Positions 1 to 64,000 of a DNA stretch of 64,000 nt are shown here, in pieces. A program made the position numbers and the translations under genes. The DNA is from Nitrospinaceae bacterium (GTDB taxonomy: Bacteria > Nitrospinota > Nitrospinia > Nitrospinales > Nitrospinaceae). Every line of letters starts with the position of its first letter. The first letter of the stretch is position 1. The DNA is taken from positions 1-64,000 of the forward strand of contig JANQEK010000036.1 in NCBI GenBank assembly GCA_028278405.1. Reading direction: 5' to 3'. The notes beneath the pieces are model-generated. The model was not told the origin of the DNA and ran no database searches. It saw only the letters and a program-made list of their open reading frames with translations.

Positions 1-32
1 GTAGGTTGAAGGTTCGATTCCTTCACGGCCCA
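1..32 (+). tRNA. 3' end of a tRNA, probably tRNA-Lys (partial)
   Basis: Only the 3' part of the molecule is inside the window. A T-arm is visible with stem GAAGG (8-12), loop TTCGATT (13-19) and stem CCTTC (20-24). It is followed by a 7-base acceptor strand ACGGCCC (25-31) and discriminator A at 32. No CCA is encoded. The implied 5' acceptor strand GGGCCGT is common in bacterial tRNA-Lys, but the anticodon is outside the window, so the amino acid is an inference. Confidence 0.75.
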
Positions 33-122
33 TCAAATCAAACAAGGGGTTGCTGAAAACAGTAGGCAGACTGGTTTTTCAGAGTGATATCAAACTACAT
101 AGTAGAGAAAGGTGAAGGAAGG

Positions 123-833
123 TTATATGAGCCTTGCCCGCAGGAAATATCGTACATAAACCGCTCCAAGGATGACTGCTTGTGCAGCGAAAATGCTCAG
201 GCATACCATGGGCCACAACAAGAACATCAACATATTGAACAGGGAAAACTGGTGATCCATAATATTCGTTAGAAACAATTTAATCCTTGTAGTTTTTGAT
301 TTTGTTGAGTGATATGTTTCAGGAAAGGACATTGAGAACAACTGCCAGACAAAGAATCTCGATGTTCTGGATCCTATAAATACAAAACCCACAAGTAAAA
401 ATAAGTCAGCCTCATTGATAAAATCAAAATGCCTTAAATGCCTGTATGCGTAAATAAAAATGGAACCCAAGCTGAGAAACGTACTTAAAATATCTATTCC
501 TAAGTCAAGAAAGGCGCCAAACTCCGATGTTGTTTTACTGGCGCGAGCCAGTTGGCCATCAGCACAGTCGAAAAGGTATGAAGCTTGAGACAATAGATAG
601 ATGACCACTACCGACAGAAATATCCGGTCTGGCGGTAGAACAAGAGACGCGAAAAAAGCGAGAATAGCAAATATCCCTGAAACGAGCGAGAGCTGGCTAG
701 GTGTTACACCAAGCTTATAACTTACGAATGCGAAAATAATAGATATATTATTTATAGTTTTGCGATCCAGACATATATTAGATCGAAAATTGCGCTGCTC
801 CCAGAACGTAGAAAATGTCAATGACTTGTTCAT
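123..833 (-). CDS. CDP-alcohol phosphatidyltransferase family membrane protein
   Basis: This 236-residue integral membrane protein carries the complete CDP-alcohol phosphotransferase signature: D89, D92-G93, A96-R97, G106, D110 and D114 with canonical spacing. Several hydrophobic segments follow the motif. The family moves a phospho- or phosphono-alcohol from a CDP carrier to a lipid or polyol acceptor. It lies downstream of the PEP mutase/nucleotidyltransferase fusion on the same strand, after a 181-base gap. That suggests it uses the CDP-phosphonate made there, but a housekeeping phospholipid role is not excluded. Sampled 60-base lines have about 35-43% GC, against about 57% in a sampled line of the pepM gene, and it sits beside a tRNA 3' end, so recent acquisition is possible. 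Confidence 0.88.
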   Translation of the reverse strand: MNKSLTFSTFWEQRNFRSNICLDRKTINNISIIFAFVSYKLGVTPSQLSLVSGIFAILAFFASLVLPPDRIFLSVVVIYLLSQASYLFDCADGQLARASKTTSEFGAFLDLGIDILSTFLSLGSIFIYAYRHLRHFDFINEADLFLLVGFVFIGSRTSRFFVWQLFSMSFPETYHSTKSKTTRIKLFLTNIMDHQFSLFNMLMFLLWPMVCLSIFAAQAVILGAVYVRYFLRARLI

Positions 834-1014
834 TATAGCTCTTCCTGTGGCGCGCGATGCGCCGGTACCGGCAATAGTTTTTCAACTCTCTCAGGATAAT
901 GCCCGTAAGCGGCTGGAACAACAGGTTTTCAGGAGGGTTTAATCATGGCTTTTCTCTGGTAGGCGAATGTCCGCTTTGGGTCAAGACCCGTTATTTAGAA
1001 CTCCAGCTGAGATA

Positions 1015-2772
1015 CTAAGAAACTTTCGTCGTGTGTTCCTGAGCGGTGAAAAGTTCGTTGGCCAGTTCAATGTCTTTGGGGAAATGGATCTCTAGCCAGC
1101 CTTTGTGGATTTCCAGGTAGTGGACGTTGAAGCCGCGGTCGATCATTTCCTGAATCAGGTCGGTCAGTCGGAACTGGGAGACGTCCTCCGCTTCCTGGAC
1201 TTTGCCTTTGAGATTTTTCAACACATCCTGATAGGTTTGTAGGAATTGCTCCGCTCCGGTCTTCGAGAATTTAGCGAGGCCGATGAACTCGTGAGTGGCG
1301 GACGCAGGATCAATCTTTTTCCCGATTTTGGCGACGGTGTTCTGGTGATCGAAATTGATACTCCGGCGGTTACGGTTCTGCCGGTTGCGGCTGATCACGT
1401 AATCGGTGGCTTTGCCCTCCACGGCCTCCAAATATTGAATGGAGTTGTCCAATACCAGGACAATGTCTTCCTTGGAAGCCAGTAATTGGGCGATCACATG
1501 ATTTTCGAGGAGGATGTCGGAGTACAACATCAGAAATCCGTTGTGCATTTTTTCCTGAGCTGTAAGCAGACTGTGCAACTCGGTGCCTTTTTTGTAATTT
1601 TTATTGTGCAGAAAAGAGATCCCTTCTCCCTTCATTTTGTCGCCTGCATAACCGGTCACGACGGTCACATCAGTCAGATGGTTCTGATTGAGGGCCTGGG
1701 CCTGTCGGGCCAGCAGGGTTCTGCCGGCGATATCGGCCATGGCCTTGGGAGTGTTTTTGAGGACGGATTCGATGTCGGGCGCTTCTCCGGCGGCAGGAAT
1801 GATAACCGGGATATTGGTGTTGGTTTCATCCTGCTGATCCTTTTCCTTAACATCCAGAAACCCAACGGCATCAAATATTTCGCGTACCGGGGCGCACAGG
1901 GGATCGGCTTCGAGAGAGCGTTGATTGGATAAAATGGATTTAGCGGTATCGCGCATCGCCTTGTATGCGGCCCGCAATGAATGATTGGCGTAAATAATAA
2001 TTTGGAAACCTGTGGCCTGCAATTCTTCTTCCTGGATATTGTTATAGGTCGTGGGCACACATACCAGCGGTTTGCTCATCTCCAGTTCTTTCAGGAGGTC
2101 CTGATATTTGCCGGCAAACTCCATGATTTCGTCCGGTTGTTTGGACTTGGAGTGGATCATGATACCGTCGACCCCCGCTTGCAGGTAGATTCGCGCTCGA
2201 GTGAGTGCGTCTTCCATTCCCGTTCCTGCGATGAGGCTTTCGATACGGGCGATAATCATAAAGTCATCAGTCGCCTGTACTTTTTTTCCACGCTTGATCT
2301 TCTGCGCGAACACATCCGGTTCCTGCAGCACCTGGCTGGTGCCGGCTTCCAGGCTGTTGCGTTTGGGAAATACCTTGTCTTCGATGATAACCGCCGAGAC
2401 ACCCGCCCGCTCCATTTTCGACACCATGTATTCGAAAGTGTTGGGGTCGCCGCCAGTATCACCGTCGACGATCATGGGTTTTTGAGTGACTGTCAGAATT
2501 TCCTGGATGGTGTGCAGACGCGAATCGAAGCTGATCACTTCAATATCCGGGTGCCCTTTGGAAGCCGAGTCGGTCAGACTGCTTTCCCAGAGAGCGTCGA
2601 ATTCACGGGTGACGGACTGGTCGCCGGATTTTCCTTCAACACAGGTGGTGTCGGCGACGATGCCGCTGAGTCCGTTGTGGGCTTCCATGACGCGGACGAG
2701 TTTGTCCTGGGCGAGCAGTGTTTTAAGTTTGCCGCGTCGTTCTTCCGGTAAATTTTGGTTGAGCAGGGTCAT
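1015..2772 (-). CDS. pepM: Phosphoenolpyruvate mutase fused to a nucleotidyltransferase (PepM-PntC-like)
   Basis: This is a 585-residue two-domain cytoplasmic enzyme. Residues about 15-300 form a PEP mutase/isocitrate lyase-type barrel with the diagnostic EDKVFPKRNS motif at 131-140, which separates true PEP mutases from lyases. Residues about 322-575 form a sugar-nucleotidyltransferase fold starting IPVIIPAAGE. PEP mutase makes phosphonopyruvate, the first step of nearly all phosphonate pathways. Fused cytidylyltransferases (PntC type) activate 2-aminoethylphosphonate as its CMP derivative. The start ATG overlaps the stop of the upstream 100-residue gene (ATGA), indicating translational coupling. 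Phosphonopyruvate decarboxylase and AEP transaminase are not in the window, so the final product is unknown. The PEP mutase call is firm; the nucleotide and phosphonate specificity of the second domain are inferred. Confidence 0.92.
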   Translation of the reverse strand: MTLLNQNLPEERRGKLKTLLAQDKLVRVMEAHNGLSGIVADTTCVEGKSGDQSVTREFDALWESSLTDSASKGHPDIEVISFDSRLHTIQEILTVTQKPMIVDGDTGGDPNTFEYMVSKMERAGVSAVIIEDKVFPKRNSLEAGTSQVLQEPDVFAQKIKRGKKVQATDDFMIIARIESLIAGTGMEDALTRARIYLQAGVDGIMIHSKSKQPDEIMEFAGKYQDLLKELEMSKPLVCVPTTYNNIQEEELQATGFQIIIYANHSLRAAYKAMRDTAKSILSNQRSLEADPLCAPVREIFDAVGFLDVKEKDQQDETNTNIPVIIPAAGEAPDIESVLKNTPKAMADIAGRTLLARQAQALNQNHLTDVTVVTGYAGDKMKGEGISFLHNKNYKKGTELHSLLTAQEKMHNGFLMLYSDILLENHVIAQLLASKEDIVLVLDNSIQYLEAVEGKATDYVISRNRQNRNRRSINFDHQNTVAKIGKKIDPASATHEFIGLAKFSKTGAEQFLQTYQDVLKNLKGKVQEAEDVSQFRLTDLIQEMIDRGFNVHYLEIHKGWLEIHFPKDIELANELFTAQEHTTKVS

Positions 2773-3071
2773 GATGGAATACCGGTGAACTGAGTGTTTT
2801 CAAGCCGCTCCCGAATCCATGAAGCGATGTAAACGTCATCCCAATCGAATTGCTGAAAGATGTCGAGGATCACTTCGACCTGGCGTTGCGCCGATAATCT
2901 TGTGTCCACTACAATCAAGTCTTTACCGTGAATTTTGCAGGTACCGCTTCGAGTGGGAAATTCCGGATCAGATAAGTCAGCGAACAAAATTTCAATCGAG
3001 AGTTTCCGTGCGGCGACCTTTAGATCTTCCAAACGGGACAGCGCTAAGAGTTCAGTGCTTGAGTCGGGCAT
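2769..3071 (-). CDS. Conserved-looking small soluble protein of unknown function
   Basis: This 100-residue protein has no signal peptide or membrane segment and no family I recognise. It is fairly acidic, with a predicted alpha/beta character and a C-terminal stretch rich in aromatic residues (DWDDVYIASWIRERL). It is genuine by context: it starts 28 bases after the rseP stop and its own stop overlaps the start of the PEP mutase fusion by four bases. The tight coupling suggests co-expression with pepM, but no function can be assigned from sequence alone. Confidence 0.7.
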   Translation of the reverse strand: MPDSSTELLALSRLEDLKVAARKLSIEILFADLSDPEFPTRSGTCKIHGKDLIVVDTRLSAQRQVEVILDIFQQFDWDDVYIASWIRERLENTQFTGIPS

Positions 3072-3099
3072 AGAAGAAATCCCTCTTTTTGGAGAATAC

Positions 3100-4470
3100 T
3101 TAATTGAAGACCCTCATTATGTCATTGTAAAAGGCAAAGATCATCAACGAGAGTAACATGAATAAACCGACCTGTGCCGCTCGCTCCCGATTGGATTCGC
3201 TGATGGGTTTGCCTTTGACAATCTCAATCAGGAAAAAAAGGATGTGACCCCCATCCAGAATTGGGATGGGAAGAAGATTCAAAAGTCCCAGGTTGATGCT
3301 CAGAAACGCTGTGAGTAACACAAAATAAATAAGGCCCTGTTCCGCCTGCTTGCCGTAAACCTGGTAAATCAGAATAGGTCCGCCAATATTTTTAGGAGAG
3401 ATAGACCCGGTTATGAGTTTTTTGATGCTGACGCTGATCAGGTAAATTCTCTCCCAGGTTTCTTTCATCCCGCGCAGAATAGCCCCCGGCAATGAATATT
3501 TCTCGGTAACCATAACCCCGGATATCCCAAATCCCATGTAGCCGCCACTCACTTCCTTTCCCTTCAGATCAATTGCTGTCTTTAGCTCGGGAGTCACTTT
3601 AAATATTTGTTCCTGCCCGTTTCTCATGACATGGAACGTCAACTCCTGTCCGGGTTTGTCTAAAGCTGCAGTTTTTAAGTCTGAAAAGCCCATCACCAAT
3701 GTGTCGTCGATAAATAAAATGTCATCTCCGACCCGCAGCCCGGCTTTATCAGCGGGAGAGCCTTTTTCTATAACGGCGATTCTGCGAGCCAGTCTTTCGA
3801 TGCCGATCAGTCCGATGGATTTTTTGTCGCCGAACAGATCGGGAGTTTCCTTGGCTTCGGGAGTAATAGGAAGCGTAAGAATCGTTTTTGAGTCGCGTTC
3901 AATCACAAACTCCATCTGTTTGCCGGGAGCGTTGTGAATGATGTCTTGCAACTCATGCCAGTAACGAATTTTTTCACCATCAATTTCAAGGATCCGGTCA
4001 CCGGTTTGGAGGCCCGCTTTTTGAGCCGGTGAGGGAGTGTGGACTTTGCCCACGTCGGTTCCGCTGGCAGGAATGCCTACCATATAGATGCCAATATAGA
4101 TGGCGATGGCAAACAGGAAGTTGAACAACGGGCCGCCGAACGCAATGGCCAACCGTTGATACACCGAAGCCGCGGAAAAAGAGCCCTGGGTGTCTGTCAA
4201 CTCTTCCGTGGGATCTTCCCCTTTCATTTTTACGTAACCGCCTAACGGAATTGCGGCGATCAGATATTCGGTACCCTTGGATTTGAACCCAATAACCTTG
4301 GGACCGAATCCAATGGAGAACTTTTCAACGATGACTCCGCATTTGCGGGCGATCAGGAAATGACCCAGCTCGTGGACGAAAATAAGAGCGGCCAAACCTA
4401 TCAGGAATGCCGTGGTTTTGAATCCGTAAGACAGGAAAGTGTCAAGAGATGATGCGGTAAACTCAAACAT
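3100..4470 (-). CDS. rseP: Site-2 zinc metalloprotease RseP
   Basis: This 456-residue inner-membrane protease is of the RseP/MraY-neighbour S2P family. The HELGH zinc motif is at residues 33-37 in the first membrane helix. Two PDZ domains occupy roughly 110-290. The second half of the active site, NLLPIPILDGGH, is near residue 400 and is followed by a last helix. Length matches the E. coli enzyme (450). It performs intramembrane cleavage of anti-sigma factors and remnant signal peptides. It is preceded by lolA with an 11-base gap and followed by the small unknown gene, inside a run of envelope genes. No anti-sigma factor gene is nearby, so its regulatory target is not visible here. Confidence 0.95.
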   Translation of the reverse strand: MFEFTASSLDTFLSYGFKTTAFLIGLAALIFVHELGHFLIARKCGVIVEKFSIGFGPKVIGFKSKGTEYLIAAIPLGGYVKMKGEDPTEELTDTQGSFSAASVYQRLAIAFGGPLFNFLFAIAIYIGIYMVGIPASGTDVGKVHTPSPAQKAGLQTGDRILEIDGEKIRYWHELQDIIHNAPGKQMEFVIERDSKTILTLPITPEAKETPDLFGDKKSIGLIGIERLARRIAVIEKGSPADKAGLRVGDDILFIDDTLVMGFSDLKTAALDKPGQELTFHVMRNGQEQIFKVTPELKTAIDLKGKEVSGGYMGFGISGVMVTEKYSLPGAILRGMKETWERIYLISVSIKKLITGSISPKNIGGPILIYQVYGKQAEQGLIYFVLLTAFLSINLGLLNLLPIPILDGGHILFFLIEIVKGKPISESNRERAAQVGLFMLLSLMIFAFYNDIMRVFN

Positions 4471-4481
4471 GATAAATCAAA

Positions 4482-5141
4482 CTACTCCATGGATGAAAGA
4501 TCAATCAGTTCCACCCCTTTAGGAACCTCGAGCATAAAAAGTTTCTTTTCAAGGCTGGGGTTGATTTGGATATTGCTGAAAATCATTTCTGTTTTGTTTC
4601 CTAAATTATCATACACCCGGGACCCGACGATCTGGAAATTTTTCTTGTCGGCGAGGAGTACCATTTTTGAAAGATTCTGCACCTTATCTCTGGGGATGAA
4701 TTCGACGATGTAAACCCCGGTTTCTTCAGTTACTTTCCCGATTGTGAACGATTCGGTCAGCTTGCCTCGTCCCGCCAGAAACAGAGCCGGAGTGTTTGAA
4801 GAGTAGATGCTTTGGGATTTCATTTTAGTGACCTGCTTTTCGTCTGGCAAATACAGCCAAAGGTTCTGGTCGTTGCTTACCAGAATCTGGCGGTCCGGGG
4901 CTTTGTAATCCCATTTCATTTTACCGGGTTTTTTGATGGAAACGGAACCTTCAGCTTTCTGCGACTGGCCTAAAATTTTCAGAAACGACTTTTGGATGAA
5001 TCGGGCCTGAAACGTATCGGTGGCGTCGTATTGCTTTTGGATGGAGTTTACAATCGCGACAGAATCCAGGGCGAACGTCGATCCGGGTAAGGACCACATC
5101 AGGAGCAGAATGAAAAAAGTATTGCGGATTTTAGGATTCAT
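4482..5141 (-). CDS. lolA: Outer-membrane lipoprotein carrier protein LolA
   Basis: This 219-residue periplasmic protein has an N-terminal signal peptide (hydrophobic residues 8-24, likely cut after TFA). It shows the LolA pattern: an early FQARFIQ strand, then PGKMKWDY, a WLYLPDEKQ strand and a paired C-terminal sheet. LolA ferries lipoproteins from the LolCDE transporter to the outer-membrane receptor LolB. The start ATG shares one base with the purN stop (TAATG), implying coupling. LolB was not seen in the window, which is normal outside the gamma- and betaproteobacteria. Confidence 0.9.
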   Translation of the reverse strand: MNPKIRNTFFILLLMWSLPGSTFALDSVAIVNSIQKQYDATDTFQARFIQKSFLKILGQSQKAEGSVSIKKPGKMKWDYKAPDRQILVSNDQNLWLYLPDEKQVTKMKSQSIYSSNTPALFLAGRGKLTESFTIGKVTEETGVYIVEFIPRDKVQNLSKMVLLADKKNFQIVGSRVYDNLGNKTEMIFSNIQINPSLEKKLFMLEVPKGVELIDLSSME

Positions 5142-5767
5142 TAAGATACGCTTTCCTTATAGGAGACTTTCCGGTTTTCAATGTGCAGGCGGTTTTCAAC
5201 AATCATTTGTATCGCTCGCGGATAAATGAGGTGCTCCTGAATCAAAATACGTTGGGCCAGGGATTCCGCATCGTCCGACTCGTGTACCGGCACGACTGCC
5301 TGCAGGATGATGGGACCGCCATCGACTTCCTCGTTGACAAAATGAACCGTACATCCTGAAAACTTGACTCCGTAATCGATGGCTTTTTGCTGAACATCCA
5401 GTCCCGGAAAGGCGGGCAGGAGCGAAGGATGGATATTGATGATTTTCCCTTTAAACTTTTGAATGAATTCCGGGCCGAGAATGCGCATATACCCCGCCAG
5501 GCAAACCAGATCGATTTGACGATCTTCGAGTTCTTTGGCCAGTGCCAGATCAAATTCTTTTTTGTCAGCGTATGATTTCGGGTTCAGTGTAACCGCCTCG
5601 ATATTTTTTTTTCGAGCCCGTTCCAAGGCTGGAGCTTCCTTTTTATTGCTGAGCACCACGGCGATGCGGGCGTTCAGTTCCCCGTTTTCTATGGCGTCCA
5701 TGATTGCCTGCAAATTGGTACCGCGTCCGGATACCAGTATTCCAATTTTAAAGTCGCCGGAGGTCAT
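5141..5767 (-). CDS. purN: Phosphoribosylglycinamide formyltransferase PurN
   Basis: The enzyme transfers a formyl group from 10-formyltetrahydrofolate to GAR in purine synthesis. The N-terminal phosphate-binding loop ILVSGRGTNLQAI is present. The catalytic region NIHPSLLPAFPG carries the family Asn and His, and the GCTVHFVNEEVDGGPII segment contributes the third catalytic residue region (Asp). An in-frame TTG at 5785 would add six residues. I prefer the ATG at 5767, giving 208 residues, because it places the first beta-strand as in other PurN proteins. The gene overlaps lolA by one base, an unusual purine-envelope neighbour pair, and lies 79 bases downstream of the LpxC fusion. Confidence 0.94.
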   Translation of the reverse strand: MTSGDFKIGILVSGRGTNLQAIMDAIENGELNARIAVVLSNKKEAPALERARKKNIEAVTLNPKSYADKKEFDLALAKELEDRQIDLVCLAGYMRILGPEFIQKFKGKIINIHPSLLPAFPGLDVQQKAIDYGVKFSGCTVHFVNEEVDGGPIILQAVVPVHESDDAESLAQRILIQEHLIYPRAIQMIVENRLHIENRKVSYKESVS

Positions 5768-5846
5768 GATTATTTTGGGTCTCAATCGCAGGTGCTGGTC
5801 GCATCAAGGAAACAGGGTGAAGAATAAAACTACAGGTGCAAGCTGA

Positions 5847-7889
5847 TCAGTGAACGGAAACCGCCTGGGCCAGGTCTTCCTTGATCGCTTTCAAGAGTCC
5901 GATGTTTTGAGTGTGCCCCGATTTATGGGCTTTGATATAGCCTCGGATCGGTTTCCCAAGCAGATAAAAGTCCCCTAGAATATCCAGGATTTTGTGGCGC
6001 GCGAATTCGTTCTCATACCGCAATGTGGTGTTGAGGACTTTTTCGTCTCCCAGCAGGATAAAATTATCAAGCTTTCCTCCTACTCCGAAACCCATTTTGT
6101 TCAGCATAGCCACGTCCTTTACAAACCCGAAGGTGCGTGCCGGCGCGATTTCTTCCTTGAAACTCTCCGCTCCCTGGAACTCAAAGGTGTGCTCCATGGT
6201 ACCGATGGGCGCCGGGTATTCCATGTGATAACTCACTTTAAAGCCGTCGTAAGGTTCAATCGAAATGTGTGCTCCGCCTTCTTCCTTCGCTCCGAAGGTG
6301 TACGTTTTATCAATAATCAACTCCTCGTAGATTTCATCTTGCTCCTCGAAATCTCCATCTTCGATCAATTGACAGAAATCCTTGGCGGAACCGTCCATGA
6401 CAGGGGCCTCATCGCCGATTTTGATCAAAAGGTTGTGAACCCGGTACATGTGAAGGGTGGCCATAATATGTTCGATCGTAGAAACGGACGCATAACCCTT
6501 GCGCAGGCTGGTGGCGTATTCTGTAGATTGTACATTTTCCACTTTGGCGGGAATGGTGCTTCCGCTGGAGATGTCACCGAAAATAATTCCACTTCCCGGA
6601 GGCAGGGGCTGCATGATGAGACCGGTTTTGATTCCGGAATGCAGTCCACGTCCGCACAACACCACACTGCGTTTCAAAGTACGTTGAAGCCGTTGATTTT
6701 TTTTCTTTTTCTTGGAAGTTTTCGGCTTCGTGCGGAGTGGTGGCTGGGTTTTTCGGATCAGGGCCGATACATCCTTGACGGTGATTTCTTCATCCGGATG
6801 GATAGTCCGGGCGATCTGATCCAGGACCGAACGCAGTTCCTTGAAATTTTCCGGCCAGTCATATTCGCACAGCACTCGCATGGTTTCTTCGTTGAAGTTT
6901 TTGCAAACCACTTTTCCTTTGTTCTCCAAATCTTCAAAATATTCTTCCACCAGGGTTGGGATCAACGCTCTATTGTCTCTTAAGGGCGGCACGTTGATAA
7001 TGTTTTTCTTTAAGATTTCATACAGATCACCGTTAAACTCCCCTTGCCCAACCAGCGTTTCCAGGTCTTTGGTGGAGGAGGCAAAAACTCTGTCTGGAAT
7101 AAACCCCTCGATTTTTCGGGAGGAAGATGAAGATTTCAAAGCGGATGCCAGTTTTGCCTGAACATCTTTGCTCATGGAATCGATATTTTTTAAATAGACC
7201 GCCTTTTTCCCGGCGCCGCCACGGGCGGATTTAGTCTTTTGACCTTTTTCATTCTGAGGAGAAAAAAGCTCAATTTCGATTTTCGGCATAGAACGGAGAC
7301 TGCAGTTAATTTTATGGAGAGAGAAATTAGACTTCTTACTCTTATGGTGAATGGCTTGCGCGATAAACTCCTTACCTGTTCCCACTTCTCCCTGAATCAG
7401 AATGGGGGCATCGGTTTTTGAAGCCTGAGTGACAGCTTTCTTGACTTCGACCATCATTTCAAAACAGTGAGGAAGTTCGTGCTGAGCGGTTTCCTGGCCG
7501 CCAACTCCGTTCATCCGACCTTTTCTTTGCTTGAGGGCTCTCTCGACGGACAGGACCAATTGATTCAGTGAAAACGGTTTCTCAATAAAATCATAAGCTC
7601 CCAGCTTGGTCGCTTTCACAGCCGTGTCGATGGTTCCGTGTCCGGACATGACCAACACTTCAATTTCTGGATGATAGGTTTTGATGGCCTGCAACACTTC
7701 AATACCGTCCATTCCCGGTATCCAGATATCCAATAGGACCAAATCCGGGGGTTCAGACTGAACCATTTCGAGGGCGTCCAGTCCGTCTTCAGCGGTGGCG
7801 ATCTCATATCCTTCGTCGTTTAATATTTCCTGAAGAGAGGAAACTATATTTTTTTCGTCATCTACAATGAGGACTCTTTCTTTAGCCAA
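5847..7889 (-). CDS. lpxC: Response regulator / degenerate AAA+ / LpxC fusion protein
   Basis: This is a single 680-residue frame with three modules. Residues 1-125 are a receiver domain with acidic DD at 10-11, phospho-acceptor D54, S82 and K104. Residues 137-380 resemble the AAA+ core of NtrC-type sigma-54 activators. Walker A is GEVGTGKE (167-174), but the Walker B acidic pair is replaced (YLKNID), the GAFTGA loop is missing and no Fis-type DNA-binding domain follows. After a lysine-rich linker (385-400), residues 403-680 are a complete UDP-3-O-acyl-N-acetylglucosamine deacetylase. E473-H474, T586, H632-K633, D636 and H659 correspond to the LpxC zinc ligands and catalytic residues. Start is TTG with a GGAGG five bases upstream. 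LpxC commits lipid A synthesis; direct phospho-control of it is an inference. Confidence 0.93.
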   Translation of the reverse strand: MAKERVLIVDDEKNIVSSLQEILNDEGYEIATAEDGLDALEMVQSEPPDLVLLDIWIPGMDGIEVLQAIKTYHPEIEVLVMSGHGTIDTAVKATKLGAYDFIEKPFSLNQLVLSVERALKQRKGRMNGVGGQETAQHELPHCFEMMVEVKKAVTQASKTDAPILIQGEVGTGKEFIAQAIHHKSKKSNFSLHKINCSLRSMPKIEIELFSPQNEKGQKTKSARGGAGKKAVYLKNIDSMSKDVQAKLASALKSSSSSRKIEGFIPDRVFASSTKDLETLVGQGEFNGDLYEILKKNIINVPPLRDNRALIPTLVEEYFEDLENKGKVVCKNFNEETMRVLCEYDWPENFKELRSVLDQIARTIHPDEEITVKDVSALIRKTQPPLRTKPKTSKKKKKNQRLQRTLKRSVVLCGRGLHSGIKTGLIMQPLPPGSGIIFGDISSGSTIPAKVENVQSTEYATSLRKGYASVSTIEHIMATLHMYRVHNLLIKIGDEAPVMDGSAKDFCQLIEDGDFEEQDEIYEELIIDKTYTFGAKEEGGAHISIEPYDGFKVSYHMEYPAPIGTMEHTFEFQGAESFKEEIAPARTFGFVKDVAMLNKMGFGVGGKLDNFILLGDEKVLNTTLRYENEFARHKILDILGDFYLLGKPIRGYIKAHKSGHTQNIGLLKAIKEDLAQAVSVH

Positions 7890-7934
7890 GGAAACCTCCG
7901 TGATTGGTATCGAAAAACAAAACTTCCATATCTG

Positions 7935-8609
7935 TTAAGTCGCAGGCGCCAATGCGCAATCCTGTTCTTTTGAAAATTCGAAATAATAGATTTTTTTTCC
8001 GGCGTCCAGGAACGCTTTTTCATATTTGGTTTTGGGGATGTCGTTTCGCTCGAGAAGATACCCCAGGTCCTCATGCGGATTGTGAAGCTGGGCATCCGCC
8101 TGCATGACTTCAAGGATTTCTTGCGCATAAGAAGTAAAGTCTGTAGCAATGCGGATTTTACCCTGCGGGGCCAGCTTGCCCGCCAAGCATTCAATAAATT
8201 TCGGTTTGATCAACCTTCTTTTATGATGCCTTTTTTTTGGCCAGGGATCAGGAAAATTTATGAACACCTCGCTGATTTCGCCCTCTTCAAAAAGAAAGGG
8301 GATTTTTTCGCTGGCGTCACCATACACGATCCGGATGTTTTTCAGATGGAGCCGGTCCATGCGCGTAATGACCTTGCGAATTCCTTTGTGGTAAAAATCC
8401 ATCCCAATGAAATTACTTTGAGGTTCGCGAATCGCCATGTCGATCAGAAAGTTGCCGTTGCCGAATCCGATCTCCAGTTTCAAAGGATTTTCGTTTTGAA
8501 ACAGACTGCTCCAGTCCGGCCGCTCCTCAGGATCCAGAAAGCAGGGATGCTCGTTGGCGATTTTATCGAATGGAATGAGCCGCTTTGCCATGGGTTTCAG
8601 GTCTTTCAA
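7935..8609 (-). CDS. trmB: tRNA (guanine-N7-)-methyltransferase TrmB
   Basis: This 224-residue SAM-dependent enzyme methylates G46 in the tRNA variable loop. The SAM motif GFGNGNFL, the following acidic residue in GMDFYHKG, and the family signature INFPDPWPKKRHHKRRL are all present. The TTG start at 8609 overlaps the greA stop and has an AGGAG placed five bases upstream. An ATG at 8591 is an alternative that would remove six residues. It sits between greA and the LpxC fusion and is probably co-transcribed with both. Confidence 0.93.
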   Translation of the reverse strand: MKDLKPMAKRLIPFDKIANEHPCFLDPEERPDWSSLFQNENPLKLEIGFGNGNFLIDMAIREPQSNFIGMDFYHKGIRKVITRMDRLHLKNIRIVYGDASEKIPFLFEEGEISEVFINFPDPWPKKRHHKRRLIKPKFIECLAGKLAPQGKIRIATDFTSYAQEILEVMQADAQLHNPHEDLGYLLERNDIPKTKYEKAFLDAGKKIYYFEFSKEQDCALAPAT

Positions 8610-9079
8610 CCGTTCTCCTGGTGAATGGTTTTCAGTTGGACGATTTCAAAGCTTTGCCGTTCTCCCTCGACGGGTACTTCAACTTCATCGCCTTCCATTT
8701 TGCCGGCCAACATTTTCCCTATCGGAGAAGCCATGGAGAGCTTCCCCGTTTCAGGGTCCACTTCTTCAGGAAACACCAGGGAATATTCCCTTTCTTCTCC
8801 CGAATCAACATGCTTTAAAAGTAAAGAGCTTCCCAGTCCGGAACGGTCTTTGGGTATGCGGCTGACATCGATGGAAGTGATGTCTCCAATTCGTTTTTGA
8901 AGTTGCGAGATTCGGCTTTCGAGAAACATTTGACGTTCTTTAGCCGCTTTGTATTCGGCATTCTCGCTGAGGTCGCCCATGTCCGTGGCAATTTTCAGGG
9001 CCTTCGGGATATCGACCTCCAACTCTTTTTTGGAATCCATTAAATCTTTTTCAAGCTTGTCCAGTATCGGTAATCTCAT
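8606..9079 (-). CDS. greA: Transcription elongation factor GreA
   Basis: The 157 residues match the GreA/GreB length. An N-terminal coiled coil of about 75 residues carries the tip motif GDLSENAEYKAAKERQ with its acidic D and E. A C-terminal FKBP-like domain follows, with VFPEEVDPETGKLSMASPIG. The protein enters the secondary channel of RNA polymerase and stimulates cleavage of backtracked transcripts. Its stop overlaps the trmB TTG start. It follows rlpA after a 43-base gap and heads the tight part of the minus-strand run. Confidence 0.94.
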   Translation of the reverse strand: MRLPILDKLEKDLMDSKKELEVDIPKALKIATDMGDLSENAEYKAAKERQMFLESRISQLQKRIGDITSIDVSRIPKDRSGLGSSLLLKHVDSGEEREYSLVFPEEVDPETGKLSMASPIGKMLAGKMEGDEVEVPVEGERQSFEIVQLKTIHQENG

Positions 9080-9122
9080 GTTTTGCTGTTATTTGATCAG
9101 TTGTTAATTCCCGTAACAGGAG

Positions 9123-9875
9123 CTACGGACTCAAAACGATAAACGCTTTTTCAAATCCCTGAAGCCGCATCTGGTCCATAGGCTCCAAGGCTTTTTCATA
9201 ATCGGAGTATTTCCCTACAAGAACTTTATACACCCTTCGATGGTTTTGTGTCACAGTATAAATCCGGCCATTGTTCAGCCGCCGTGAAACTTTCCGAGCG
9301 TTGTCGAGATTTTCAAAAACGCCGACCTGCACAGAATAAACGGCTCTTTTGGCGGAAGCCCCGGCGGCATTCCGCGGGGGAGAGGATTTTGCTCCTCTGA
9401 TGACCCGAAGGGTTACCGGGGCAGTCCCTGTTTCGACGATTCCCAGTTTGCTGGCCGCGCCATAACTCAGGTCAATAATCCGGTCATTTACAAAGGGGCC
9501 GCGGTCGTTGATCCGGACCGTAACGCTTTTCCCATTTTCCTGATGAGTGACCAAAACGACGGAGCCAAACGGCAGGGTTTTGTGTGCCGCCGTCAGGGCA
9601 TTCATATTATACACCTCTCCGTTGGAAGTGGCCTTTCCATGAAAATCACTGCCGTACCATGACGCGGTGCCCTTTTGAACGAATCCTGAGGAATCATTCA
9701 AAGGATAATAGACGCGACCGTCAACCCGGTAGGGGAGAACGGAACCGGTGGCAGAATGGATTTTGGGATCCGGATAGGGTTCCATGGGACGTGAGGCGCA
9801 ACCTGAGGCCACACTCATCAAGACCCAAAACATTATTATAAACGGCAATGAAGGGTTCGATACAGTTGATTTCAT
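9123..9875 (-). CDS. rlpA: RlpA-type septal lytic transglycosylase lipoprotein with SPOR domain
   Basis: This 250-residue envelope protein has a lipoprotein signal peptide with lipobox VASGC (C26). The double-psi beta-barrel domain (about 65-160) carries the RlpA hallmarks GTASWYGSDFHGKATSNGE and VRINDRGPFVNDRIIDLS, which include the catalytic acid region. A C-terminal SPOR domain (about 180-250, starting VYSVQVGVF) targets peptide-free glycan at division sites. It is expected to act on denuded septal peptidoglycan at the inner face of the outer membrane. It is the first gene of the minus-strand run and is transcribed away from the HDOD gene. Confidence 0.92.
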   Translation of the reverse strand: MKSTVSNPSLPFIIMFWVLMSVASGCASRPMEPYPDPKIHSATGSVLPYRVDGRVYYPLNDSSGFVQKGTASWYGSDFHGKATSNGEVYNMNALTAAHKTLPFGSVVLVTHQENGKSVTVRINDRGPFVNDRIIDLSYGAASKLGIVETGTAPVTLRVIRGAKSSPPRNAAGASAKRAVYSVQVGVFENLDNARKVSRRLNNGRIYTVTQNHRRVYKVLVGKYSDYEKALEPMDQMRLQGFEKAFIVLSP

Positions 9876-10217
9876 TAGATATCGTGTGTTGATTGGTGTT
9901 AATCGGGGGTACCGATTTGCAAGAGGTTAGGGGGTCCGGATTGGCCGTGGCCGTGAAAAATACCTAGTGGAGCCACCGTAAAGCATTTAAAAATAGGGCC
10001 TTATTGTAGAAAAGCTGCCATCAATTGTATGAATATCCACGAATCAGGTCAATACAAATTTAACCGGTTTCAGGCTCCTCCTTGCCCTGGAATCGAAAAT
10101 TGGCTTATATTTTTGAATTTTAACCTTATACTGGATCAAGGGGACGATCAACGGTGAAGCCGAAAGAATCGTCTCCCGCTTTTTAATGACCATATTTTAA
10201 GGATTTGCACGATTCTT
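9876..10217. other. Divergent intergenic region between rlpA and the HDOD gene
   Basis: These 342 bases separate two divergent genes and must hold both promoters. I see a TATACT at 10127-10132 that could be a -10 box for the HDOD gene, but no convincing -35 at the right distance. A 6-base inverted repeat (GACGAT at 10143-10148 and ATCGTC at 10168-10173) frames the HDOD leader. No open frame, RNA gene or repeat is apparent. Confidence 0.5.
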
Positions 10218-11096
10218 ATGCTTGATACGACCCGGGAAGGGATGCGAAGTTCTCTCATTGCCATGGTGGAGGAAAAGGGCAATATTCCGCCTTTGCCGGA
10301 TATTCTGGTTCGCCTGGAATCCAAAATTGAGGACCCGAAAAGCAATATCAGCGATATTGCCATATTGATTGAAACCGAGCCTATTTTATCCGGCCGGATG
10401 ATCCAGCTTTCAAACAGCGTGTTTTTCAACCGTGGCGGCAACAAGGTCGAAAACCTGTCCCAAGCCATTATCCGGCTGGGATTAAAAATGATTCTCGATC
10501 TGGCTTATACGCTGGAAGTCCCAAAGCTGTTCATGAAAGGTAAAGGGATCAAGCAGAATAAATTCTGGCAGCATTCTCTGGCCGTCGCGATTTTGTCGAG
10601 GATTTTGAGTCATCGACTGGAGGGTTTGAGAATCGAGCAAGATATGTGCTATCTCTCTGGGTTGATGCACGATATTGGCATCATGGTATTCAACTACCTG
10701 ATTCCGGAAGAATACTCGGCTTTTCTGAAGCAGATTGGCGGAGAGGAAGCTCAACTGCACGAGTTGGAAGCCCGAAAGTTTGGAATTTCGCACCCTGAAC
10801 TGGGTTCCTTGTTCATTAAAAAATGGTGGCCGGTTCCAGAAGAAGTGGTGACCTCTGTGGGCAGGCATTATCTGACCATGTCGAATCAGGGTAAAAAATA
10901 TCCTGTTCTTCTGACGGTGATTATCGCCAATGCGATCGCCAACGCCTATGACATGGGTAACGGCATTTCCAGTTCAGAGGAACCGCTCAACTACAATTTC
11001 TTGATTCAGCAGGGTCTCACCAGAGAGGACCTGGAAGAAATTATAGAAGAAACCCGGGAAAGTCTGTATTTGGCTAAAGAAGTCCTTTATAAATAA
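10218..11096 (+). CDS. HDOD-domain signalling protein
   Basis: This 292-residue protein is a single HDOD domain (about 18-220), a non-catalytic relative of HD hydrolases. The family pattern is visible in GNIPPLPDILVRLESKIEDP, the central IETEPILSGRMIQLSNS helix pair and the HDIG-like LMHDIGIMVF segment. HDOD proteins often act in signal output next to two-component, c-di-GMP or motility systems, but the domain alone gives no specific role. It is a monocistronic plus-strand gene, with the MBL-fold hydrolase 94 bases downstream. Confidence 0.88.
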   Translation: MLDTTREGMRSSLIAMVEEKGNIPPLPDILVRLESKIEDPKSNISDIAILIETEPILSGRMIQLSNSVFFNRGGNKVENLSQAIIRLGLKMILDLAYTLEVPKLFMKGKGIKQNKFWQHSLAVAILSRILSHRLEGLRIEQDMCYLSGLMHDIGIMVFNYLIPEEYSAFLKQIGGEEAQLHELEARKFGISHPELGSLFIKKWWPVPEEVVTSVGRHYLTMSNQGKKYPVLLTVIIANAIANAYDMGNGISSSEEPLNYNFLIQQGLTREDLEEIIEETRESLYLAKEVLYK

Positions 11097-11190
11097 ACCA
11101 TCCGAAGTATAATAATATGCTAAGTCTCTGATTTTACTTTGCCTATTCCGTTGAAGCAGGCAGCGAAGGTTTTTCTTTAATCTGCGAACT

Positions 11191-12165
11191 ATGAACCCAC
11201 AGTCCTTCCTGGTTACATTCTATGGTGTCCGGGGCTCCTTACCCAGCCCGATGGTGGGGCAGGACGTACGCGAAAAGCTCGTTAACGCACTGGAACTGGC
11301 CAGTCCTGCGCATCTCAAAACTGCAGCCTCACGCGAAGCATTTGTCGACAGCCTCCCGGCACATTTAAAAAGTTGTTATGGGGGGAATTCTTCCTGTGTT
11401 CACCTTCAGGTAGGTGGCCACCATTTGATTTTTGATGGTGGATCGGGACTTCGGGTGCTGGGCAACCATCTTCTGAATCAGGAGTTCGGAAAAGGGCGGG
11501 GCGAAGCACATTTGTTCCTGTCTCACACCCATTGGGACCATATCATGGGCATCCCTTTTTTCGTTCCCTTTTACCGGAAGGGGAACAAGATCAATATCTA
11601 CGGTTCCCATCCCCGTTTGAAGGAACGTTTGATCGGCCAGCAGAGTTTTGATTATTTCCCGGTTTCTTTCGATTCCTATTTGGCGGATGTCGATATCATT
11701 TCCCTGGCAAACCAGAAGGAGTGCGTGTTGGGAGATGTTCGCATCACATGGCATGAAATGAACCATCCGGGTCAGTGTTTCAGTTACCGGGTCGAATATA
11801 AGGGCAAATCATTTATTTACGCGACCGACTCGGAGTATAAGGACCTCGGAGATAAAAGCCTGAAACCCACGATCGAATTTTTCAAGGGAGCCGACTTGCT
11901 GGTGTTCGATTCCCAGTACACGTTCATTGAGGGTGTCGAGAAGGAAGACTGGGGGCACAGTTCCACGTTTATCGGCGTGGATATTGCGCTGGAGGCAAAG
12001 GTGAAAAAGATCGCTTTTTATCATCACGAACCGACTTACAGCGACTTCAAGCTCGTTCACATTTTTGAGCAGACCAAAAAGTACCTGAAAGCTATCGGTG
12101 CCGGCAGCCCCCTGAAAATGATTCTCTCCCAGGAAGGCCTGACTCTGGACATGTTGAAGGGCTGA
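11191..12165 (+). CDS. MBL-fold metallo-hydrolase
   Basis: The 324 residues form a metallo-beta-lactamase fold. The metal motif SHTHWDH sits after the strand IFDGGSGLRVLG, with later ligand candidates H in NHPGQC, D in ATDSEY and H in FYHHEP. The N-terminal FYGVRGSLPSP and GGNSSCVHL segments are typical of the PhnP/RNase Z-like subgroup that includes cyclic-nucleotide phosphodiesterase-like enzymes. The gene follows the HDOD protein and converges on the alcohol dehydrogenase with a 19-base gap. Substrate is not predictable from sequence; a phosphodiester is the usual class. Confidence 0.85.
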   Translation: MNPQSFLVTFYGVRGSLPSPMVGQDVREKLVNALELASPAHLKTAASREAFVDSLPAHLKSCYGGNSSCVHLQVGGHHLIFDGGSGLRVLGNHLLNQEFGKGRGEAHLFLSHTHWDHIMGIPFFVPFYRKGNKINIYGSHPRLKERLIGQQSFDYFPVSFDSYLADVDIISLANQKECVLGDVRITWHEMNHPGQCFSYRVEYKGKSFIYATDSEYKDLGDKSLKPTIEFFKGADLLVFDSQYTFIEGVEKEDWGHSSTFIGVDIALEAKVKKIAFYHHEPTYSDFKLVHIFEQTKKYLKAIGAGSPLKMILSQEGLTLDMLKG

Positions 12166-12184
12166 TTTTCCTACAAAGGTTTTT

Positions 12185-13201
12185 TCAATCCATATTTAAA
12201 ATAATTTTGTCTTCGTGAGCCGCGCTTTCCATAGCTTTTTGGACATCGGTGAGGGGTTTCAGGCAGGTAATCAGTTTGCGGAGTTTTTCCTGATGCTTTG
12301 CCAGGATTTTCAGAGCAGGTTCGAACGGACCGCATCGCGATCCCTGGATGCAGATTTCATCCACCACCAAACGGGTCCAGTCCATTTTCCCGCCGGATAG
12401 GCCGCAGGTGGTTTTGACTGACAGGGTGCCCCGCGGGCGCACCCATTTCAAAGCTTGTTGAATACCATCCGATTGCCCCGTGGCTTCAACCACGATATCG
12501 GCTCCCAACCCCTCAGTCGCTTCCCGAATTTTTGCTTCAGCTTGATCAGGCGTCCATGCTTCCGAAGCTCCGAATTGTAAGGCGCGTTTGCATTTTGTTT
12601 CACTGCGTGAAATGGCGATGACGTTTAATCCTCGAAGTGCAGCGACGAACACGATCAGGATTCCCAGCCGCCCGGCGCCCTGCACCACCACGGTTTCACT
12701 TTCCTGCGCAGGTGTCATCACAAATGTTTGCAGGGCCGCTGCCAGCGGTTCAGTGAGTGTCGCCGTTACCGGATCAACAGTTGCCGGAACCTCATACAAA
12801 GTCCCCGCAGGAACCGCAACTTCCTCGGCGAATGCACCGTTATGCGCAATGATTCCGGTCACCGTTCTTTTCATGCAGTGATGCGACATACCCCGCGTGC
12901 AGGCAGGGCAGGGGGACGGATTGTTATAGGCAATGCAGGTATTGTTGATTTCCGCTGTGACGCGTTTGCCCAGCCAGGAACGATCCACTCCGTCTCCTGC
13001 GGAAGCGACGGTGCCCACAAATTCATGGCCGCACACCAGCGGCAGAGAAACGTTGTAATCTCCGGAGAACAAGGCGAGATCGGTGCCACAGATCCCGGCG
13101 TGGTCGACCGCAATGACCACTTCATTCGATTCGGGTTTCAGCGCACCGCGGTTGCGAAGTTCCATCGTTCGAGGTGCAATGAGGGTGGCGGCGAGAGGCA
13201 T
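12185..13201 (-). CDS. Zinc-dependent medium-chain alcohol/polyol dehydrogenase
   Basis: This 338-residue MDR-family NAD(P)-dependent oxidoreductase has the catalytic zinc site (AGICGTDLALF and GHEFVG). The structural zinc loop is CPACTRGMSHHC. A Rossmann domain with GAGRLGILIV follows. Overall it resembles sorbitol/threonine dehydrogenase-like members. The substrate cannot be read from the sequence. It lies upstream of nothing on its own strand here and converges with the MBL-fold gene. The next minus-strand gene upstream is the methyltransferase, with a short gap, so co-transcription is possible. Confidence 0.85.
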   Translation of the reverse strand: MPLAATLIAPRTMELRNRGALKPESNEVVIAVDHAGICGTDLALFSGDYNVSLPLVCGHEFVGTVASAGDGVDRSWLGKRVTAEINNTCIAYNNPSPCPACTRGMSHHCMKRTVTGIIAHNGAFAEEVAVPAGTLYEVPATVDPVTATLTEPLAAALQTFVMTPAQESETVVVQGAGRLGILIVFVAALRGLNVIAISRSETKCKRALQFGASEAWTPDQAEAKIREATEGLGADIVVEATGQSDGIQQALKWVRPRGTLSVKTTCGLSGGKMDWTRLVVDEICIQGSRCGPFEPALKILAKHQEKLRKLITCLKPLTDVQKAMESAAHEDKIILNMD

Positions 13202-13258
13202 AGGTCTTCCTCAATTAAAAGAAAACGGAATCTTTAAACTTGGCCATTGGCTACTCAA

Positions 13259-14236
13259 TTAAATCTTTCTGGCAATCATTACCAGCGTTTGCGGTTTGCC
13301 TGTTTTTGGCAACCCGCGTCCGATAGTGTATCGGAGAAAATGCAAAAACGCATGGGCCGCCATTTTGAACACACCCGACAAAGGAATTCCCTGGTTTTGT
13401 TTGGTCGTAGCGGGAGCGGATGAGTGACTTGGGGAGACCGTTTCATTATTGGGAACTTCTTTTTTATTTTTTCCTTTTTTTATGAGCCCAAGGTTTTTTA
13501 AAGCCCAAAACAAAAACTGACGGACTTTCAATTGGGGAAGAATGGAATATCGCTGAACTTCCAGCAGCTCAAAGCCTGTTTGCTGAAGCAGGGTTTTAAG
13601 ATTTTTCTCACCGAAGAAAAACAGATGGTCCGGGTATTGAAACTTTGTAAAGGCTGAATAATATTTTTCTGAGATGTCTCCGATGTTCCCGGTTTCAAAG
13701 AATACCAGTCCTTCCTTTTCGAGTCGGTCATTGATAAGGCGAAACTCGGCGATTGGATCATAAAAATGGCTGATGACATCGCAGTGGTAAATCACATCAA
13801 ACTTTTGATTCGGGTACGCTGTAGCAAGAGGCTGGGACTCGCAGGGGATGCCCAATTCCCGCTGGACGTATTTGCTTTGGTTTGGGTTCAGTTCTATTCC
13901 GAAAACGTCATAGCCGGCTTTCTTTGCTTCCAGGAGAAACTTCCCTCCCCCCGCTCCGATATCCAATAATTTCCCTTGTCTTTTATGGGATTCCAGAAGG
14001 GAAAGCATGTGCCGGTCGTGCAGATATTTGCCGAAGTTTTTCTGAAGGTGGTCTCCGGCGGGAATGTGGGCCTGATCATGCCCGTACAAGTCTTGAATCT
14101 CATGTAATTCCGGACGGGGTGATATGTAAATCAAACCGCAATTTGCGCATTTTCTACCGGCGAATCCATTCTCTTCAATAACCACACGGGATTCAGCTTC
14201 GGAACCGGAGCAGAAGATGCAGGAAATTGAATTCAT
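13259..14236 (-). CDS. Class I SAM-dependent methyltransferase with N-terminal zinc ribbon
   Basis: The protein opens with a four-cysteine ribbon (CIFC near the start, then CANC about 25 residues on). A Rossmann SAM domain follows with LLDIGAGGGKFLLEAKKAGY and a later YHCDVISHF motif. This architecture is common among sugar or O-antigen tailoring methyltransferases and related enzymes of uncertain substrate. I chose the ATG at 14236; an in-frame TTG at 14248 would add four residues. A polar linker near residue 270 leads to a short basic C-terminal segment. The specific substrate is unknown. Confidence 0.82.
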   Translation of the reverse strand: MNSISCIFCSGSEAESRVVIEENGFAGRKCANCGLIYISPRPELHEIQDLYGHDQAHIPAGDHLQKNFGKYLHDRHMLSLLESHKRQGKLLDIGAGGGKFLLEAKKAGYDVFGIELNPNQSKYVQRELGIPCESQPLATAYPNQKFDVIYHCDVISHFYDPIAEFRLINDRLEKEGLVFFETGNIGDISEKYYSAFTKFQYPDHLFFFGEKNLKTLLQQTGFELLEVQRYSILPQLKVRQFLFWALKNLGLIKKGKNKKEVPNNETVSPSHSSAPATTKQNQGIPLSGVFKMAAHAFLHFLRYTIGRGLPKTGKPQTLVMIARKI

Positions 14237-14285
14237 GAGACTATCCAAAAGATAAATTTTGGAACGGGATGCGGATGAATTGCTT

Positions 14286-15014
14286 TTACGGTTTTCTTTT
14301 TCCGCTTTTTTTGTTCTTCCAGGTTAACAGCCAATGCTGGATGATCCGAAGTTTTTGTGAGCCGGTGAATTTGCGACGTTTGATTTTTGGTGTGGTTTCA
14401 TACTGCAGACGTGCGATGACTGTTGGCGCTACGGCTTCCTCCACCAGCACGCCGCGTTGCCCATGTTCCAGATTTTTTGAGGCACACACTTCCCGGAAGG
14501 CGACCATGAGCCGGCAGTCGAGCGGTCGATCCTCGTGGATCATGCATGCCTCCTCTTCGTCCAGAAACGGACACCGTTGATTGACCACCATGTGATACCA
14601 GTCCACGGTGTCCGGATCGACCCCGGACTCCAGGGTTTTGGCGACTTTACGAACGGTTTTCTCCGACTTCTCGATGATCTCGTTGAGGTCGATGCCTTTG
14701 TCGCGAGCGGCGTTTATCATGCCGTCCCATTCCAGTTGGGTGTGCGCAACACCGGTGTAGCAACAGTGACTGCACCCCTTGCGGCAGGTCATGGGAGGGG
14801 CTTTGGTCGCGTAAGCCTGGTCCAGCACTTTCCAGAATGCTTTCAGAAGAGGAATCTTTTCAGCCTTGGCCAGCGCTTTGGTGTCCGCCAGCATTTTTTC
14901 ATAGGCGTACTGAATTTCGGCCTCGGAAAATTTCTGCTGAATAAAACGACGCAACTCCTCCGGGTCTGTCACTCCCTGGACAAAGGCGCCGATATGGTCG
15001 GAATAAAGGGTCAT
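14286..15014 (-). CDS. YkgJ-family cysteine-cluster protein
   Basis: The 242-residue protein carries the cysteine cluster of the YkgJ/Fe-S binding family: CRKGCSHCC in the middle, then RCPFLDEEEACMIHEDRPLDCR. The family is thought to bind zinc or an iron-sulfur cluster and has no established general reaction. The ATG at 15014 is preferred; a TTG at 15077 would add 21 residues of non-family sequence. The C-terminus is strongly basic. It lies between the methyltransferase and DUF1844 genes on the same strand. Confidence 0.8.
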   Translation of the reverse strand: MTLYSDHIGAFVQGVTDPEELRRFIQQKFSEAEIQYAYEKMLADTKALAKAEKIPLLKAFWKVLDQAYATKAPPMTCRKGCSHCCYTGVAHTQLEWDGMINAARDKGIDLNEIIEKSEKTVRKVAKTLESGVDPDTVDWYHMVVNQRCPFLDEEEACMIHEDRPLDCRLMVAFREVCASKNLEHGQRGVLVEEAVAPTVIARLQYETTPKIKRRKFTGSQKLRIIQHWLLTWKNKKSGKRKP

Positions 15015-15129
15015 GGGGCAATACAGTTCACTTCTGTTAAAAGAAACAAAATAACACCTCGATAACAAGGAAGGCAATAGACATTGAAAATGAGACTGAA
15101 AACAGACGGTAGGGAAGGGGTGTTGATTG

Positions 15130-15519
15130 CTATTTGGGTTTCTTGGCCACGTACTTCACTTGCAGCTCGTAGATCAGTTGCTCCAGCAGTTTGGCTTCTT
15201 CTCCATCGAGATTATTTTTGGTTTTTTCCTGAAGCATGATGAGGATGTCGATGGTTTGCTTGACCGCCGGCAGGTTTTCCTGTTTTTGGCCTGTCGTGGG
15301 ATCGGGGATGTCTCCCAGATGATAAAAGGCGGATGAGGTCAGTGACAGAACGAAGGTGGAAAAATTGAGTTCAAATTCCTGGTCGGCACTCTGAGGAGGC
15401 TCCTCCTTTGCGGGCGACTCCTTCTTTTGAGACTCATCAGAGGCTTTGGCCTCTTCTTCGGATTGTTTGGACGAGCGCTTGTCTTTAATGATAAAGTCTT
15501 GCCCTTCCGTGTCGCTCAT
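15130..15519 (-). CDS. DUF1844 domain-containing protein
   Basis: This 129-residue protein has a charged, low-complexity N-terminal half (residues 10-45, rich in E, K, S and P). The DUF1844 core follows: FELNFSTFVLSLTSSAFYHLGDIPDP, then helices with KQTIDILIMLQEKTKNNLDGEE. The family is widespread in Desulfobacterota-like and Nitrospira-like genomes and its function is unknown. It is transcribed divergently from the TRAP gene pair, with 121 bases between the two starts. Confidence 0.85.
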   Translation of the reverse strand: MSDTEGQDFIIKDKRSSKQSEEEAKASDESQKKESPAKEEPPQSADQEFELNFSTFVLSLTSSAFYHLGDIPDPTTGQKQENLPAVKQTIDILIMLQEKTKNNLDGEEAKLLEQLIYELQVKYVAKKPK

Positions 15520-15605
15520 GATTCTGTCTCCAAAGGCAGCATGTTTTCATGCAGATTTGCGGAATCATAACAGTTTGGTTATGGCTTGTCAAAACGGGGT
15601 ATAAG

Positions 15606-15634
15606 TTGTTGCCCTACCGGGGTTTTGTTATGAT
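15606..15634 (+). promoter_or_regulatory. Possible sigma-70 promoter for the TRAP pair
   Basis: TTGTTG (15606-15611) and TATGAT (15629-15634) are separated by 17 bases. A start site seven bases downstream of the -10 would coincide with the A of the tatT ATG at 15641, and no Shine-Dalgarno sequence is visible there. If real, the transcript would be leaderless. The -35 match is only three of six, so this is tentative. Confidence 0.3.
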
Positions 15635-15640
15635 AGAGCC

Positions 15641-16498
15641 ATGAAATTCAAGCTTCCGGTATGCCTTATTGCGTTGATCCTTTCCCAGGGGTGTTCCACC
15701 CTCTCCATTCGTATGGTGACTCCAATGGTACAGAGTCAGTATGTTTCCATTAATGAAGAAACCGATCCCAAATTGGCGGAGCACGCCATCCCGGCCAGTC
15801 TGAAAATGCTCGAAGGCCTGCTGAGGCAGGACCCGGAGAATGAAACACTGTTAAAAAACCTCACCGAGGGATTCTGCGGGTATGTTTTCAGCTTTGTGGA
15901 GGATTCCGATCCGGATCGCGCTTCTCGCCTGTATCTGAGGGGTCGCGGTTATGCCGAGCGCCTGCTCATTGCCGGTGGAGCTCCGGAGGCGTTGACCCGG
16001 CAGAATCCGGAACAATTCAAGGTTACTTTGAAGACGTTGGGTGCGGATCAACTGCCAGGACTGTACTGGATGGGGCAGTGCTGGGCTGGCTGGTTGATGC
16101 TCAATCTGGATGACCTTCAGGCGTTAGTCGCTATATCCAAGGTGGAAGCGATTTTAAACAGGGCGTTGGAATTGGACGAATCCTATCACTATGCCGGATC
16201 CCACCTGTTGCTGGGCGCTTTTTACGGCAGCCGATCCAAACTGCTGGGAGGCAATCCTGACAAGGCCCGAGGCCATTTTGAAAAATGCCTCAAGCTCACT
16301 CAAAACAAATTTTTGATGGCTAAAGTGCTTTACGCCAAAACGTATGCGGTTCAGTTGCAGGACCGGACCTTGTTTAAAAAACTTTTGTCAGAGGTCACGG
16401 ATACCCCGGCGGATATCCTGCCCGAACAACAGCTGGCCAATGCTGTGGCGAAACAAAAGGCGCAAAAACTATTGGAGTCTGCAGATGATCTGTTTTAA
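15641..16498 (+). CDS. TatT-like TRAP-associated lipoprotein
   Basis: This 285-residue lipoprotein has signal peptide and lipobox LSQGC (C18). It is followed by helical TPR-like repeats that include LLRQDPENETLLKNLTEGFCGY and a later YAGSHLLLGAFYGSRSKLLGG. This matches the TatT (T-component) family first described in Treponema pallidum, where TatT trimers bind the DctP-type protein TatP. The next gene is a DctP-type binding protein, as in that system. The membrane DctQ/DctM components are not in the window. The protein would be anchored in the periplasm facing its partner. Confidence 0.82.
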   Translation: MKFKLPVCLIALILSQGCSTLSIRMVTPMVQSQYVSINEETDPKLAEHAIPASLKMLEGLLRQDPENETLLKNLTEGFCGYVFSFVEDSDPDRASRLYLRGRGYAERLLIAGGAPEALTRQNPEQFKVTLKTLGADQLPGLYWMGQCWAGWLMLNLDDLQALVAISKVEAILNRALELDESYHYAGSHLLLGAFYGSRSKLLGGNPDKARGHFEKCLKLTQNKFLMAKVLYAKTYAVQLQDRTLFKKLLSEVTDTPADILPEQQLANAVAKQKAQKLLESADDLF

Positions 16499-16544
16499 GC
16501 GTAAACAAACTTCCCGGTTTGAGTTTCAGGAGATCAAAAAAAAG

Positions 16545-17579
16545 ATGCTCAGGCCGGCTACCCTGGGATGCATTGTGTGCGGTATTCTCGCGTCCCTGTT
16601 ACTGGCGTTGGTTTTGATTTTCGGTCAGGCTCCGGAAGCGCTGGCTGCCAAGAAAACGCGCATCAAATTTTCAACATTGGCTCCGGAGGGTTCCTCCTGG
16701 ATGAAAGTCATGCGCATGCTGGAAAGGGAATTGGAAAGCGCGACCGACGGCGAGATCGGATTCAAATTTTATCCCGGTGGCGTATCGGGAGATGAGATTG
16801 ACGTGATCCGGAAGATGCGTATCGGACAGGTTCATGCGGCGGGGTTTACCGGCGTGGGTCTGGGCGAAATCCTGCCGGAAGTCCGGGTGCTGGACTTGCC
16901 GTTTCTCTTTCGTAGTGACAAGGAGATTGAATACATCTATGAAAAAATGAACAAATACTTCGCGGCCCGCTTCGAAGAGAAAGGTTACATTTTGCTCGGT
17001 TGGGTTCCGGTGGGATGGGTTCATTTTTTTTCCAGTGAACCGATCACCTCCGTCGCCAGCCTGCGGCCCCAGAAAGCCTGGATGTGGGAAGGCGACCCGT
17101 TGGTGCAGGCCACCTATCGCGGGCTGGGGGTCAGTCCGCATCCGCTTTCGGTCACCGATGTCCTGCTCTCCCTGCAGACCGGAATGGTGGACACCGTCTA
17201 CGCTTCTCCCATGGGCGCATTGGCTCTACAGTGGTATACCAAGGTAAAGTATATGTCCGAATTGCGGATGGCCAACGCGACTGGAGGGGTATTGATGACG
17301 AAGCGCGTGTTCAAACGGTTGCCGGACAAGCATAAGAAAACCGTTCGGGAAATCAGTAAACGCTATCTGAAAAAGCTGGTGCAGAAAATCCAGGCAGACA
17401 ATGACCAGTCCATTACTCTTATGAAGCAGAACGGATTGAAGATAACGCCTTTACCCAAGGGGAGCGAACTTGAAAAGTTTTACGCGGTCGGGAGAGATGT
17501 CCAAAACCAACTGAACGGCAAGCTGTTCGGCCAGTCCGTCCTGGATCAGGTGAACTCTTACCTCAAGGAAGTCCGTTAG
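16545..17579 (+). CDS. TRAP transporter DctP-type solute-binding protein (TatP-like)
   Basis: This periplasmic binding protein of about 344 residues has a signal segment (hydrophobic 6-26, then ALAAKK). The DctP core begins IKFSTLAPEGSSW and continues with a DLPFLFRSDKEIEYIYEKM stretch. A basic residue in the NPT-like region and the C-terminal AADNDQSI-type helices fit the family. I chose the ATG at 16545, which has AGGAG upstream. An ATG at 16485 overlapping tatT is possible but gives an unusually long positive n-region. The ligand, a carboxylate or other hydrophobic organic acid, is not predictable. It is clearly coupled to the TatT lipoprotein. Confidence 0.85.
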   Translation: MLRPATLGCIVCGILASLLLALVLIFGQAPEALAAKKTRIKFSTLAPEGSSWMKVMRMLERELESATDGEIGFKFYPGGVSGDEIDVIRKMRIGQVHAAGFTGVGLGEILPEVRVLDLPFLFRSDKEIEYIYEKMNKYFAARFEEKGYILLGWVPVGWVHFFSSEPITSVASLRPQKAWMWEGDPLVQATYRGLGVSPHPLSVTDVLLSLQTGMVDTVYASPMGALALQWYTKVKYMSELRMANATGGVLMTKRVFKRLPDKHKKTVREISKRYLKKLVQKIQADNDQSITLMKQNGLKITPLPKGSELEKFYAVGRDVQNQLNGKLFGQSVLDQVNSYLKEVR

Positions 17580-17652
17580 CCGGGCAAGGCCCGCAGCAAT
17601 TTCTGCTGAGGCGTTAAGGTGCGATCAGTGAGATTCCCTTGCACCCCAAGGC

Positions 17653-19290
17653 TTAGAGTTCGCCCTGCGCGGAGCGGGCCCAATGGGCGAGTTGTTCGCG
17701 GTTGATCTTCGCGTTATGGCGGATGTCTACCGGAAAGGATGGATGATACAGGACTCGCCGGATTGGTTGGGTGATGGTATATGATGCGCCCAAGGACAAC
17801 AGTTCCGCCGTGATAGCTTCTTCATTAATAGATCCGTTGGCTTCAATGATGATGATGGGTGTTTGCTGACCCGGAGGTCCCACACCCACCAACGCAGACC
17901 GTTTCACTTTTGGGTGGGTATTGAAAATCGCTTCGCAAGGAATGGTGAACAGAGTACCCGTCGCTGTTCGAACCCGGTGACTTTTCCGTCCGCAGAACCA
18001 CAGGCGGTTTTCTTCATCCAGGTAACCCACGTCTCCCATTCGATGCCAGAAATTCTCTCCGTCACGAATTTTGGCCAGACGCGTGGCATCTTCCAGATTG
18101 AAGTACCGGCGCGTTACCCAAGGACCCTGCACCACTACCTCGCCAATCGTCCCTTGTGTAACTTCGAGCGAATCGTTCCATTCATCGATCGCCTCGTCAG
18201 TGATCTGAATTATTTTCAAGGTTAATCCATCTACCGCCTTGCCGACGCAGGTCCCTTTGCCTTCACAGGTTTGCTGCCAGGTTTTGTCAAGGATTTCACG
18301 GTGGGAGATGGAGGCGACCGGCAAGGCTTCGGTTGCGCCGTAGGGAGTATGAATCAATGCGTCCGGTGGTAAAATATGATCGAATCGCTCCAGTAAATCC
18401 CCCGGGACCGGTGCGCCTGCCATCAAAATCCGCTTGAAGGTTGGTAGTTGAACTTGTTTTTCGAGGCAATACTTTGAAACGGTGTTCCACAACGCCGGCG
18501 ATCCGAAACTGTTGGTTATTTTGTATTCCTTAATAGGAGCGATAATTTTTTCCGGATCCACTGCAGCGGGGCGGGTGGGGTCCATATCGGGAATCACGCA
18601 GGTCATACCCAGCGCTACACCAAACAGAGCGAACAGCGGAAAGGTCGGTAGGTCCATTTCTCCCTGTTCAATGTGAAACAACCGGCGTAACAATTCCACC
18701 TGCTGGTAAAACATGCGGTGAGTGTACAACACCCCCTTCGGTGGACCGGTACTGCCGCTGGTGAACAGGATCGCCGCCGGATCGTCTGGTTCTACCCGTG
18801 CTGACTGAAAATCTTCATGACTCCTCGGTTGTCGAATCTGCCTCAGGGTTGCACCACCCCAGAACCAGCGTCGCCCCACCGTCACGTTCCATTCCACACT
18901 TCTGAACGCTTTGGGAAACACTTTGCGCGCCGCATGGGCCAGTGAGACGGCGATCATGCCCCGGGGTTGCGCGGTGGCGATGCAGTTCAAAACATTGCGG
19001 CGACCCAGGCCGGGATCGATCAACACAGGGATTGCTCCCAGTTTAAACAGGGCAAACGTGAGGGCGATGAAATCGATACCCGAAGGCACCATCACCAATA
19101 TCCGGTCACCCTTGGACATGCCAGTGCGGCGTAAACCCTCGGCCAGCCGGTTGGCGTTTTGATCAAGTTCATGAAACGTGATTTTGGAAACCGATCCGCT
19201 TCGTGGAACGATGAGGGCATCGGACCCGGCCCGTTCCTGAGCCAGTTGTTCCAGAGTGTGCGCGATATTTTCCGAAGTGTGGGATTTCAT
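17653..19290 (-). CDS. OleC-like AMP-dependent acyl synthetase/ligase
   Basis: This 545-residue adenylate-forming enzyme has the P-loop-like A3 motif LFTSGSTGPPKGV, the YGATEALP motif A5, a GDVGYLDEENRLWFCGR segment (A7/A8) and the C-terminal lysine in NAKINREQL. The segment LPTFPLFALFGVALGMT is characteristic of OleC, the beta-lactone synthetase of the olefinic hydrocarbon pathway, and related fatty-acid ligases. No oleA, oleB or oleD neighbour is present, so the pathway cannot be confirmed from here. It is followed on the opposite side by the TRAP pair in convergent orientation, and preceded by the DnaA-like gene with a 6-base gap. Confidence 0.82.
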   Translation of the reverse strand: MKSHTSENIAHTLEQLAQERAGSDALIVPRSGSVSKITFHELDQNANRLAEGLRRTGMSKGDRILVMVPSGIDFIALTFALFKLGAIPVLIDPGLGRRNVLNCIATAQPRGMIAVSLAHAARKVFPKAFRSVEWNVTVGRRWFWGGATLRQIRQPRSHEDFQSARVEPDDPAAILFTSGSTGPPKGVLYTHRMFYQQVELLRRLFHIEQGEMDLPTFPLFALFGVALGMTCVIPDMDPTRPAAVDPEKIIAPIKEYKITNSFGSPALWNTVSKYCLEKQVQLPTFKRILMAGAPVPGDLLERFDHILPPDALIHTPYGATEALPVASISHREILDKTWQQTCEGKGTCVGKAVDGLTLKIIQITDEAIDEWNDSLEVTQGTIGEVVVQGPWVTRRYFNLEDATRLAKIRDGENFWHRMGDVGYLDEENRLWFCGRKSHRVRTATGTLFTIPCEAIFNTHPKVKRSALVGVGPPGQQTPIIIIEANGSINEEAITAELLSLGASYTITQPIRRVLYHPSFPVDIRHNAKINREQLAHWARSAQGEL

Positions 19291-19296
19291 GATTGT

Positions 19297-20046
19297 TTAA
19301 AGATCCAGTGCGGTTTTGACCAAGGGGAGGGTGACCTTGTGTTTCTGTTGGAACGATTGTTCGTTGATGCGGGTCACTGCAGATTTGACGGATTGAAAAT
19401 CTCGAGGAATACGTTTCAAGAGATAAGCAATGATTTTGTCCGGGATGTCCAAACCCAAATCCTCGGCCAGTTTTTGAATCAGCTTGGAAGTTGCTTCATC
19501 ATCCATTGGTAGAAGTTCCGCTGTCATTCCCCATTTAAAGCGCGAAGTGAGGAAGCTTTCAGTTTTTTCCAGTTGATTCGCTGGGACGCGTCCGGCAAAC
19601 ACCATTTTGCCTCCCTGTTCGAGAGTTTGGTTGTAGACCCGGTACAAAGTTTCCTGTGCGGTGGGATGACCGGCAATTTGATCAATATCGTCCAGCAACA
19701 AAAAATCGATTTCCGACCCGGGGGTTCCCAGGTTGCCGGGAAGCCCGCTCTCTCCCCGGTTCAACGCGTCGATCAAATCCCGACAATGCACATACAAAAC
19801 GTTTGCGGAAGAATTCCTTTCAGCCAGATGGTTTCCGATGGACATCAGCAAATGGGTTTTTCCGAGTCCGCTGGCTCCGGACAGGTAGAGGGATTGGTAA
19901 GGCGCGATATCGCCGTCGCAAATGTCACGGGCGCAGGACAAAGCGAAGCGTGATCCTCCGGACACAATAAAATTCGAAAACCGGTATTCAGGACGAGCAG
20001 GAAAGTGAATAATGTATTGCCGTGAGGACGAATCGTGTTCAGCCAT
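19297..20046 (-). CDS. DnaA-like AAA+ protein without DNA-binding domain (Hda-like)
   Basis: The roughly 249 residues correspond to the DnaA AAA+ module: Walker A GASGLGKT, Walker B LLLDDID, sensor-type HPTAQETLYRVYN and the C-terminal lid RIPRDFQSVKSAV. DnaA domain IV, which binds DnaA boxes, is absent. This fits the Hda/DnaA-regulator-like group, which in proteobacteria promotes hydrolysis of DnaA-bound ATP with the clamp. The N-terminal region has no obvious QL-type clamp motif that I can assign with certainty. GTG at 20097 is an alternative start; ATG at 20046 is preferred. It lies between the OleC-like ligase and the DUF2065 gene. Confidence 0.82.
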   Translation of the reverse strand: MAEHDSSSRQYIIHFPARPEYRFSNFIVSGGSRFALSCARDICDGDIAPYQSLYLSGASGLGKTHLLMSIGNHLAERNSSANVLYVHCRDLIDALNRGESGLPGNLGTPGSEIDFLLLDDIDQIAGHPTAQETLYRVYNQTLEQGGKMVFAGRVPANQLEKTESFLTSRFKWGMTAELLPMDDEATSKLIQKLAEDLGLDIPDKIIAYLLKRIPRDFQSVKSAVTRINEQSFQQKHKVTLPLVKTALDL

Positions 20047-20126
20047 GGGAAACCGGGGGCCTGGGTCGGTTCGAAGGTTGTCGCGATAACTTAGCACATT
20101 TTATCCGGCTAAGAGGGTCTTAAGAT

Positions 20127-20327
20127 TTAAGGGTTGTTGATGACTCCCTTGCCCATGTAGACCACGGCCAGGCCGAGCAGCATCACGATCAACCCGATCG
20201 CTCGCAATGTTGCGTTTTCGATGTCCTGCAGTTTCTGAGCCAGTTCCTTGAGTTGATCCGGAAAGCAGAACAGAGGAATTCCCTCAAAGACCATCATCAG
20301 GCCCAACGCAACCAACACCAGGTTCAT
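20127..20327 (-). CDS. DUF2065 family small membrane protein
   Basis: This 66-residue protein has two hydrophobic helices (about 2-20 and 42-60) separated by a polar loop with FPDQLKELAQKLQDI and an ATLRAIGLIVMLLGLAVVY segment. The DUF2065 (YjeT) family commonly lies close to hflC or purA in other bacteria; neither is present here. The role is unknown. It is the first gene of the minus-strand group that runs through the DnaA-like and OleC-like genes. Confidence 0.82.
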   Translation of the reverse strand: MNLVLVALGLMMVFEGIPLFCFPDQLKELAQKLQDIENATLRAIGLIVMLLGLAVVYMGKGVINNP

Positions 20328-20442
20328 ACTTGACCCTCTTTTCTATGAGATAAAGGTGATCGACCGAATGCGATTATCTTTGAAGCGGTTAGGCGAGTCA
20401 ACCCGCAATTCGGCGGGCCTGTCGGGCCTGGAAGAAAGGGGC

Positions 20443-20484
20443 TTGTAAATGAAGAAAGGGCCATTATATAATGGGTTATATAAT
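20443..20484 (+). promoter_or_regulatory. Candidate promoter(s) upstream of the HtrA pair
   Basis: A TTGTAA (20443-20448) and a consensus TATAAT (20467-20472) are 18 bases apart. A second perfect TATAAT lies twelve bases further (20479-20484). Both sit inside the near-repeat TTATATAATG/TTATATAATC. The start of the first HtrA gene is about 113-125 bases downstream, leaving a long untranslated leader. Envelope-stress control by an alternative sigma factor is plausible for htrA genes but no such motif was recognised. Confidence 0.45.
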
Positions 20485-20596
20485 CAATGTTTGGAATGAC
20501 CTACCACCCAAATATCTACTTGGATGAATGTCCGATTCCGGGAGACTCCCGATGGACCGGATGATTTCGTTTTTTCCCATTTGCTGAGGATGATCC

Positions 20597-22072
20597 ATGA
20601 TTTTCAATTCTTCGAAAACCCCGCTCCTTATTGTCCTGATAACCCTATTGGTTCTGCCCCTGTCTTTCGTCGAGGATAACAGTCTCCTGATTCAAAAGGC
20701 TTACGCGGTCAGCGCCAAGAGCCAGCCTTTGGGAAGCAATATCTTTGTCGAGATTGCCAAGAAACAGAACCCGGCAGTGGTTAATATCAGCACCAAAACG
20801 AAACGGAAATCTCGTGCTCCACGTCCGCAGAGAGATCCCAGAGCTCCAGGGGGTCAGGATCCCTTTCAGGATTTTTACGACAAGTTTTTCGGCGACCGGG
20901 ACCGTGATCGTAAACCGCGGTCCGGTATGGGTTCCGGTTTCATTATCGATAAGGACGGGCATATCCTCACCAATAATCATGTCATCGATGGCGCTGACGA
21001 AATTGTTGTTCTGATTCAGGATGGCAACAACGGAGAGAAAGAATACAGTGCCAAGCTGGTTGGAACTGACTCCAAAACGGACATCGCCCTGATCAAACTG
21101 GATCTGAAGAAAGAGGATAGAAAGAATTTTCCAACGTTAAGCTTGGGTGATTCGGATAAGCTGGAAGTCGGCGAGTGGGTGGTGGCCATCGGTAATCCTT
21201 TTGGACTCAGCCACACAGTTACCGTTGGCGTGGTCAGTGCTAAGGAACGCAACATCGGTTCCGGTCCCTATGACGAATTCATCCAGACGGATGCATCCAT
21301 CAATCCCGGCAACAGTGGCGGTCCGCTGATGAATATCAAGGGTGAAGTGATTGGTATCAATACCGCTATCATCTCTGGAAACACAGGCGGTAACGTGGGT
21401 ATTGGTTTTGCCATTCCCATCAACGTTGCCAAGGGTATCCTGAAGGAATTGAAGGAAAAGGGAACCGTAACTCGTGGTTGGCTGGGAGTCATGATTCAGA
21501 AGATCACACCGGATCTTGCAGAATCGTTCAAGCTAGATCGTACGGAAGGCGCCCTGGTCGGGGACGTTATCCCCAATAGCCCGGCGGAGAAAGCGGGTAT
21601 CAAGCGGGGAGATGTCATCGTCAAATTTGACCGGCAGGAAGTGAGAACCATGGAAGCTCTTCCTAAGATTGTCGGCAGCACCCCACCGGGCAAGGCCGTC
21701 AAGGTGGAAGTCATCCGTGACGGCAAGAAAAAAGTATTGGATGTCACCATCGCTGTTCTCAAGGATGAAAAAGTGAAAGTGGCCGCCCTGGACCCGCTGG
21801 GCATTCAGGTTCAGGACATCACTCCGGACATTGCGCAGAGCCTGAAGCTCGAAGGCGTGGAAGGCGTGCTGATTTCGGATGTGACTCCCGGCGAAGCCGG
21901 TGAAGAAGCGGGGCTCAAGCGCGGAGATATTATTACCGAGGTCAAGCGCAACAAAGTCAAAAATACCGCCGATTATAACCGGGTCCTCAGGAAGCTCAAG
22001 CGCGGCGATACTGCCCTGATGCTGATCAAGCGTGGCGGGACCACCATTTATATTGCCGTTAAACTCAAATAG
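20597..22072 (+). CDS. degP: Do/DegP-type periplasmic serine protease (first HtrA)
   Basis: This 491-residue HtrA protease/chaperone has an N-terminal signal segment (hydrophobic 9-24, AYA-type cleavage region near 37). The catalytic triad is H128 (NNHVID), D162 (KTDIAL) and S240 (PGNSGGPL). Two PDZ domains (about 290-380 and 395-490) follow, the usual DegP/DegQ plan. A basic, proline-rich stretch at 68-108 lengthens the loop before the protease strand. It degrades or refolds damaged envelope proteins. It is followed by a strong terminator and by a second HtrA gene, so the two are separately transcribed or attenuated. Confidence 0.94.
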   Translation: MIFNSSKTPLLIVLITLLVLPLSFVEDNSLLIQKAYAVSAKSQPLGSNIFVEIAKKQNPAVVNISTKTKRKSRAPRPQRDPRAPGGQDPFQDFYDKFFGDRDRDRKPRSGMGSGFIIDKDGHILTNNHVIDGADEIVVLIQDGNNGEKEYSAKLVGTDSKTDIALIKLDLKKEDRKNFPTLSLGDSDKLEVGEWVVAIGNPFGLSHTVTVGVVSAKERNIGSGPYDEFIQTDASINPGNSGGPLMNIKGEVIGINTAIISGNTGGNVGIGFAIPINVAKGILKELKEKGTVTRGWLGVMIQKITPDLAESFKLDRTEGALVGDVIPNSPAEKAGIKRGDVIVKFDRQEVRTMEALPKIVGSTPPGKAVKVEVIRDGKKKVLDVTIAVLKDEKVKVAALDPLGIQVQDITPDIAQSLKLEGVEGVLISDVTPGEAGEEAGLKRGDIITEVKRNKVKNTADYNRVLRKLKRGDTALMLIKRGGTTIYIAVKLK

Positions 22073-22125
22073 TGCCGGACCTGTACTTGGTCGAATTTTG
22101 CGGGCCGGTATCCTGATTAAATTAG

Positions 22126-22159
22126 ACAGCGGGCTCCTGAAGCCCGCTGTTTCTTTTTT
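22126..22159 (+). terminator. Rho-independent terminator after the first HtrA gene
   Basis: A perfect 10-base-pair stem (ACAGCGGGCT at 22126-22135 and AGCCCGCTGT at 22141-22150) encloses a five-base loop. It is followed by a T-rich tail (22151-22159). It lies only 12 bases before the start of the second HtrA gene, so expression of that gene must come from read-through or from a promoter inside the first gene. Confidence 0.9.
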
Positions 22160-22171
22160 AAAAAGGATTGT

Positions 22172-23563
22172 ATGCCAATCCCCCGACCTGCTATCTCGAA
22201 GGGCACCCTGCTTTGGGTCATGATCCTGTGGGGTCTGTTCGGTGCTCCGGCGAGCGCCCATGATACGGACAATCGAAGAACCCCCATTGTTACCGCGGTT
22301 GAGCAGGCAGGCCCCGCCGTCGTCAACATTTTCACCGAAGAAGCGCCTCGCCAGATGAAAAATCCGTTCCGGGATTTCATGGGCGACCACCTGTTTGAGA
22401 AATTTTTCGACGACTTCTATCAGCAGAGAGAGTCCGACCGGCGCAGTCTCGGTTCCGGCGTCATCATCGATCCCAAAGGATATGTTCTGACCAACGAGCA
22501 TGTTGTGGCCAAAGCGGTGCGCGTCAAAGTCACCCTGATCGATAACCGGGAGTTTGAAGGCCGGGTGGTGGGCGCCGATATTAAATCCGATCTCGCCGTC
22601 ATCAAAATCGATTCGAAACGGCCGTTGCCTTACGTGAAGATGGGCCACTCGGATGATCTGATGATCGGTGAAACCATCGTCGCCATCGGCAATCCCTTCG
22701 GTCTCAAGCACACAGTGACCACCGGTATTATCAGCGCATTGGACCGCACCATCCGGGCCAGTGAACGACGGGTATATAACGATTTCATTCAGGTCGATGC
22801 ATCGATCAATCCCGGCAACAGCGGCGGCCCATTGCTCAACATCAACGGTTCACTGATCGGCATCAACACCGCCATTTTTAGAGAGGCCCAGGGCATCGGT
22901 TTTGCCATTCCCATCGACAAAGCCCGGCGTATCGTCGACGATCTGCTGCAGTACGGCAAAGTGCGGCGCGGTTGGCTCGGCGTCTCGGTGCAGGATTTGA
23001 CTCCCAAGGTGGCGCGCCATTTTGGTTTGGATCGCGTTCACGGTGTGCTGGTGACTAACGTTTTCCACAAGAGTCCTGCGAATCGCGCCGGACTTAAGCC
23101 GGGAGACATTATACTCAGTATCGACGGTCACGAAATCGTCGATAAATCGGATTACTTTCGCCGGATCGCTTCGTATACCGTGGGCGACCGTTTTCAGTTG
23201 GGTTTTCTGCACGAGGGCCGCCGGAAGAAGGCTCAGGTACATGTTTCACCCGTTTCCCCGGATGCCGCGGGCGAAATGGCGAAGCAATGGCTCGGTGTGT
23301 CGGTCGAGGATATTAACTGGAAACGCGCCAAGCGGTACAATATAATGGCGCGCAACGGCGTGGTGGTGACCCAGGTCCGTCGGCCCAGTCCCAGCCGGGA
23401 GGTGGGAATATTGCCCGGTGATGTCATCCGCCAGATGAACGAAAGCAAAATCCGGAACCTGAGCGAATTCAATACGGCCATCCTCGAAGCGGGAAAACTC
23501 AGTTCCGTCCTGCTTCTCGTCCAGCGCGGCAGAAACGCCTATTATGTGACCCTGGAACCGTAA
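22172..23563 (+). CDS. Do/DegQ-type periplasmic serine protease (second HtrA)
   Basis: This 463-residue paralogue of the preceding gene has a cleavable signal peptide (12-30, ASAH). The triad is H110 (TNEHVV), D140 (KSDLAV) and S217 (PGNSGGPL), with two PDZ domains after residue 260. It lacks the basic insert seen before the triad in the first HtrA. It is therefore catalytically intact and likely a second envelope quality-control protease. The upstream terminator separates it from its neighbour, suggesting different expression. The sequence is clearly diverged outside the active site, so this is not a recent duplication. Confidence 0.93.
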   Translation: MPIPRPAISKGTLLWVMILWGLFGAPASAHDTDNRRTPIVTAVEQAGPAVVNIFTEEAPRQMKNPFRDFMGDHLFEKFFDDFYQQRESDRRSLGSGVIIDPKGYVLTNEHVVAKAVRVKVTLIDNREFEGRVVGADIKSDLAVIKIDSKRPLPYVKMGHSDDLMIGETIVAIGNPFGLKHTVTTGIISALDRTIRASERRVYNDFIQVDASINPGNSGGPLLNINGSLIGINTAIFREAQGIGFAIPIDKARRIVDDLLQYGKVRRGWLGVSVQDLTPKVARHFGLDRVHGVLVTNVFHKSPANRAGLKPGDIILSIDGHEIVDKSDYFRRIASYTVGDRFQLGFLHEGRRKKAQVHVSPVSPDAAGEMAKQWLGVSVEDINWKRAKRYNIMARNGVVVTQVRRPSPSREVGILPGDVIRQMNESKIRNLSEFNTAILEAGKLSSVLLLVQRGRNAYYVTLEP

Positions 23564-26334
<2,771 letters not shown>

Positions 26335-26451
26335 TCAATTATTCCTTTCCATTTTTATTTCTATTCAACATATGTTGAAGATTAGTAAAGGAAAGATTCT
26401 GATCCTTACAGATTGACTGCAAAATCTCTGTGGAGAACAGTGAATCAAGAT

Positions 26452-27876
26452 TTATTTGTTGCCGGAGGGGGTGCGTTTTCGCTGAGAGGTAGGGCGTCGC
26501 CGCCGGTTGCCGGATTTGGGTGAGCCGGACCTTTTGGAATTGGAGCTGCCGGATTTTCCCGAGGATTTGGGTCCGCATCCCCGGCCACCGCTTTTGCCGG
26601 GGCGTCGTCCGTTGGAGGAAGAGCCGCGCCGGTTGCCGCCGCCGTCACTCCTGCGGGCCGGTGGACCTGACCGCCGTCTTTTAAAGGCCGGCATGCCTTC
26701 CTTGGGTTCTAGAAACATGGCGTCGTCCGGCCAGTCGACCGGAATTTTCTTTTTCAGGGTATCTTCGATCGCCAGCAGATGCTCGGCATAATCTTCACAC
26801 GCAAAAGTAATAGCGTCTCCGTCTTTTCCGGCGCGTGCGGTGCGGCCGATACGATGGATGTAGTCTTCCGGATCCTGCGGCACGTCGTAGTTGATGACGT
26901 GGGTGATGTCGTCGACGTGCAGTCCACGTGACGCCACATCGGTTGCAATGAGGATATCGATATCACCCTCGGTGAATTGTTCCAGCACCTTGATGCGTTT
27001 TTTCTGATGCAGGTCGCCGCTGATTTGCTGGGCGTTGTAGTCGTTGTATTTGAGTTGAGCTTCCAGTTTTTCGGCGGTGGACTTCATGTTGGTGAAGATC
27101 AGCGTTTTGCCGGGCGTCTCGCTTTTCAACAGGCCCAGCAGAAGATTAAATTTTTCATGTTTGCCGACGTGGTACAGCACCTGTTTAATTTTGTCGACCA
27201 CCACCTGGTCTGGTTCGATTTTGACAGGAATCGGCTCGTTCATGTGCTCATAGCACAGTTCCATCACCCGGAAGTTGAGCGTCGCCGAGAACAACATCGA
27301 CTGGCGTTTGGTGTAATGAGACATGTTGCGCATGATATAGCGAACATCGACAATGAAACCCATGTCGAACAACCGGTCGGCTTCATCGATCACCACCACT
27401 TCTACCGACTTCAAGCTGAAAAGTTTCTGCTTGTAATAGTCGATCAGTCGTCCCGGCGTCGCGATAAGAATATCGATTCCTTTTTTAATGGAATCCTTTT
27501 GTTTTTCGTAGTCAACCCCGCCATATATGCAGAGAATTTTCAGTCCGCAATGCTTGCCGAGCAATTGAGCATCACGCTCGATCTGCAGCGCCAGCTCCCG
27601 TGTGGGGGCAATGATCAACGAGCGCGGAGCGATCCATTGTTTGCCTTTCTGCGGCATCGGTTCATGTGTAACCAGGCGGGTGAAGGTTGAGATCAAAAAC
27701 GCGGCTGTTTTACCGGTTCCGGTCTGGGCCTGTCCGGCGACATCTTTTCCTGATAGTGAAATGGGGAGTGTTTTGGCCTGGATGGGGGTACATTCCTTAA
27801 ACCCGGCATCCCGAATTCCCTGCAATACCGGTTCAGGGATAGGGAGGCTTTCAAATTCAATAGTTTCTGATTCCAT
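26452..27876 (-). CDS. DEAD-box ATP-dependent RNA helicase
   Basis: The 474 residues include the Q motif (CTPIQ), motif I AQTGTGKT, motif Ib TPGRL, motif II DEAD (VIDEADRLFDMGF), motif III SAT, and motif VI HRIGRTAR. A C-terminal tail from about residue 405 is rich in R, G and S. It resembles RhlB/RhlE-type helicases, which unwind structured RNA in degradation or cold adaptation. The RG-rich tail probably increases RNA binding. It is transcribed toward the carbonic anhydrase gene, with a 117-base gap. Confidence 0.92.
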   Translation of the reverse strand: MESETIEFESLPIPEPVLQGIRDAGFKECTPIQAKTLPISLSGKDVAGQAQTGTGKTAAFLISTFTRLVTHEPMPQKGKQWIAPRSLIIAPTRELALQIERDAQLLGKHCGLKILCIYGGVDYEKQKDSIKKGIDILIATPGRLIDYYKQKLFSLKSVEVVVIDEADRLFDMGFIVDVRYIMRNMSHYTKRQSMLFSATLNFRVMELCYEHMNEPIPVKIEPDQVVVDKIKQVLYHVGKHEKFNLLLGLLKSETPGKTLIFTNMKSTAEKLEAQLKYNDYNAQQISGDLHQKKRIKVLEQFTEGDIDILIATDVASRGLHVDDITHVINYDVPQDPEDYIHRIGRTARAGKDGDAITFACEDYAEHLLAIEDTLKKKIPVDWPDDAMFLEPKEGMPAFKRRRSGPPARRSDGGGNRRGSSSNGRRPGKSGGRGCGPKSSGKSGSSNSKRSGSPKSGNRRRRPTSQRKRTPSGNK

Positions 27877-28258
27877 GCGTGTGATTGACAGGCGTTCCGG
27901 TTCGGGGCAGGCGGTTTGGGACGAACCGGGTGACGATGCGATACTCCATGTGTAGGTTTGGCGAGCTTGGTGGATTAACTCGTTGAAAATTTTTCCAGTT
28001 CAATTGAAGTTCAGTATATACCAGCAAGGTGGGGTTTCAACCGTAAATCTTCATTTTTCTTGACATTGCATGGCTCAAGATGGTTCAATACCGGCTCAAT
28101 TTTTGAAATTTTCCCGACATTTGTTGTGAACACTCGCCTCAGGTCAACCCCAGCCTCGCACTCAGTAATTATTTGTAACGTATGTTCTTAAAGAGCTCTG
28201 CCTCTGCTGACAAAATTCGAGGGGATGCGGGCAGACGAGTCGATAGGAGATAGCGGTT
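27877..28258. other. Divergent intergenic region before the fumarate reductase operon
   Basis: These 382 bases separate the helicase gene from frdA. They hold one good promoter candidate for the frd genes (listed separately) and otherwise show no RNA gene or repeat. A 170-base untranslated leader is implied between the promoter and the TTG start, without an obvious hairpin that I can assign to a riboswitch. Confidence 0.5.
28060..28089 (+). promoter_or_regulatory. Candidate sigma-70 promoter for the fumarate reductase operon
   Basis: A perfect TTGACA (28060-28065) is followed after 18 bases by TTCAAT (28084-28089), with an extended -10 TGG in front of it. It points at the frdA gene 170 bases downstream. 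The -10 matches the consensus at four of six positions. Confidence 0.45.
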
Positions 28259-29968
28259 TTGATCAAACATGATGTCTTAATTGTGGGAGCAGGCCTGGCG
28301 GGGCAGCGCGCTGCATTAGAGGTGTGCAAAGAGCTGGATGTGGGCCTGTTGACCAAGGTGTATCCCTCCCGGTCGCACAGCGGCGCCGCGCAAGGAGGTA
28401 TCGCTGCTTCTCTCGGCAATTCCGAAGAAGACAGCTGGGAAGAGCACATGTTCGATACCGTCAAGGGTGGCGATTACCTGTCCGACCAGGATGCGGTGGA
28501 GGAATATGTCAAGGCTGCTCCAAGAGTCATCTATGAGTTGGAACATATGGGTTGCGCCTTCAGTCGAACCGATGATGGCAAAATCGCCCAGCGCAGTTTC
28601 GGGGGCCACTCCAAACCCCGCGCCTGTTTTTCCGCCGACCGGACCGGTCATGCCATTCTTCACGCCTTGCACGAGCAGGTGTTGAAAAACGCCAAATCCA
28701 TCAAGATCTATTCTGAATGGTACATGCACCAACTGGTGATCGAAGAAGGTCGCTGTTGCGGTGTTCTGGTGAGCAACATCCGTACGGGCGAAGTGGAAGT
28801 GATACAGGCGAAAGCCGTGGTCTTCGCCACCGGCGGCTATGGCCGGGTGTTTCAGATCACCACCAATGCGTTTGCTGGAACGGCGGACGGCGCGATTGCC
28901 GCGTTTCGTGCCGGCATCCCGCTGGAAGATCCGGAGTTTGTGCAATTTCATCCTTCCGGTTTATACCGCCAGGGAATTTTGTTTTCCGAAGCTGCACGGG
29001 GCGAGGGCGGTTACCTGCTCAACGGCAAGGGAGACCGGTTCATGGAACAATACGCGCCGTCACGAATGGAACTGGCGCCGCGTGATATTGTGGCGCGTGC
29101 CGAGCAGAGCGAAATCGACGCCGGACGCGGAGTCAATGGCGAGGATTATATTTTTCTGGACCTGCGTCATCTGGGAGAAGCGCGGATCATGGAGCGATTA
29201 CCGCAGATTCGCCAATTGGGAATCGACTTCATCGGAGTCGACTGCGTCAAAGAGCCTCTACCGATTCAGCCCTCTGCGCATTACTCCATGGGTGGCATTC
29301 CAACGGACAAGTTTGGACAAGTGGTGGCCGATGAAAACGGAACGCCAATGAAAGGATTCTTCGCGGCAGGGGAATGTGCCTGCGTTTCAGTGCACGGTGC
29401 CAACCGTTTAGGGACCAATTCTCTACTGGACGCTACGGTGTTCGGCGAACGTACCGGGCGGTCAGCGTTGGAGTATGCAAAAAATGCGGAATGCGGGGAA
29501 CTCAATGAAAGCCATCAGAAAGCCCGGGTATTGAATCAAATTGAAGAGATTTTTCAACGGGATGGCTCGGAAAGTTACAACGATATCCGGAATGAAATGA
29601 AACAAGTGATGATGGCCAAGTGTGGGGTGTTTCGTGACGAGGAGAACCTAAAATCCTGTGTCGCCTCCATCCGGGCCTTGAAGGAGCGTTATAAAAAAGG
29701 CAAAGTAACGGATAAGGGTCAATTGTTCAACACGGAGGTGTATGAGATCATCGAGTTGGGCAATATGCTTGAAATGGCTGAGATTATTTCAACCGCAGCG
29801 TTGGCGCGGAAGGAAAGCCGGGGCGGCCATTACCGAACCGATTTTCCGAAACGCGACGATCAGGAATTTCTTAAGCACACGTTCGTGTATCCCAAGGACG
29901 GTGAGTTGGAGTTGAAGTATAAGCCTGTGGTGATCACCCGGTATCAACCCAAAGAAAGAACGTATTGA
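28259..29968 (+). CDS. frdA: Fumarate reductase/succinate dehydrogenase flavoprotein subunit
   Basis: This 569-residue flavoprotein has the FAD-binding motif [16 protein letters not shown] at its N-terminus. The flavinylation histidine is in [12 protein letters not shown]. The catalytic segment is [11 protein letters not shown], and the C-terminal helical domain has the conserved arginines. No twin-arginine signal precedes it, so it faces the cytoplasm. The start is TTG with AGGAG nine bases upstream. It forms one operon with the iron-sulfur subunit (one-base overlap) and the HdrB-like subunit. In this three-subunit type, direction (succinate oxidation or fumarate reduction) is not decided by sequence; in a reductive TCA organism fumarate reduction is expected. 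Confidence 0.93.
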
Positions 29969-30912
29969 TGGCAAAGTTTCGAATCAAACGGTACAACCCG
30001 GAAAAGCAGTCCGATCCTTATTACGAGGAATTCGATTACGATATCCCCGAAGGCGCAACCCTGCTCGATTGTCTGAACCACATCAAGTGGAATATGGACG
30101 GAACGCTGACTTATCGTATGTCCTGCCGAAGTGCGATTTGCGGTTCCTGCGGAATGAAGGGGAATGGGCACGCCCTGCTGGCCTGTCAAAAACAGGCCGC
30201 TCATCTTTTAAAGGATGGAAACGATACTATCACCATTGAACCGTTGGGGAATATGCCCGTTATCAAGGATCTGGCGACCGACTTCCAGCAGTTCTGGGAA
30301 AAAATTGATCAAGTGAAACCCTACCTCCAGAACAAGGAAAAGCCGCCGGAACTGGAACGCGGACAAAGTCCCCAGCAATTCAAGAAAATCGACGATGCCA
30401 CCACCTGCATCATGTGCGGGGCCTGTTATTCCGATTGCAACGTATTGGAGGTCGACAATAATTTCCTTGGGCCCGCGGCCCTGGCAAAGGCGCAACGGTT
30501 TGTTGGGGATTCGCGCGATAAGGCGACCCGCGAACGGATCAAGGAATTGAGCAAACCGGGCGGCATGTGGGATTGCACCCACTGTGGAGAGTGCGTGGAG
30601 CGGTGCCCCAAACCGGCGGAACCGTTTTACCGTATCAAGGATTTGATGGCTGTAGGATTGAAAGAAGGCGTGACCAACAACGTCGGCGCCCGGCATGCGT
30701 TGTCGTTCGTCAAATCGGTGAAGCACAGCGGTCGTTTGAACGAAAATAAAATTCCCGTCGAGTCGATGGGTTATTTTAATATCAAAGGGCTTCTGGATCT
30801 GGTTCCGGTCGGGTTGCGGATGTTGTTGAAAATGAAGATACCGCCCATCATTCACAAGCCGGTGGACGATGTGAAAGATGTGCAACGAATTTTTGAGGAG
30901 TTTGGCGAATGA
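29968..30912 (+). CDS. frdB: Fumarate reductase/succinate dehydrogenase iron-sulfur subunit
   Basis: This subunit of about 314 residues has the [2Fe-2S] ferredoxin cysteines ([14 protein letters not shown], then ALLACQ). The later cluster motifs are [11 protein letters not shown] and [14 protein letters not shown]. The C-terminal extension of about 70 residues beyond the last cluster is typical of members that partner a CCG-domain protein rather than a haem-binding anchor. The ATG start overlaps the frdA stop (TGATG). Electrons pass from FAD through these clusters to the third subunit. Confidence 0.93.
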
Positions 30913-31793
30913 AGTTTGCGTTGTTTACCGGATGCGTGGCTAAAGGAGCAACCCGCGAATTGATGCTGGCGACGATCAAGTCTGCCGAGGCGCTCGGAAT
31001 TGATTTTGTCGAAATGAAAAGCGCCGCCTGCTGTGGTGCGGGCGTTGTATCCGAGAAGAATCCGGTATTGACCGATGCCATCAACGCGCGTACGTTTGCG
31101 CTGGCGGAGGAACAGGGTCTGGACCTCATCACCATCTGTTCGACCTGTCAGGGCAACCTCAAAAAATCCGAATGCCACCTTGACGAAGATGTGGAATACA
31201 AATCCAAAATCAACCATGTTCTAAAGGATGGCGGGCATCAGTACGAGGGTGGTAAAATTAAAATCAAGCATTTCTCCAATATCCTGGCGACACCGGAAGG
31301 CAAAGCGTTGCTGAAGGAAAAAATCAAACGTCCGTTGACCGGACTCAAGGCGGCTGGTTTTTACGGGTGTTATGTGCTGCGGCCTTCAGAGCTGTCAGAG
31401 TACGAAGACCCGGACAATCCGAAAGAACTGGAAGAACTGTTCGAGATTCTCGGCGCAACGCCGGTCTATTATCCCAGCCGGATCAAGTGTTGTGGCTTTC
31501 CTATTATAATGATGAACAAAGAGGCCTCACACGAACTGGCGGGCAACGCTCTGATCGAAGCGGTGGAGGGCGGAGCCGATTGCGTGGTAACCGGCTGTCC
31601 GTTGTGTCATCTGAGTCTCGACTCCTATCAGCCGGAAATCGAAAGCATGCAGAAAAAGCATTATTCCATCCCCATCCTGCACCTGCCGCAACTGGTGGCG
31701 CTGGCTCTTGGATTCAGCCCGGAGGAAATCGGCATGGACAAGCATATCGTGTCCACCGCCGGACTCGACAAGATCCTCGCCCAATACGCCTGA
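30909..31793 (+). CDS. HdrB/SdhE-like CCG-domain third subunit of the fumarate reductase
   Basis: This 294-residue protein has two CCG-type cysteine-rich domains. The first includes CVAKG near the start, SAACCGAG and ICSTCQGNL. The second includes [16 protein letters not shown] and [11 protein letters not shown]. These are the ligand sets for non-cubane iron-sulfur clusters of HdrB. The family replaces the membrane anchor in non-classical succinate:quinone reductases (SdhE) and methylmenaquinol:fumarate reductases (MfrE). It overlaps frdB by four bases (ATGA). No transmembrane helix is seen, so attachment to the membrane would be peripheral. The electron partner, quinone or another carrier, is not decided by the sequence. 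Confidence 0.9.
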
Positions 31794-31836
31794 AAAGCAG
31801 TTCCCACTCTTTATAAAGTGAACTTATAAAATTATC

Positions 31837-31876
31837 AGCGGAGATACTCCGCTCGTTCTAAAAGTGTTACACTTTT
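31837..31876 (+). repeat. Two adjacent small hairpins before the transporter gene
   Basis: A 7-base-pair stem with a 3-base loop (AGCGGAG/CTCCGCT, 31837-31853) is followed closely by another (AAAAGTG/CACTTTT around TTA, 31860-31876). The second ends five bases before the transporter ATG at 31881. The first could weakly terminate or stabilise the frd transcript. The second would cover the position of the ribosome-binding site, where no Shine-Dalgarno match is visible. Confidence 0.55.
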
Positions 31877-31880
31877 AAAG

Positions 31881-33437
31881 ATGGACGAACTGCACTTTGT
31901 TCTGAAAAAGAAAATAGTCCTCTTGGTCGGCGGCTTGGTCCTGTTCTTCTTTATGCTGGTCATGCCGACCCCTGAGGGTGTTTCGCCTGAAGGCCAACGA
32001 ATGGCGGCAGTCGCCATGTTGATGGCTCTCTGGTGGATCGGCGAAGCGGTGCCGCTGGCCGTGACTTCGCTGATGCCTCTCATTCTGTATCCCCTCCTGG
32101 GAATCCTTCCCAGCAAGGAAGTCGCACCCAATTACACCAATCACCTCGTGTTCCTTTTCATGGGCGGGTTCATGATTGCCCTCGCTATGGAGAAGTGGAA
32201 TTTCCACAAGCGGATTGCGCTGGTGATCATCCGTTTTATCGGTACTAGCCCGTCGCGCATTATTCTGGGGTTTATGGTGTCCACCGCGTTTCTGTCGATG
32301 TGGATCTCCAACACCGCGACCACCATGATGATGCTTCCGGTCGCCATTGCGGTGGTCCAGCAAATCGCTTCGCAGGCCAGTATCCGGGGAGAACGCAAAG
32401 AATCGACCCGTCACAAGGTAGAGCGTCACTTCGGGCTGGCGCTCATGTTGGGTCTGGCTTATTCGGCGAGCATCGGCGGTGTTGGGACACTGATCGGCAC
32501 CGCACCCAATATTGTTTTTGCCGGATTCTATAAAAACAGTTTTCCCGATCAGCCGGAGATCACATTTCTGCATTGGATGACAGTCGCTCTTCCCATCGTG
32601 ATCATCTTTTTGCCGCTGGTGTGGGTGTACCTGTGTCGATGGGTGACCCGCGTGCGGATTCGTGACATCGAAGTGCAGGATGGAGCAAAGAACCTGATCG
32701 AGGAAGAATTGAAAGCGTTGGGACCCATGCATCGAGCTGAAAAATTTGTTGCGGTTATATTTTTGCTCACGGCCCTGTTATGGATTTTTCGTCAGCCGAT
32801 CAACCTGGGGTCCTTCGAGATTCCCGGCTGGTCCTCGCTGTTTTCCTGGGGAGGGGGTATTCACGACGCGACCGTGGCCATGTTTATGGGTATGGTGTTG
32901 ATGCTGGTGCCGCTGGGCTATCCGAAGGGTATGGAGCTCAACGGTAAGCTGGAATACTTTGCGCTCGACTGGAAAACCGTACAGGAAAAACTACCGTGGG
33001 GAATTCTTCTGTTGTTCGGGGGTGGGTTTGCGCTGGCGTCGGGATTCAGAAGCACCGGCCTGGATGTATGGATCGGCCAGCAGTTGACGGGCATTCAATC
33101 CCTGCCGTTGTGGATGATCATTTTAACGCTATGCCTGGGCATCACGTTCCTGACGGAGTTCACTTCCAACACCGCGACGGCGACCATGATCCTGCCGGTC
33201 ATCGCTGGAGCATCCGTTATGATGGATACGCATCCGCTCCTGTTGATGGTGCCGGTGACCGTTTCCGCATCGTTCGCGTTCATGATGCCGGTGGCGACAC
33301 CGCCCAATGCCATCGTGTTCGGCAGCGGCTGGGTGACCGTGCCCCAAATGTCCCGCGCCGGATTCATCCTCAATTTTGTCGGGGCCGCCCTCATCACAGG
33401 AGCCATCCTTCTCCTGGTTCCGCTTCTCATTCCATAA
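31881..33437 (+). CDS. SLC13/DASS-family dicarboxylate transporter
   Basis: This 518-residue protein has roughly eleven membrane segments and the two SNT signatures of the divalent-anion:sodium symporters: WISNTATTMMMLP in the first half and TSNTATATMILP in the second. The pairing with PNAIVFGSGWVTVPQM near the C-terminus is typical of the family. Substrates are usually succinate, malate or fumarate, and the position directly after the fumarate reductase genes supports C4-dicarboxylates. There is an 87-base gap with two hairpins to the previous gene, so it may be controlled separately. Ion coupling (Na+ or H+) is not decided. Confidence 0.9.
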   Translation: MDELHFVLKKKIVLLVGGLVLFFFMLVMPTPEGVSPEGQRMAAVAMLMALWWIGEAVPLAVTSLMPLILYPLLGILPSKEVAPNYTNHLVFLFMGGFMIALAMEKWNFHKRIALVIIRFIGTSPSRIILGFMVSTAFLSMWISNTATTMMMLPVAIAVVQQIASQASIRGERKESTRHKVERHFGLALMLGLAYSASIGGVGTLIGTAPNIVFAGFYKNSFPDQPEITFLHWMTVALPIVIIFLPLVWVYLCRWVTRVRIRDIEVQDGAKNLIEEELKALGPMHRAEKFVAVIFLLTALLWIFRQPINLGSFEIPGWSSLFSWGGGIHDATVAMFMGMVLMLVPLGYPKGMELNGKLEYFALDWKTVQEKLPWGILLLFGGGFALASGFRSTGLDVWIGQQLTGIQSLPLWMIILTLCLGITFLTEFTSNTATATMILPVIAGASVMMDTHPLLLMVPVTVSASFAFMMPVATPPNAIVFGSGWVTVPQMSRAGFILNFVGAALITGAILLLVPLLIP

Positions 33438-33457
33438 TTGTGCGATGGAGTTTTAAG

Positions 33458-35746
33458 ATGAAAACTTTCTGGAATTTTAGAAAGCGCTTAATCTCCTTTG
33501 TATGGATTTTGGTAGTGGTGATGGGATTGGGGAGTTGGACATGGCCATTAGTTGTGCCCCTGTCGGTCGTTACCGACATCCCACATGTTTCGGAGCCCCT
33601 GCCAAAAATTGTTTCCGAAACCCGCAGCAAGCCAGAGGTTTATATCCAGGAAGGACACAGTAAAAGAATGGTGGTTTTGGCGGCGGCCTTGTCTCCAGAC
33701 GGCCGACATGTGGTGACCGGGGGCTGGAGTTCGAAGATAATCGTTTGGGATCGGGAGTCCGGCAGAGAGTTGCGGGTTTTAGAGGCACCCGGGGATCCTA
33801 AAACTTTAGCGGTGTCCCCCAACGGTCGAATAATTTTATCGGGGGGGCACACTATAATCCGTGGGTACTCCGACATAATAACTGAAGAATACGAAGCCTT
33901 GGTCCTCTGGGACATAAAAACGGGAAAGAAATTTCGTGTGTTTAAAGGGCATCAAAAAGAAGTGGCAAGTGCGGTTTTTTCTCCTGATGGAAAATACATT
34001 GCCTCTGGAGGTGAGGGAAGAGTCGTGGTTCTCTGGGAGGTGGCCAGCGGTCGAGTAATAAAAAAGTTTCCCGAGCACGCCGCTGATATTCAATCGGTGT
34101 CTTTTTCTTCTGATGGAAAGAAGTTGTTTGTAGCGACCGTCAGTCCCTCACGTTCGTTTAATGAAGTCTTTTACATATGGGATGTAGAGTCGGGGCAAAA
34201 GGAATTCTCGTTCAACCCGAAACTTTACAAAGTCGAATCCGTGGCTTTCTCCGCCGATGGAAAATTTGTTGCCGTAGCGTCAACGTTTAGCATCGACGTG
34301 TATGAGGTTAAATCTGGTAATCAGATTTTTTCTACGGCCAGGCCCTTCCGTGAAGAATTGGTCATGGCGCTATCACCGGACGGAGGTCAGCTTCTTGCCG
34401 GGTTCCCCAACAGGATGATCTGGTGGAATACCCGGTCGGGACTCAGGATCAAAAAGTTTTTGACGGGTTTGGATCAGTCCACCGAATCCCTTGCGCTTTC
34501 TCAAGACGGTCGCTATGCCCTGGTAGCCGGTTTTAACGCGCCTACCCAATTGTATGACTTAAAGTTAATGAAAGAAGTTCAATACTACGGTCGCCCCAGC
34601 ATCCGTTTGAGTGATGTGTTGGTATCTTCAGATGGAAAAAGGCTGGCCACCAGTTTGTGGGAGAGTACCGCCCGGATTTGGGATTTGCAGACAGGGCGCA
34701 GTTTGCTGCTGGTCCCGGATTATAAGCTGAATACATTCAGGCAGCAGCCTAAATATATTACCCGGGGTATAGGCGACTTGGAGCTATCCAGAGACGGCAA
34801 ACGATTGTATGGCAACGGATGGAATTCTGCTTTCCGTATTTGGAATGCGCATACCGGTAAGCAACTTAAAATGTTTCGAGAGGACTTTCTCGCTTTGTCG
34901 GAAGATGAGCGTTATTTTTTGTCGAAAAATTATGACACCGCAAGATTGTGGGATCTAAAAGCACAAAAAATGATTCGGGAGTTTAAGGTCTCCGAAAAGA
35001 GTATTTATAAGGCGGCTTTTTCACCGGATGGAAAACTCGCTGTTATTACCGGTTACGACAAAACAATGGCTGTGTGGGACATGGGTACTGGAGAGAAAAT
35101 AAAACCATTAATAGGTCATAAGGAATATGTTGCGGATGTAGTTTTTACCAGGGACGGCAAGCGGTTGTTGTCCGCCGGGAGCGACAGTACCCTCAAGCTT
35201 TGGGATTTGGCTACAGGAAATGTTTTGCTGACTTTTGTGGGGCATGGTACCGAATGGCTGAAAAGCGGGGTTAAAAGTGTTGCCATCTCCCGGGATGAGA
35301 AGTTTGCCGCATCGGCAGGTGGCGATGGTAAGGTCATTTTATGGGATATGAAAACCGGAAAAAGACTTAAAACTTTTTCCGGTCATAAGGAAAGCGCAGG
35401 CTCGGTGGTTTTTTCCCGCGATGGCCGAAAAATAGTTTCCGGAGGTTTCCACGGCGCTCTTCATGTCTGGGATGTCGGCAGTGGCAAAGAACTTTTGAGA
35501 ATGTTCAGCTTCCGGGGTGGCGGATGGGCTTCAATAACTCCGGAAGGCTATTATGTTGCCGATGAGAAGGGGGAAAAACGTCTCAGTGTCAGAGTCGGCG
35601 GCAAAATCAATTATCTTGTCGATCATAAAGGGAAGAAAAGTTTCGAATCCAGAGTCGGCGGCAAAATTTATGGAATCGAGTCTTTCCGGAGTCAATTCTA
35701 CAAACCAGAAAAAGTGAAACAGGCACTGGCTTCCTCCTCACACTAG
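33458..35746 (+). CDS. Exported WD40-repeat protein
   Basis: The protein of about 762 residues starts at ATG 33458. A longer upstream frame overlaps the transporter and is not real. An N-terminal hydrophobic segment (about 9-32) acts as signal or anchor. At least ten WD40 units follow, recognisable by FSPDGK-type turns and LWD/VWD ends, enough for one large or two propellers. The last 70 residues (WASITPEGYYVADEKGEK... FYKPEKVKQAL) resemble the C-terminal linker found before caspase-like domains in bacterial WD40 proteins, but no caspase domain follows. Two 60-base units near the end are duplicated. Sampled GC is about 40%, lower than the transporter gene next to it. Partner proteins are unknown. 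Confidence 0.85.
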   Translation: MKTFWNFRKRLISFVWILVVVMGLGSWTWPLVVPLSVVTDIPHVSEPLPKIVSETRSKPEVYIQEGHSKRMVVLAAALSPDGRHVVTGGWSSKIIVWDRESGRELRVLEAPGDPKTLAVSPNGRIILSGGHTIIRGYSDIITEEYEALVLWDIKTGKKFRVFKGHQKEVASAVFSPDGKYIASGGEGRVVVLWEVASGRVIKKFPEHAADIQSVSFSSDGKKLFVATVSPSRSFNEVFYIWDVESGQKEFSFNPKLYKVESVAFSADGKFVAVASTFSIDVYEVKSGNQIFSTARPFREELVMALSPDGGQLLAGFPNRMIWWNTRSGLRIKKFLTGLDQSTESLALSQDGRYALVAGFNAPTQLYDLKLMKEVQYYGRPSIRLSDVLVSSDGKRLATSLWESTARIWDLQTGRSLLLVPDYKLNTFRQQPKYITRGIGDLELSRDGKRLYGNGWNSAFRIWNAHTGKQLKMFREDFLALSEDERYFLSKNYDTARLWDLKAQKMIREFKVSEKSIYKAAFSPDGKLAVITGYDKTMAVWDMGTGEKIKPLIGHKEYVADVVFTRDGKRLLSAGSDSTLKLWDLATGNVLLTFVGHGTEWLKSGVKSVAISRDEKFAASAGGDGKVILWDMKTGKRLKTFSGHKESAGSVVFSRDGRKIVSGGFHGALHVWDVGSGKELLRMFSFRGGGWASITPEGYYVADEKGEKRLSVRVGGKINYLVDHKGKKSFESRVGGKIYGIESFRSQFYKPEKVKQALASSSH
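35590..35667 (+). repeat. 60-base in-frame duplication at the end of the WD40 gene
   Basis: An identical 18-base sequence (35590-35607 and 35650-35667, encoding the RVGGKI motif) recurs with a period of exactly 60 bases. The surrounding 20-residue units (around KRLSVRVGGKI and KSFESRVGGKI) are similar but diverged. The period is a multiple of three, so the reading frame is kept, which indicates an internal protein duplication and not an assembly error. Confidence 0.8.
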
Positions 35747-35800
35747 AATTCGCTGTTTTGGGAAAAAAGCGTTTTCGAAACCCAGTGCATTCCCGACTTA

Positions 35801-36196
35801 CTAAGCGGTCATGCCGAAATAAATCACAGTTAAGCCGGCGAGGATAAAAGTATAGGCGCAAACTCTGAACATTGTCCTGGCAAGTTTCCAACGCTTTGCC
35901 GTCGCTTCGTTCTGGATATCCGGGAAATGAACCTGAGTGAAATAACCTGTTCCGCGATGCATGGTGGAGAATAGAATACTTATGAAAAATAATTGTGTGG
36001 CGGCCGGGAGATAGGATCTTGCCAGGTCAAACGTATCTTGTTGCCACAGATACCCGAGAAAAATCAAAATGGCGATGATCGTGACATGGGTTAAAAAGAT
36101 AGAGGTCTTCAGGGAGTCCTCGCTGAATTTGATCTGGGATTTCAAGTCGTCCAGTTTGGATTTTTCTGAGGTGCCTTCGGGGATACCCATGGTCAT
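35801..36196 (-). CDS. Small membrane protein of unknown function
   Basis: The 131 residues (or 129 from the second ATG at 36190) contain an N-terminal amphipathic segment, then three likely membrane helices: SIFLTHVTIIAILIFLGYL, YLPAATQLFFISILF and VCAYTFILAGLTVIYFGM. Charged loops lie between them. I recognise no family. It lies alone between the WD40 gene, convergent, and gcvPB, which is further downstream on the plus-strand map but read from the same minus strand. No function is proposed. Confidence 0.6.
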   Translation of the reverse strand: MTMGIPEGTSEKSKLDDLKSQIKFSEDSLKTSIFLTHVTIIAILIFLGYLWQQDTFDLARSYLPAATQLFFISILFSTMHRGTGYFTQVHFPDIQNEATAKRWKLARTMFRVCAYTFILAGLTVIYFGMTA

Positions 36197-36304
36197 TTCT
36201 CCGCCAAGTTTTCACAGGAACTTATAAATTTATGCTAAGTGCCGGGTGAAGGGATGTCAAGGGACGCGCTTGGCGCTCAGGCATGAATGGGAATGAAGGG
36301 AAAA

Positions 36305-37795
36305 CTACTTTTTCCACCTCAACACCGGTTGGCGTGCGGCGCGGGCTTCGTCGGGGCGGGAGACTTTGGTCAGGATGGGTGCGTCGGGGAAACTCTTTGG
36401 GTTCTGTTCGGCTTCCTTCGCGATGGTTTTCATGGCGTGAATGAACTGGTCAAGGGTTTCCTTCGACTCGGATTCAGTCGGCTCGACCATCAACGCGCCT
36501 TTGACGATTAATGGAAAGTAAACCGTCGGCGGATGAAAGCCGTGGTCGATCAGCATCTTGGCGATGTCCAACGTTTTAACGTTGTGTTTCAACTGTTCCT
36601 TATCGTTGAAGACGCATTCGTGCAGACTGGGCCCGGGGAAGGGCAGGTGGTAGTCGTCTTTCAACCGTGCCTTGATGTAGTTGGCGTTCAGGACCGCCGA
36701 CTCGCAGGCTTCGCGGATGCCATCGGGTCCCAGAGTTCTGATATAAGTATAGGCACGCACCAGCACACCGAAGTTGCCGTAAAAGGTTCGGACCTTGCCG
36801 ATACTTTTTGGATGATCGTAATTACAAATGTAAGTACCTTTCTTGTTTTCAATATGAGGCACAGGTAAAAAGGGTTTTAGAAAATCCTTCACGCCGACCG
36901 GACCCGCTCCCGGTCCACCACCGCCGTGCGGTGTCGAAAACGTTTTGTGCAGGTTGAAGTGCAGAACATCGACTCCCGTATCACCCACTTTACAGACACC
37001 CGTCAACGCATTCAGGTTGGCGCCGTCGCAATACACCAGTCCGCCTTTCGAGTGCACAATTTCGGTGATCTCCAGGATATTTTTTTCAAACATGCCGAGC
37101 GTGTTGGGATTGGTCAGCATGATAGCGGCAGTATCTTCATCCATCAACGCCTTCAGCTTGGCCATGTCGATCAGGCCTTCGGCGTCTGACGGAATCTGTA
37201 CGGTGTCATATCCACACAAAGCCGAGCTGGCGGGGTTGGTGCCGTGGGCGGAGTCGGGCATCAGCACTTTGCTGCGTTTTTCACCCCGCGATTCCAGGCA
37301 GGCCTTGATGACCAGCATACCGGTCATTTCACCGTGTGCTCCGGCGGCGGGTTGCAGGCTGACGGCGTCCATACCGCTGATTTCCTTTAAATACTCCTGA
37401 AGTTCGAACATCAACTGCAGACTGCCTTGCGACAACGCCTCCGGCGCGTAAGGATGGTGTTGGCTGAGGCCGGGGAGACGCGCCATATCCTCGTTGAGTT
37501 TCGGGTTGTATTTCATGGTGCAGGAACCGAGCGGATAGAAGTTGCCGTCGATGCTGAAATTCCATTGCGAGAGCCGCGTGAAATGGCGCACCACGTCGAG
37601 TTCTGTCAACTCCGGTAGGTGCTCGACGGGACCGCGGACTTCATCTGCTGGGAGCAGGGTTTCCGGATCTGCATCGGGAATTGGGGTGGACGGCAGGGAG
37701 TACGCTTTTCTGCCGGACGAGCCGAGATCGAACAGGGTCGGTTCGTCGAAAATGAGACCTTTAACGCCGGGGCGGTGGGCGGAATTTTGAGCCAT
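36305..37795 (-). CDS. gcvPB: Glycine dehydrogenase (decarboxylating) subunit 2, GcvPB
   Basis: The 496 residues correspond to the C-terminal half of the glycine cleavage P protein, as found in organisms with split GcvPA/GcvPB. The family start HRPGVKGLIFDEPTLFDLGS is present, then PLGSCTMKYNPK and SLQPAAGAHGEMTGML. The PLP-binding lysine is in FNLHKTFSTPHGGGGPGAGP. The enzyme decarboxylates glycine and passes the aminomethyl group to the lipoyl H protein. gcvPA, gcvH and gcvT are not in the window. It is downstream of the Trm112-like gene with a 49-base gap and could be in the same operon. Confidence 0.95.
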   Translation of the reverse strand: MAQNSAHRPGVKGLIFDEPTLFDLGSSGRKAYSLPSTPIPDADPETLLPADEVRGPVEHLPELTELDVVRHFTRLSQWNFSIDGNFYPLGSCTMKYNPKLNEDMARLPGLSQHHPYAPEALSQGSLQLMFELQEYLKEISGMDAVSLQPAAGAHGEMTGMLVIKACLESRGEKRSKVLMPDSAHGTNPASSALCGYDTVQIPSDAEGLIDMAKLKALMDEDTAAIMLTNPNTLGMFEKNILEITEIVHSKGGLVYCDGANLNALTGVCKVGDTGVDVLHFNLHKTFSTPHGGGGPGAGPVGVKDFLKPFLPVPHIENKKGTYICNYDHPKSIGKVRTFYGNFGVLVRAYTYIRTLGPDGIREACESAVLNANYIKARLKDDYHLPFPGPSLHECVFNDKEQLKHNVKTLDIAKMLIDHGFHPPTVYFPLIVKGALMVEPTESESKETLDQFIHAMKTIAKEAEQNPKSFPDAPILTKVSRPDEARAARQPVLRWKK

Positions 37796-37844
37796 GGGAA
37801 AGGGACCTTTATATATAGAAGAAACAATTCGTATCTTTGAGCTT

Positions 37845-38021
37845 TTAATCGACCGGTTCAGCCTCCTCAGTCAGTATCGCCGGAACGTCGTCGCGAATCG
37901 GATACTTCAGTTTGCAGGCCATGCAGATCAGTCCGTCCTCTTCTGGAGTGAGGGTGAATTCACCCTGGCACCGGGGGCATTCCAGAATTTCCAGCAAATC
38001 TTTTTCCATACCGGGATTCAT
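37845..38021 (-). CDS. Trm112-family zinc-binding protein
   Basis: This small protein of about 58 residues shows the Trm112/YcaR pattern: LLEILECPRCQGEFTL, then a second pair in LICMACKLKYPIRDDVPAIL. The four cysteines (CPRC and CMAC) fit a zinc ribbon. I chose the ATG at 38021, three bases after the preceding stop; ATG at 38009 is possible. Trm112-like proteins can be activating partners of methyltransferases. In bacteria they often lie near kdsB/lpxK and lipid A genes, which fits the fused lipopolysaccharide gene immediately upstream. Confidence 0.85.
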   Translation of the reverse strand: MNPGMEKDLLEILECPRCQGEFTLTPEEDGLICMACKLKYPIRDDVPAILTEEAEPVD

Positions 38022-38023
38022 TT

Positions 38024-39637
38024 TCAAGCCGTGCGTGCGTTGACGTGATGTTGCACACTTTTTTGCACGGCTGAAAAAACGTCGTCGACCGTGATGGCAG
38101 TCATGCATTCAATCTGAGTCGGGCAACTGTGTTTGTGGCAGAAACTGCAAGGCTGAAGTTTGACGACCACTTCATGGTTGCTGCCGTGCGGGCGACTGTA
38201 GACCGGGTTGGTCGGGCCGAACAGTGATACCGTGGGCACTCCCTGTGCGGCTGACAGGTGCATCGGTCCGGTATCGCACCCGACACACAAACTCATCCGC
38301 TTGAGCATGGCAATCGATTCGTGCAGCGTATTTTTTGGGGACACCCAATGCTTCTCTTTCATCTGAGAGGATAATTTTCTGACTGCTTCCTCTTCACCGG
38401 GACCCCACGTTAATAGAACGTTGAATCCCAATTCCTTCGCAATGCGGTCTCCCAGTTGGGCGAACCGTTCCATCGGCCAGCGTTTGGTAGGAAATCCCAC
38501 CCCATGATGAATAGCGACGATGGGTTTTGCAGGCAATTCCGGGTTGGCTTTCCAAAACGTCTCAATGTGTGCTTCGGCGGCTTCAGGAACCACCAGCGGA
38601 AAATCTCTCGACACCATTTCGGCGCCGAGCGCCTGGATCATCGCCAAATACCGGTCGACCACGTGCACCTTTTTCCCCATATAAGGAATTGTTTCATGAG
38701 TGAACCAGGCGTTGGGACGTTCCCGGCAATCGTGTTTGTCAAATCCGATAATGCGCGGCGCCTGCGTAAGAAAAGCGATGACTCCGGTTTTGATCAGTCC
38801 CTGCATGTCGATAACCAGGTCGAAGCGGCCGCGAATGAGTTTCAGGCTGGCTTTGAATTCCCGCCAGCTTTGCAGATTCCAATGCCTACGCCAGTGGCGG
38901 ATGCGCACAACAATCAACTCGTCCAGATCGGGATTGTTATACAAAAGGTCTTTGCATTTTTCTTCAACAATCCATGCGATGTGAGCTTTGGGATACAGTT
39001 TGCGCAGAGTTCGAAGAGAGGGAAGCGCATGAATCACATCGCCCAGTGAACTGAGTTTGATCAGCAAGATGTTTTGAGGGGATTGTTTCATGTCCGGAGT
39101 CATGCGCTGAAAGTCATATGAAGGAAACAAAAGCCTGTAAATTCTGCAGAATAGAACTCCTATCATCATACCACATAAGGCTCCGGCCAGAATGTCGGAA
39201 GGGTAATGGGCTCCCAGATAAACCCGGGTCGCACTACCCAGAAATGCCACCGGAAATACCACCCAGCCGGAACCTCTGAAAAACAGAGCGGATACCGTTG
39301 CCAGAGTAAAGAGATTGCCCGCGTGAATTGAGGGAAAAGAATAAGAGTGGGTGCAATGGATGCTGTTAAGGATATCCAGGACGTGACAAGGGCGGGTTCG
39401 CGTAAAAAAGGGTTTCAAGAACTGGTGGATCAGAAAGTCATTGGTTATGACTGCCAGAAAGGCCACAATGACAAACCAGAAACCTTGTTTCTTCTTCCAT
39501 GCCAAAAGAATAACAATCGCAACGATTGCGGGGATCAGATAATTACTTTTATAGGAAAAGGTTTCAACCCAGGTGTTCAGGACCGGGGATTGCAAATGCT
39601 CTTTGATCCAGTAGAATACTTCGGTGTCGAAAACCAT
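38024..39637 (-). CDS. PAP2 phosphatase fused to family 9 glycosyltransferase (heptosyltransferase)
   Basis: This 537-residue protein has two parts. Residues 1-172 are a PAP2-type membrane phosphatase with all three motifs: K75-x6-R82-P83 (KPFFTRTRP), PSIH (102-105) and R138-x5-H144-x3-D148 (TRVYLGAHYPSD). Five to six membrane helices are predicted. Residues about 188-530 form a GT9 heptosyltransferase (NILLIKLSSLGDVIHALPS, and later CVGCDTGPMHLSAAQGVPTVSLFGPTNP). The phosphatase could act on undecaprenyl or lipid A phosphate, and the transferase adds heptose to lipid A-Kdo. The start is ATG 39637. The fusion is one frame without a frameshift. Specific substrates are inferred from family only. 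Confidence 0.9.
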   Translation of the reverse strand: MVFDTEVFYWIKEHLQSPVLNTWVETFSYKSNYLIPAIVAIVILLAWKKKQGFWFVIVAFLAVITNDFLIHQFLKPFFTRTRPCHVLDILNSIHCTHSYSFPSIHAGNLFTLATVSALFFRGSGWVVFPVAFLGSATRVYLGAHYPSDILAGALCGMMIGVLFCRIYRLLFPSYDFQRMTPDMKQSPQNILLIKLSSLGDVIHALPSLRTLRKLYPKAHIAWIVEEKCKDLLYNNPDLDELIVVRIRHWRRHWNLQSWREFKASLKLIRGRFDLVIDMQGLIKTGVIAFLTQAPRIIGFDKHDCRERPNAWFTHETIPYMGKKVHVVDRYLAMIQALGAEMVSRDFPLVVPEAAEAHIETFWKANPELPAKPIVAIHHGVGFPTKRWPMERFAQLGDRIAKELGFNVLLTWGPGEEEAVRKLSSQMKEKHWVSPKNTLHESIAMLKRMSLCVGCDTGPMHLSAAQGVPTVSLFGPTNPVYSRPHGSNHEVVVKLQPCSFCHKHSCPTQIECMTAITVDDVFSAVQKSVQHHVNARTA

Positions 39638-39751
39638 AGGGCTCCGGTAAGAAAACGAGAGGCAGGAGTTTCAATTTGAACAAAACGTGGATAAGTCTAG
39701 GGAGATTAGCAGGGTGAGTCAATTGATTTATTTCATAGAGATTTGTCCGCA

Positions 39752-40444
39752 ATGAAACGAGCTTCTGCCAGGGCTGTAATCCTGTTTGCCAGGGACCCTG
39801 TTGAAGGTCAGGTGAAAACCCGTTTGAGTTCTCTGCTGGACGCGCCAGCCATCTTAAACCTGTACCGCCATTTTCTCAGAGACAGTATAGAGAAGATTTG
39901 CAGCATCGCGGATGCGGACCGTTTCATAGGGATCGCTTCGGAACCGAAAACCGATTACTTCGAGGATGTATCCCGGAGCCGCGCTGTCCGTCTTTTCGTT
40001 CAGCGGGGAGAAAACCTCGGGGAGCGGATGCGGCAGGCGTTTATGGATCGTTTCGAAGAAGGTTATGAACGTGTGGTGATCGTGGGCTCTGACAGCCCGA
40101 CGTTGCCGCCTGCTTATATTGCGCAGGCGCTGCAATCGGAGAAAGAGGTCGTGATCGGGCCCAGTACCGACGGTGGTTATTATCTGATCGGTATGCGGGG
40201 AAAAGTGACTGATATCTTCGAACGCGTTCCCTGGGGAACCGACGGTGTGTTGTCAGAAACTCTGAATGTGTTAAAGGGTCAACGAGCGGAAGCCGAGTTA
40301 TTACCCGTGTGGTATGATGTTGATCTTCCGGAAGACCTTCGCTTTCTAAAAACCCATTTGGAATGGATGGTTCATGCCGGCCTGCAGGAGGGTAAGGCAA
40401 CCCTGGAGTTTTTAAATCAATTGCAACTCGAATCAGTTAAATGA
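39752..40444 (+). CDS. DUF2064/TIGR04282-type glycosyltransferase-like protein
   Basis: The protein of about 230 residues has a GT-A-like nucleotide-binding fold: ARAVILFARDPVEGQVKTRLSS at the start, then VIVGSDSPTLPPAYIAQAL (DxD-like SDSP) and GPSTDGGYYLIGM. The family (TIGR04282) is related to nucleotidyl/glycosyltransferases, and its substrate is unknown. The ATG at 39752 is preferred over TTG at 39743. It overlaps the hisD start by four bases, so the two genes are translationally coupled. Confidence 0.85.
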   Translation: MKRASARAVILFARDPVEGQVKTRLSSLLDAPAILNLYRHFLRDSIEKICSIADADRFIGIASEPKTDYFEDVSRSRAVRLFVQRGENLGERMRQAFMDRFEEGYERVVIVGSDSPTLPPAYIAQALQSEKEVVIGPSTDGGYYLIGMRGKVTDIFERVPWGTDGVLSETLNVLKGQRAEAELLPVWYDVDLPEDLRFLKTHLEWMVHAGLQEGKATLEFLNQLQLESVK

Positions 40445-41724
40445 ATATCATCAAATACAGTGACGACGCCTACGCGCAGGAAATCGATGCGTTGGTACAA
40501 CGATGCGATGTCGATTTTCAATCACAGGACGAAACCGTCCGGGCCATTCTTGAGGCCGTGAAAAAGGACCGCGATGAGGCCCTGCTCAAGTTTACCAATC
40601 AGTTCGATCAAACCGATTTTCAGTTGAGCGATTTGGAAGTTCAACCGGAGGAAATTCAGAAAGCTTACAATCAGGTGGAACTGGCGGAGTTGGACGCGAT
40701 GAAACTGGCGGCAGACAACATTGAGCGGTTCCACGCGCGGCAGGTTCAGGATTCCTGGGAGTATAAGGAAGGAGACGTGACCCTTGGGCAGGCGGTGCGT
40801 CCGCTGTCCATCGTTGGAATCTATGTTCCGGGCGGCAAGGCATCGTACCCGTCATCGGTATTGATGAATGCCATTCCCGCGCGGGTGGCAGGGGTCGAGG
40901 AAGTTATCATGTGCTCGCCCACGCCAAAGGGTGAGGTCAGCGCACATTCTCTGGTAGCGGCGGATATTGCCGGGGTGAACCGGATCTTCAAGGTGGGTGG
41001 TGCTCAGGCGGTGGCCGCGATGGCTTTGGGAACCGATATCGTTCCACGCGTCGACAAAATTGTCGGTCCCGGAAATATTTATGTGGCCTTGGCAAAACGT
41101 ATGGTTTTTGGTCTGGTGGATATCGACATGATCGCCGGTCCCAGCGAAATCCTGGTGGTGGCCGATGAATCCGCCCGTCCCGATTTTATCGCGGCGGATC
41201 TATTATCGCAGGCTGAGCATGATGAAGAAGCAGTACCAATTCTTGTAACCCCTTCAGAGTCTCTGGCCCAAAGCACACTCGAGGAATTGAAAAAGCAGAT
41301 GGGAGGTTTGAAACGGACAGCGATCGTTGAAGAATCGTTGAACCAAAAATGCCAACTGATTGTGACGGCATCGCTTGAGGATGCGATAGACCTCGCCAAC
41401 CGGATTGCCCCGGAGCATCTGGAACTGGCTGTTGAGGACCCCGGGAAGTGCGCCCAGCAAATCAAAAACGCCGGAGCCATTTTTCTGGGGCATTACACCC
41501 CGGAGGCTATCGGGGATTACCTGGCGGGTCCCAATCATGTGCTTCCCACCAGTGGTACGGCCCGGTTCTCATCTCCCCTGGGTGTGTATGATTTTGTCAA
41601 GCGGACCAGCTTGATCAGCTACAGCCGGGAAGCCTTGGCCAAAGCCGGAAAAGCATGCCGCACACTGGCCGAAATGGAGGACCTGGACGCGCACGCGAAA
41701 GCCGTCCAAATCCGGCTTTCCTAA
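40441..41724 (+). CDS. hisD: Histidinol dehydrogenase HisD
   Basis: This 427-residue enzyme catalyses the last two oxidations of histidine synthesis. The family motifs are complete: VGIYVPGGKASYPSSVLM, GPGNIYVALAKRMVFG, the LLSQAEHDEEAVP segment carrying zinc and substrate ligands, and APEHLELAVEDP. The C-terminal region GPNHVLPTSGTARFSSPLGVYDF is also present. It overlaps the preceding DUF2064 gene by four bases (ATGA). It stands apart from other his genes, a common situation in this kind of genome. Confidence 0.96.
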   Translation: MNIIKYSDDAYAQEIDALVQRCDVDFQSQDETVRAILEAVKKDRDEALLKFTNQFDQTDFQLSDLEVQPEEIQKAYNQVELAELDAMKLAADNIERFHARQVQDSWEYKEGDVTLGQAVRPLSIVGIYVPGGKASYPSSVLMNAIPARVAGVEEVIMCSPTPKGEVSAHSLVAADIAGVNRIFKVGGAQAVAAMALGTDIVPRVDKIVGPGNIYVALAKRMVFGLVDIDMIAGPSEILVVADESARPDFIAADLLSQAEHDEEAVPILVTPSESLAQSTLEELKKQMGGLKRTAIVEESLNQKCQLIVTASLEDAIDLANRIAPEHLELAVEDPGKCAQQIKNAGAIFLGHYTPEAIGDYLAGPNHVLPTSGTARFSSPLGVYDFVKRTSLISYSREALAKAGKACRTLAEMEDLDAHAKAVQIRLS

Positions 41725-42084
41725 GCCATTTTTCCCCGAAAAGGTCTGAATTTTTAAATTTTAGAAATTTGCTTGACACCTTTCAACCCTTTGTGGTAAA
41801 TATCTGCGTCTTTTGGTTTAGAAGGTGAGAAAGTGTGCCAACTCGACCATCGTCGCAACTCCTTTTAGGTCAGTTAGTTAGAGCATTTTGACCACCGCAC
41901 TCCCAAGTTTTGAAGTCGATCGAGGGTATGCAATATCCCCTTGGGTTGCCTTGTTGCGAAAATATTATGATATTAGGGCTTGCCTTGAATACGCTGAAAC
42001 GATTTGGAAAACCAAGTTTGAAAATACATATGTTTGAATTGAAAATCCTAGGATATCCAGAGATTCCCTTAAGGAGGTTAGGCA
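41725..42084. other. Intergenic leader upstream of the cytochrome cluster
   Basis: These 360 bases lie between hisD and the cytochrome cluster and include a promoter candidate (listed separately) and a strong Shine-Dalgarno AAGGAGG before the first ATG. If that promoter is used, the leader is about 275 bases long. Around 41871-41895 the sequence AGGTCAGTTAGTTAGAGCA resembles the D-arm of a tRNA, but no matching anticodon or T-arm is found. No open frame is convincing. Confidence 0.5.
41773..41802 (+). promoter_or_regulatory. Candidate sigma-70 promoter for the cytochrome cluster
   Basis: A perfect TTGACA (41773-41778) is followed after about 18 bases by TAAATA (41797-41802). The -35 is perfect but the -10 matches at only three positions, so the precise -10 is uncertain. 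It points to the cytochrome bd-like gene at 42085. Confidence 0.4.
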
Positions 42085-44058
42085 ATGTTTAATTCTGAAG
42101 CTAGAAGTATCAAGTGGCTCCCGTGGGCACTTGTTCTGGCAGTGACGCTGTTTTTTGTTCCGGGCCTGAGCGGTCAAGCTTTTGCCAAAGAGGTATTTGC
42201 GGAGCAGGCTTTTGCGGAAGAGGCTTTCGCGAAAGAGGTTCTCGCTGAGGAAGGCGCGGAAGAAGGCGGTGAACCCAAGGTTGAGTGGAGCCAGGACGTT
42301 TTCTATAAGGATTGGGAAGGTAATCCTTTGAAAGGTCCGGTTAGCGGTTTTCCCGCTCCCGAGTTGGGTGAGGCGGACTACAACAATTATGAATTTGCGC
42401 CTAGCCGAATGTTGCTCTGGATGGCGAACCAACAGCATCTCTATTTCGGAAGTTTTGTTCTGGCGGTTCCGATCTTCTGTATGCTCATCGAATTCGTCGG
42501 TATCCGCACCAAGGAAAGTGATCCGGTTTTGGCCGAGAAATATGACAAGCTGGCGCAGGACCTGATGAAAGTCAGCCTGACGGCTTATTCCTGGACCGCG
42601 ATTCTGGGTGGTGTTCTGTTGTTTACGTTCATCACGCTGTTTCCCGGATTCTTCAAATACATGGCCGGAATTTTCCGCCCTGTTATGCATGTATACGCTT
42701 TGATGTTCCTGGCTGAAAGTGGTGTTTTGTATGTTTACTATTACGGCTGGGAAAGAATGAAGGCAGACCCGTTTCTGAAATGGATTCACTGTAGCTTGTC
42801 AGTGTTGTTGAACCTGATCGGTACGGTTCTGATGTATCTGGCCAACTCCTGGGCTACCTTCATGCAGGCGCCCGGTGGAATCGATGAGCAAGGCCGTTTC
42901 CTGGGTAACATCTGGCACGTGATCCATTCCACCCTGTGGAACCCGGTTGGTGTTCACCGGATTCTCGGAAACATCGTGTTCGGCGGCGGTATCGTAGGTG
43001 CTTATGCGGCTTATCATTATCTCACCGCCAAAACGGCAGAAGAAAAAGCTCATTACGACTGGGTCTGCTACATCGCGATGTTCATCGCAATCTTCGGTCT
43101 GATCCCTCTGCCGTTTGCCGGCTACTGGCTGATGAAAGAGGTTTACGCTTTCCGTCAACAGATGGGAATCACGTTGATGGGTGGCATCATGGCTTGGTTG
43201 TTCATCATTCAGGCCGTAATGATTGGTCTGCTGTTCTTCGGCGCCAACTCTTACCTGCATAACTCCATGTCCCGTGTTAAAGGTTCTCACCGGTACATGA
43301 AATACTGTAAATACATGGTTCTGTTGTTGATCGTTTGTTTCACCATGTGGATGACCCCGCACACCATCGTTATGACTCCGGCGGAGTTGAAGGATATGGG
43401 TGGCGCGCAGCATCCGGTGGTCGGTCACTTTGGCGTAATGTCCGCCAAGAATACCGCGGTGAACCTGATGATCACCTGTACAGTCCTTTGTTTCCTGCTT
43501 TATCAACGCTCGAATAAGAAGATCAACGTCAGTTGGGCGACGCAGGGGAATTCATGGATCACCGCTATTTTCATTCTGGCGGCGTGTAACATTATTTTCC
43601 TCGGTGTCTACGGATACTTCCTGCCGGCTAACCAGCGGGTTGGTTTGTCGGTACCGCAGGTCACCAGTACGTTGACGACTCTGTTTGCGGGTACGGCGAT
43701 CAATATCTCCATGTTCAAAGACGCTGATTCGTATGGGGAAATCGAGTGGGGAACCCAGTCTCGAGTGGGAACCTATGCGATCTTCCTGCTGGCGATTTCA
43801 TTTACTTGGCTGATGGGCCTGATGGGCTACATCCGGTCTGCCGTTCGCTTGTTCTGGCATGTGACGGAAGTGGTTCGGGATAACTCTCCGGATGCTTATA
43901 CCCTGACCATCGGTGAAGCAGGGAAAATGCTGACGTTCAACGCCCTGTTCGTATGGGTGCAGTTCGTCATCGTCTTCTGGGTGGGTAGCCTGACTGGTAA
44001 GAAGAAGGCAGCCCCGGTTCCGGAAGGTGTTCCTGTTCCTGCTCAGCAACAGCAGTAA
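42085..44058 (+). CDS. Cytochrome bd-like membrane protein (CydA-related, signal-peptide bearing)
   Basis: The 657 residues start with a signal-like segment (12-36) and a low-complexity AFAKE-type repeat (32-56), then about a dozen or more membrane helices. The first helix after the N-terminal domain has QQHLYFGSFVLAVPI, similar to the haem-ligating His of CydA. Further candidate haem histidines lie in RPVMHVYALM, WHVIHSTLWNPVGVHRILG and HYL. This matches the bd-like oxidase proteins described for Nitrospira and Nitrospina genomes, not the canonical E. coli CydA. No CydB-like subunit is present. It is the first gene of a cluster with three cytochrome c proteins and is preceded by a strong AAGGAGG. 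Terminal oxidase activity is inferred and not shown. Confidence 0.85.
   Translation: MFNSEARSIKWLPWALVLAVTLFFVPGLSGQAFAKEVFAEQAFAEEAFAKEVLAEEGAEEGGEPKVEWSQDVFYKDWEGNPLKGPVSGFPAPELGEADYNNYEFAPSRMLLWMANQQHLYFGSFVLAVPIFCMLIEFVGIRTKESDPVLAEKYDKLAQDLMKVSLTAYSWTAILGGVLLFTFITLFPGFFKYMAGIFRPVMHVYALMFLAESGVLYVYYYGWERMKADPFLKWIHCSLSVLLNLIGTVLMYLANSWATFMQAPGGIDEQGRFLGNIWHVIHSTLWNPVGVHRILGNIVFGGGIVGAYAAYHYLTAKTAEEKAHYDWVCYIAMFIAIFGLIPLPFAGYWLMKEVYAFRQQMGITLMGGIMAWLFIIQAVMIGLLFFGANSYLHNSMSRVKGSHRYMKYCKYMVLLLIVCFTMWMTPHTIVMTPAELKDMGGAQHPVVGHFGVMSAKNTAVNLMITCTVLCFLLYQRSNKKINVSWATQGNSWITAIFILAACNIIFLGVYGYFLPANQRVGLSVPQVTSTLTTLFAGTAINISMFKDADSYGEIEWGTQSRVGTYAIFLLAISFTWLMGLMGYIRSAVRLFWHVTEVVRDNSPDAYTLTIGEAGKMLTFNALFVWVQFVIVFWVGSLTGKKKAAPVPEGVPVPAQQQQ
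42178..42252 (+). repeat. 15-base tandem repeats encoding AFAKE-like pentapeptides
   Basis: Five consecutive 15-base units encode AFAKE, VFAEQ, AFAEE, AFAKE and VLAEE (residues 32-56 of the bd-like protein). Several units contain the AFA that could serve as signal peptidase recognition, so the precursor offers repeated AxA-type sites. The units are diverged at third positions, which argues against a sequencing artefact. Confidence 0.75.
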
Positions 44059-44118
44059 TCGGTTATTAGAGTTACGAGTTTAACTTTTTAAATATACCAA
44101 GAATGAGAGGAGAGAAGG

Positions 44119-45480
44119 ATGCTTCCTGAACAACAAGACATCCTGTGGACTTTCACCACAATTATTTTCACGTTGTTCTCGCTATTTGCGTTCATCAATG
44201 TGGTTCAGCATTGCCGGGCGCGCGAGGGAACGAATACAGTGTTGTGGGGAACGCTTTTCGGCACAGGACTCATCATCAATCTGTTGTTGACCAATCACAT
44301 GTTCGAACTGACCCAGCAACAGCAGTTGGGATTTATTTCCTGGCAGGTGTTGGCGGTATTTTTGATTCTGCTCACTTGGGGCGTTTTCTTCAAGAGCCAG
44401 AATATTGAAGATCAGTCTCCCCCGTTGATCCGAGCGGCATTTTTCTATACCACCATTTCCATCCTTCTCGCCGGTTACACCAACTGGCTACCGCAACAAA
44501 GAAGTGATCCTCCACCCAAAGCGACTGTGGTCGACGTGTCCGATTTGACCATGGAGAAATACACGGCCATGGGTGAAGAGATTGTGTTCGGTAAAGAGCG
44601 GGTGGCCGGTTCCAAAGCCATCGGTAAAGGCCAGTGTCCTCTCTGTCACACGTTTGATCCTGGTGACAACATTGGTCGTTGTCCCAACCTGTTCGGGGTT
44701 GAGGAGCGCAGTCATACCCGGATCAAGGAAGATCGATATCTGAACGAGCCGATCAAGATCGGTGAAGCCGACGGCGCCACCGGTATCATCAAAGGGAAGC
44801 CCGACGAGATTCCTGAAGAATACCGCCGGGCGGATGCCAGTGAATTAATCGGTGAAGACTATCTGCGCGAATCGCTGATGTGTCCCTCCTGTTACGTGGT
44901 TAAGGGATACGGTAAAGCGGGCGACACCAAGAGCCCGATGCCTGTGATCAGCAAACCGCCGATCAGTTTAGCCAAGTTTGAATTGAATGCGGTTCTCGCC
45001 TGGCTCCAAGCTAAGGATACCCCGGGTGAATTTGAGAAGGTCACCATTCCCCTTCCGGGACCTGAAGATGTTGCCGGTGGTGGAGATGGGGGTGACGGTG
45101 GTGGCGACGACGATGGAGACGGTCCCGTCTTTGTGGTCGGTACCGAAACACCGCAGGAAATGATCAACAAATTGGGTTGTCCGCTGTGTCATACCATCCC
45201 TGGTGTTGAAGGGGCGGTAGGCGAATTAGGACCCAAACTGCACGAGAAGATCAACGCTCCGAAACGGATCAAGGATTCGAGATACAAAGGCAAAGCCAAA
45301 ACGGGGCGCGAATATGTCAAGGAGTCCATCCTGAATCCCAACGCTTACATCGTGTTCAACGAAGAAGCCGGGGAACCATATCCGGAAGGCGTAATGCCGC
45401 AGGACTTCGCCAACAAATTATCCGTCAATGCGCTTGAGAAATTGGTGGATTTTATTAGTAACACCCAGCCGGAAGGCTAA
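44119..45480 (+). CDS. Membrane-anchored c-type cytochrome with two CxxCH sites
   Basis: This 453-residue protein has four N-terminal membrane helices (about 10-30, 41-58, 70-91 and 104-122), followed by a periplasmic part. The haem motifs are CPLCH at 173-177 and CPLCH at 354-358. A third motif, CPSCY (255-259), lacks the histidine and so does not match a normal haem c site. A flexible acidic linker of G and D residues (320-335) separates the two cytochrome domains. Axial methionine candidates are in KSPMPVI and GVMPQDF. It is preceded by GAGGAGAGAAGG and is 60 bases from the first gene, so it belongs to the same operon. It presumably passes electrons to or from the bd-like protein. Confidence 0.88.
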   Translation: MLPEQQDILWTFTTIIFTLFSLFAFINVVQHCRAREGTNTVLWGTLFGTGLIINLLLTNHMFELTQQQQLGFISWQVLAVFLILLTWGVFFKSQNIEDQSPPLIRAAFFYTTISILLAGYTNWLPQQRSDPPPKATVVDVSDLTMEKYTAMGEEIVFGKERVAGSKAIGKGQCPLCHTFDPGDNIGRCPNLFGVEERSHTRIKEDRYLNEPIKIGEADGATGIIKGKPDEIPEEYRRADASELIGEDYLRESLMCPSCYVVKGYGKAGDTKSPMPVISKPPISLAKFELNAVLAWLQAKDTPGEFEKVTIPLPGPEDVAGGGDGGDGGGDDDGDGPVFVVGTETPQEMINKLGCPLCHTIPGVEGAVGELGPKLHEKINAPKRIKDSRYKGKAKTGREYVKESILNPNAYIVFNEEAGEPYPEGVMPQDFANKLSVNALEKLVDFISNTQPEG

Positions 45481-45499
45481 CCCAGGAGGGATTTAAGGG

Positions 45500-46513
45500 A
45501 TGAACAATGTAGTGAAAGGGATAATTTTATATGTGGTCGGTTGGGCCGCTTTCCACTATGGTTTGTTTCCACTCATGACGCCCAAGGAACCAACCTGGAT
45601 AGTCAACCGCTACGTTTATTTTCTACTGTTTGTGTTTTACTGTATCGGTTTCAACATCGTATTGAAGTTGAAACCCCCCATCGCTTTGAACGGACTGGCA
45701 GTTTGGCTGCTGGGTCTGTACTTCTACAAAGCGGTCTTGTATCCGCCGATTCCGTGGACCCTGCTCATCACCTACATGATGCTGTGGACCATCGGTACCT
45801 TCCTGTATATTTCGCAGGATCCGAAGACATTCGCGGAATTCCGGAGCCCTATTGTTAAAACAGTTATTGGGGAATACAAGATTGCCCGGGTTATTGTTTT
45901 TATTTCCATGCCTTTGCTGGTAGCTGCGGCAACTTACAAGTCTCTTCAGCCCAGTTTCCAGGAACCGGTTGAGTTGCGTACCGTTCATCCGGCGCCGCCA
46001 GCAACGACCAAGGTGCATGGTAAGAGTTACACTCTGGAAGGCTTGCAGAATCCTTTCCGCGTCGATGAGCAGGATAATTATGTAGATGGCGGACCCGGAG
46101 GTAGCGCTCTTCCGATCGAAGGAAAATTTCCTTTCTTGGATGCCGACAAGCATGAGTACATGAAATCGATCACCGAGGGCGGAACCATTTTCTTCGAGAA
46201 TTGTCATTACTGTCACGGCGACCAGTTGAACGGCCTGGGAATGTTCTCCCACGTGTTCAACCCGACACCGGCTAACTTTATCGACCCGGGAACAATCGCC
46301 ATGTTGCGTGAATCGTTCCTGTTCTGGCGGGTCTCCAAGGGTGGTCCTGGATTGCCCAATGAATCGACTCCGTGGTCCTCGGCGATGCCGCCTTGGGAAG
46401 AACATCTGAAAACGGAGGAAATCTGGAAGGTCATCCTGTTTGAGTACTGGTATACCGGATGGCATCCGCGAACCTTCGACGAAGAGTCCTCTGCCGCAGG
46501 CGGTGAGGAATAA
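45500..46513 (+). CDS. Membrane-anchored monohaem c-type cytochrome
   Basis: The 337 residues start with five membrane helices (about 5-24, 37-56, 62-80, 86-103 and 128-146). A periplasmic cytochrome domain follows with CHYCH at 235-239 and an axial methionine in the SAMPPWEEHL segment. The haem-site spacing and MPPW motif resemble one haem domain of the NxrC-like protein encoded next. It follows the diheme cytochrome with a 19-base gap and a strong AGGAGG. It is probably part of a membrane complex with the other three products. Confidence 0.87.
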   Translation: MNNVVKGIILYVVGWAAFHYGLFPLMTPKEPTWIVNRYVYFLLFVFYCIGFNIVLKLKPPIALNGLAVWLLGLYFYKAVLYPPIPWTLLITYMMLWTIGTFLYISQDPKTFAEFRSPIVKTVIGEYKIARVIVFISMPLLVAAATYKSLQPSFQEPVELRTVHPAPPATTKVHGKSYTLEGLQNPFRVDEQDNYVDGGPGGSALPIEGKFPFLDADKHEYMKSITEGGTIFFENCHYCHGDQLNGLGMFSHVFNPTPANFIDPGTIAMLRESFLFWRVSKGGPGLPNESTPWSSAMPPWEEHLKTEEIWKVILFEYWYTGWHPRTFDEESSAAGGEE

Positions 46514-46516
46514 CCA

Positions 46517-48286
46517 ATGAATTCAAACATTTCATTTATGAAATATTTAAATAAAGAGGGAGCTATGCTTACGGAGTCTAGAAAAATGGTAAGGCACTTC
46601 TTGGTTGGGCTGGCAGTCATGTTGATGATAGGTCTGCCGTCCGCTCTACTGGCGCAAGAGGCACAACCACCGGATCCGATTCAGAAAGACAAACTGGAGC
46701 TCGGTAAACGGGTTTATTTTAAGCGTTGTGTCTGGTGTCATGGGGTTGAAGGCGGCGGTGATGGACCATCGGCCGACCGGCTGTTTACCCGCCCCAGAAA
46801 CTTTATTCAGGGAACTTTTAAGATCCGGTGGACGGACTCAGGTGAACTGCCCTTGGACAAGAACCTGATTGATACGGTCAAGAACGGTTTGCCGGGATCT
46901 GCCATGCCGCCTTGGGGTGAAGTCCTCAGTGAGGAAGAAGTGGTTTCTGTAGTCCAGTTCGTTAAATCCTTGGTTCAGGACCGGGATTTTGCGGATGAGG
47001 ATGAAGAAGTCGTTCCTCAGGACTTTGGTAAGAATCCCTGGGGAACGACCGGGCCTTATCATCTGGGCGTTCCGCAGGAAGCCATTGACCAGGGTAAAGA
47101 GGTTTTCCTGAAGAATAAGTGTTTTGAGTGTCACGGCGGAGAGGGCCGGGGAGATGGTAACCCGACGATGAAAGACGATTGGGGATTTGCGATTTTCGCG
47201 GCAGACTGGCAACAGTGCTGGAACTTCCGCGGTAGTCGACGGAATCATTTCGATCCTTTCAATGTCGTTCGAACGATCTCTACCGGTTTGAACGGAACTC
47301 CTATGCCGAACTTCAAGGATAAGATCACCATTGAAGACCGGTGGAAACTGGCGGCTTTCGTTAATTCTTTGTGTCCCAGGAAGAGAATCGATAAATTGAC
47401 CAATAAGCCGATTCCGGATTTTCTTATTCAGTCGAAATATACGGAAGGTCCCGTTTCGACCGATATGAATGATCCGATGTGGCAGGCTCCAGATGACGAC
47501 CCGGCGATCAAGGCGCGTCCTGCTGAGTATGCAGGTAAGGAAGGTCAGAAGTGGCATTATGTGGCCATGGCCGGTCAGATTACCCGGGGTGAGCGGAATT
47601 TCAAACCCAAAGTTGACAACCTGTGGGTCATGTCCAACTGGTCGGAAGAAGAGCAGGCGGTTTACTATCTGGTTGAATTCCACAACCGCTTTCTTTCGGT
47701 AGATCCAGCTTTTCAGGATGGCGTTGCCATGCAGTGGCCGGGTCAGTTGGAAGATCTGTTCGGTGCGGAAAAACCATACTTTATTTACGGCGATTCCAAG
47801 AAGCCTGTTGATGTCTGGAAAGCCAACTTCATGGTCAAGAGTTACAAGGACACCAATGCCCCCAATCCCAATGGATACGATCTTGATGTATCTGTTCAGG
47901 AGTTGGTGGGTAAGGGTTTTGACGCCATTGAAGAAAAAGGGACTCCTGGTGGCGTTGAGGTTGTGGCTTCCAAATACCATCAGGGTCGTGTAAAAATCAT
48001 GTTCAAACGTTCTCTGAAAACTGATAATCCGGATAAAACGGATGTTCAGATTCCGACTAAGACCTTTGTGCCGGTTTCTTTCCTGCAATGGTCGGGTTGG
48101 GATAAGGAGCACGATGAGCATATGGCGATTTCCACCTGGTATTACACCATTCTGGTTCCGCCGGATCCCGCATCCATGTACTACATGCCGCCGATTCTGG
48201 CCGTGTCCTTTTTCGGATTCCAGATGTGGTTGGTATGGATGACCAAGCGGACTCGCAAGATGGCCGCGGAAGGTAAAGTCAAGTAA
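46517..48286 (+). CDS. Diheme cytochrome c / ethylbenzene dehydrogenase-like haem protein (NxrC-like)
   Basis: This is a 589-residue exported protein. An N-terminal signal region (about 25-47) precedes two cytochrome c domains, with CVWCH at 71-75 and CFECH at 202-206. Axial methionines lie in GSAMPPWGE and GTPMPNFKD. A C-terminal region from about 320 resembles the b-haem-binding gamma subunit of DMSO-reductase-type enzymes (EB_dh family) and ends in a likely membrane anchor (PPILAVSFFGFQMWLVWM). This layout resembles candidate NxrC proteins of nitrite oxidisers, but no catalytic NxrA/NxrB is nearby. ATG 46517 follows GGTGAGGA; ATG 46565 is an alternative that gives a more ordinary signal peptide. 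It closes the operon before a strong terminator. Confidence 0.86.
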   Translation: MNSNISFMKYLNKEGAMLTESRKMVRHFLVGLAVMLMIGLPSALLAQEAQPPDPIQKDKLELGKRVYFKRCVWCHGVEGGGDGPSADRLFTRPRNFIQGTFKIRWTDSGELPLDKNLIDTVKNGLPGSAMPPWGEVLSEEEVVSVVQFVKSLVQDRDFADEDEEVVPQDFGKNPWGTTGPYHLGVPQEAIDQGKEVFLKNKCFECHGGEGRGDGNPTMKDDWGFAIFAADWQQCWNFRGSRRNHFDPFNVVRTISTGLNGTPMPNFKDKITIEDRWKLAAFVNSLCPRKRIDKLTNKPIPDFLIQSKYTEGPVSTDMNDPMWQAPDDDPAIKARPAEYAGKEGQKWHYVAMAGQITRGERNFKPKVDNLWVMSNWSEEEQAVYYLVEFHNRFLSVDPAFQDGVAMQWPGQLEDLFGAEKPYFIYGDSKKPVDVWKANFMVKSYKDTNAPNPNGYDLDVSVQELVGKGFDAIEEKGTPGGVEVVASKYHQGRVKIMFKRSLKTDNPDKTDVQIPTKTFVPVSFLQWSGWDKEHDEHMAISTWYYTILVPPDPASMYYMPPILAVSFFGFQMWLVWMTKRTRKMAAEGKVK

Positions 48287-48318
48287 TCCTTCCAGTCATC
48301 GTTTAAGAAAGCATACTA

Positions 48319-48352
48319 AAAGGCCCGTCCATTTGGACGGGCCTTTTTTTAT
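48319..48352 (+). terminator. Strong Rho-independent terminator after the cytochrome cluster
   Basis: A perfect 12-base-pair stem (AAAGGCCCGTCC 48319-48330 and GGACGGGCCTTT 48335-48346) encloses loop ATTT and is followed by a run of T. It marks the end of the 42085-48286 operon and separates it from the convergent rpoZ gene. Confidence 0.95.
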
Positions 48353-48398
48353 TTGACTGAGTAGTATTTTTTAAAAAATAAAAGGGTGGGGTTGGTGA

Positions 48399-48620
48399 TC
48401 AGCTGGCGATCTGTTCCAGATCCATGTTGCCTTCGATGATTTCCCGCAGAGCGAGTTCGTAAAACGTTTTGGGATTATCGTATTCATTTTCGCCCACTTC
48501 GATGCAGGGCAGAGCCCCTTTTTCCAGCTGATGAATCCGTTGGGACACCAGGATACACAACAAATATCGGCTTTTGATCACATCCAAAGCCAGTTTTTCC
48601 AGTTCCAGTAATTCCTGCAT
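48399..48620 (-). CDS. rpoZ: RNA polymerase omega subunit RpoZ
   Basis: The 73 residues show the omega pattern: an initial helix with LDVIKSRYLLCILVSQRIHQL, then NPKTFYELALREIIEGN. The protein binds beta-prime and assists polymerase assembly. No spoT, gmk or coaBC neighbour is present, unlike the usual arrangement; it appears to stand alone. It converges on the cytochrome operon terminator. Confidence 0.9.
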   Translation of the reverse strand: MQELLELEKLALDVIKSRYLLCILVSQRIHQLEKGALPCIEVGENEYDNPKTFYELALREIIEGNMDLEQIAS

Positions 48621-48703
48621 TGATGCTCCTTGAATAAGAGGAATGTTCTACCTGTGCATTCTAATCTTTAGGGAGAGGCCTGTCAAATCTTCAGTTGCTT
48701 TGA

Positions 48704-49741
48704 TTATTGTTTTAGGACCGATTCCGCAATTTGAAGCGCCGACTCCGTGTGCTTGCGGTTGACCATCCGGTTCAAAACCGCGCGGAACACTCCGCCTTCC
48801 ATCAACAGTAGTTTGACCCCCTTCGAATCCATTTGGTTCAAAAACTCTTCGGGAGTTACGGTGGGGTGATCCAGTTTGAAAAAGAGGATGTTGGTTGGGT
48901 TTTTTTCAGGGTCGATAGCCACACCGGGGAGTTTTTTCAACCCCAGCGCCAGAGTCCGGGCATTCTGGTGGTCTTCGGCGAGTCGATCCACCAGGGTTTC
49001 AAGAGCTACGATCCCGGCAGCGGCCAGGTGACCGGCCTGCCGCATGCCGCCTCCCACCATTTTCCGCCATTTACGGGCTCTTTCTACCCAGTCCCGGGTT
49101 CCGCAGATAATGGAACCCACGGGCGCGGAAAGGCCCTTTGAAAGGCTGAACATGAGCGAGTCTGCCTGACGGGTTAGCTCCCTGACATCAATGGATAAGG
49201 CGGTAGAAGCGTTAAAAATACGTGCTCCGTCTACGTGGACCTTTAACCCGTGTTTATGAGCTAATTTGGCCACTGAATCCATATATTGGGGAGTCAGGGG
49301 GGATCCAAAGCAATAATTCTGGGTATTCTCCAGGCAAATCAGGCGGGTTGGAGGATAATGCAGGTCGCTGTGCCGGATGGCATTCTCCAGAGCATCCAGG
49401 GGCAGGGTGCCGTCGTCCATATTCGGGATCGTATGAGGATGGATACCGCCCAGCGCGGACATTCCGCCCACTTCATTGAGGAAGATATGGCTGCGGTCGC
49501 CCAGGATAATCTCATCACCCCGACCGCAGTGAGTCAACAGACTCACCAGATTGCCCATGGTCCCGCTCGGGAGAAACAAAGCTGCCTCCATGCCCAGTTT
49601 TTCGGCGGCTAAATCCTGGAGCTGATGGATGGTCGGGTCTTCATTAAAAACGTCGTCCCCCACCTCAGCTTTAGCCATGGCTTCACGCATGTCCTCCGTC
49701 GGTTGGGTCATGGTGTCGCTTCTCAAGTCAATGATCTGCAT
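48704..49741 (-). CDS. ltaE: Low-specificity L-threonine aldolase
   Basis: This PLP enzyme of about 345 residues (start ATG 49741) begins with the family motif IDLRSDTMTQPTEDMREAM. It continues with FLPSGTMGNLVSLL and VHVDGARIFNA, and the PLP lysine is in MFSLSKGLSAPVGSII. It splits threonine or allo-threonine into glycine and acetaldehyde, which could feed the glycine cleavage system. Its 5' end overlaps the 3' end of the upstream membrane protein gene by 14 bases. Confidence 0.93.
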   Translation of the reverse strand: MQIIDLRSDTMTQPTEDMREAMAKAEVGDDVFNEDPTIHQLQDLAAEKLGMEAALFLPSGTMGNLVSLLTHCGRGDEIILGDRSHIFLNEVGGMSALGGIHPHTIPNMDDGTLPLDALENAIRHSDLHYPPTRLICLENTQNYCFGSPLTPQYMDSVAKLAHKHGLKVHVDGARIFNASTALSIDVRELTRQADSLMFSLSKGLSAPVGSIICGTRDWVERARKWRKMVGGGMRQAGHLAAAGIVALETLVDRLAEDHQNARTLALGLKKLPGVAIDPEKNPTNILFFKLDHPTVTPEEFLNQMDSKGVKLLLMEGGVFRAVLNRMVNRKHTESALQIAESVLKQ

Positions 49742-50156
49742 TCGAATCTCCAGGAGAGGTTGAGGAACGTTCCAACCGGGATCGCTTGATCCGGTAGTAC
49801 ACCAGGGATGTGAAAAATACCGGAGCAACGAATCCCGCCAAAAGAACGGTGCGGGCTGTTGCCGCCGGGAAATCCATATCGATTAAGGTATCCAGTTCCT
49901 GAGTGATGCAAAGTACGAGGGCGACTGTAGTAATCAAAACATACCCCAGTTTTTTGGATCCCGGCTTTCCAGAAAAAACAATCGCGCGGGCGACAAAGTT
50001 CAGGCCCAGAAACAGCAAGCCATTCAAAAGCATGAGGTAAACCATCTGATTTTGAGCCGGATTCAGCAACGCGATTTCCTGATCGAGTGACGATGCGGGT
50101 ATTGTAGCGGTTCCAGATGCGGGAATAAAGAGGTTTGGGGATTTGGGGAAGGTCAC
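49728..50156 (-). CDS. Small membrane protein of unknown function
   Basis: The frame of 142 residues starts with GTG at 50156; an internal ATG at 50045 is an alternative. It has three probable helices: VYLMLLNGLLFLGLNFVARAIVF, LGYVLITTVALVLCITQEL and TVLLAGFVAPVFFTSLVYY. The C-terminus is basic and polar. I recognise no family. Its stop lies inside the ltaE start, so the pair may be coupled. The start is uncertain. Confidence 0.55.
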   Translation of the reverse strand: MTFPKSPNLFIPASGTATIPASSLDQEIALLNPAQNQMVYLMLLNGLLFLGLNFVARAIVFSGKPGSKKLGYVLITTVALVLCITQELDTLIDMDFPAATARTVLLAGFVAPVFFTSLVYYRIKRSRLERSSTSPGDSNADH

Positions 50157-50200
50157 ACGAAAAAAACGGGGAAACCCTGACGTGAATCAGGATTTCCCCG
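50157..50200 (-). terminator. Rho-independent terminator after the porin gene
   Basis: Read on the minus strand, a GC-rich imperfect hairpin (50167-50200, arms CGGGGAAA and TTTCCCCG with an inner CCTGA/TCAGG pairing) is followed by a run of T (50166 down to about 50159). It ends the glnK-amt-porin unit. Confidence 0.88.
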
Positions 50201-50226
50201 GATGCCTGTCTGGTTGATTCAGGCGG

Positions 50227-51459
50227 TTAAAAGTGGATCAAGGTATTGAATGCAACCGTGTCCTGGTGACCGGTACCGGTGCCTCTGCTGTTTTCAAAGA
50301 TTCCAAGACTGGATTCGTCGTGACGGTACTCAAAACGAACCACCATGTTATCCGCGATGCGGAATTCGGGAGTGATCGTCACCTCCCACAATCGATTATT
50401 GGGTGCTCCAAGACGAAAACCATCGATATCGATAAAATGGGCGCCTCGGAAGTTTAGTGAAAACCATTTGTTGAAATCGTAGCGCACGATTCCGGCAAAT
50501 CCACCCCATTTAGCTGTACCTCCATTGCTAGGATGAGCGTTTTCTTCAGCGCCATAATCCGCGTTTAATTGTAAAGACAGTTGGTTTGTCAATGCCAGGT
50601 CCACAACGATATCGAAAATATTTCTCCAGTTGTTGTTGTTGCTTACTATGGGGTTGCCGGCAAGTCCTCTGTCGGTTCCCTGATTGCCACCGACCCAGTT
50701 GAACAGAATGCCGATCTGGTCGGTGGGGCTATAAGCGATCTGTGTGCCCAATACTTTGTCAGTGTTGTTGTCACTGACTCCAGCTTCTTCCCAGTTATTG
50801 GCGAGCATGATCATCGCAGTCAACTTGTCGGTAAACTCGTAGGTCGCGCGAATACCGGTGTGGTTAAAGGGAATTCCCCATCCAAATACGAAAGTACGGG
50901 AAAAGTTCATGTTCCAACCGTCGTAGCCGTCGAACACTTCGGCGCCGACGTGGGTGATGAATTTACCGACATCCAGTTGGAGACCGTTACCGATGGGTGC
51001 TTTCCAGGAAACGTATCCTTGCTGGAGATCGAAATCGTCGTCAGGCGTTGTCGGGCTTGTTGGAAATTCGCTTCCCGAGCCTGTAGCAGAGCTTCGTGCC
51101 CGTTGCGCACCTTCCGGCAGACTGAAGCCGAAGGTCAGGTCGAAGCGGAACCCGATGTCGCCGATGTCCGGAGTTTCCTTCAGGAACACCAGCTCGGTGT
51201 TGTCCAGTTTGAAGCTGTTGTCATCCTGGTCGAAAATACGGGCACAGCCACCCAAGGGAGCAATACCGCAGTTCGTTTGAGATAAAGGTTTATTGAAATT
51301 GAAACTGTACGAGGATGACACGAATCCGTGTATCTCCATATCCTCAAAAAACTTAAAGACATTTTTCCCTGCCAAGGCCTGGCCGGGTATCAGCAGGATC
51401 AATCCAAATACAGCGATCCACCCGAACCGCGAACCAAGAATGTTTGAAAACTGTTTCAT
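50227..51459 (-). CDS. Outer-membrane beta-barrel porin (BBP2/OmpL-like)
   Basis: This exported protein of about 410 residues has a signal peptide ending in QALA. It starts its barrel with EIHGFVSSSYSFNFNKPLSQ, continues with alternating beta-strands rich in aromatic residues, and ends in a C-terminal phenylalanine. The pattern fits the BBP2 family of outer-membrane beta-barrels. The start ATG 51459 has GGAGG nearby. It is the last gene of a unit with amt and glnK. It may let ammonium or other small N compounds pass the outer membrane, but the substrate is inferred from position only. Confidence 0.82.
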   Translation of the reverse strand: MKQFSNILGSRFGWIAVFGLILLIPGQALAGKNVFKFFEDMEIHGFVSSSYSFNFNKPLSQTNCGIAPLGGCARIFDQDDNSFKLDNTELVFLKETPDIGDIGFRFDLTFGFSLPEGAQRARSSATGSGSEFPTSPTTPDDDFDLQQGYVSWKAPIGNGLQLDVGKFITHVGAEVFDGYDGWNMNFSRTFVFGWGIPFNHTGIRATYEFTDKLTAMIMLANNWEEAGVSDNNTDKVLGTQIAYSPTDQIGILFNWVGGNQGTDRGLAGNPIVSNNNNWRNIFDIVVDLALTNQLSLQLNADYGAEENAHPSNGGTAKWGGFAGIVRYDFNKWFSLNFRGAHFIDIDGFRLGAPNNRLWEVTITPEFRIADNMVVRFEYRHDESSLGIFENSRGTGTGHQDTVAFNTLIHF

Positions 51460-51512
51460 CGAACCTCCTCCTTTATTCACTTTATAAAGTCATCTCATTA
51501 AAGATTTGAAAG

Positions 51513-52823
51513 CTACAAGTTATATCCGCGTTCATCGTGCTGGGACAGATCCAATCCTTCGGTTTCAGCATCGTCGGTGACTCGCAGGCCTACGACTGCG
51601 TCCACCCCTTTCAGGATCACAAAGCTGACAATTCCGGAATAGAGCACGGTTGCAGTGACACCGATGAGCTGAACCCATACCTGACCGCCGATACTGGTGA
51701 TTTCATCACCGAAGCCAACTCCGCCCAGTCCCTGAGCGCAAAATATCCCGGTCAGAATGGCGCCAATGATTCCGCCCACGGCGTGCACGCCGAAAACATC
51801 CAGGGAGTCGTCATATCCCATAAGACGTTTGAGTTTTGTGGAAGCGATGAAACAACCCACACCCGCAGCAGCACCGATGGCGAGGGCTCCCATCGGACCA
51901 ACGGCACCCGAGGCGGGAGTGATGGCTACCAGGCCCGCGACCGCTCCCGAAGCGATTCCCAGAACACTGGGTTTCCCATGGTCGATCCATTCGCTGAACA
52001 TCCAGCCTAATGCGGCGGCGGCGGTCGCGATCTGGGTGACGGCCATGGCCATTCCGGCAGTACCGTCTGCCGCCAGTTCACTGCCCGCGTTGAAACCGAA
52101 CCAGCCGACCCACAACATGGACGCTCCCATCAGGGTGTATCCCAGATTGTGCGGTGGCATGTGTTTTTCAGGGTATCCCTTACGTTTGCCCAGAACGATG
52201 GCGGCGACTAGTCCAGCAATTCCGGCATTGATGTGCACTACGGTTCCTCCTGCAAAATCCAGAATGCCTTTCGATCCGAGCCATCCTCCTTCACCCCAGA
52301 CCCAGTGACATACCGGGGCGTAAACAACGGTAAACCACAGCCCCATAAAGAGTAGGATTGCTGAAAATTTCATGCGCTCCGCAAACGCACCGACAATCAG
52401 GGCGGGCGTGATGATCGCAAACGTCATTTGAAACGTCATAAAAACGGTTTCAGGAATAGTGCCGCTGAGCGTGTCGACTCCAACACCGCTCAGAAAGGCT
52501 TTGGATAATCCGCCCCAAAATGTGCCGGCGCCACCAAAGGCCATGCTGTAACCGTAAATGACCCACAAAACTGTCATGAGGGAAGTGATCGCAAAGCACT
52601 GCATCAGTACCGACAGGACGTTTTTGCTTCGTACCATACCGGCATAAAACAGGGACAAACCGGGGATGGTCATGAAAAGTACCAAAGCGGTCGCCGTTAA
52701 CATCCACGCGGTATCGCCCGAATTAAGAACTGGCGCGTCTTCTGCCAGAGCCTGACCGGGAAAGCAAACCGCTAATAAAATTGTAAAAACGATCCATGCC
52801 TGCGACCGAAGTCTCGTCTGCAT
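51513..52823 (-). CDS. amt: Ammonium transporter Amt
   Basis: The 436 residues carry a cleavable signal-like segment (10-28) and eleven membrane helices. Conserved Amt motifs are present: GDTAWMLTATALVLFMTIPGLSLFYAGMVRSKN, the D in the CHWVWGEGGWLGSKGILDFAGGTVVHINAGIAGLV stretch, and the twin-histidine region FGVHAVGGIIGAILTG. The protein moves ammonium across the inner membrane and is normally gated by GlnK. It lies 58 bases after glnK on the same strand, with the porin 53 bases further. The C-terminal tail is short and acidic. Confidence 0.95.
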   Translation of the reverse strand: MQTRLRSQAWIVFTILLAVCFPGQALAEDAPVLNSGDTAWMLTATALVLFMTIPGLSLFYAGMVRSKNVLSVLMQCFAITSLMTVLWVIYGYSMAFGGAGTFWGGLSKAFLSGVGVDTLSGTIPETVFMTFQMTFAIITPALIVGAFAERMKFSAILLFMGLWFTVVYAPVCHWVWGEGGWLGSKGILDFAGGTVVHINAGIAGLVAAIVLGKRKGYPEKHMPPHNLGYTLMGASMLWVGWFGFNAGSELAADGTAGMAMAVTQIATAAAALGWMFSEWIDHGKPSVLGIASGAVAGLVAITPASGAVGPMGALAIGAAAGVGCFIASTKLKRLMGYDDSLDVFGVHAVGGIIGAILTGIFCAQGLGGVGFGDEITSIGGQVWVQLIGVTATVLYSGIVSFVILKGVDAVVGLRVTDDAETEGLDLSQHDERGYNL

Positions 52824-52881
52824 TTAGTTTTTCTCCTTCCAAAAGTTAAGTGAGGACCACTGAAATTTTTTCATACTTCAG

Positions 52882-53220
<339 letters not shown>

Positions 53221-53348
53221 TCAAGATGACTCCTGATGGTTGGGCCGATTGAACCGTTCATCGGATGGACAGGCCTGATCCAGCCAATCTAAATGTTGAA
53301 TTTAAAACTACGGATTCGGATATCTGCTCCGAGGTTTGATAGGGGTAA

Positions 53349-53364
53349 TTCAATCCCTGTGCCA
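53349..53364 (-). promoter_or_regulatory. Candidate sigma-54 promoter for glnK-amt
   Basis: On the minus strand TGGCAC-AGGGA-TTGAA matches the -24/-12 pattern (TGGCAC-N5-TTGCA) at all but the fourth base of the -12 box. It lies about 130 bases upstream of the glnK ATG. It agrees with the usual NtrC/RpoN control of glnK-amt genes. The missing C of the GC dinucleotide lowers confidence. Confidence 0.4.
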
Positions 53365-53691
53365 AGTTGCCAGGGAGGCCTTGCCAAACCCTCAAAAACA
53401 AAGTAATCATTTATTTTTCAATTACTTAAAATGTTCGAAAGGGGTTTTTGAGGGGTAGAGAGAGCGCTGAGGCAGGAATTCATTTTGCATGAAAAAAGCG
53501 CATAATCCGGTCACATGCAATAAAAACGGACAGATGCTCAAGTATTTTGGGGGTTTTACCGTGAATGATATATGAAGTTGTAACCCGTTGAAATTCGTAT
53601 GAATTACGTCCTTTCTCAAGTTGAGACCCAAAGTGGGGGTTGCACAGGGAAGGGGGCAGGAAGGTTTGTGGATACCCGTTTTGTAGAGGAT

Positions 53692-53720
53692 TTGGGTTAT
53701 AGGTTATATCGATTTATAAT
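53692..53720 (+). promoter_or_regulatory. Candidate sigma-70-like promoter for the flagellar operon
   Basis: TTGGGT (53692-53697) and a consensus TATAAT (53715-53720) are 17 bases apart. The first flagellar ATG is at 53772. No flagellar-type sigma-28 or sigma-54 signature was seen directly upstream of fliL. Confidence 0.4.
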
Positions 53721-53771
53721 GTAAATGAGATGCTTTTCTCATGAACTCTCTAGATAGGAATATCCTGGCTC

Positions 53772-54293
53772 ATGGCTGAGGAACAAACAATTGTAGAAAA
53801 TGATCCAGCGGCGCCCGCTCCCCGAAATTCTCTAATGAATCTCCTTTTGGTGCTGGTGCTGGTTTTGGTCGCCGGAGTCGGGGGCTACTTTGCCCAGGAA
53901 CTGATCACCGGTAACTCTCAGTCTGTGGCTCCATCTCCCTCCATGCAGACCCAGCCGGCAGCGTCAGCCCAGTCGCCGGTAGCTCCTGCGGTGGGAGTGA
54001 TGATTCCTCTCGAGCCTTTTATGGTGAACCTGGCAAGGACCAAGGGAAGCCGAATATTAAAAGTGACCGTCACTTTGGAGTTGAACAATCCGGCGGTTCA
54101 ACCGGAAGTTGAAGACAACCGCCAGAAGATTATGGACTCCATCCTGGTATTGCTGAGCAGTAAAACATTCGAAGATGTCTATTCAATCCAGGGAAAATTC
54201 AAGCTGAAAGATGAAATCACGACGCGGGTCAACCGGTTTCTGGCGATGGGGCATGTCAAGGAAGTGTATTTCTCGGAATTTTTAATTCAATAA
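53772..54293 (+). CDS. fliL: Flagellar basal body-associated protein FliL
   Basis: This 173-residue single-pass membrane protein has a short cytoplasmic N-terminus, one helix (about 21-42) and a proline- and serine-rich linker. The FliL domain follows (PLEPFMVNLARTKGSRILKVTVTLELNN, then KTFEDVYSIQGKFKLKDEITTRVN). The protein associates with the stator and basal body and influences torque or stator recruitment. It heads a typical flagellar operon with fliM 44 bases downstream. Confidence 0.93.
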   Translation: MAEEQTIVENDPAAPAPRNSLMNLLLVLVLVLVAGVGGYFAQELITGNSQSVAPSPSMQTQPAASAQSPVAPAVGVMIPLEPFMVNLARTKGSRILKVTVTLELNNPAVQPEVEDNRQKIMDSILVLLSSKTFEDVYSIQGKFKLKDEITTRVNRFLAMGHVKEVYFSEFLIQ

Positions 54294-54337
54294 ACCTTTG
54301 ATGTTTTTTCAATAGGGGTTTGGTAAGGTCAGTTGAT

Positions 54338-55309
54338 ATGGAGCAGGTTTTATCTCAAGGAGAAGTGGATGCCCTGTTAAGAGGCGTCAGCGGGGGTCAG
54401 ATTGAAACGGAGACTGATGTCCCGGAAGAAGTCAGCGGAGTGGTTCCCTATGACCTGACCAGTCAGGAAAAAATCGTTCGCGGGCGCCTCCCGACTCTGG
54501 ATATTGTCAATCAGATGTTCTCGAGGTTGTTCAGGAACTCCTTTTCCAGTTTGATGCGCAAATCCGCCGATATCAGCACGGTGTCTACGGACTCTCTGAA
54601 ATTCGGTGAATTCCTGCGGTCTCTGTCCGTACCCACCAGTTTGCATGTGTTTCGCATGGAGCCGTTACGCGGATTTGGCCTGATGGTGGTGGAAAGCCGT
54701 CTGGTGTTTTCATTTGTTGATAATTTTTTTGGTGGAACGGGATCTTCGGATATCAATATTCTGGGCCGCGATTTCAGCGCGATTGAAGTCCGGATGACCA
54801 AAAAAGTGGTTCAGACGGCTTTGGAAGATTGGGAACGCGCCTGGAAATCGGTTCATCCGGTGGCGTGCACTTATGTTCGTTCTGAAGTCAACCCACAGTT
54901 TGCAGCTATTGTGCCGCCTACAGATGTGGTGTTGGTTGTTGTGTTTGATATTGAAATGGAGCATTCCTCGGGAACCGCGACCATTTGCATCCCTTATTCC
55001 ATGATCGAACCCATTCTCAACAAGCTCAAGGCAAACTTCCAAAGCGAGCAGATGGAGGTGGATCAGGTCTGGATCAACCGTCTGCAGAGAGAATTGATGC
55101 AGACGGAAGTGGAGATGGTGGCGGAATTGGGTCAAACTCAAATGACACCACGGGAATTGCTTGGTCTTCACGAAGGGGATGTGATGATGCTGAACAAAGA
55201 TGTTTCCGAACCGCTTTACATCAAAGTCGAGGAGACCGCTAAGCTAAGAGGCTACTCAGGCGTCTCGCGGGGAATGAAAGCAGTTCAAATTACAGAAGTT
55301 CTTCAATAG
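54338..55309 (+). CDS. fliM: Flagellar motor switch protein FliM
   Basis: This protein of about 323 residues starts with the CheY-P binding motif MEQVLSQGEVDALLRG. It has the middle CheC-like domain (SSLMRKSADISTVSTDSLKFGEFL through VEVRMTKKVVQTALEDWERAW) and the C-terminal SpoA domain (ELGQTQMTPRELLGLHEGDVMML). ATG 54338 is chosen over a TTG at 54320. It forms the middle of the C-ring and reverses motor direction after binding CheY-P. Confidence 0.94.
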   Translation: MEQVLSQGEVDALLRGVSGGQIETETDVPEEVSGVVPYDLTSQEKIVRGRLPTLDIVNQMFSRLFRNSFSSLMRKSADISTVSTDSLKFGEFLRSLSVPTSLHVFRMEPLRGFGLMVVESRLVFSFVDNFFGGTGSSDINILGRDFSAIEVRMTKKVVQTALEDWERAWKSVHPVACTYVRSEVNPQFAAIVPPTDVVLVVVFDIEMEHSSGTATICIPYSMIEPILNKLKANFQSEQMEVDQVWINRLQRELMQTEVEMVAELGQTQMTPRELLGLHEGDVMMLNKDVSEPLYIKVEETAKLRGYSGVSRGMKAVQITEVLQ

Positions 55310-55320
55310 GGTGAATTATT

Positions 55321-55689
55321 ATGGCTGAACATCAGGACGATTTGGAAGCGCTGGATGATATCGACAATCTGGATCAATTCAGGGATGATCAGGATGCGTC
55401 CGAAACCGGGGCATTGTCTCGTGAGGAAACCCAGAACCTGGATTTGATTCTGGATATACCATTGACCGTTACGGTGGAATTAGGCCGGTCCAAAATGCTG
55501 ATCAACGATTTGCTCCAGTTGGGGCAGGGCTCAGTAATAGAATTGACAAAGTTGGTGGGTGAGCCGCTGGAGGTTTTGGTCAACAATAAACTGGTGGCCC
55601 GGGGTGAAGTGGTTGTCGTCAATGAAAAATTCGGAGTCCGCCTGACCGATATCGTATCTCCCATGGAGCGGGTCCAGTCTTTGACCTGA
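55321..55689 (+). CDS. fliN: Flagellar motor switch protein FliN
   Basis: The 122 residues contain an acidic N-terminal region, then the SpoA domain: [62 protein letters not shown] in order, with the final [15 protein letters not shown]. The protein forms the bottom of the C-ring and helps recruit the export ATPase complex. It starts 12 bases after fliM. Confidence 0.94.
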
Positions 55690-55880
55690 AGACCCGCTTC
55701 TCTGTTTTTCCTTCAGATTTGACGAGCCTGTTCCCTTGGCTCGGTTTCCCACACACATCCTAGAATGTCTTAGGCGTCCTTTATCAGACCGTTTCGGTAC
55801 GGCCTTTGCATTTATCCATTTGGATCATCGGGTGTCGATGTTTTTGACGCCATTCGTTTGCCTAATGGAGAGGTCGGATT

Positions 55881-57206
55881 ATGAAAAAGGTTGGCCCAGC
55901 GATGGCAGCAACCCTAGGTTTTATCTTGCTTTGGGCGCATCTTGCGCATTCTTCCCAGCCGCTTTCGAGCTACAACCTGCTGCAGAATGTTGCGGTAGAC
56001 CGTAAGGATGGGGAGTTGTTGATTCAACTGAAATTCAAAAATCCCCCGGTTCATTTTCAAGGCCCGAAATTCTTCAAAAAATCCATTCAAATAGATTTTC
56101 CATTGGCCTACGTGAATCCGCCCAAGCGTTATTTTGACACGGGAGATGACCGGATTCGGCAGGTCTACGTTTCACAATTTGATCGCAAGCGGCTTCGCTT
56201 GCGTTTGATGCTGGCTTCCGGCGCGTCGGTTCCCAAGGATGAAACGGTTGTGGAGCAGGTGGGACGCGTGCTTCAAATCCGAATCCAATCAAGCAGCCCC
56301 AAGCCTGCTCCCGTCAAAAATAAAATGGTTGATCCGCTGGAAAGCCTGTTGGCGCGAGCGTCGCGCATTCAACAATCGAAAGTGGTTCAAACCAAAACAA
56401 CTTCAGGACAATTAGCAAAGACAAGTTCTGCAGAGAAAACGCTAAAAGCTTCCTCGCCGGTGGAGAAAGTGCGATCGGTATCTCCAGAAAAGAGCGCTGA
56501 CCCTTCGGGTCCACTGCTGTCGCAGGTGCTTGGAAGGGGTCTGCAGAGCGAACCGGCAGCATCTGCAGCATCGGAACAGGCTTCTTTAAAGACACGCAAA
56601 GCTGGAATATTGGAGCTTGGGAATGATTTGTCATCCGAAGATTCCGGTCTGTTCTCGGCGAGCCTTAAGATGGCTTCAACATTGGGGCTGGTTTTGGGTT
56701 TGATGTTTATCGTGTTTCATTTGTTTAAAAAATTTGGTTTGAAGAACAGTGTCTTTGGAGGTGAAGGAAAACCCATTAAAGTGTTGTCCACCGGATTTCT
56801 GGCTCCCAGGAAAAGCATCGCTCTGGTGGAGGTGGCAGGTGACATCCTGGTTGTCGGGATTTCCAATGATCAGATTTCATTACTCGGGAACATTCAGGAT
56901 CCGGAAAAAATTGAACAGATCAAAGGCGCTCTGCATAAAAAAGACCACGATCAGAAACCCTCCGCTGCAGCTCCCGAATCCAAAAGTGAAGCGGTAGAAG
57001 CTCAGGCCGTGAAAGAGGAAATGCCGCAGGCCAGCAAGCAGGGAGTCGATGTATATAACAAACGATTGATCAAGTCCGGCTCTACCAATCCGTTTGGAGA
57101 GTATGTTAAGCAGTTTACGGATTCTTCGGAAACCGAGCAGCAGTCGATGAAGGATGTTGCTTCCAGGGTTAAAAAGAAGCTGGAGGAGGTTCCGATTTTT
57201 AAATGA
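55881..57206 (+). CDS. fliO: FliO, unusually long, with N-terminal AMIN-like domain
   Basis: This 441-residue protein replaces the short FliO normally found here. Signal-like residues 6-24 are followed by an AMIN-like beta domain (about 30-136; NVAVDRKDGELLIQLKFKNPPV and RKRLRLRLML). A disordered S/K/A-rich region (140-255) and one membrane helix (262-282) come next. The FliO core follows (GEGKPIKVLSTGFLAPRKSIALVEVAGDILVVGIS), then a charged C-terminal tail. FliO assists assembly of the FliP-FliQ-FliR export gate. The extra periplasmic AMIN-like domain would bind peptidoglycan or another envelope part, by family analogy. It overlaps the fliP start by four bases. Confidence 0.82.
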   Translation: MKKVGPAMAATLGFILLWAHLAHSSQPLSSYNLLQNVAVDRKDGELLIQLKFKNPPVHFQGPKFFKKSIQIDFPLAYVNPPKRYFDTGDDRIRQVYVSQFDRKRLRLRLMLASGASVPKDETVVEQVGRVLQIRIQSSSPKPAPVKNKMVDPLESLLARASRIQQSKVVQTKTTSGQLAKTSSAEKTLKASSPVEKVRSVSPEKSADPSGPLLSQVLGRGLQSEPAASAASEQASLKTRKAGILELGNDLSSEDSGLFSASLKMASTLGLVLGLMFIVFHLFKKFGLKNSVFGGEGKPIKVLSTGFLAPRKSIALVEVAGDILVVGISNDQISLLGNIQDPEKIEQIKGALHKKDHDQKPSAAAPESKSEAVEAQAVKEEMPQASKQGVDVYNKRLIKSGSTNPFGEYVKQFTDSSETEQQSMKDVASRVKKKLEEVPIFK

Positions 57207-57964
57207 AACGATCGGCGTATGTCTTAATTTTAATATCCGTATTATGGGCGGCCGTTAACGTTGTGGTTCCCCATGAAGCCTCCGCCATTCCTGTTCCCAC
57301 AGTTCAATTTGGAATGGAGGATGCCGAGGAACCCAGTACCTTGTCGACTGCGCTTCAAGTCATGTTTCTGCTGACGGTGCTGACTCTTGCCCCGTCCATC
57401 CTGATCCTGATGACATCGTTTTCCCGCTTTGTCATTGTCCTGTCTTTTCTCAGGCAAGCCATGGGAACCCAGCAGACGCCGCCGACACAGGTGTTGATCG
57501 GTTTGGCCCTGTTTCTGACTTTTTTTGTCATGAGTCCGGTGCTATCGGAAATTAACGACAAGGCCCTGCAACCTTACTTGAACGAGGAAATCACTCAGAG
57601 CAAGGCTCTGGAACTTGCACAAACTCCCATAAAGACGTTCATGTTGAAACAAACCCGCGAAAAGGACTTGGCGTTATTCGTCAATATGGATCAAGGAGAA
57701 AGGCCGGAGACGCTGGATGATGTCAAAATACAATCTGTGGTGCCTGCCTTCGTGATCAGCGAGTTGAAAACAGCGTTTCAAATCGGATTTCTGATTTATA
57801 TCCCGTTTTTAATACTCGATATGGTTGTGGCGAGCATTCTTCTTTCCATGGGGATGATGATGCTGCCTCCCGTGCTGATTTCCCTGCCATTCAAACTGAT
57901 GCTGTTTGTAATGGTCGACGGTTGGCACTTGACCGTTGGATCTCTCGTTAAAAGTTTTACATAG
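57203..57964 (+). CDS. fliP: Flagellar export gate protein FliP
   Basis: The 253 residues include a cleavable N-terminal signal peptide and four membrane helices with the FliP motif LTLAPSILILMTSFSRFVIVLSFLRQAMGTQQTPP, then NDKALQPYLNEEI and DMVVASILLSMGMMMLPP. It forms the core of the flagellar type III export gate with FliQ and FliR. It starts inside the fliO stop (ATGA) and is followed by fliQ after nine bases. Confidence 0.95.
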   Translation: MKRSAYVLILISVLWAAVNVVVPHEASAIPVPTVQFGMEDAEEPSTLSTALQVMFLLTVLTLAPSILILMTSFSRFVIVLSFLRQAMGTQQTPPTQVLIGLALFLTFFVMSPVLSEINDKALQPYLNEEITQSKALELAQTPIKTFMLKQTREKDLALFVNMDQGERPETLDDVKIQSVVPAFVISELKTAFQIGFLIYIPFLILDMVVASILLSMGMMMLPPVLISLPFKLMLFVMVDGWHLTVGSLVKSFT

Positions 57965-57973
57965 GAAAGCGTG

Positions 57974-58243
57974 ATGACCGAACAATTCATCGTGGATTTT
58001 GCCATGAACACCATACGAACCACGCTTCTGGTTTCCGCCCCCATGCTGGGATTCGGGCTGATCACCGGGCTGGTGATTTCCATTTTTCAGGCGGTCACCT
58101 CCATTCAGGAGCTGACGCTCACATTTATTCCTAAAATACTGGCGGTGTTTCTGGCTTTGTTCCTGTTTTTCCCCTGGATCATGCGGATCATGCTGAGTTT
58201 TACAGAACAGGTTCTTATAAGCTTTCCCAGCTACATCGGGTGA
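57974..58243 (+). CDS. fliQ: Flagellar export gate protein FliQ
   Basis: The 89 residues have two membrane helices and the FliQ pattern: FAMNTIRTTLLVSAPMLGFGLITGLVISIFQAVTSIQELTLTFIPK. ATG 57974 follows a GTG at 57971, which is an alternative start. The stop overlaps the ATG of fliR. It surrounds the FliP ring in the export gate. Confidence 0.93.
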   Translation: MTEQFIVDFAMNTIRTTLLVSAPMLGFGLITGLVISIFQAVTSIQELTLTFIPKILAVFLALFLFFPWIMRIMLSFTEQVLISFPSYIG

Positions 58244-59025
58244 TGGAACTCTTCAACCTATCGTATGCAGACTTCGAACGCTTCATTTTTGTTTTGGTCC
58301 GGGTGGGGGCTTTTATTGTATTTGTTCCGATTCTGGGAAGTCAGCAGTTTCCCGCCCGGATTAAAGTAGGCTTTATCCTCCTGCTCAGTTTGAGTGTCTT
58401 TCCGTTGGTTCGTCAATTACCCATGGCAGAACCCACGGGATTACTCGACTTTACCATTTATTTATTTTCTGAAGCGACAGTGGGTCTAGCGCTCGCTTAT
58501 GCCACGCGCCTGATTTTTGCCGCAGTTCAGATTGCAGGAACGGTGGTGGATTTTCAAATGGGCTTCGGCGTGGTCAACGTGATCGATCCGCAGACACAGT
58601 CGCAGGTTTCCATCACCGCCCAATTTCAGAATATTTTCGCGATCCTGTTGTACCTAGCCTTGAACGCGCACCATTTGACCATCTACGCCCTGGTCGAGAG
58701 CTTTCAACTGATCAATCCACAACAATTCGGGTTTTCCGCCGGAACCATGTCGCTGATTTTGAAATTGTTCGCGACCACGTTTGTGGTGGCCGTTAAAATC
58801 GCCGCTCCCATTATGGCAATTTTGTTTTTTATCAGTGTGGGTCTAGGGCTGGTGGCCCGAACGGTTCCACAGATGAACGTTTTTATTGTCGGGTTTCCAC
58901 TGCAAATTGGTGTGGGGCTTTTGATGGTTGGGCTTTCCATGAGTTTCTTCGGCATGATGATGACACAGCACATCTCGCAACTGCCCAACTGGCTGATGAG
59001 CCTGATGCATACGATGAACGGATGA
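58243..59025 (+). CDS. fliR: Flagellar export gate protein FliR
   Basis: This protein of about 260 residues has six or seven membrane helices, with the typical start FVLVRVGAFIVFVPILGSQQFPARIKVG and the middle GTVVDFQMGFGVVNVIDPQTQSQVS. The end, FPLQIGVGLLMVGLSMSFFG, is characteristic. It completes the FliP-FliQ-FliR gate. The ATG at 58243 overlaps the fliQ stop; a GTG at 58240 is an alternative. Confidence 0.94.
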   Translation: MELFNLSYADFERFIFVLVRVGAFIVFVPILGSQQFPARIKVGFILLLSLSVFPLVRQLPMAEPTGLLDFTIYLFSEATVGLALAYATRLIFAAVQIAGTVVDFQMGFGVVNVIDPQTQSQVSITAQFQNIFAILLYLALNAHHLTIYALVESFQLINPQQFGFSAGTMSLILKLFATTFVVAVKIAAPIMAILFFISVGLGLVARTVPQMNVFIVGFPLQIGVGLLMVGLSMSFFGMMMTQHISQLPNWLMSLMHTMNG

Positions 59026-59056
59026 GTTTCGATATTTGGATTAAAGGATTCAAGTA

Positions 59057-60133
59057 ATGGCAGAAGACGTCAATATTGATCAGAAAACAGAAGAACCGAC
59101 AGCGAAACGAATCCAGGATGCTGAAGAACGGGGTAACTTTGCCCATAGCCGGGAATTGACCTCTGCTTTTGTTCTGCTGGCCTCAATTTTGGCGTTTGCC
59201 ATGGCGGGAGCATTCAGTACCCGGCATATGATGGAGGCTTGGCACAATCTGTTTACCCGAATCCACATCATTCAACCCAATCTGGTGGATATGAAGGAAT
59301 TGCTGGCGTGGGTCATGGACCATTCTTTTGTTGTTCTGAGCCCCATTCTGTTTGCCATCATGCTGGGGGGAGTGACCGCTAACCTGGTGCAAACCGGTGG
59401 CGTCCGGTTTTCCCTGCATCCTTTGCTGCCGCGATTTCACAAAATGAATCCCTGGAACGGATTCAAGCGGATTTTCAGTCGGATTGCTTTGATGGAATTG
59501 TTCAAGTCGATCTTTAAGGTAACTCTTATTTCTCTGATCGCTTATTTCACGATCCAAGGGCGCTTCGATGAAGTTCCCCCCATGATGGGGAAGAGTGTCG
59601 GACAGATTTTGATTTTCATGGGAGAGGTGGCGCTCGAAATCATGATCAAAGTTCTGGTGGCTATGATTTTTCTAGCCTTCCTGGATTACATCTTTCAGAA
59701 GTTCACCTATCTTAAAAATCTGCGTATGACCAAGCAGGAAGTCAAGGATGAACGGAAGGATACAGAAGGGAATCCGCAGATCAAACAACGGGTGCGCAAT
59801 GTTCAAATGGAGATGATGAAACGCCGCATGATGTCCGCCGTTCCGGAAGCGGATGTGGTGATCACCAATCCGACACATATTTCGATAGCGATCCAATACG
59901 ATCAAGAGAACTCTGATGCCCCGGTCGTCGTGGCCAAGGGGAAGGGGATCATTGCTGAAAAAATACGCGAGCTCGCCAAGGAGCATGACATCCCTGTGGT
60001 GGAGGATAAACCCCTGGCACGGCTGCTTTTCAAGACAGTGGAAATCGGGCAGATGATCCCGGCTCACCTCTACAAAGCGGTGGCAGAAATCCTGGCTTAC
60101 GTTTATCGGTTGAAAGGCAAGACCTTGGTATAA
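59057..60133 (+). CDS. flhB: Flagellar export switch protein FlhB
   Basis: The 358 residues include the cytoplasmic start KTEEPTAKRIQDAEERGNFAHSRELTSA, four membrane helices and the autocleavage motif NPTH (ITNPTHISIAI). The cytosolic domain ends with a typical AKEHDIPVVEDKPLARLLFK. It switches export specificity from rod/hook to filament proteins. It stands 31 bases after fliR and 162 bases before flhA. Confidence 0.95.
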   Translation: MAEDVNIDQKTEEPTAKRIQDAEERGNFAHSRELTSAFVLLASILAFAMAGAFSTRHMMEAWHNLFTRIHIIQPNLVDMKELLAWVMDHSFVVLSPILFAIMLGGVTANLVQTGGVRFSLHPLLPRFHKMNPWNGFKRIFSRIALMELFKSIFKVTLISLIAYFTIQGRFDEVPPMMGKSVGQILIFMGEVALEIMIKVLVAMIFLAFLDYIFQKFTYLKNLRMTKQEVKDERKDTEGNPQIKQRVRNVQMEMMKRRMMSAVPEADVVITNPTHISIAIQYDQENSDAPVVVAKGKGIIAEKIRELAKEHDIPVVEDKPLARLLFKTVEIGQMIPAHLYKAVAEILAYVYRLKGKTLV

Positions 60134-60295
60134 AGATTGCACTTACTACCGATTGGAGTGCCAAATGTTTGAAATATTGGCGTTTGTAATCGTTCCGGAG
60201 CTTTCGTTATTTGCTGAACACGTTTAAATATAATAACTTAGTGATATGCGCCTGCGTCCCGGGTGCGTCAATTTTTTGGGTGGAGAACAGCTAAC

Positions 60296-62380
60296 ATGGC
60301 CAGCCGTATTCAAAATTATATATCCGCCCGGCCGCCGGAACTGGGAATCGCGGTAGGCATCATCGCCGTTTTGGTGGTGATGGTGATCCCAATTCCCACC
60401 TTTATGCTGGACCTGCTGTTGTCCTTCAGCATCACTTTTTCGCTGATCATCCTGCTGGTTTCGATATTCATGCTGGCACCGTTGGAATTTTCGGTGTTCC
60501 CGTCAATGCTTCTGGTGGTGACACTGATCCGACTGTCCCTGAATGTGGCATCCACCCGTATCATTCTTCTGCACGGCAACGAAGGGCCTGCCGCGGCAGG
60601 ACAGGTGATCAAATCTTTCGGATCATTTGTGGTGGGTGGCAATTATGTCGTGGGTGCCGTGATTTTTATTATTCTCGTGCTGATCAATTTTATTGTCATC
60701 ACCAAAGGTTCGGTCCGCACCTCCGAAGTCGCCGCACGGTTTACATTGGACGCTATTCCCGGAAAACAGATGAGTATCGACGCCGATCTCAATGCAGGGA
60801 TCATCACCGAGGAAGACGCGCGGATGCGCCGGCGTATGTTGGAACGGGAGGCGGATTTTTATGGCGCCATGGACGGTTCCATCCGGTTTGTCCGGGGTGA
60901 TGCCATTGCCGGAATATTGATCACGCTGATCAATGTTATCGGGGGGTTTGCGATCGGTGTGTTTCAGCAGGATATGATGGTGAACGAAGCCGCCAAGGTC
61001 TACACCTTGTTGACCATCGGTGACGGCCTGGTCACCCAACTCCCGGCGTTGGTCGTTTCCACCGCTGCGGGTATCATCGTGACCCGAGCCACTACGGATA
61101 AAAATCTTCCCAACGAACTCATTTCGCAGATGTCCAACAACCCGGCCGCATTTTCCATTGCCGCGGCCGCGTTGTTCTTTTTCGGCACCATTCCCGGATT
61201 GCCGCACATTCCGTTTTTTGCTTTGTCCGCTCTGGTGGGATGGATCGGTTATCGGTTGTATCTGGACCGCCGGAACAAGGAGCGTATTCAACAGAAAAAA
61301 ATCGACGAAGAAAAGAAAGCTCCTCCTCCAGAGAAAGTGGAATCTATTTTGCCGCTGGATGTCATGGAACTGGAAGTGGGGTATGAACTGATTCCTTTGG
61401 TCGATGCCGATCGAAATGGAGAGTTGCTGGAGCGTATCAAGTCCGTGCGCAGGCAGTTCGCTTTGGAATTGGGCTTTATCGTGCCGCCGCTACACATCAG
61501 GGATAACCTGCAACTGAAGGCAAGTGATTACGCAATTATTATCAAGGGCGTCGAGGTGGCCCGTGGGTCCGTGATGACAGGCCGGTTGCTGGCGATGAGC
61601 CCCGGTAAGACCGAGAAGGAGATTCCCGGTGTCAAGACGCAGGAACCGACCTTCGGTTTACCTTCGATTTGGATCAACGCTTCGGCAAAACAGGAGGCGC
61701 AGATGGCAGGATATACGGTGGTTGACCCTGCAACGGTTATCACCACTCACATCAAGGAAACCATCAAGCGGAATGCTCAGGAGCTGCTGGGCCGTCAGGA
61801 AGTGCAGACGTTGCTCGATAAATTCAAGGAGACCAATCCAAAGGTGGTCGAAGAACTGGTTCCCAACCTGATGTCGCTCGGAAAAGTCCAGAAAGTGCTC
61901 CAGAATTTGTTAAGGGAGCAGATTTCCATCCGGGACTTGAGAACGATTTTGGAATCGCTGGCGGATTACGCGGCCAAGGTGGAGGACCCCGATGTGTTGA
62001 CGGAATATGTCCGGCAGGCGCTGGCTCGGCCGATAACCAAACAATACATATCAAAAGATGGTTCGCTTTCGGTCATGACTCTGGACCAGAATGTGGAAGA
62101 ATTGATTCATCAATCGATACAAAAAACAGAACTGAGCTCTTATCTGGCACTGGAACCGACGGTTGCCGAAAAAATTCTCGCCAAAATCCGGGAGGCGGTG
62201 GAAGCAATCACCCCGATGCTGGAGACGGCGCCGGTGCTGCTGGCATCGCCCTTGGTCCGGATGTATTTGCGGAAACTCACCGAACGGTTTTTGCCGGATC
62301 TGGTGGTGCTCTCTCATAGTGAGATTGTTCCGACCGTTCAAATTCGAACTTTGCGTGTGGTGACGTTGAATGCGAATTAA
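60296..62380 (+). CDS. flhA: Flagellar export protein FlhA
   Basis: This protein of about 694 residues has eight membrane helices (within 20-310) and the FHIPEP-type motif region SVFPSMLLVVTLIRLSLNVASTRIIL. A cytoplasmic domain (about 350-690) follows, with PLDVMELEVGYELIPLVDADRNGELLERIKSVR. ATG 60296 is preferred over the GTG at 60263. It forms the nonameric ring that receives substrates from chaperones. Its 3' end overlaps flhF by 11 bases. Confidence 0.95.
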   Translation: MASRIQNYISARPPELGIAVGIIAVLVVMVIPIPTFMLDLLLSFSITFSLIILLVSIFMLAPLEFSVFPSMLLVVTLIRLSLNVASTRIILLHGNEGPAAAGQVIKSFGSFVVGGNYVVGAVIFIILVLINFIVITKGSVRTSEVAARFTLDAIPGKQMSIDADLNAGIITEEDARMRRRMLEREADFYGAMDGSIRFVRGDAIAGILITLINVIGGFAIGVFQQDMMVNEAAKVYTLLTIGDGLVTQLPALVVSTAAGIIVTRATTDKNLPNELISQMSNNPAAFSIAAAALFFFGTIPGLPHIPFFALSALVGWIGYRLYLDRRNKERIQQKKIDEEKKAPPPEKVESILPLDVMELEVGYELIPLVDADRNGELLERIKSVRRQFALELGFIVPPLHIRDNLQLKASDYAIIIKGVEVARGSVMTGRLLAMSPGKTEKEIPGVKTQEPTFGLPSIWINASAKQEAQMAGYTVVDPATVITTHIKETIKRNAQELLGRQEVQTLLDKFKETNPKVVEELVPNLMSLGKVQKVLQNLLREQISIRDLRTILESLADYAAKVEDPDVLTEYVRQALARPITKQYISKDGSLSVMTLDQNVEELIHQSIQKTELSSYLALEPTVAEKILAKIREAVEAITPMLETAPVLLASPLVRMYLRKLTERFLPDLVVLSHSEIVPTVQIRTLRVVTLNAN

Positions 62381-63467
62381 AAAGGTAATTGCCAACAGTT
62401 ACGGAGAAGCCCTGAGCCGGGTGAAAAGTGAGCTGGGAGAAAACGCGATGGTTCTTTCGACCCGATCCATCAAGTTCAACAAAGACCAGGGTGCGAGTGA
62501 GTGTTCATCCCTTGTGGAGATTACGGCTGCATTGGATAACGACCCGCATCAGGAAACCGTTGCCGTTGCCGAAGAAACCTCGAATGAAAAAAGGTGGATG
62601 TCCGTTGATAAAGGCGGAGAGATACGGGAACTGCGCTCCATGATTGCATCTTTACTGACCCAGACGGACAAGGCTAAATCGATGGGTCTGAATGAAACCC
62701 TGCTGCCGGTTTATGAAAAGCTGATCGGCCGGGGGGTAGACGACCGGGTGGCCGCCCGGATGTTTGAAACGATTCACGAGCGGGGACAAAGGGAGGAGGG
62801 GAATCCTTTCATCGGTGAGAATCATCTGGCCGAAGTGATGAAAGGAGCGGTGAAATGTGATGGGCCTATCCGGCTGGAATCGGCTGGGCCCAAGGTCGTG
62901 GCATTGGTGGGTCCCACCGGTGCCGGCAAAACGACGACCATTGCCAAGCTGGCGGCACGGTTTGCGCTTCAGCAGAAAAAAAAGGTGGCCCTAATTTCTC
63001 TGGACACCTATCGCATGGGTGCTTGGGAACAGTTGGAATCGTATGGCGAGTTGATGCAGGTCCCGGTATTCCTGGCAGCCGACCGCAATGAGTTTTCACG
63101 GATCATACAGGAACATCAGGATAAGGATGTGATTTTGGTCGATACTATGGGCAAGTCGCATCGTGACCTGGATTACTGCAAACGATTGAAACAGGTGTTG
63201 GAAGCTGCACCTCAGGTTGAAATCCATCTGGTGCAAAGCGCTACCGCTCAGGAATCGGTTGTGTCCGAATGTTTCAAGCAGTTTGCCCCTCTGGGGATTG
63301 ATCGTGTGTTATTCACCAAACTGGATGAAGCGGTGGATTTCGGTTTGCTGTTCAACTGTTCAGTCCGCTATCAGATTCCATTTTCGTATTTTACGACCGG
63401 GCAAAGTGTGCCCGAAGACATTGAAGTAGCTGCGCAGGATAAGGTTATTCGTTTGATTTTTAACTGA
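62370..63467 (+). CDS. flhF: SRP-type GTPase FlhF
   Basis: This 365-residue protein has an N-terminal basic region (MRIKKVIANSYGEALSRVKSELGENAMVLSTRSIK) and the SRP-family G domain. G1 is GPTGAGKTTTIAKLAARFA, then SLDTYRMGAWEQLESYGELM, VDTMGKSHRD and TKLDEAVDFGLLFN. FlhF places flagella at the cell pole and works with FlhG. It overlaps the flhA end and lies 89 bases before flhG. Confidence 0.95.
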   Translation: MRIKKVIANSYGEALSRVKSELGENAMVLSTRSIKFNKDQGASECSSLVEITAALDNDPHQETVAVAEETSNEKRWMSVDKGGEIRELRSMIASLLTQTDKAKSMGLNETLLPVYEKLIGRGVDDRVAARMFETIHERGQREEGNPFIGENHLAEVMKGAVKCDGPIRLESAGPKVVALVGPTGAGKTTTIAKLAARFALQQKKKVALISLDTYRMGAWEQLESYGELMQVPVFLAADRNEFSRIIQEHQDKDVILVDTMGKSHRDLDYCKRLKQVLEAAPQVEIHLVQSATAQESVVSECFKQFAPLGIDRVLFTKLDEAVDFGLLFNCSVRYQIPFSYFTTGQSVPEDIEVAAQDKVIRLIFN

Positions 63468-63556
63468 TTTATGCTTAAAGTAAAAGAGGCTAAGTCTTGG
63501 TAATTACAGGAGAAATCGGAAAAGCAGGCCGACAGGCCGACACCTTGAGGAGAGTG

Positions 63557-64000
63557 ATGGGAATGACTCAGACGAACATGCCGTCGAAAGTTTTGGCAGT
63601 CAGTAGTGGCAAGGGAGGCGTTGGCAAAACCAATGTGGTGGCCAATCTCGCGTTGGCGCTAACCCGTAAAGGAAACCGGGTGCTCATTTTCGATGCCGAT
63701 ATCGGGTTGAATAATATTGATATCCTTTTGGGCCTGGCTCCCCACCATCACATCGGTCACGTGTTTAACGGGGAGAAAACCCTGGAAGAAATTCTGGTCG
63801 AAGGTCCCCGGGGACTTAAAGTGTTACCGGCCAGCAATGGCTGGCAGGAGTTGACGACCCTCGACAACGAAAAGAAGATGGTCCTGTTGGAAGAGTTGGA
63901 TCGCCTGATGGGTGATTACGACTATCTCATTTTTGATACGGGGGCGGGCATATCATCCAATGTTACCTATTTTTGCAGTGCCGCGCATGAAACCCTGCTG
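63557..64000 (+). CDS. flhG: MinD-like ATPase FlhG/FleN (partial, cut by window end)
   Basis: 148 residues are visible, open to the window end. The deviant Walker A motif GKGGVGKTNVVANLALAL, the switch DADIGLNNIDILLG and the later YDYLIFDTGAGISSN define a MinD/ParA-type ATPase of the FlhG group. It pairs with FlhF to limit flagellar number. The ATG at 63557 has GAGGAG just upstream; a TTG at 63497 and an ATG at 63563 are also in frame. The C-terminal half and any membrane-targeting helix lie beyond the window. Confidence 0.9.
   Translation, partial: MGMTQTNMPSKVLAVSSGKGGVGKTNVVANLALALTRKGNRVLIFDADIGLNNIDILLGLAPHHHIGHVFNGEKTLEEILVEGPRGLKVLPASNGWQELTTLDNEKKMVLLEELDRLMGDYDYLIFDTGAGISSNVTYFCSAAHETLL

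Follow-up and report, generated by a model that had tools for sequence, protein, structure and literature searches.

The fusion gene and its neighbours

The window, a stretch of 64,000 nucleotides from a Nitrospinaceae bacterium, carries on its reverse strand a single open frame in which a receiver domain, a degenerate AAA+ core with its lid and an LpxC deacetylase domain follow one another. The parts of this frame and the conserved genes downstream of it are:

5847..7889 (-), ntrX::lpxC fusion gene, single open frame of 680 aa with a TTG start
7895..7899 (-), GGAGG ribosome-binding site, 5 bases before the TTG
7530..7877 (-), receiver domain, residues 5-120 (PF00072 3.8e-34)
7728-7730 (-), codon of the phospho-acceptor D54, within the receiver
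6990..7457 (-), degenerate sigma54-activator AAA+ core, residues 145-300 (PF00158 7.6e-21)
6735..6989 (-), AAA+ lid, residues 301-385 (PF25601 3.3e-11)
6690..6734 (-), lysine-rich linker, residues 386-400 (from the alignment)
5874..6686 (-), LpxC deacetylase domain, residues 402-672 (PF03331 3.1e-80; TIGR00325)
5141..5785 (-), formyltransferase-domain gene (purN-like), downstream conserved neighbour (PF00551 2.2e-58)
4482..5141 (-), lolA, downstream conserved neighbour (PF03548 1.1e-34)
3100..4470 (-), rseP-like M50 site-2 protease gene, downstream conserved neighbour (PF02163 3.4e-73, PDZ domains)

Within the 680 residues, the Pfam matches span positions 6-115 (Response_reg), 145-295 (Sigma54_activat), 307-385 (AAA_lid_14) and 402-670 (LpxC). 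The LpxC domain scores 230.9 bits with TIGR00325 (curated cut-off 187.25) and 270 with the Pfam LpxC model (cut-off 27). Of the zinc and catalytic residues that an initial annotation had assigned to it, E473/H474, H632/D636 and H659 were located, equivalent to E78/H79, H238/D242 and H265 of the E. coli enzyme. As judged from its sequence, the domain is likely a complete deacetylase acting on UDP-3-O-acyl-GlcNAc. A genome-wide search identified the fusion as the sole LpxC of the organism. LpxK was found in the same genome, so lipid A synthesis is expected and the LpxC pathway is likely used.

The regulatory part also agrees largely with the initial annotation. The receiver, described there as intact with D54 and K104, contains the acidic pair D10 and D11, the phospho-aspartate D54, S82 and K104, and the TTG start is indeed preceded by GGAGG. 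In the AAA+ core the Walker A lysine is retained, Walker B has KN where DE would be expected, and GAFTGA is absent, as had been noted. Among NCBIfam regulator models, NtrX (NF051870) fits the fusion best, with scores of 264.9 bits for the window protein and 401.7 bits for the relative L088, both under the curated cut-off of 600. A Pfam search revealed no HTH in the window protein, where the linker takes the place that is held in relatives by a Fis-type HTH stretch according to the alignment. The proposed lack of a DNA-binding domain therefore applies to the window protein and does not extend to the many relatives that keep an HTH-like stretch between lid and LpxC.

Elsewhere in the window, a long frame at 1015-2772 (-) reads as PEP mutase plus nucleotidyltransferase, and a CDP-alcohol phosphatidyltransferase-like gene lies near it at 123-833 (-); from their sequences, this pair may make a phosphonolipid head group. 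At the other end, positions 53772-63467 (+) hold a flagellar run, assigned by eye, from FliL/FliM/FliN-like genes through FlhB, FlhA and FlhF, adjoined by an ammonium transporter gene and a PII gene at 51513-53220.

Occurrence and ancestry of the fusion

The nearest named relatives of the window are Nitrospinaceae MAGs, which places it in Nitrospinota. Every LpxC frame was extracted from a sample of 77 Nitrospinota genomes, 65 of which contain one LpxC each. Among these 65 loci, 63 are visibly fused (61 with the receiver visible, two reaching the AAA+ domain before the contig ends), and the two others are cut by contig ends too early to be classified. Separate genes with a frameshift at the linker here had been named as a finding that would speak against the fusion, and no unfused LpxC occurs among the 65 loci. 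The recurrence of the same reading frame shows that the fusion is not an assembly artefact. Receiver, AAA+ and LpxC are thus joined in one real, uninterrupted frame, as first claimed.

A further reading is that LpxC is produced apart, by an internal start, frameshifting or cleavage, so that the long frame misleads. The linker of the window protein is variable and A-rich, as that reading would have it. However, an in-frame start is not conserved at the LpxC boundary, in line with the earlier remark that none lies near this domain. The A-rich run lacks conservation even inside the genus, which leaves both an internal start and slippage unsupported, and the fusion persists across many families and phyla. 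On these grounds internal start, A-run slippage and assembly error were ruled out, and a separately produced LpxC is scarcely credible.

The initial annotation had also called for a search for LpxC homologues with the N-terminal extension. These were found throughout the classifiable Nitrospinota and in at least four other phyla. In a domain-wide sample, all LpxCs at least 46% identical to that of the window lie in long frames; on reading, nine genomes proved to have the order REC-AAA(-HTH)-LpxC and four the order REC-LpxC. Judged by frame length, LpxC is fused in 4/4 genomes of the phylum of G262 (731-755 aa) and in all 20 LpxC-positive genomes of the phylum of G138 (538-962 aa). In the phylum of G170, 4/4 genomes have LpxC frames of 432-492 aa, and the one that was read (G170) is REC-LpxC. 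The fusion therefore occurs in at least five phyla, Nitrospinota included, and is not peculiar to the window genome.

A REC-LpxC protein was observed in G158 (L098, 5181-6473), from a phylum with mostly standalone-sized LpxC frames. LpxC was detected in 78 of 79 other sampled genomes of that phylum, and the protein of G158 is the only match there above 44% identity. Since the other LpxCs of its phylum typically occupy frames of about 300 aa, the G158 lineage seems to have gained the fusion by lateral transfer.

The ancestry of the fusion was studied with two trees, both obtained by quick searches. The LpxC tree comprised 35 fused and 25 unfused proteins, and a branch with an SH-aLRT value of 99 has all fused LpxCs on one side. 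In a receiver tree that compares fused receivers with 25 other receivers of the window genome, the fused receivers group together (SH-aLRT 93). Both trees are consistent with one ancient fusion, and the overall pattern would fit vertical inheritance with some transfer. The deep REC-LpxC forms may have arisen by loss of AAA+ or by a separate fusion.

A search that covered few subscription journals found no paper describing a receiver-LpxC fusion, and automatic domain databases may list the architecture. The searched passages of a 2025 review of LpxC regulation make no mention of such a fusion.

Unequal conservation of the domains

Residue conservation was counted over 78 fused proteins, with denominators that vary by site. 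D11, D54 and S82 are present in 74/74 receivers and K104 in 73/74. The LpxC residues E78/H79/H238/D242/D246/H265 (E. coli numbering) are present in 77/77 proteins. The sole fused receiver with a K104 to R change is L095 from G170, a genome that also gave no NtrY match at 1e-50. In the AAA+ domain, the Walker A lysine is found in 68/68 AAA-bearing fused proteins, the Walker B glutamate in only 1/71 and the Walker B aspartate in 21/71, and GAFTGA in none of the AAA-bearing fused proteins. The absence of GAFTGA rules out a sigma54 activator. What ATP hydrolysis and contact with sigma54 require has been lost from the AAA+ domain, which has probably ceased to be a sigma54 motor; its remaining role would at most be to bind nucleotide and aid oligomerisation.

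Inside the genus of the window, the dN/dS values are 0.033 (receiver), 0.034 (LpxC), 0.112 (AAA+), 0.128 (lid) and 0.50 (linker), so that AAA+ evolves 3-4 times faster than receiver or LpxC within the genus. Also, AAA+ is missing in the Nitrospinota families f7 and f5, in genus g9 and in four deep lineages, all of which retain the receiver. In f5 the HTH-like part is kept without AAA+. HTH is absent in the genus of the window, in f7 and in REC-LpxC-only proteins, and the HTH_8 matches in L085 and L097 are weak and below the cut-off. Since the receiver is kept in every lineage while AAA+ and HTH are lost, receiver plus LpxC appears to be the constant unit, with the middle part wearing away.

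This pattern bears on what the receiver is for. One ancient fusion event would suffice for a neutral frozen accident or a scaffold, in which the receiver is kept for folding or solubility of LpxC. But a scaffold would have no need of a phospho-site, and D54, D11 and S82 are invariant. Receiver dN/dS equals that of an essential enzyme, in contrast to AAA+ and linker, which drift or vanish. This makes a mere scaffold improbable. The way in which receiver and LpxC are conserved points to a functional phospho-site with a link to the enzyme, and away from a passive tag.

Alternatively, the NtrX half might regulate transcription in the sigma70 manner, for instance by repressing its own operon; LpxC would then be ungated and tied to it only to keep the amounts of enzyme and regulator equal. 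The Fis-type HTH-like stretch persists in many lineages, which suggests a DNA-binding role in those relatives. GAFTGA-less bEBPs have been reported at sigma70 promoters, and Caulobacter NtrX itself lacks GAFTGA (PMC10274813). Moreover, NtrYX represses lpxC transcription in Rhodobacter (PMC7240162) and in Caulobacter (PMC12444477); an NtrYX deletion raises lpxC transcription 8.8-fold in R. sphaeroides, where lpxC lacks an NtrX site (PMC7240162). Nevertheless, the HTH-less proteins of the window genus and f7 and those consisting of REC-LpxC only still have an invariant receiver constrained like LpxC, and we consider an ungated transcription regulator unlikely.

NtrY and the proposed control of LpxC

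An NtrY-type kinase gene lies directly upstream of the fusion, on the same strand, in families f9, f7 and f5 and, outside the phylum, in most members that bear AAA+. The encoded kinase (740 aa) comprises NtrY_N, HAMP, PAS, HisKA and HATPase domains, and a DUF4390 gene often precedes it, giving the order DUF4390-ntrY-[ntrX::lpxC]. The upstream kinase gene is frameshifted in G106. NtrY was detected in 64 of the 77 Nitrospinota genomes. In the Nitrospinales, DUF4390-ntrY is conserved but stands apart from the fusion, with no regulator gene adjoining in the loci examined. A search for a partner histidine kinase elsewhere in the genome had been advised for the window organism, and its genome (G000) does contain an orphan ntrY, on the same contig at C16:96432-98735 but unlinked to the fusion. 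Since ntrY is unlinked in the order to which the window belongs, its pairing with the fusion rests on the sister families.

Two ntrY copies were observed in this genome, the one on C16 (L113) and one at C22:33288-34868 (L114). They are near-identical and both lie at contig ends, and an IstB-like (IS21) frame takes the expected place of DUF4390 beside the C16 copy. Either a recent duplication that involved an insertion element or a chimeric assembly may account for the twin copies.

Adjacent and orphan NtrY copies share the same H-box helix, which is unlike that of the other G000 kinases read; the fused receivers show similar conservation in loop 1 and helix 1. Outside Nitrospinota, an orphan NtrY is found in three of the four REC-LpxC-only genomes. 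At 1e-50, no NtrY match was obtained in G022 (REC-LpxC, 91% complete) or G170 (92% complete); these absences count against the kinase pairing, and G170 is also the genome with the altered K104.

Known systems resemble the fusion in several ways. NtrY-NtrX of alphaproteobacteria and others shares the NtrY_N/HAMP/PAS kinase, the DUF4390 neighbour and the order receiver-AAA+-HTH, and Caulobacter NtrX shares the GAFTGA-less AAA+ (PMC10274813). A functional tie of NtrYX to LpxC and the envelope is likewise known (PMC7240162; PMC12444477, which reports lowered lpxC transcription in Caulobacter). However, known NtrX acts on lpxC via transcription, in R. sphaeroides indirectly, whereas LpxC is covalently attached in the fusion, and HTH and Walker B are gone in the window protein. 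A comparable link exists in Desulfovibrio, where lpxC is the single mapped target of the NtrC-type regulator DVU2934, and in Syntrophobacter, where lpxC lies directly upstream of that regulator operon (PMC3333781); unlike in the fusion, regulator and enzyme are separate proteins there and control is by promoter binding. LpxC of other bacteria (TIGR00325/PF03331) has the same complete catalytic domain as in the window, but is standalone, about 300 aa long, or fused to FabZ (PRK13188), in either case without a receiver.

We consider it fairly probable, from the sequence comparisons, that an NtrY-NtrX::LpxC system exists in which receiver phosphorylation directly sets LpxC output. The membrane kinase NtrY would phosphorylate D54 of the fused receiver, and the LpxC domain would respond to the altered receiver or to an altered dimerisation of receiver and AAA+. 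Deacetylase activity or stability of LpxC would thereby be set, and an envelope or redox signal could tune the committed step of lipid A synthesis without acting through transcription. For the window organism, we infer that NtrY is the cognate kinase, that D54 is phosphorylated and that this affects LpxC. As NtrYX represses lpxC in alphaproteobacteria, we lean by analogy to phosphorylation lowering LpxC output. Predicted structures, derived from alignments of 13 and 12 sequences with mean pLDDT values of 57.8 and 42.9 and with LpxC unmodelled, were of too low a quality to reveal contacts between receiver and LpxC.

Enzymes also serve as output domains of other response regulators, CheB among them. 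As in the fusion, a receiver there lies N-terminal to an enzyme and may gate its activity, but the output of the fusion is an essential lipid A enzyme present as the sole copy in the cell.

The initial annotation had suggested an LpxC gated by phosphorylation or by nucleotide. The phosphorylation option appears strengthened, because the receiver is as constrained as the enzyme and is the only regulatory part to persist in all lineages, and because NtrY is a plausible kinase for it. The nucleotide option appears weaker, because AAA+ evolves 3-4 times faster and is lost in several lineages, yet all AAA+ domains that remain have their Walker A lysine. The NtrX-like character of the regulator, the spread of the fusion over several phyla and the adjacent kinase gene in relatives had not been recognised in that annotation.

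A receiver might also set the level of LpxC, with phosphorylation exposing the protein to a protease (FtsH, Lon) or hiding it, as a fused counterpart of E. coli turnover. E. coli LpxC is controlled by FtsH-LapB-YejM proteolysis, a role of Lon has been put forward for some alphaproteobacteria, and in Pseudomonas MurA binding sets LpxC (PMC12444477). The strong receiver constraint fits this alternative equally well, and activity control and stability control of LpxC are indistinguishable from these data; control by protease access nevertheless receives only a small share of our confidence.

If phosphorylation does set LpxC output, a covalent regulator-enzyme fusion would be a testable third way of setting LpxC, a question that is largely open outside Enterobacteriaceae. 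As in a Rosetta stone, the genetic NtrYX-lpxC tie of alphaproteobacteria may have its physical counterpart here. With AAA+ and HTH lost repeatedly, a transcription factor seems to be turning into a post-translational switch, and we see an even chance that it was worn down to a receiver-enzyme switch and that the system was kept over several phyla. The branch that bears the fusion includes the main marine nitrite oxidisers.
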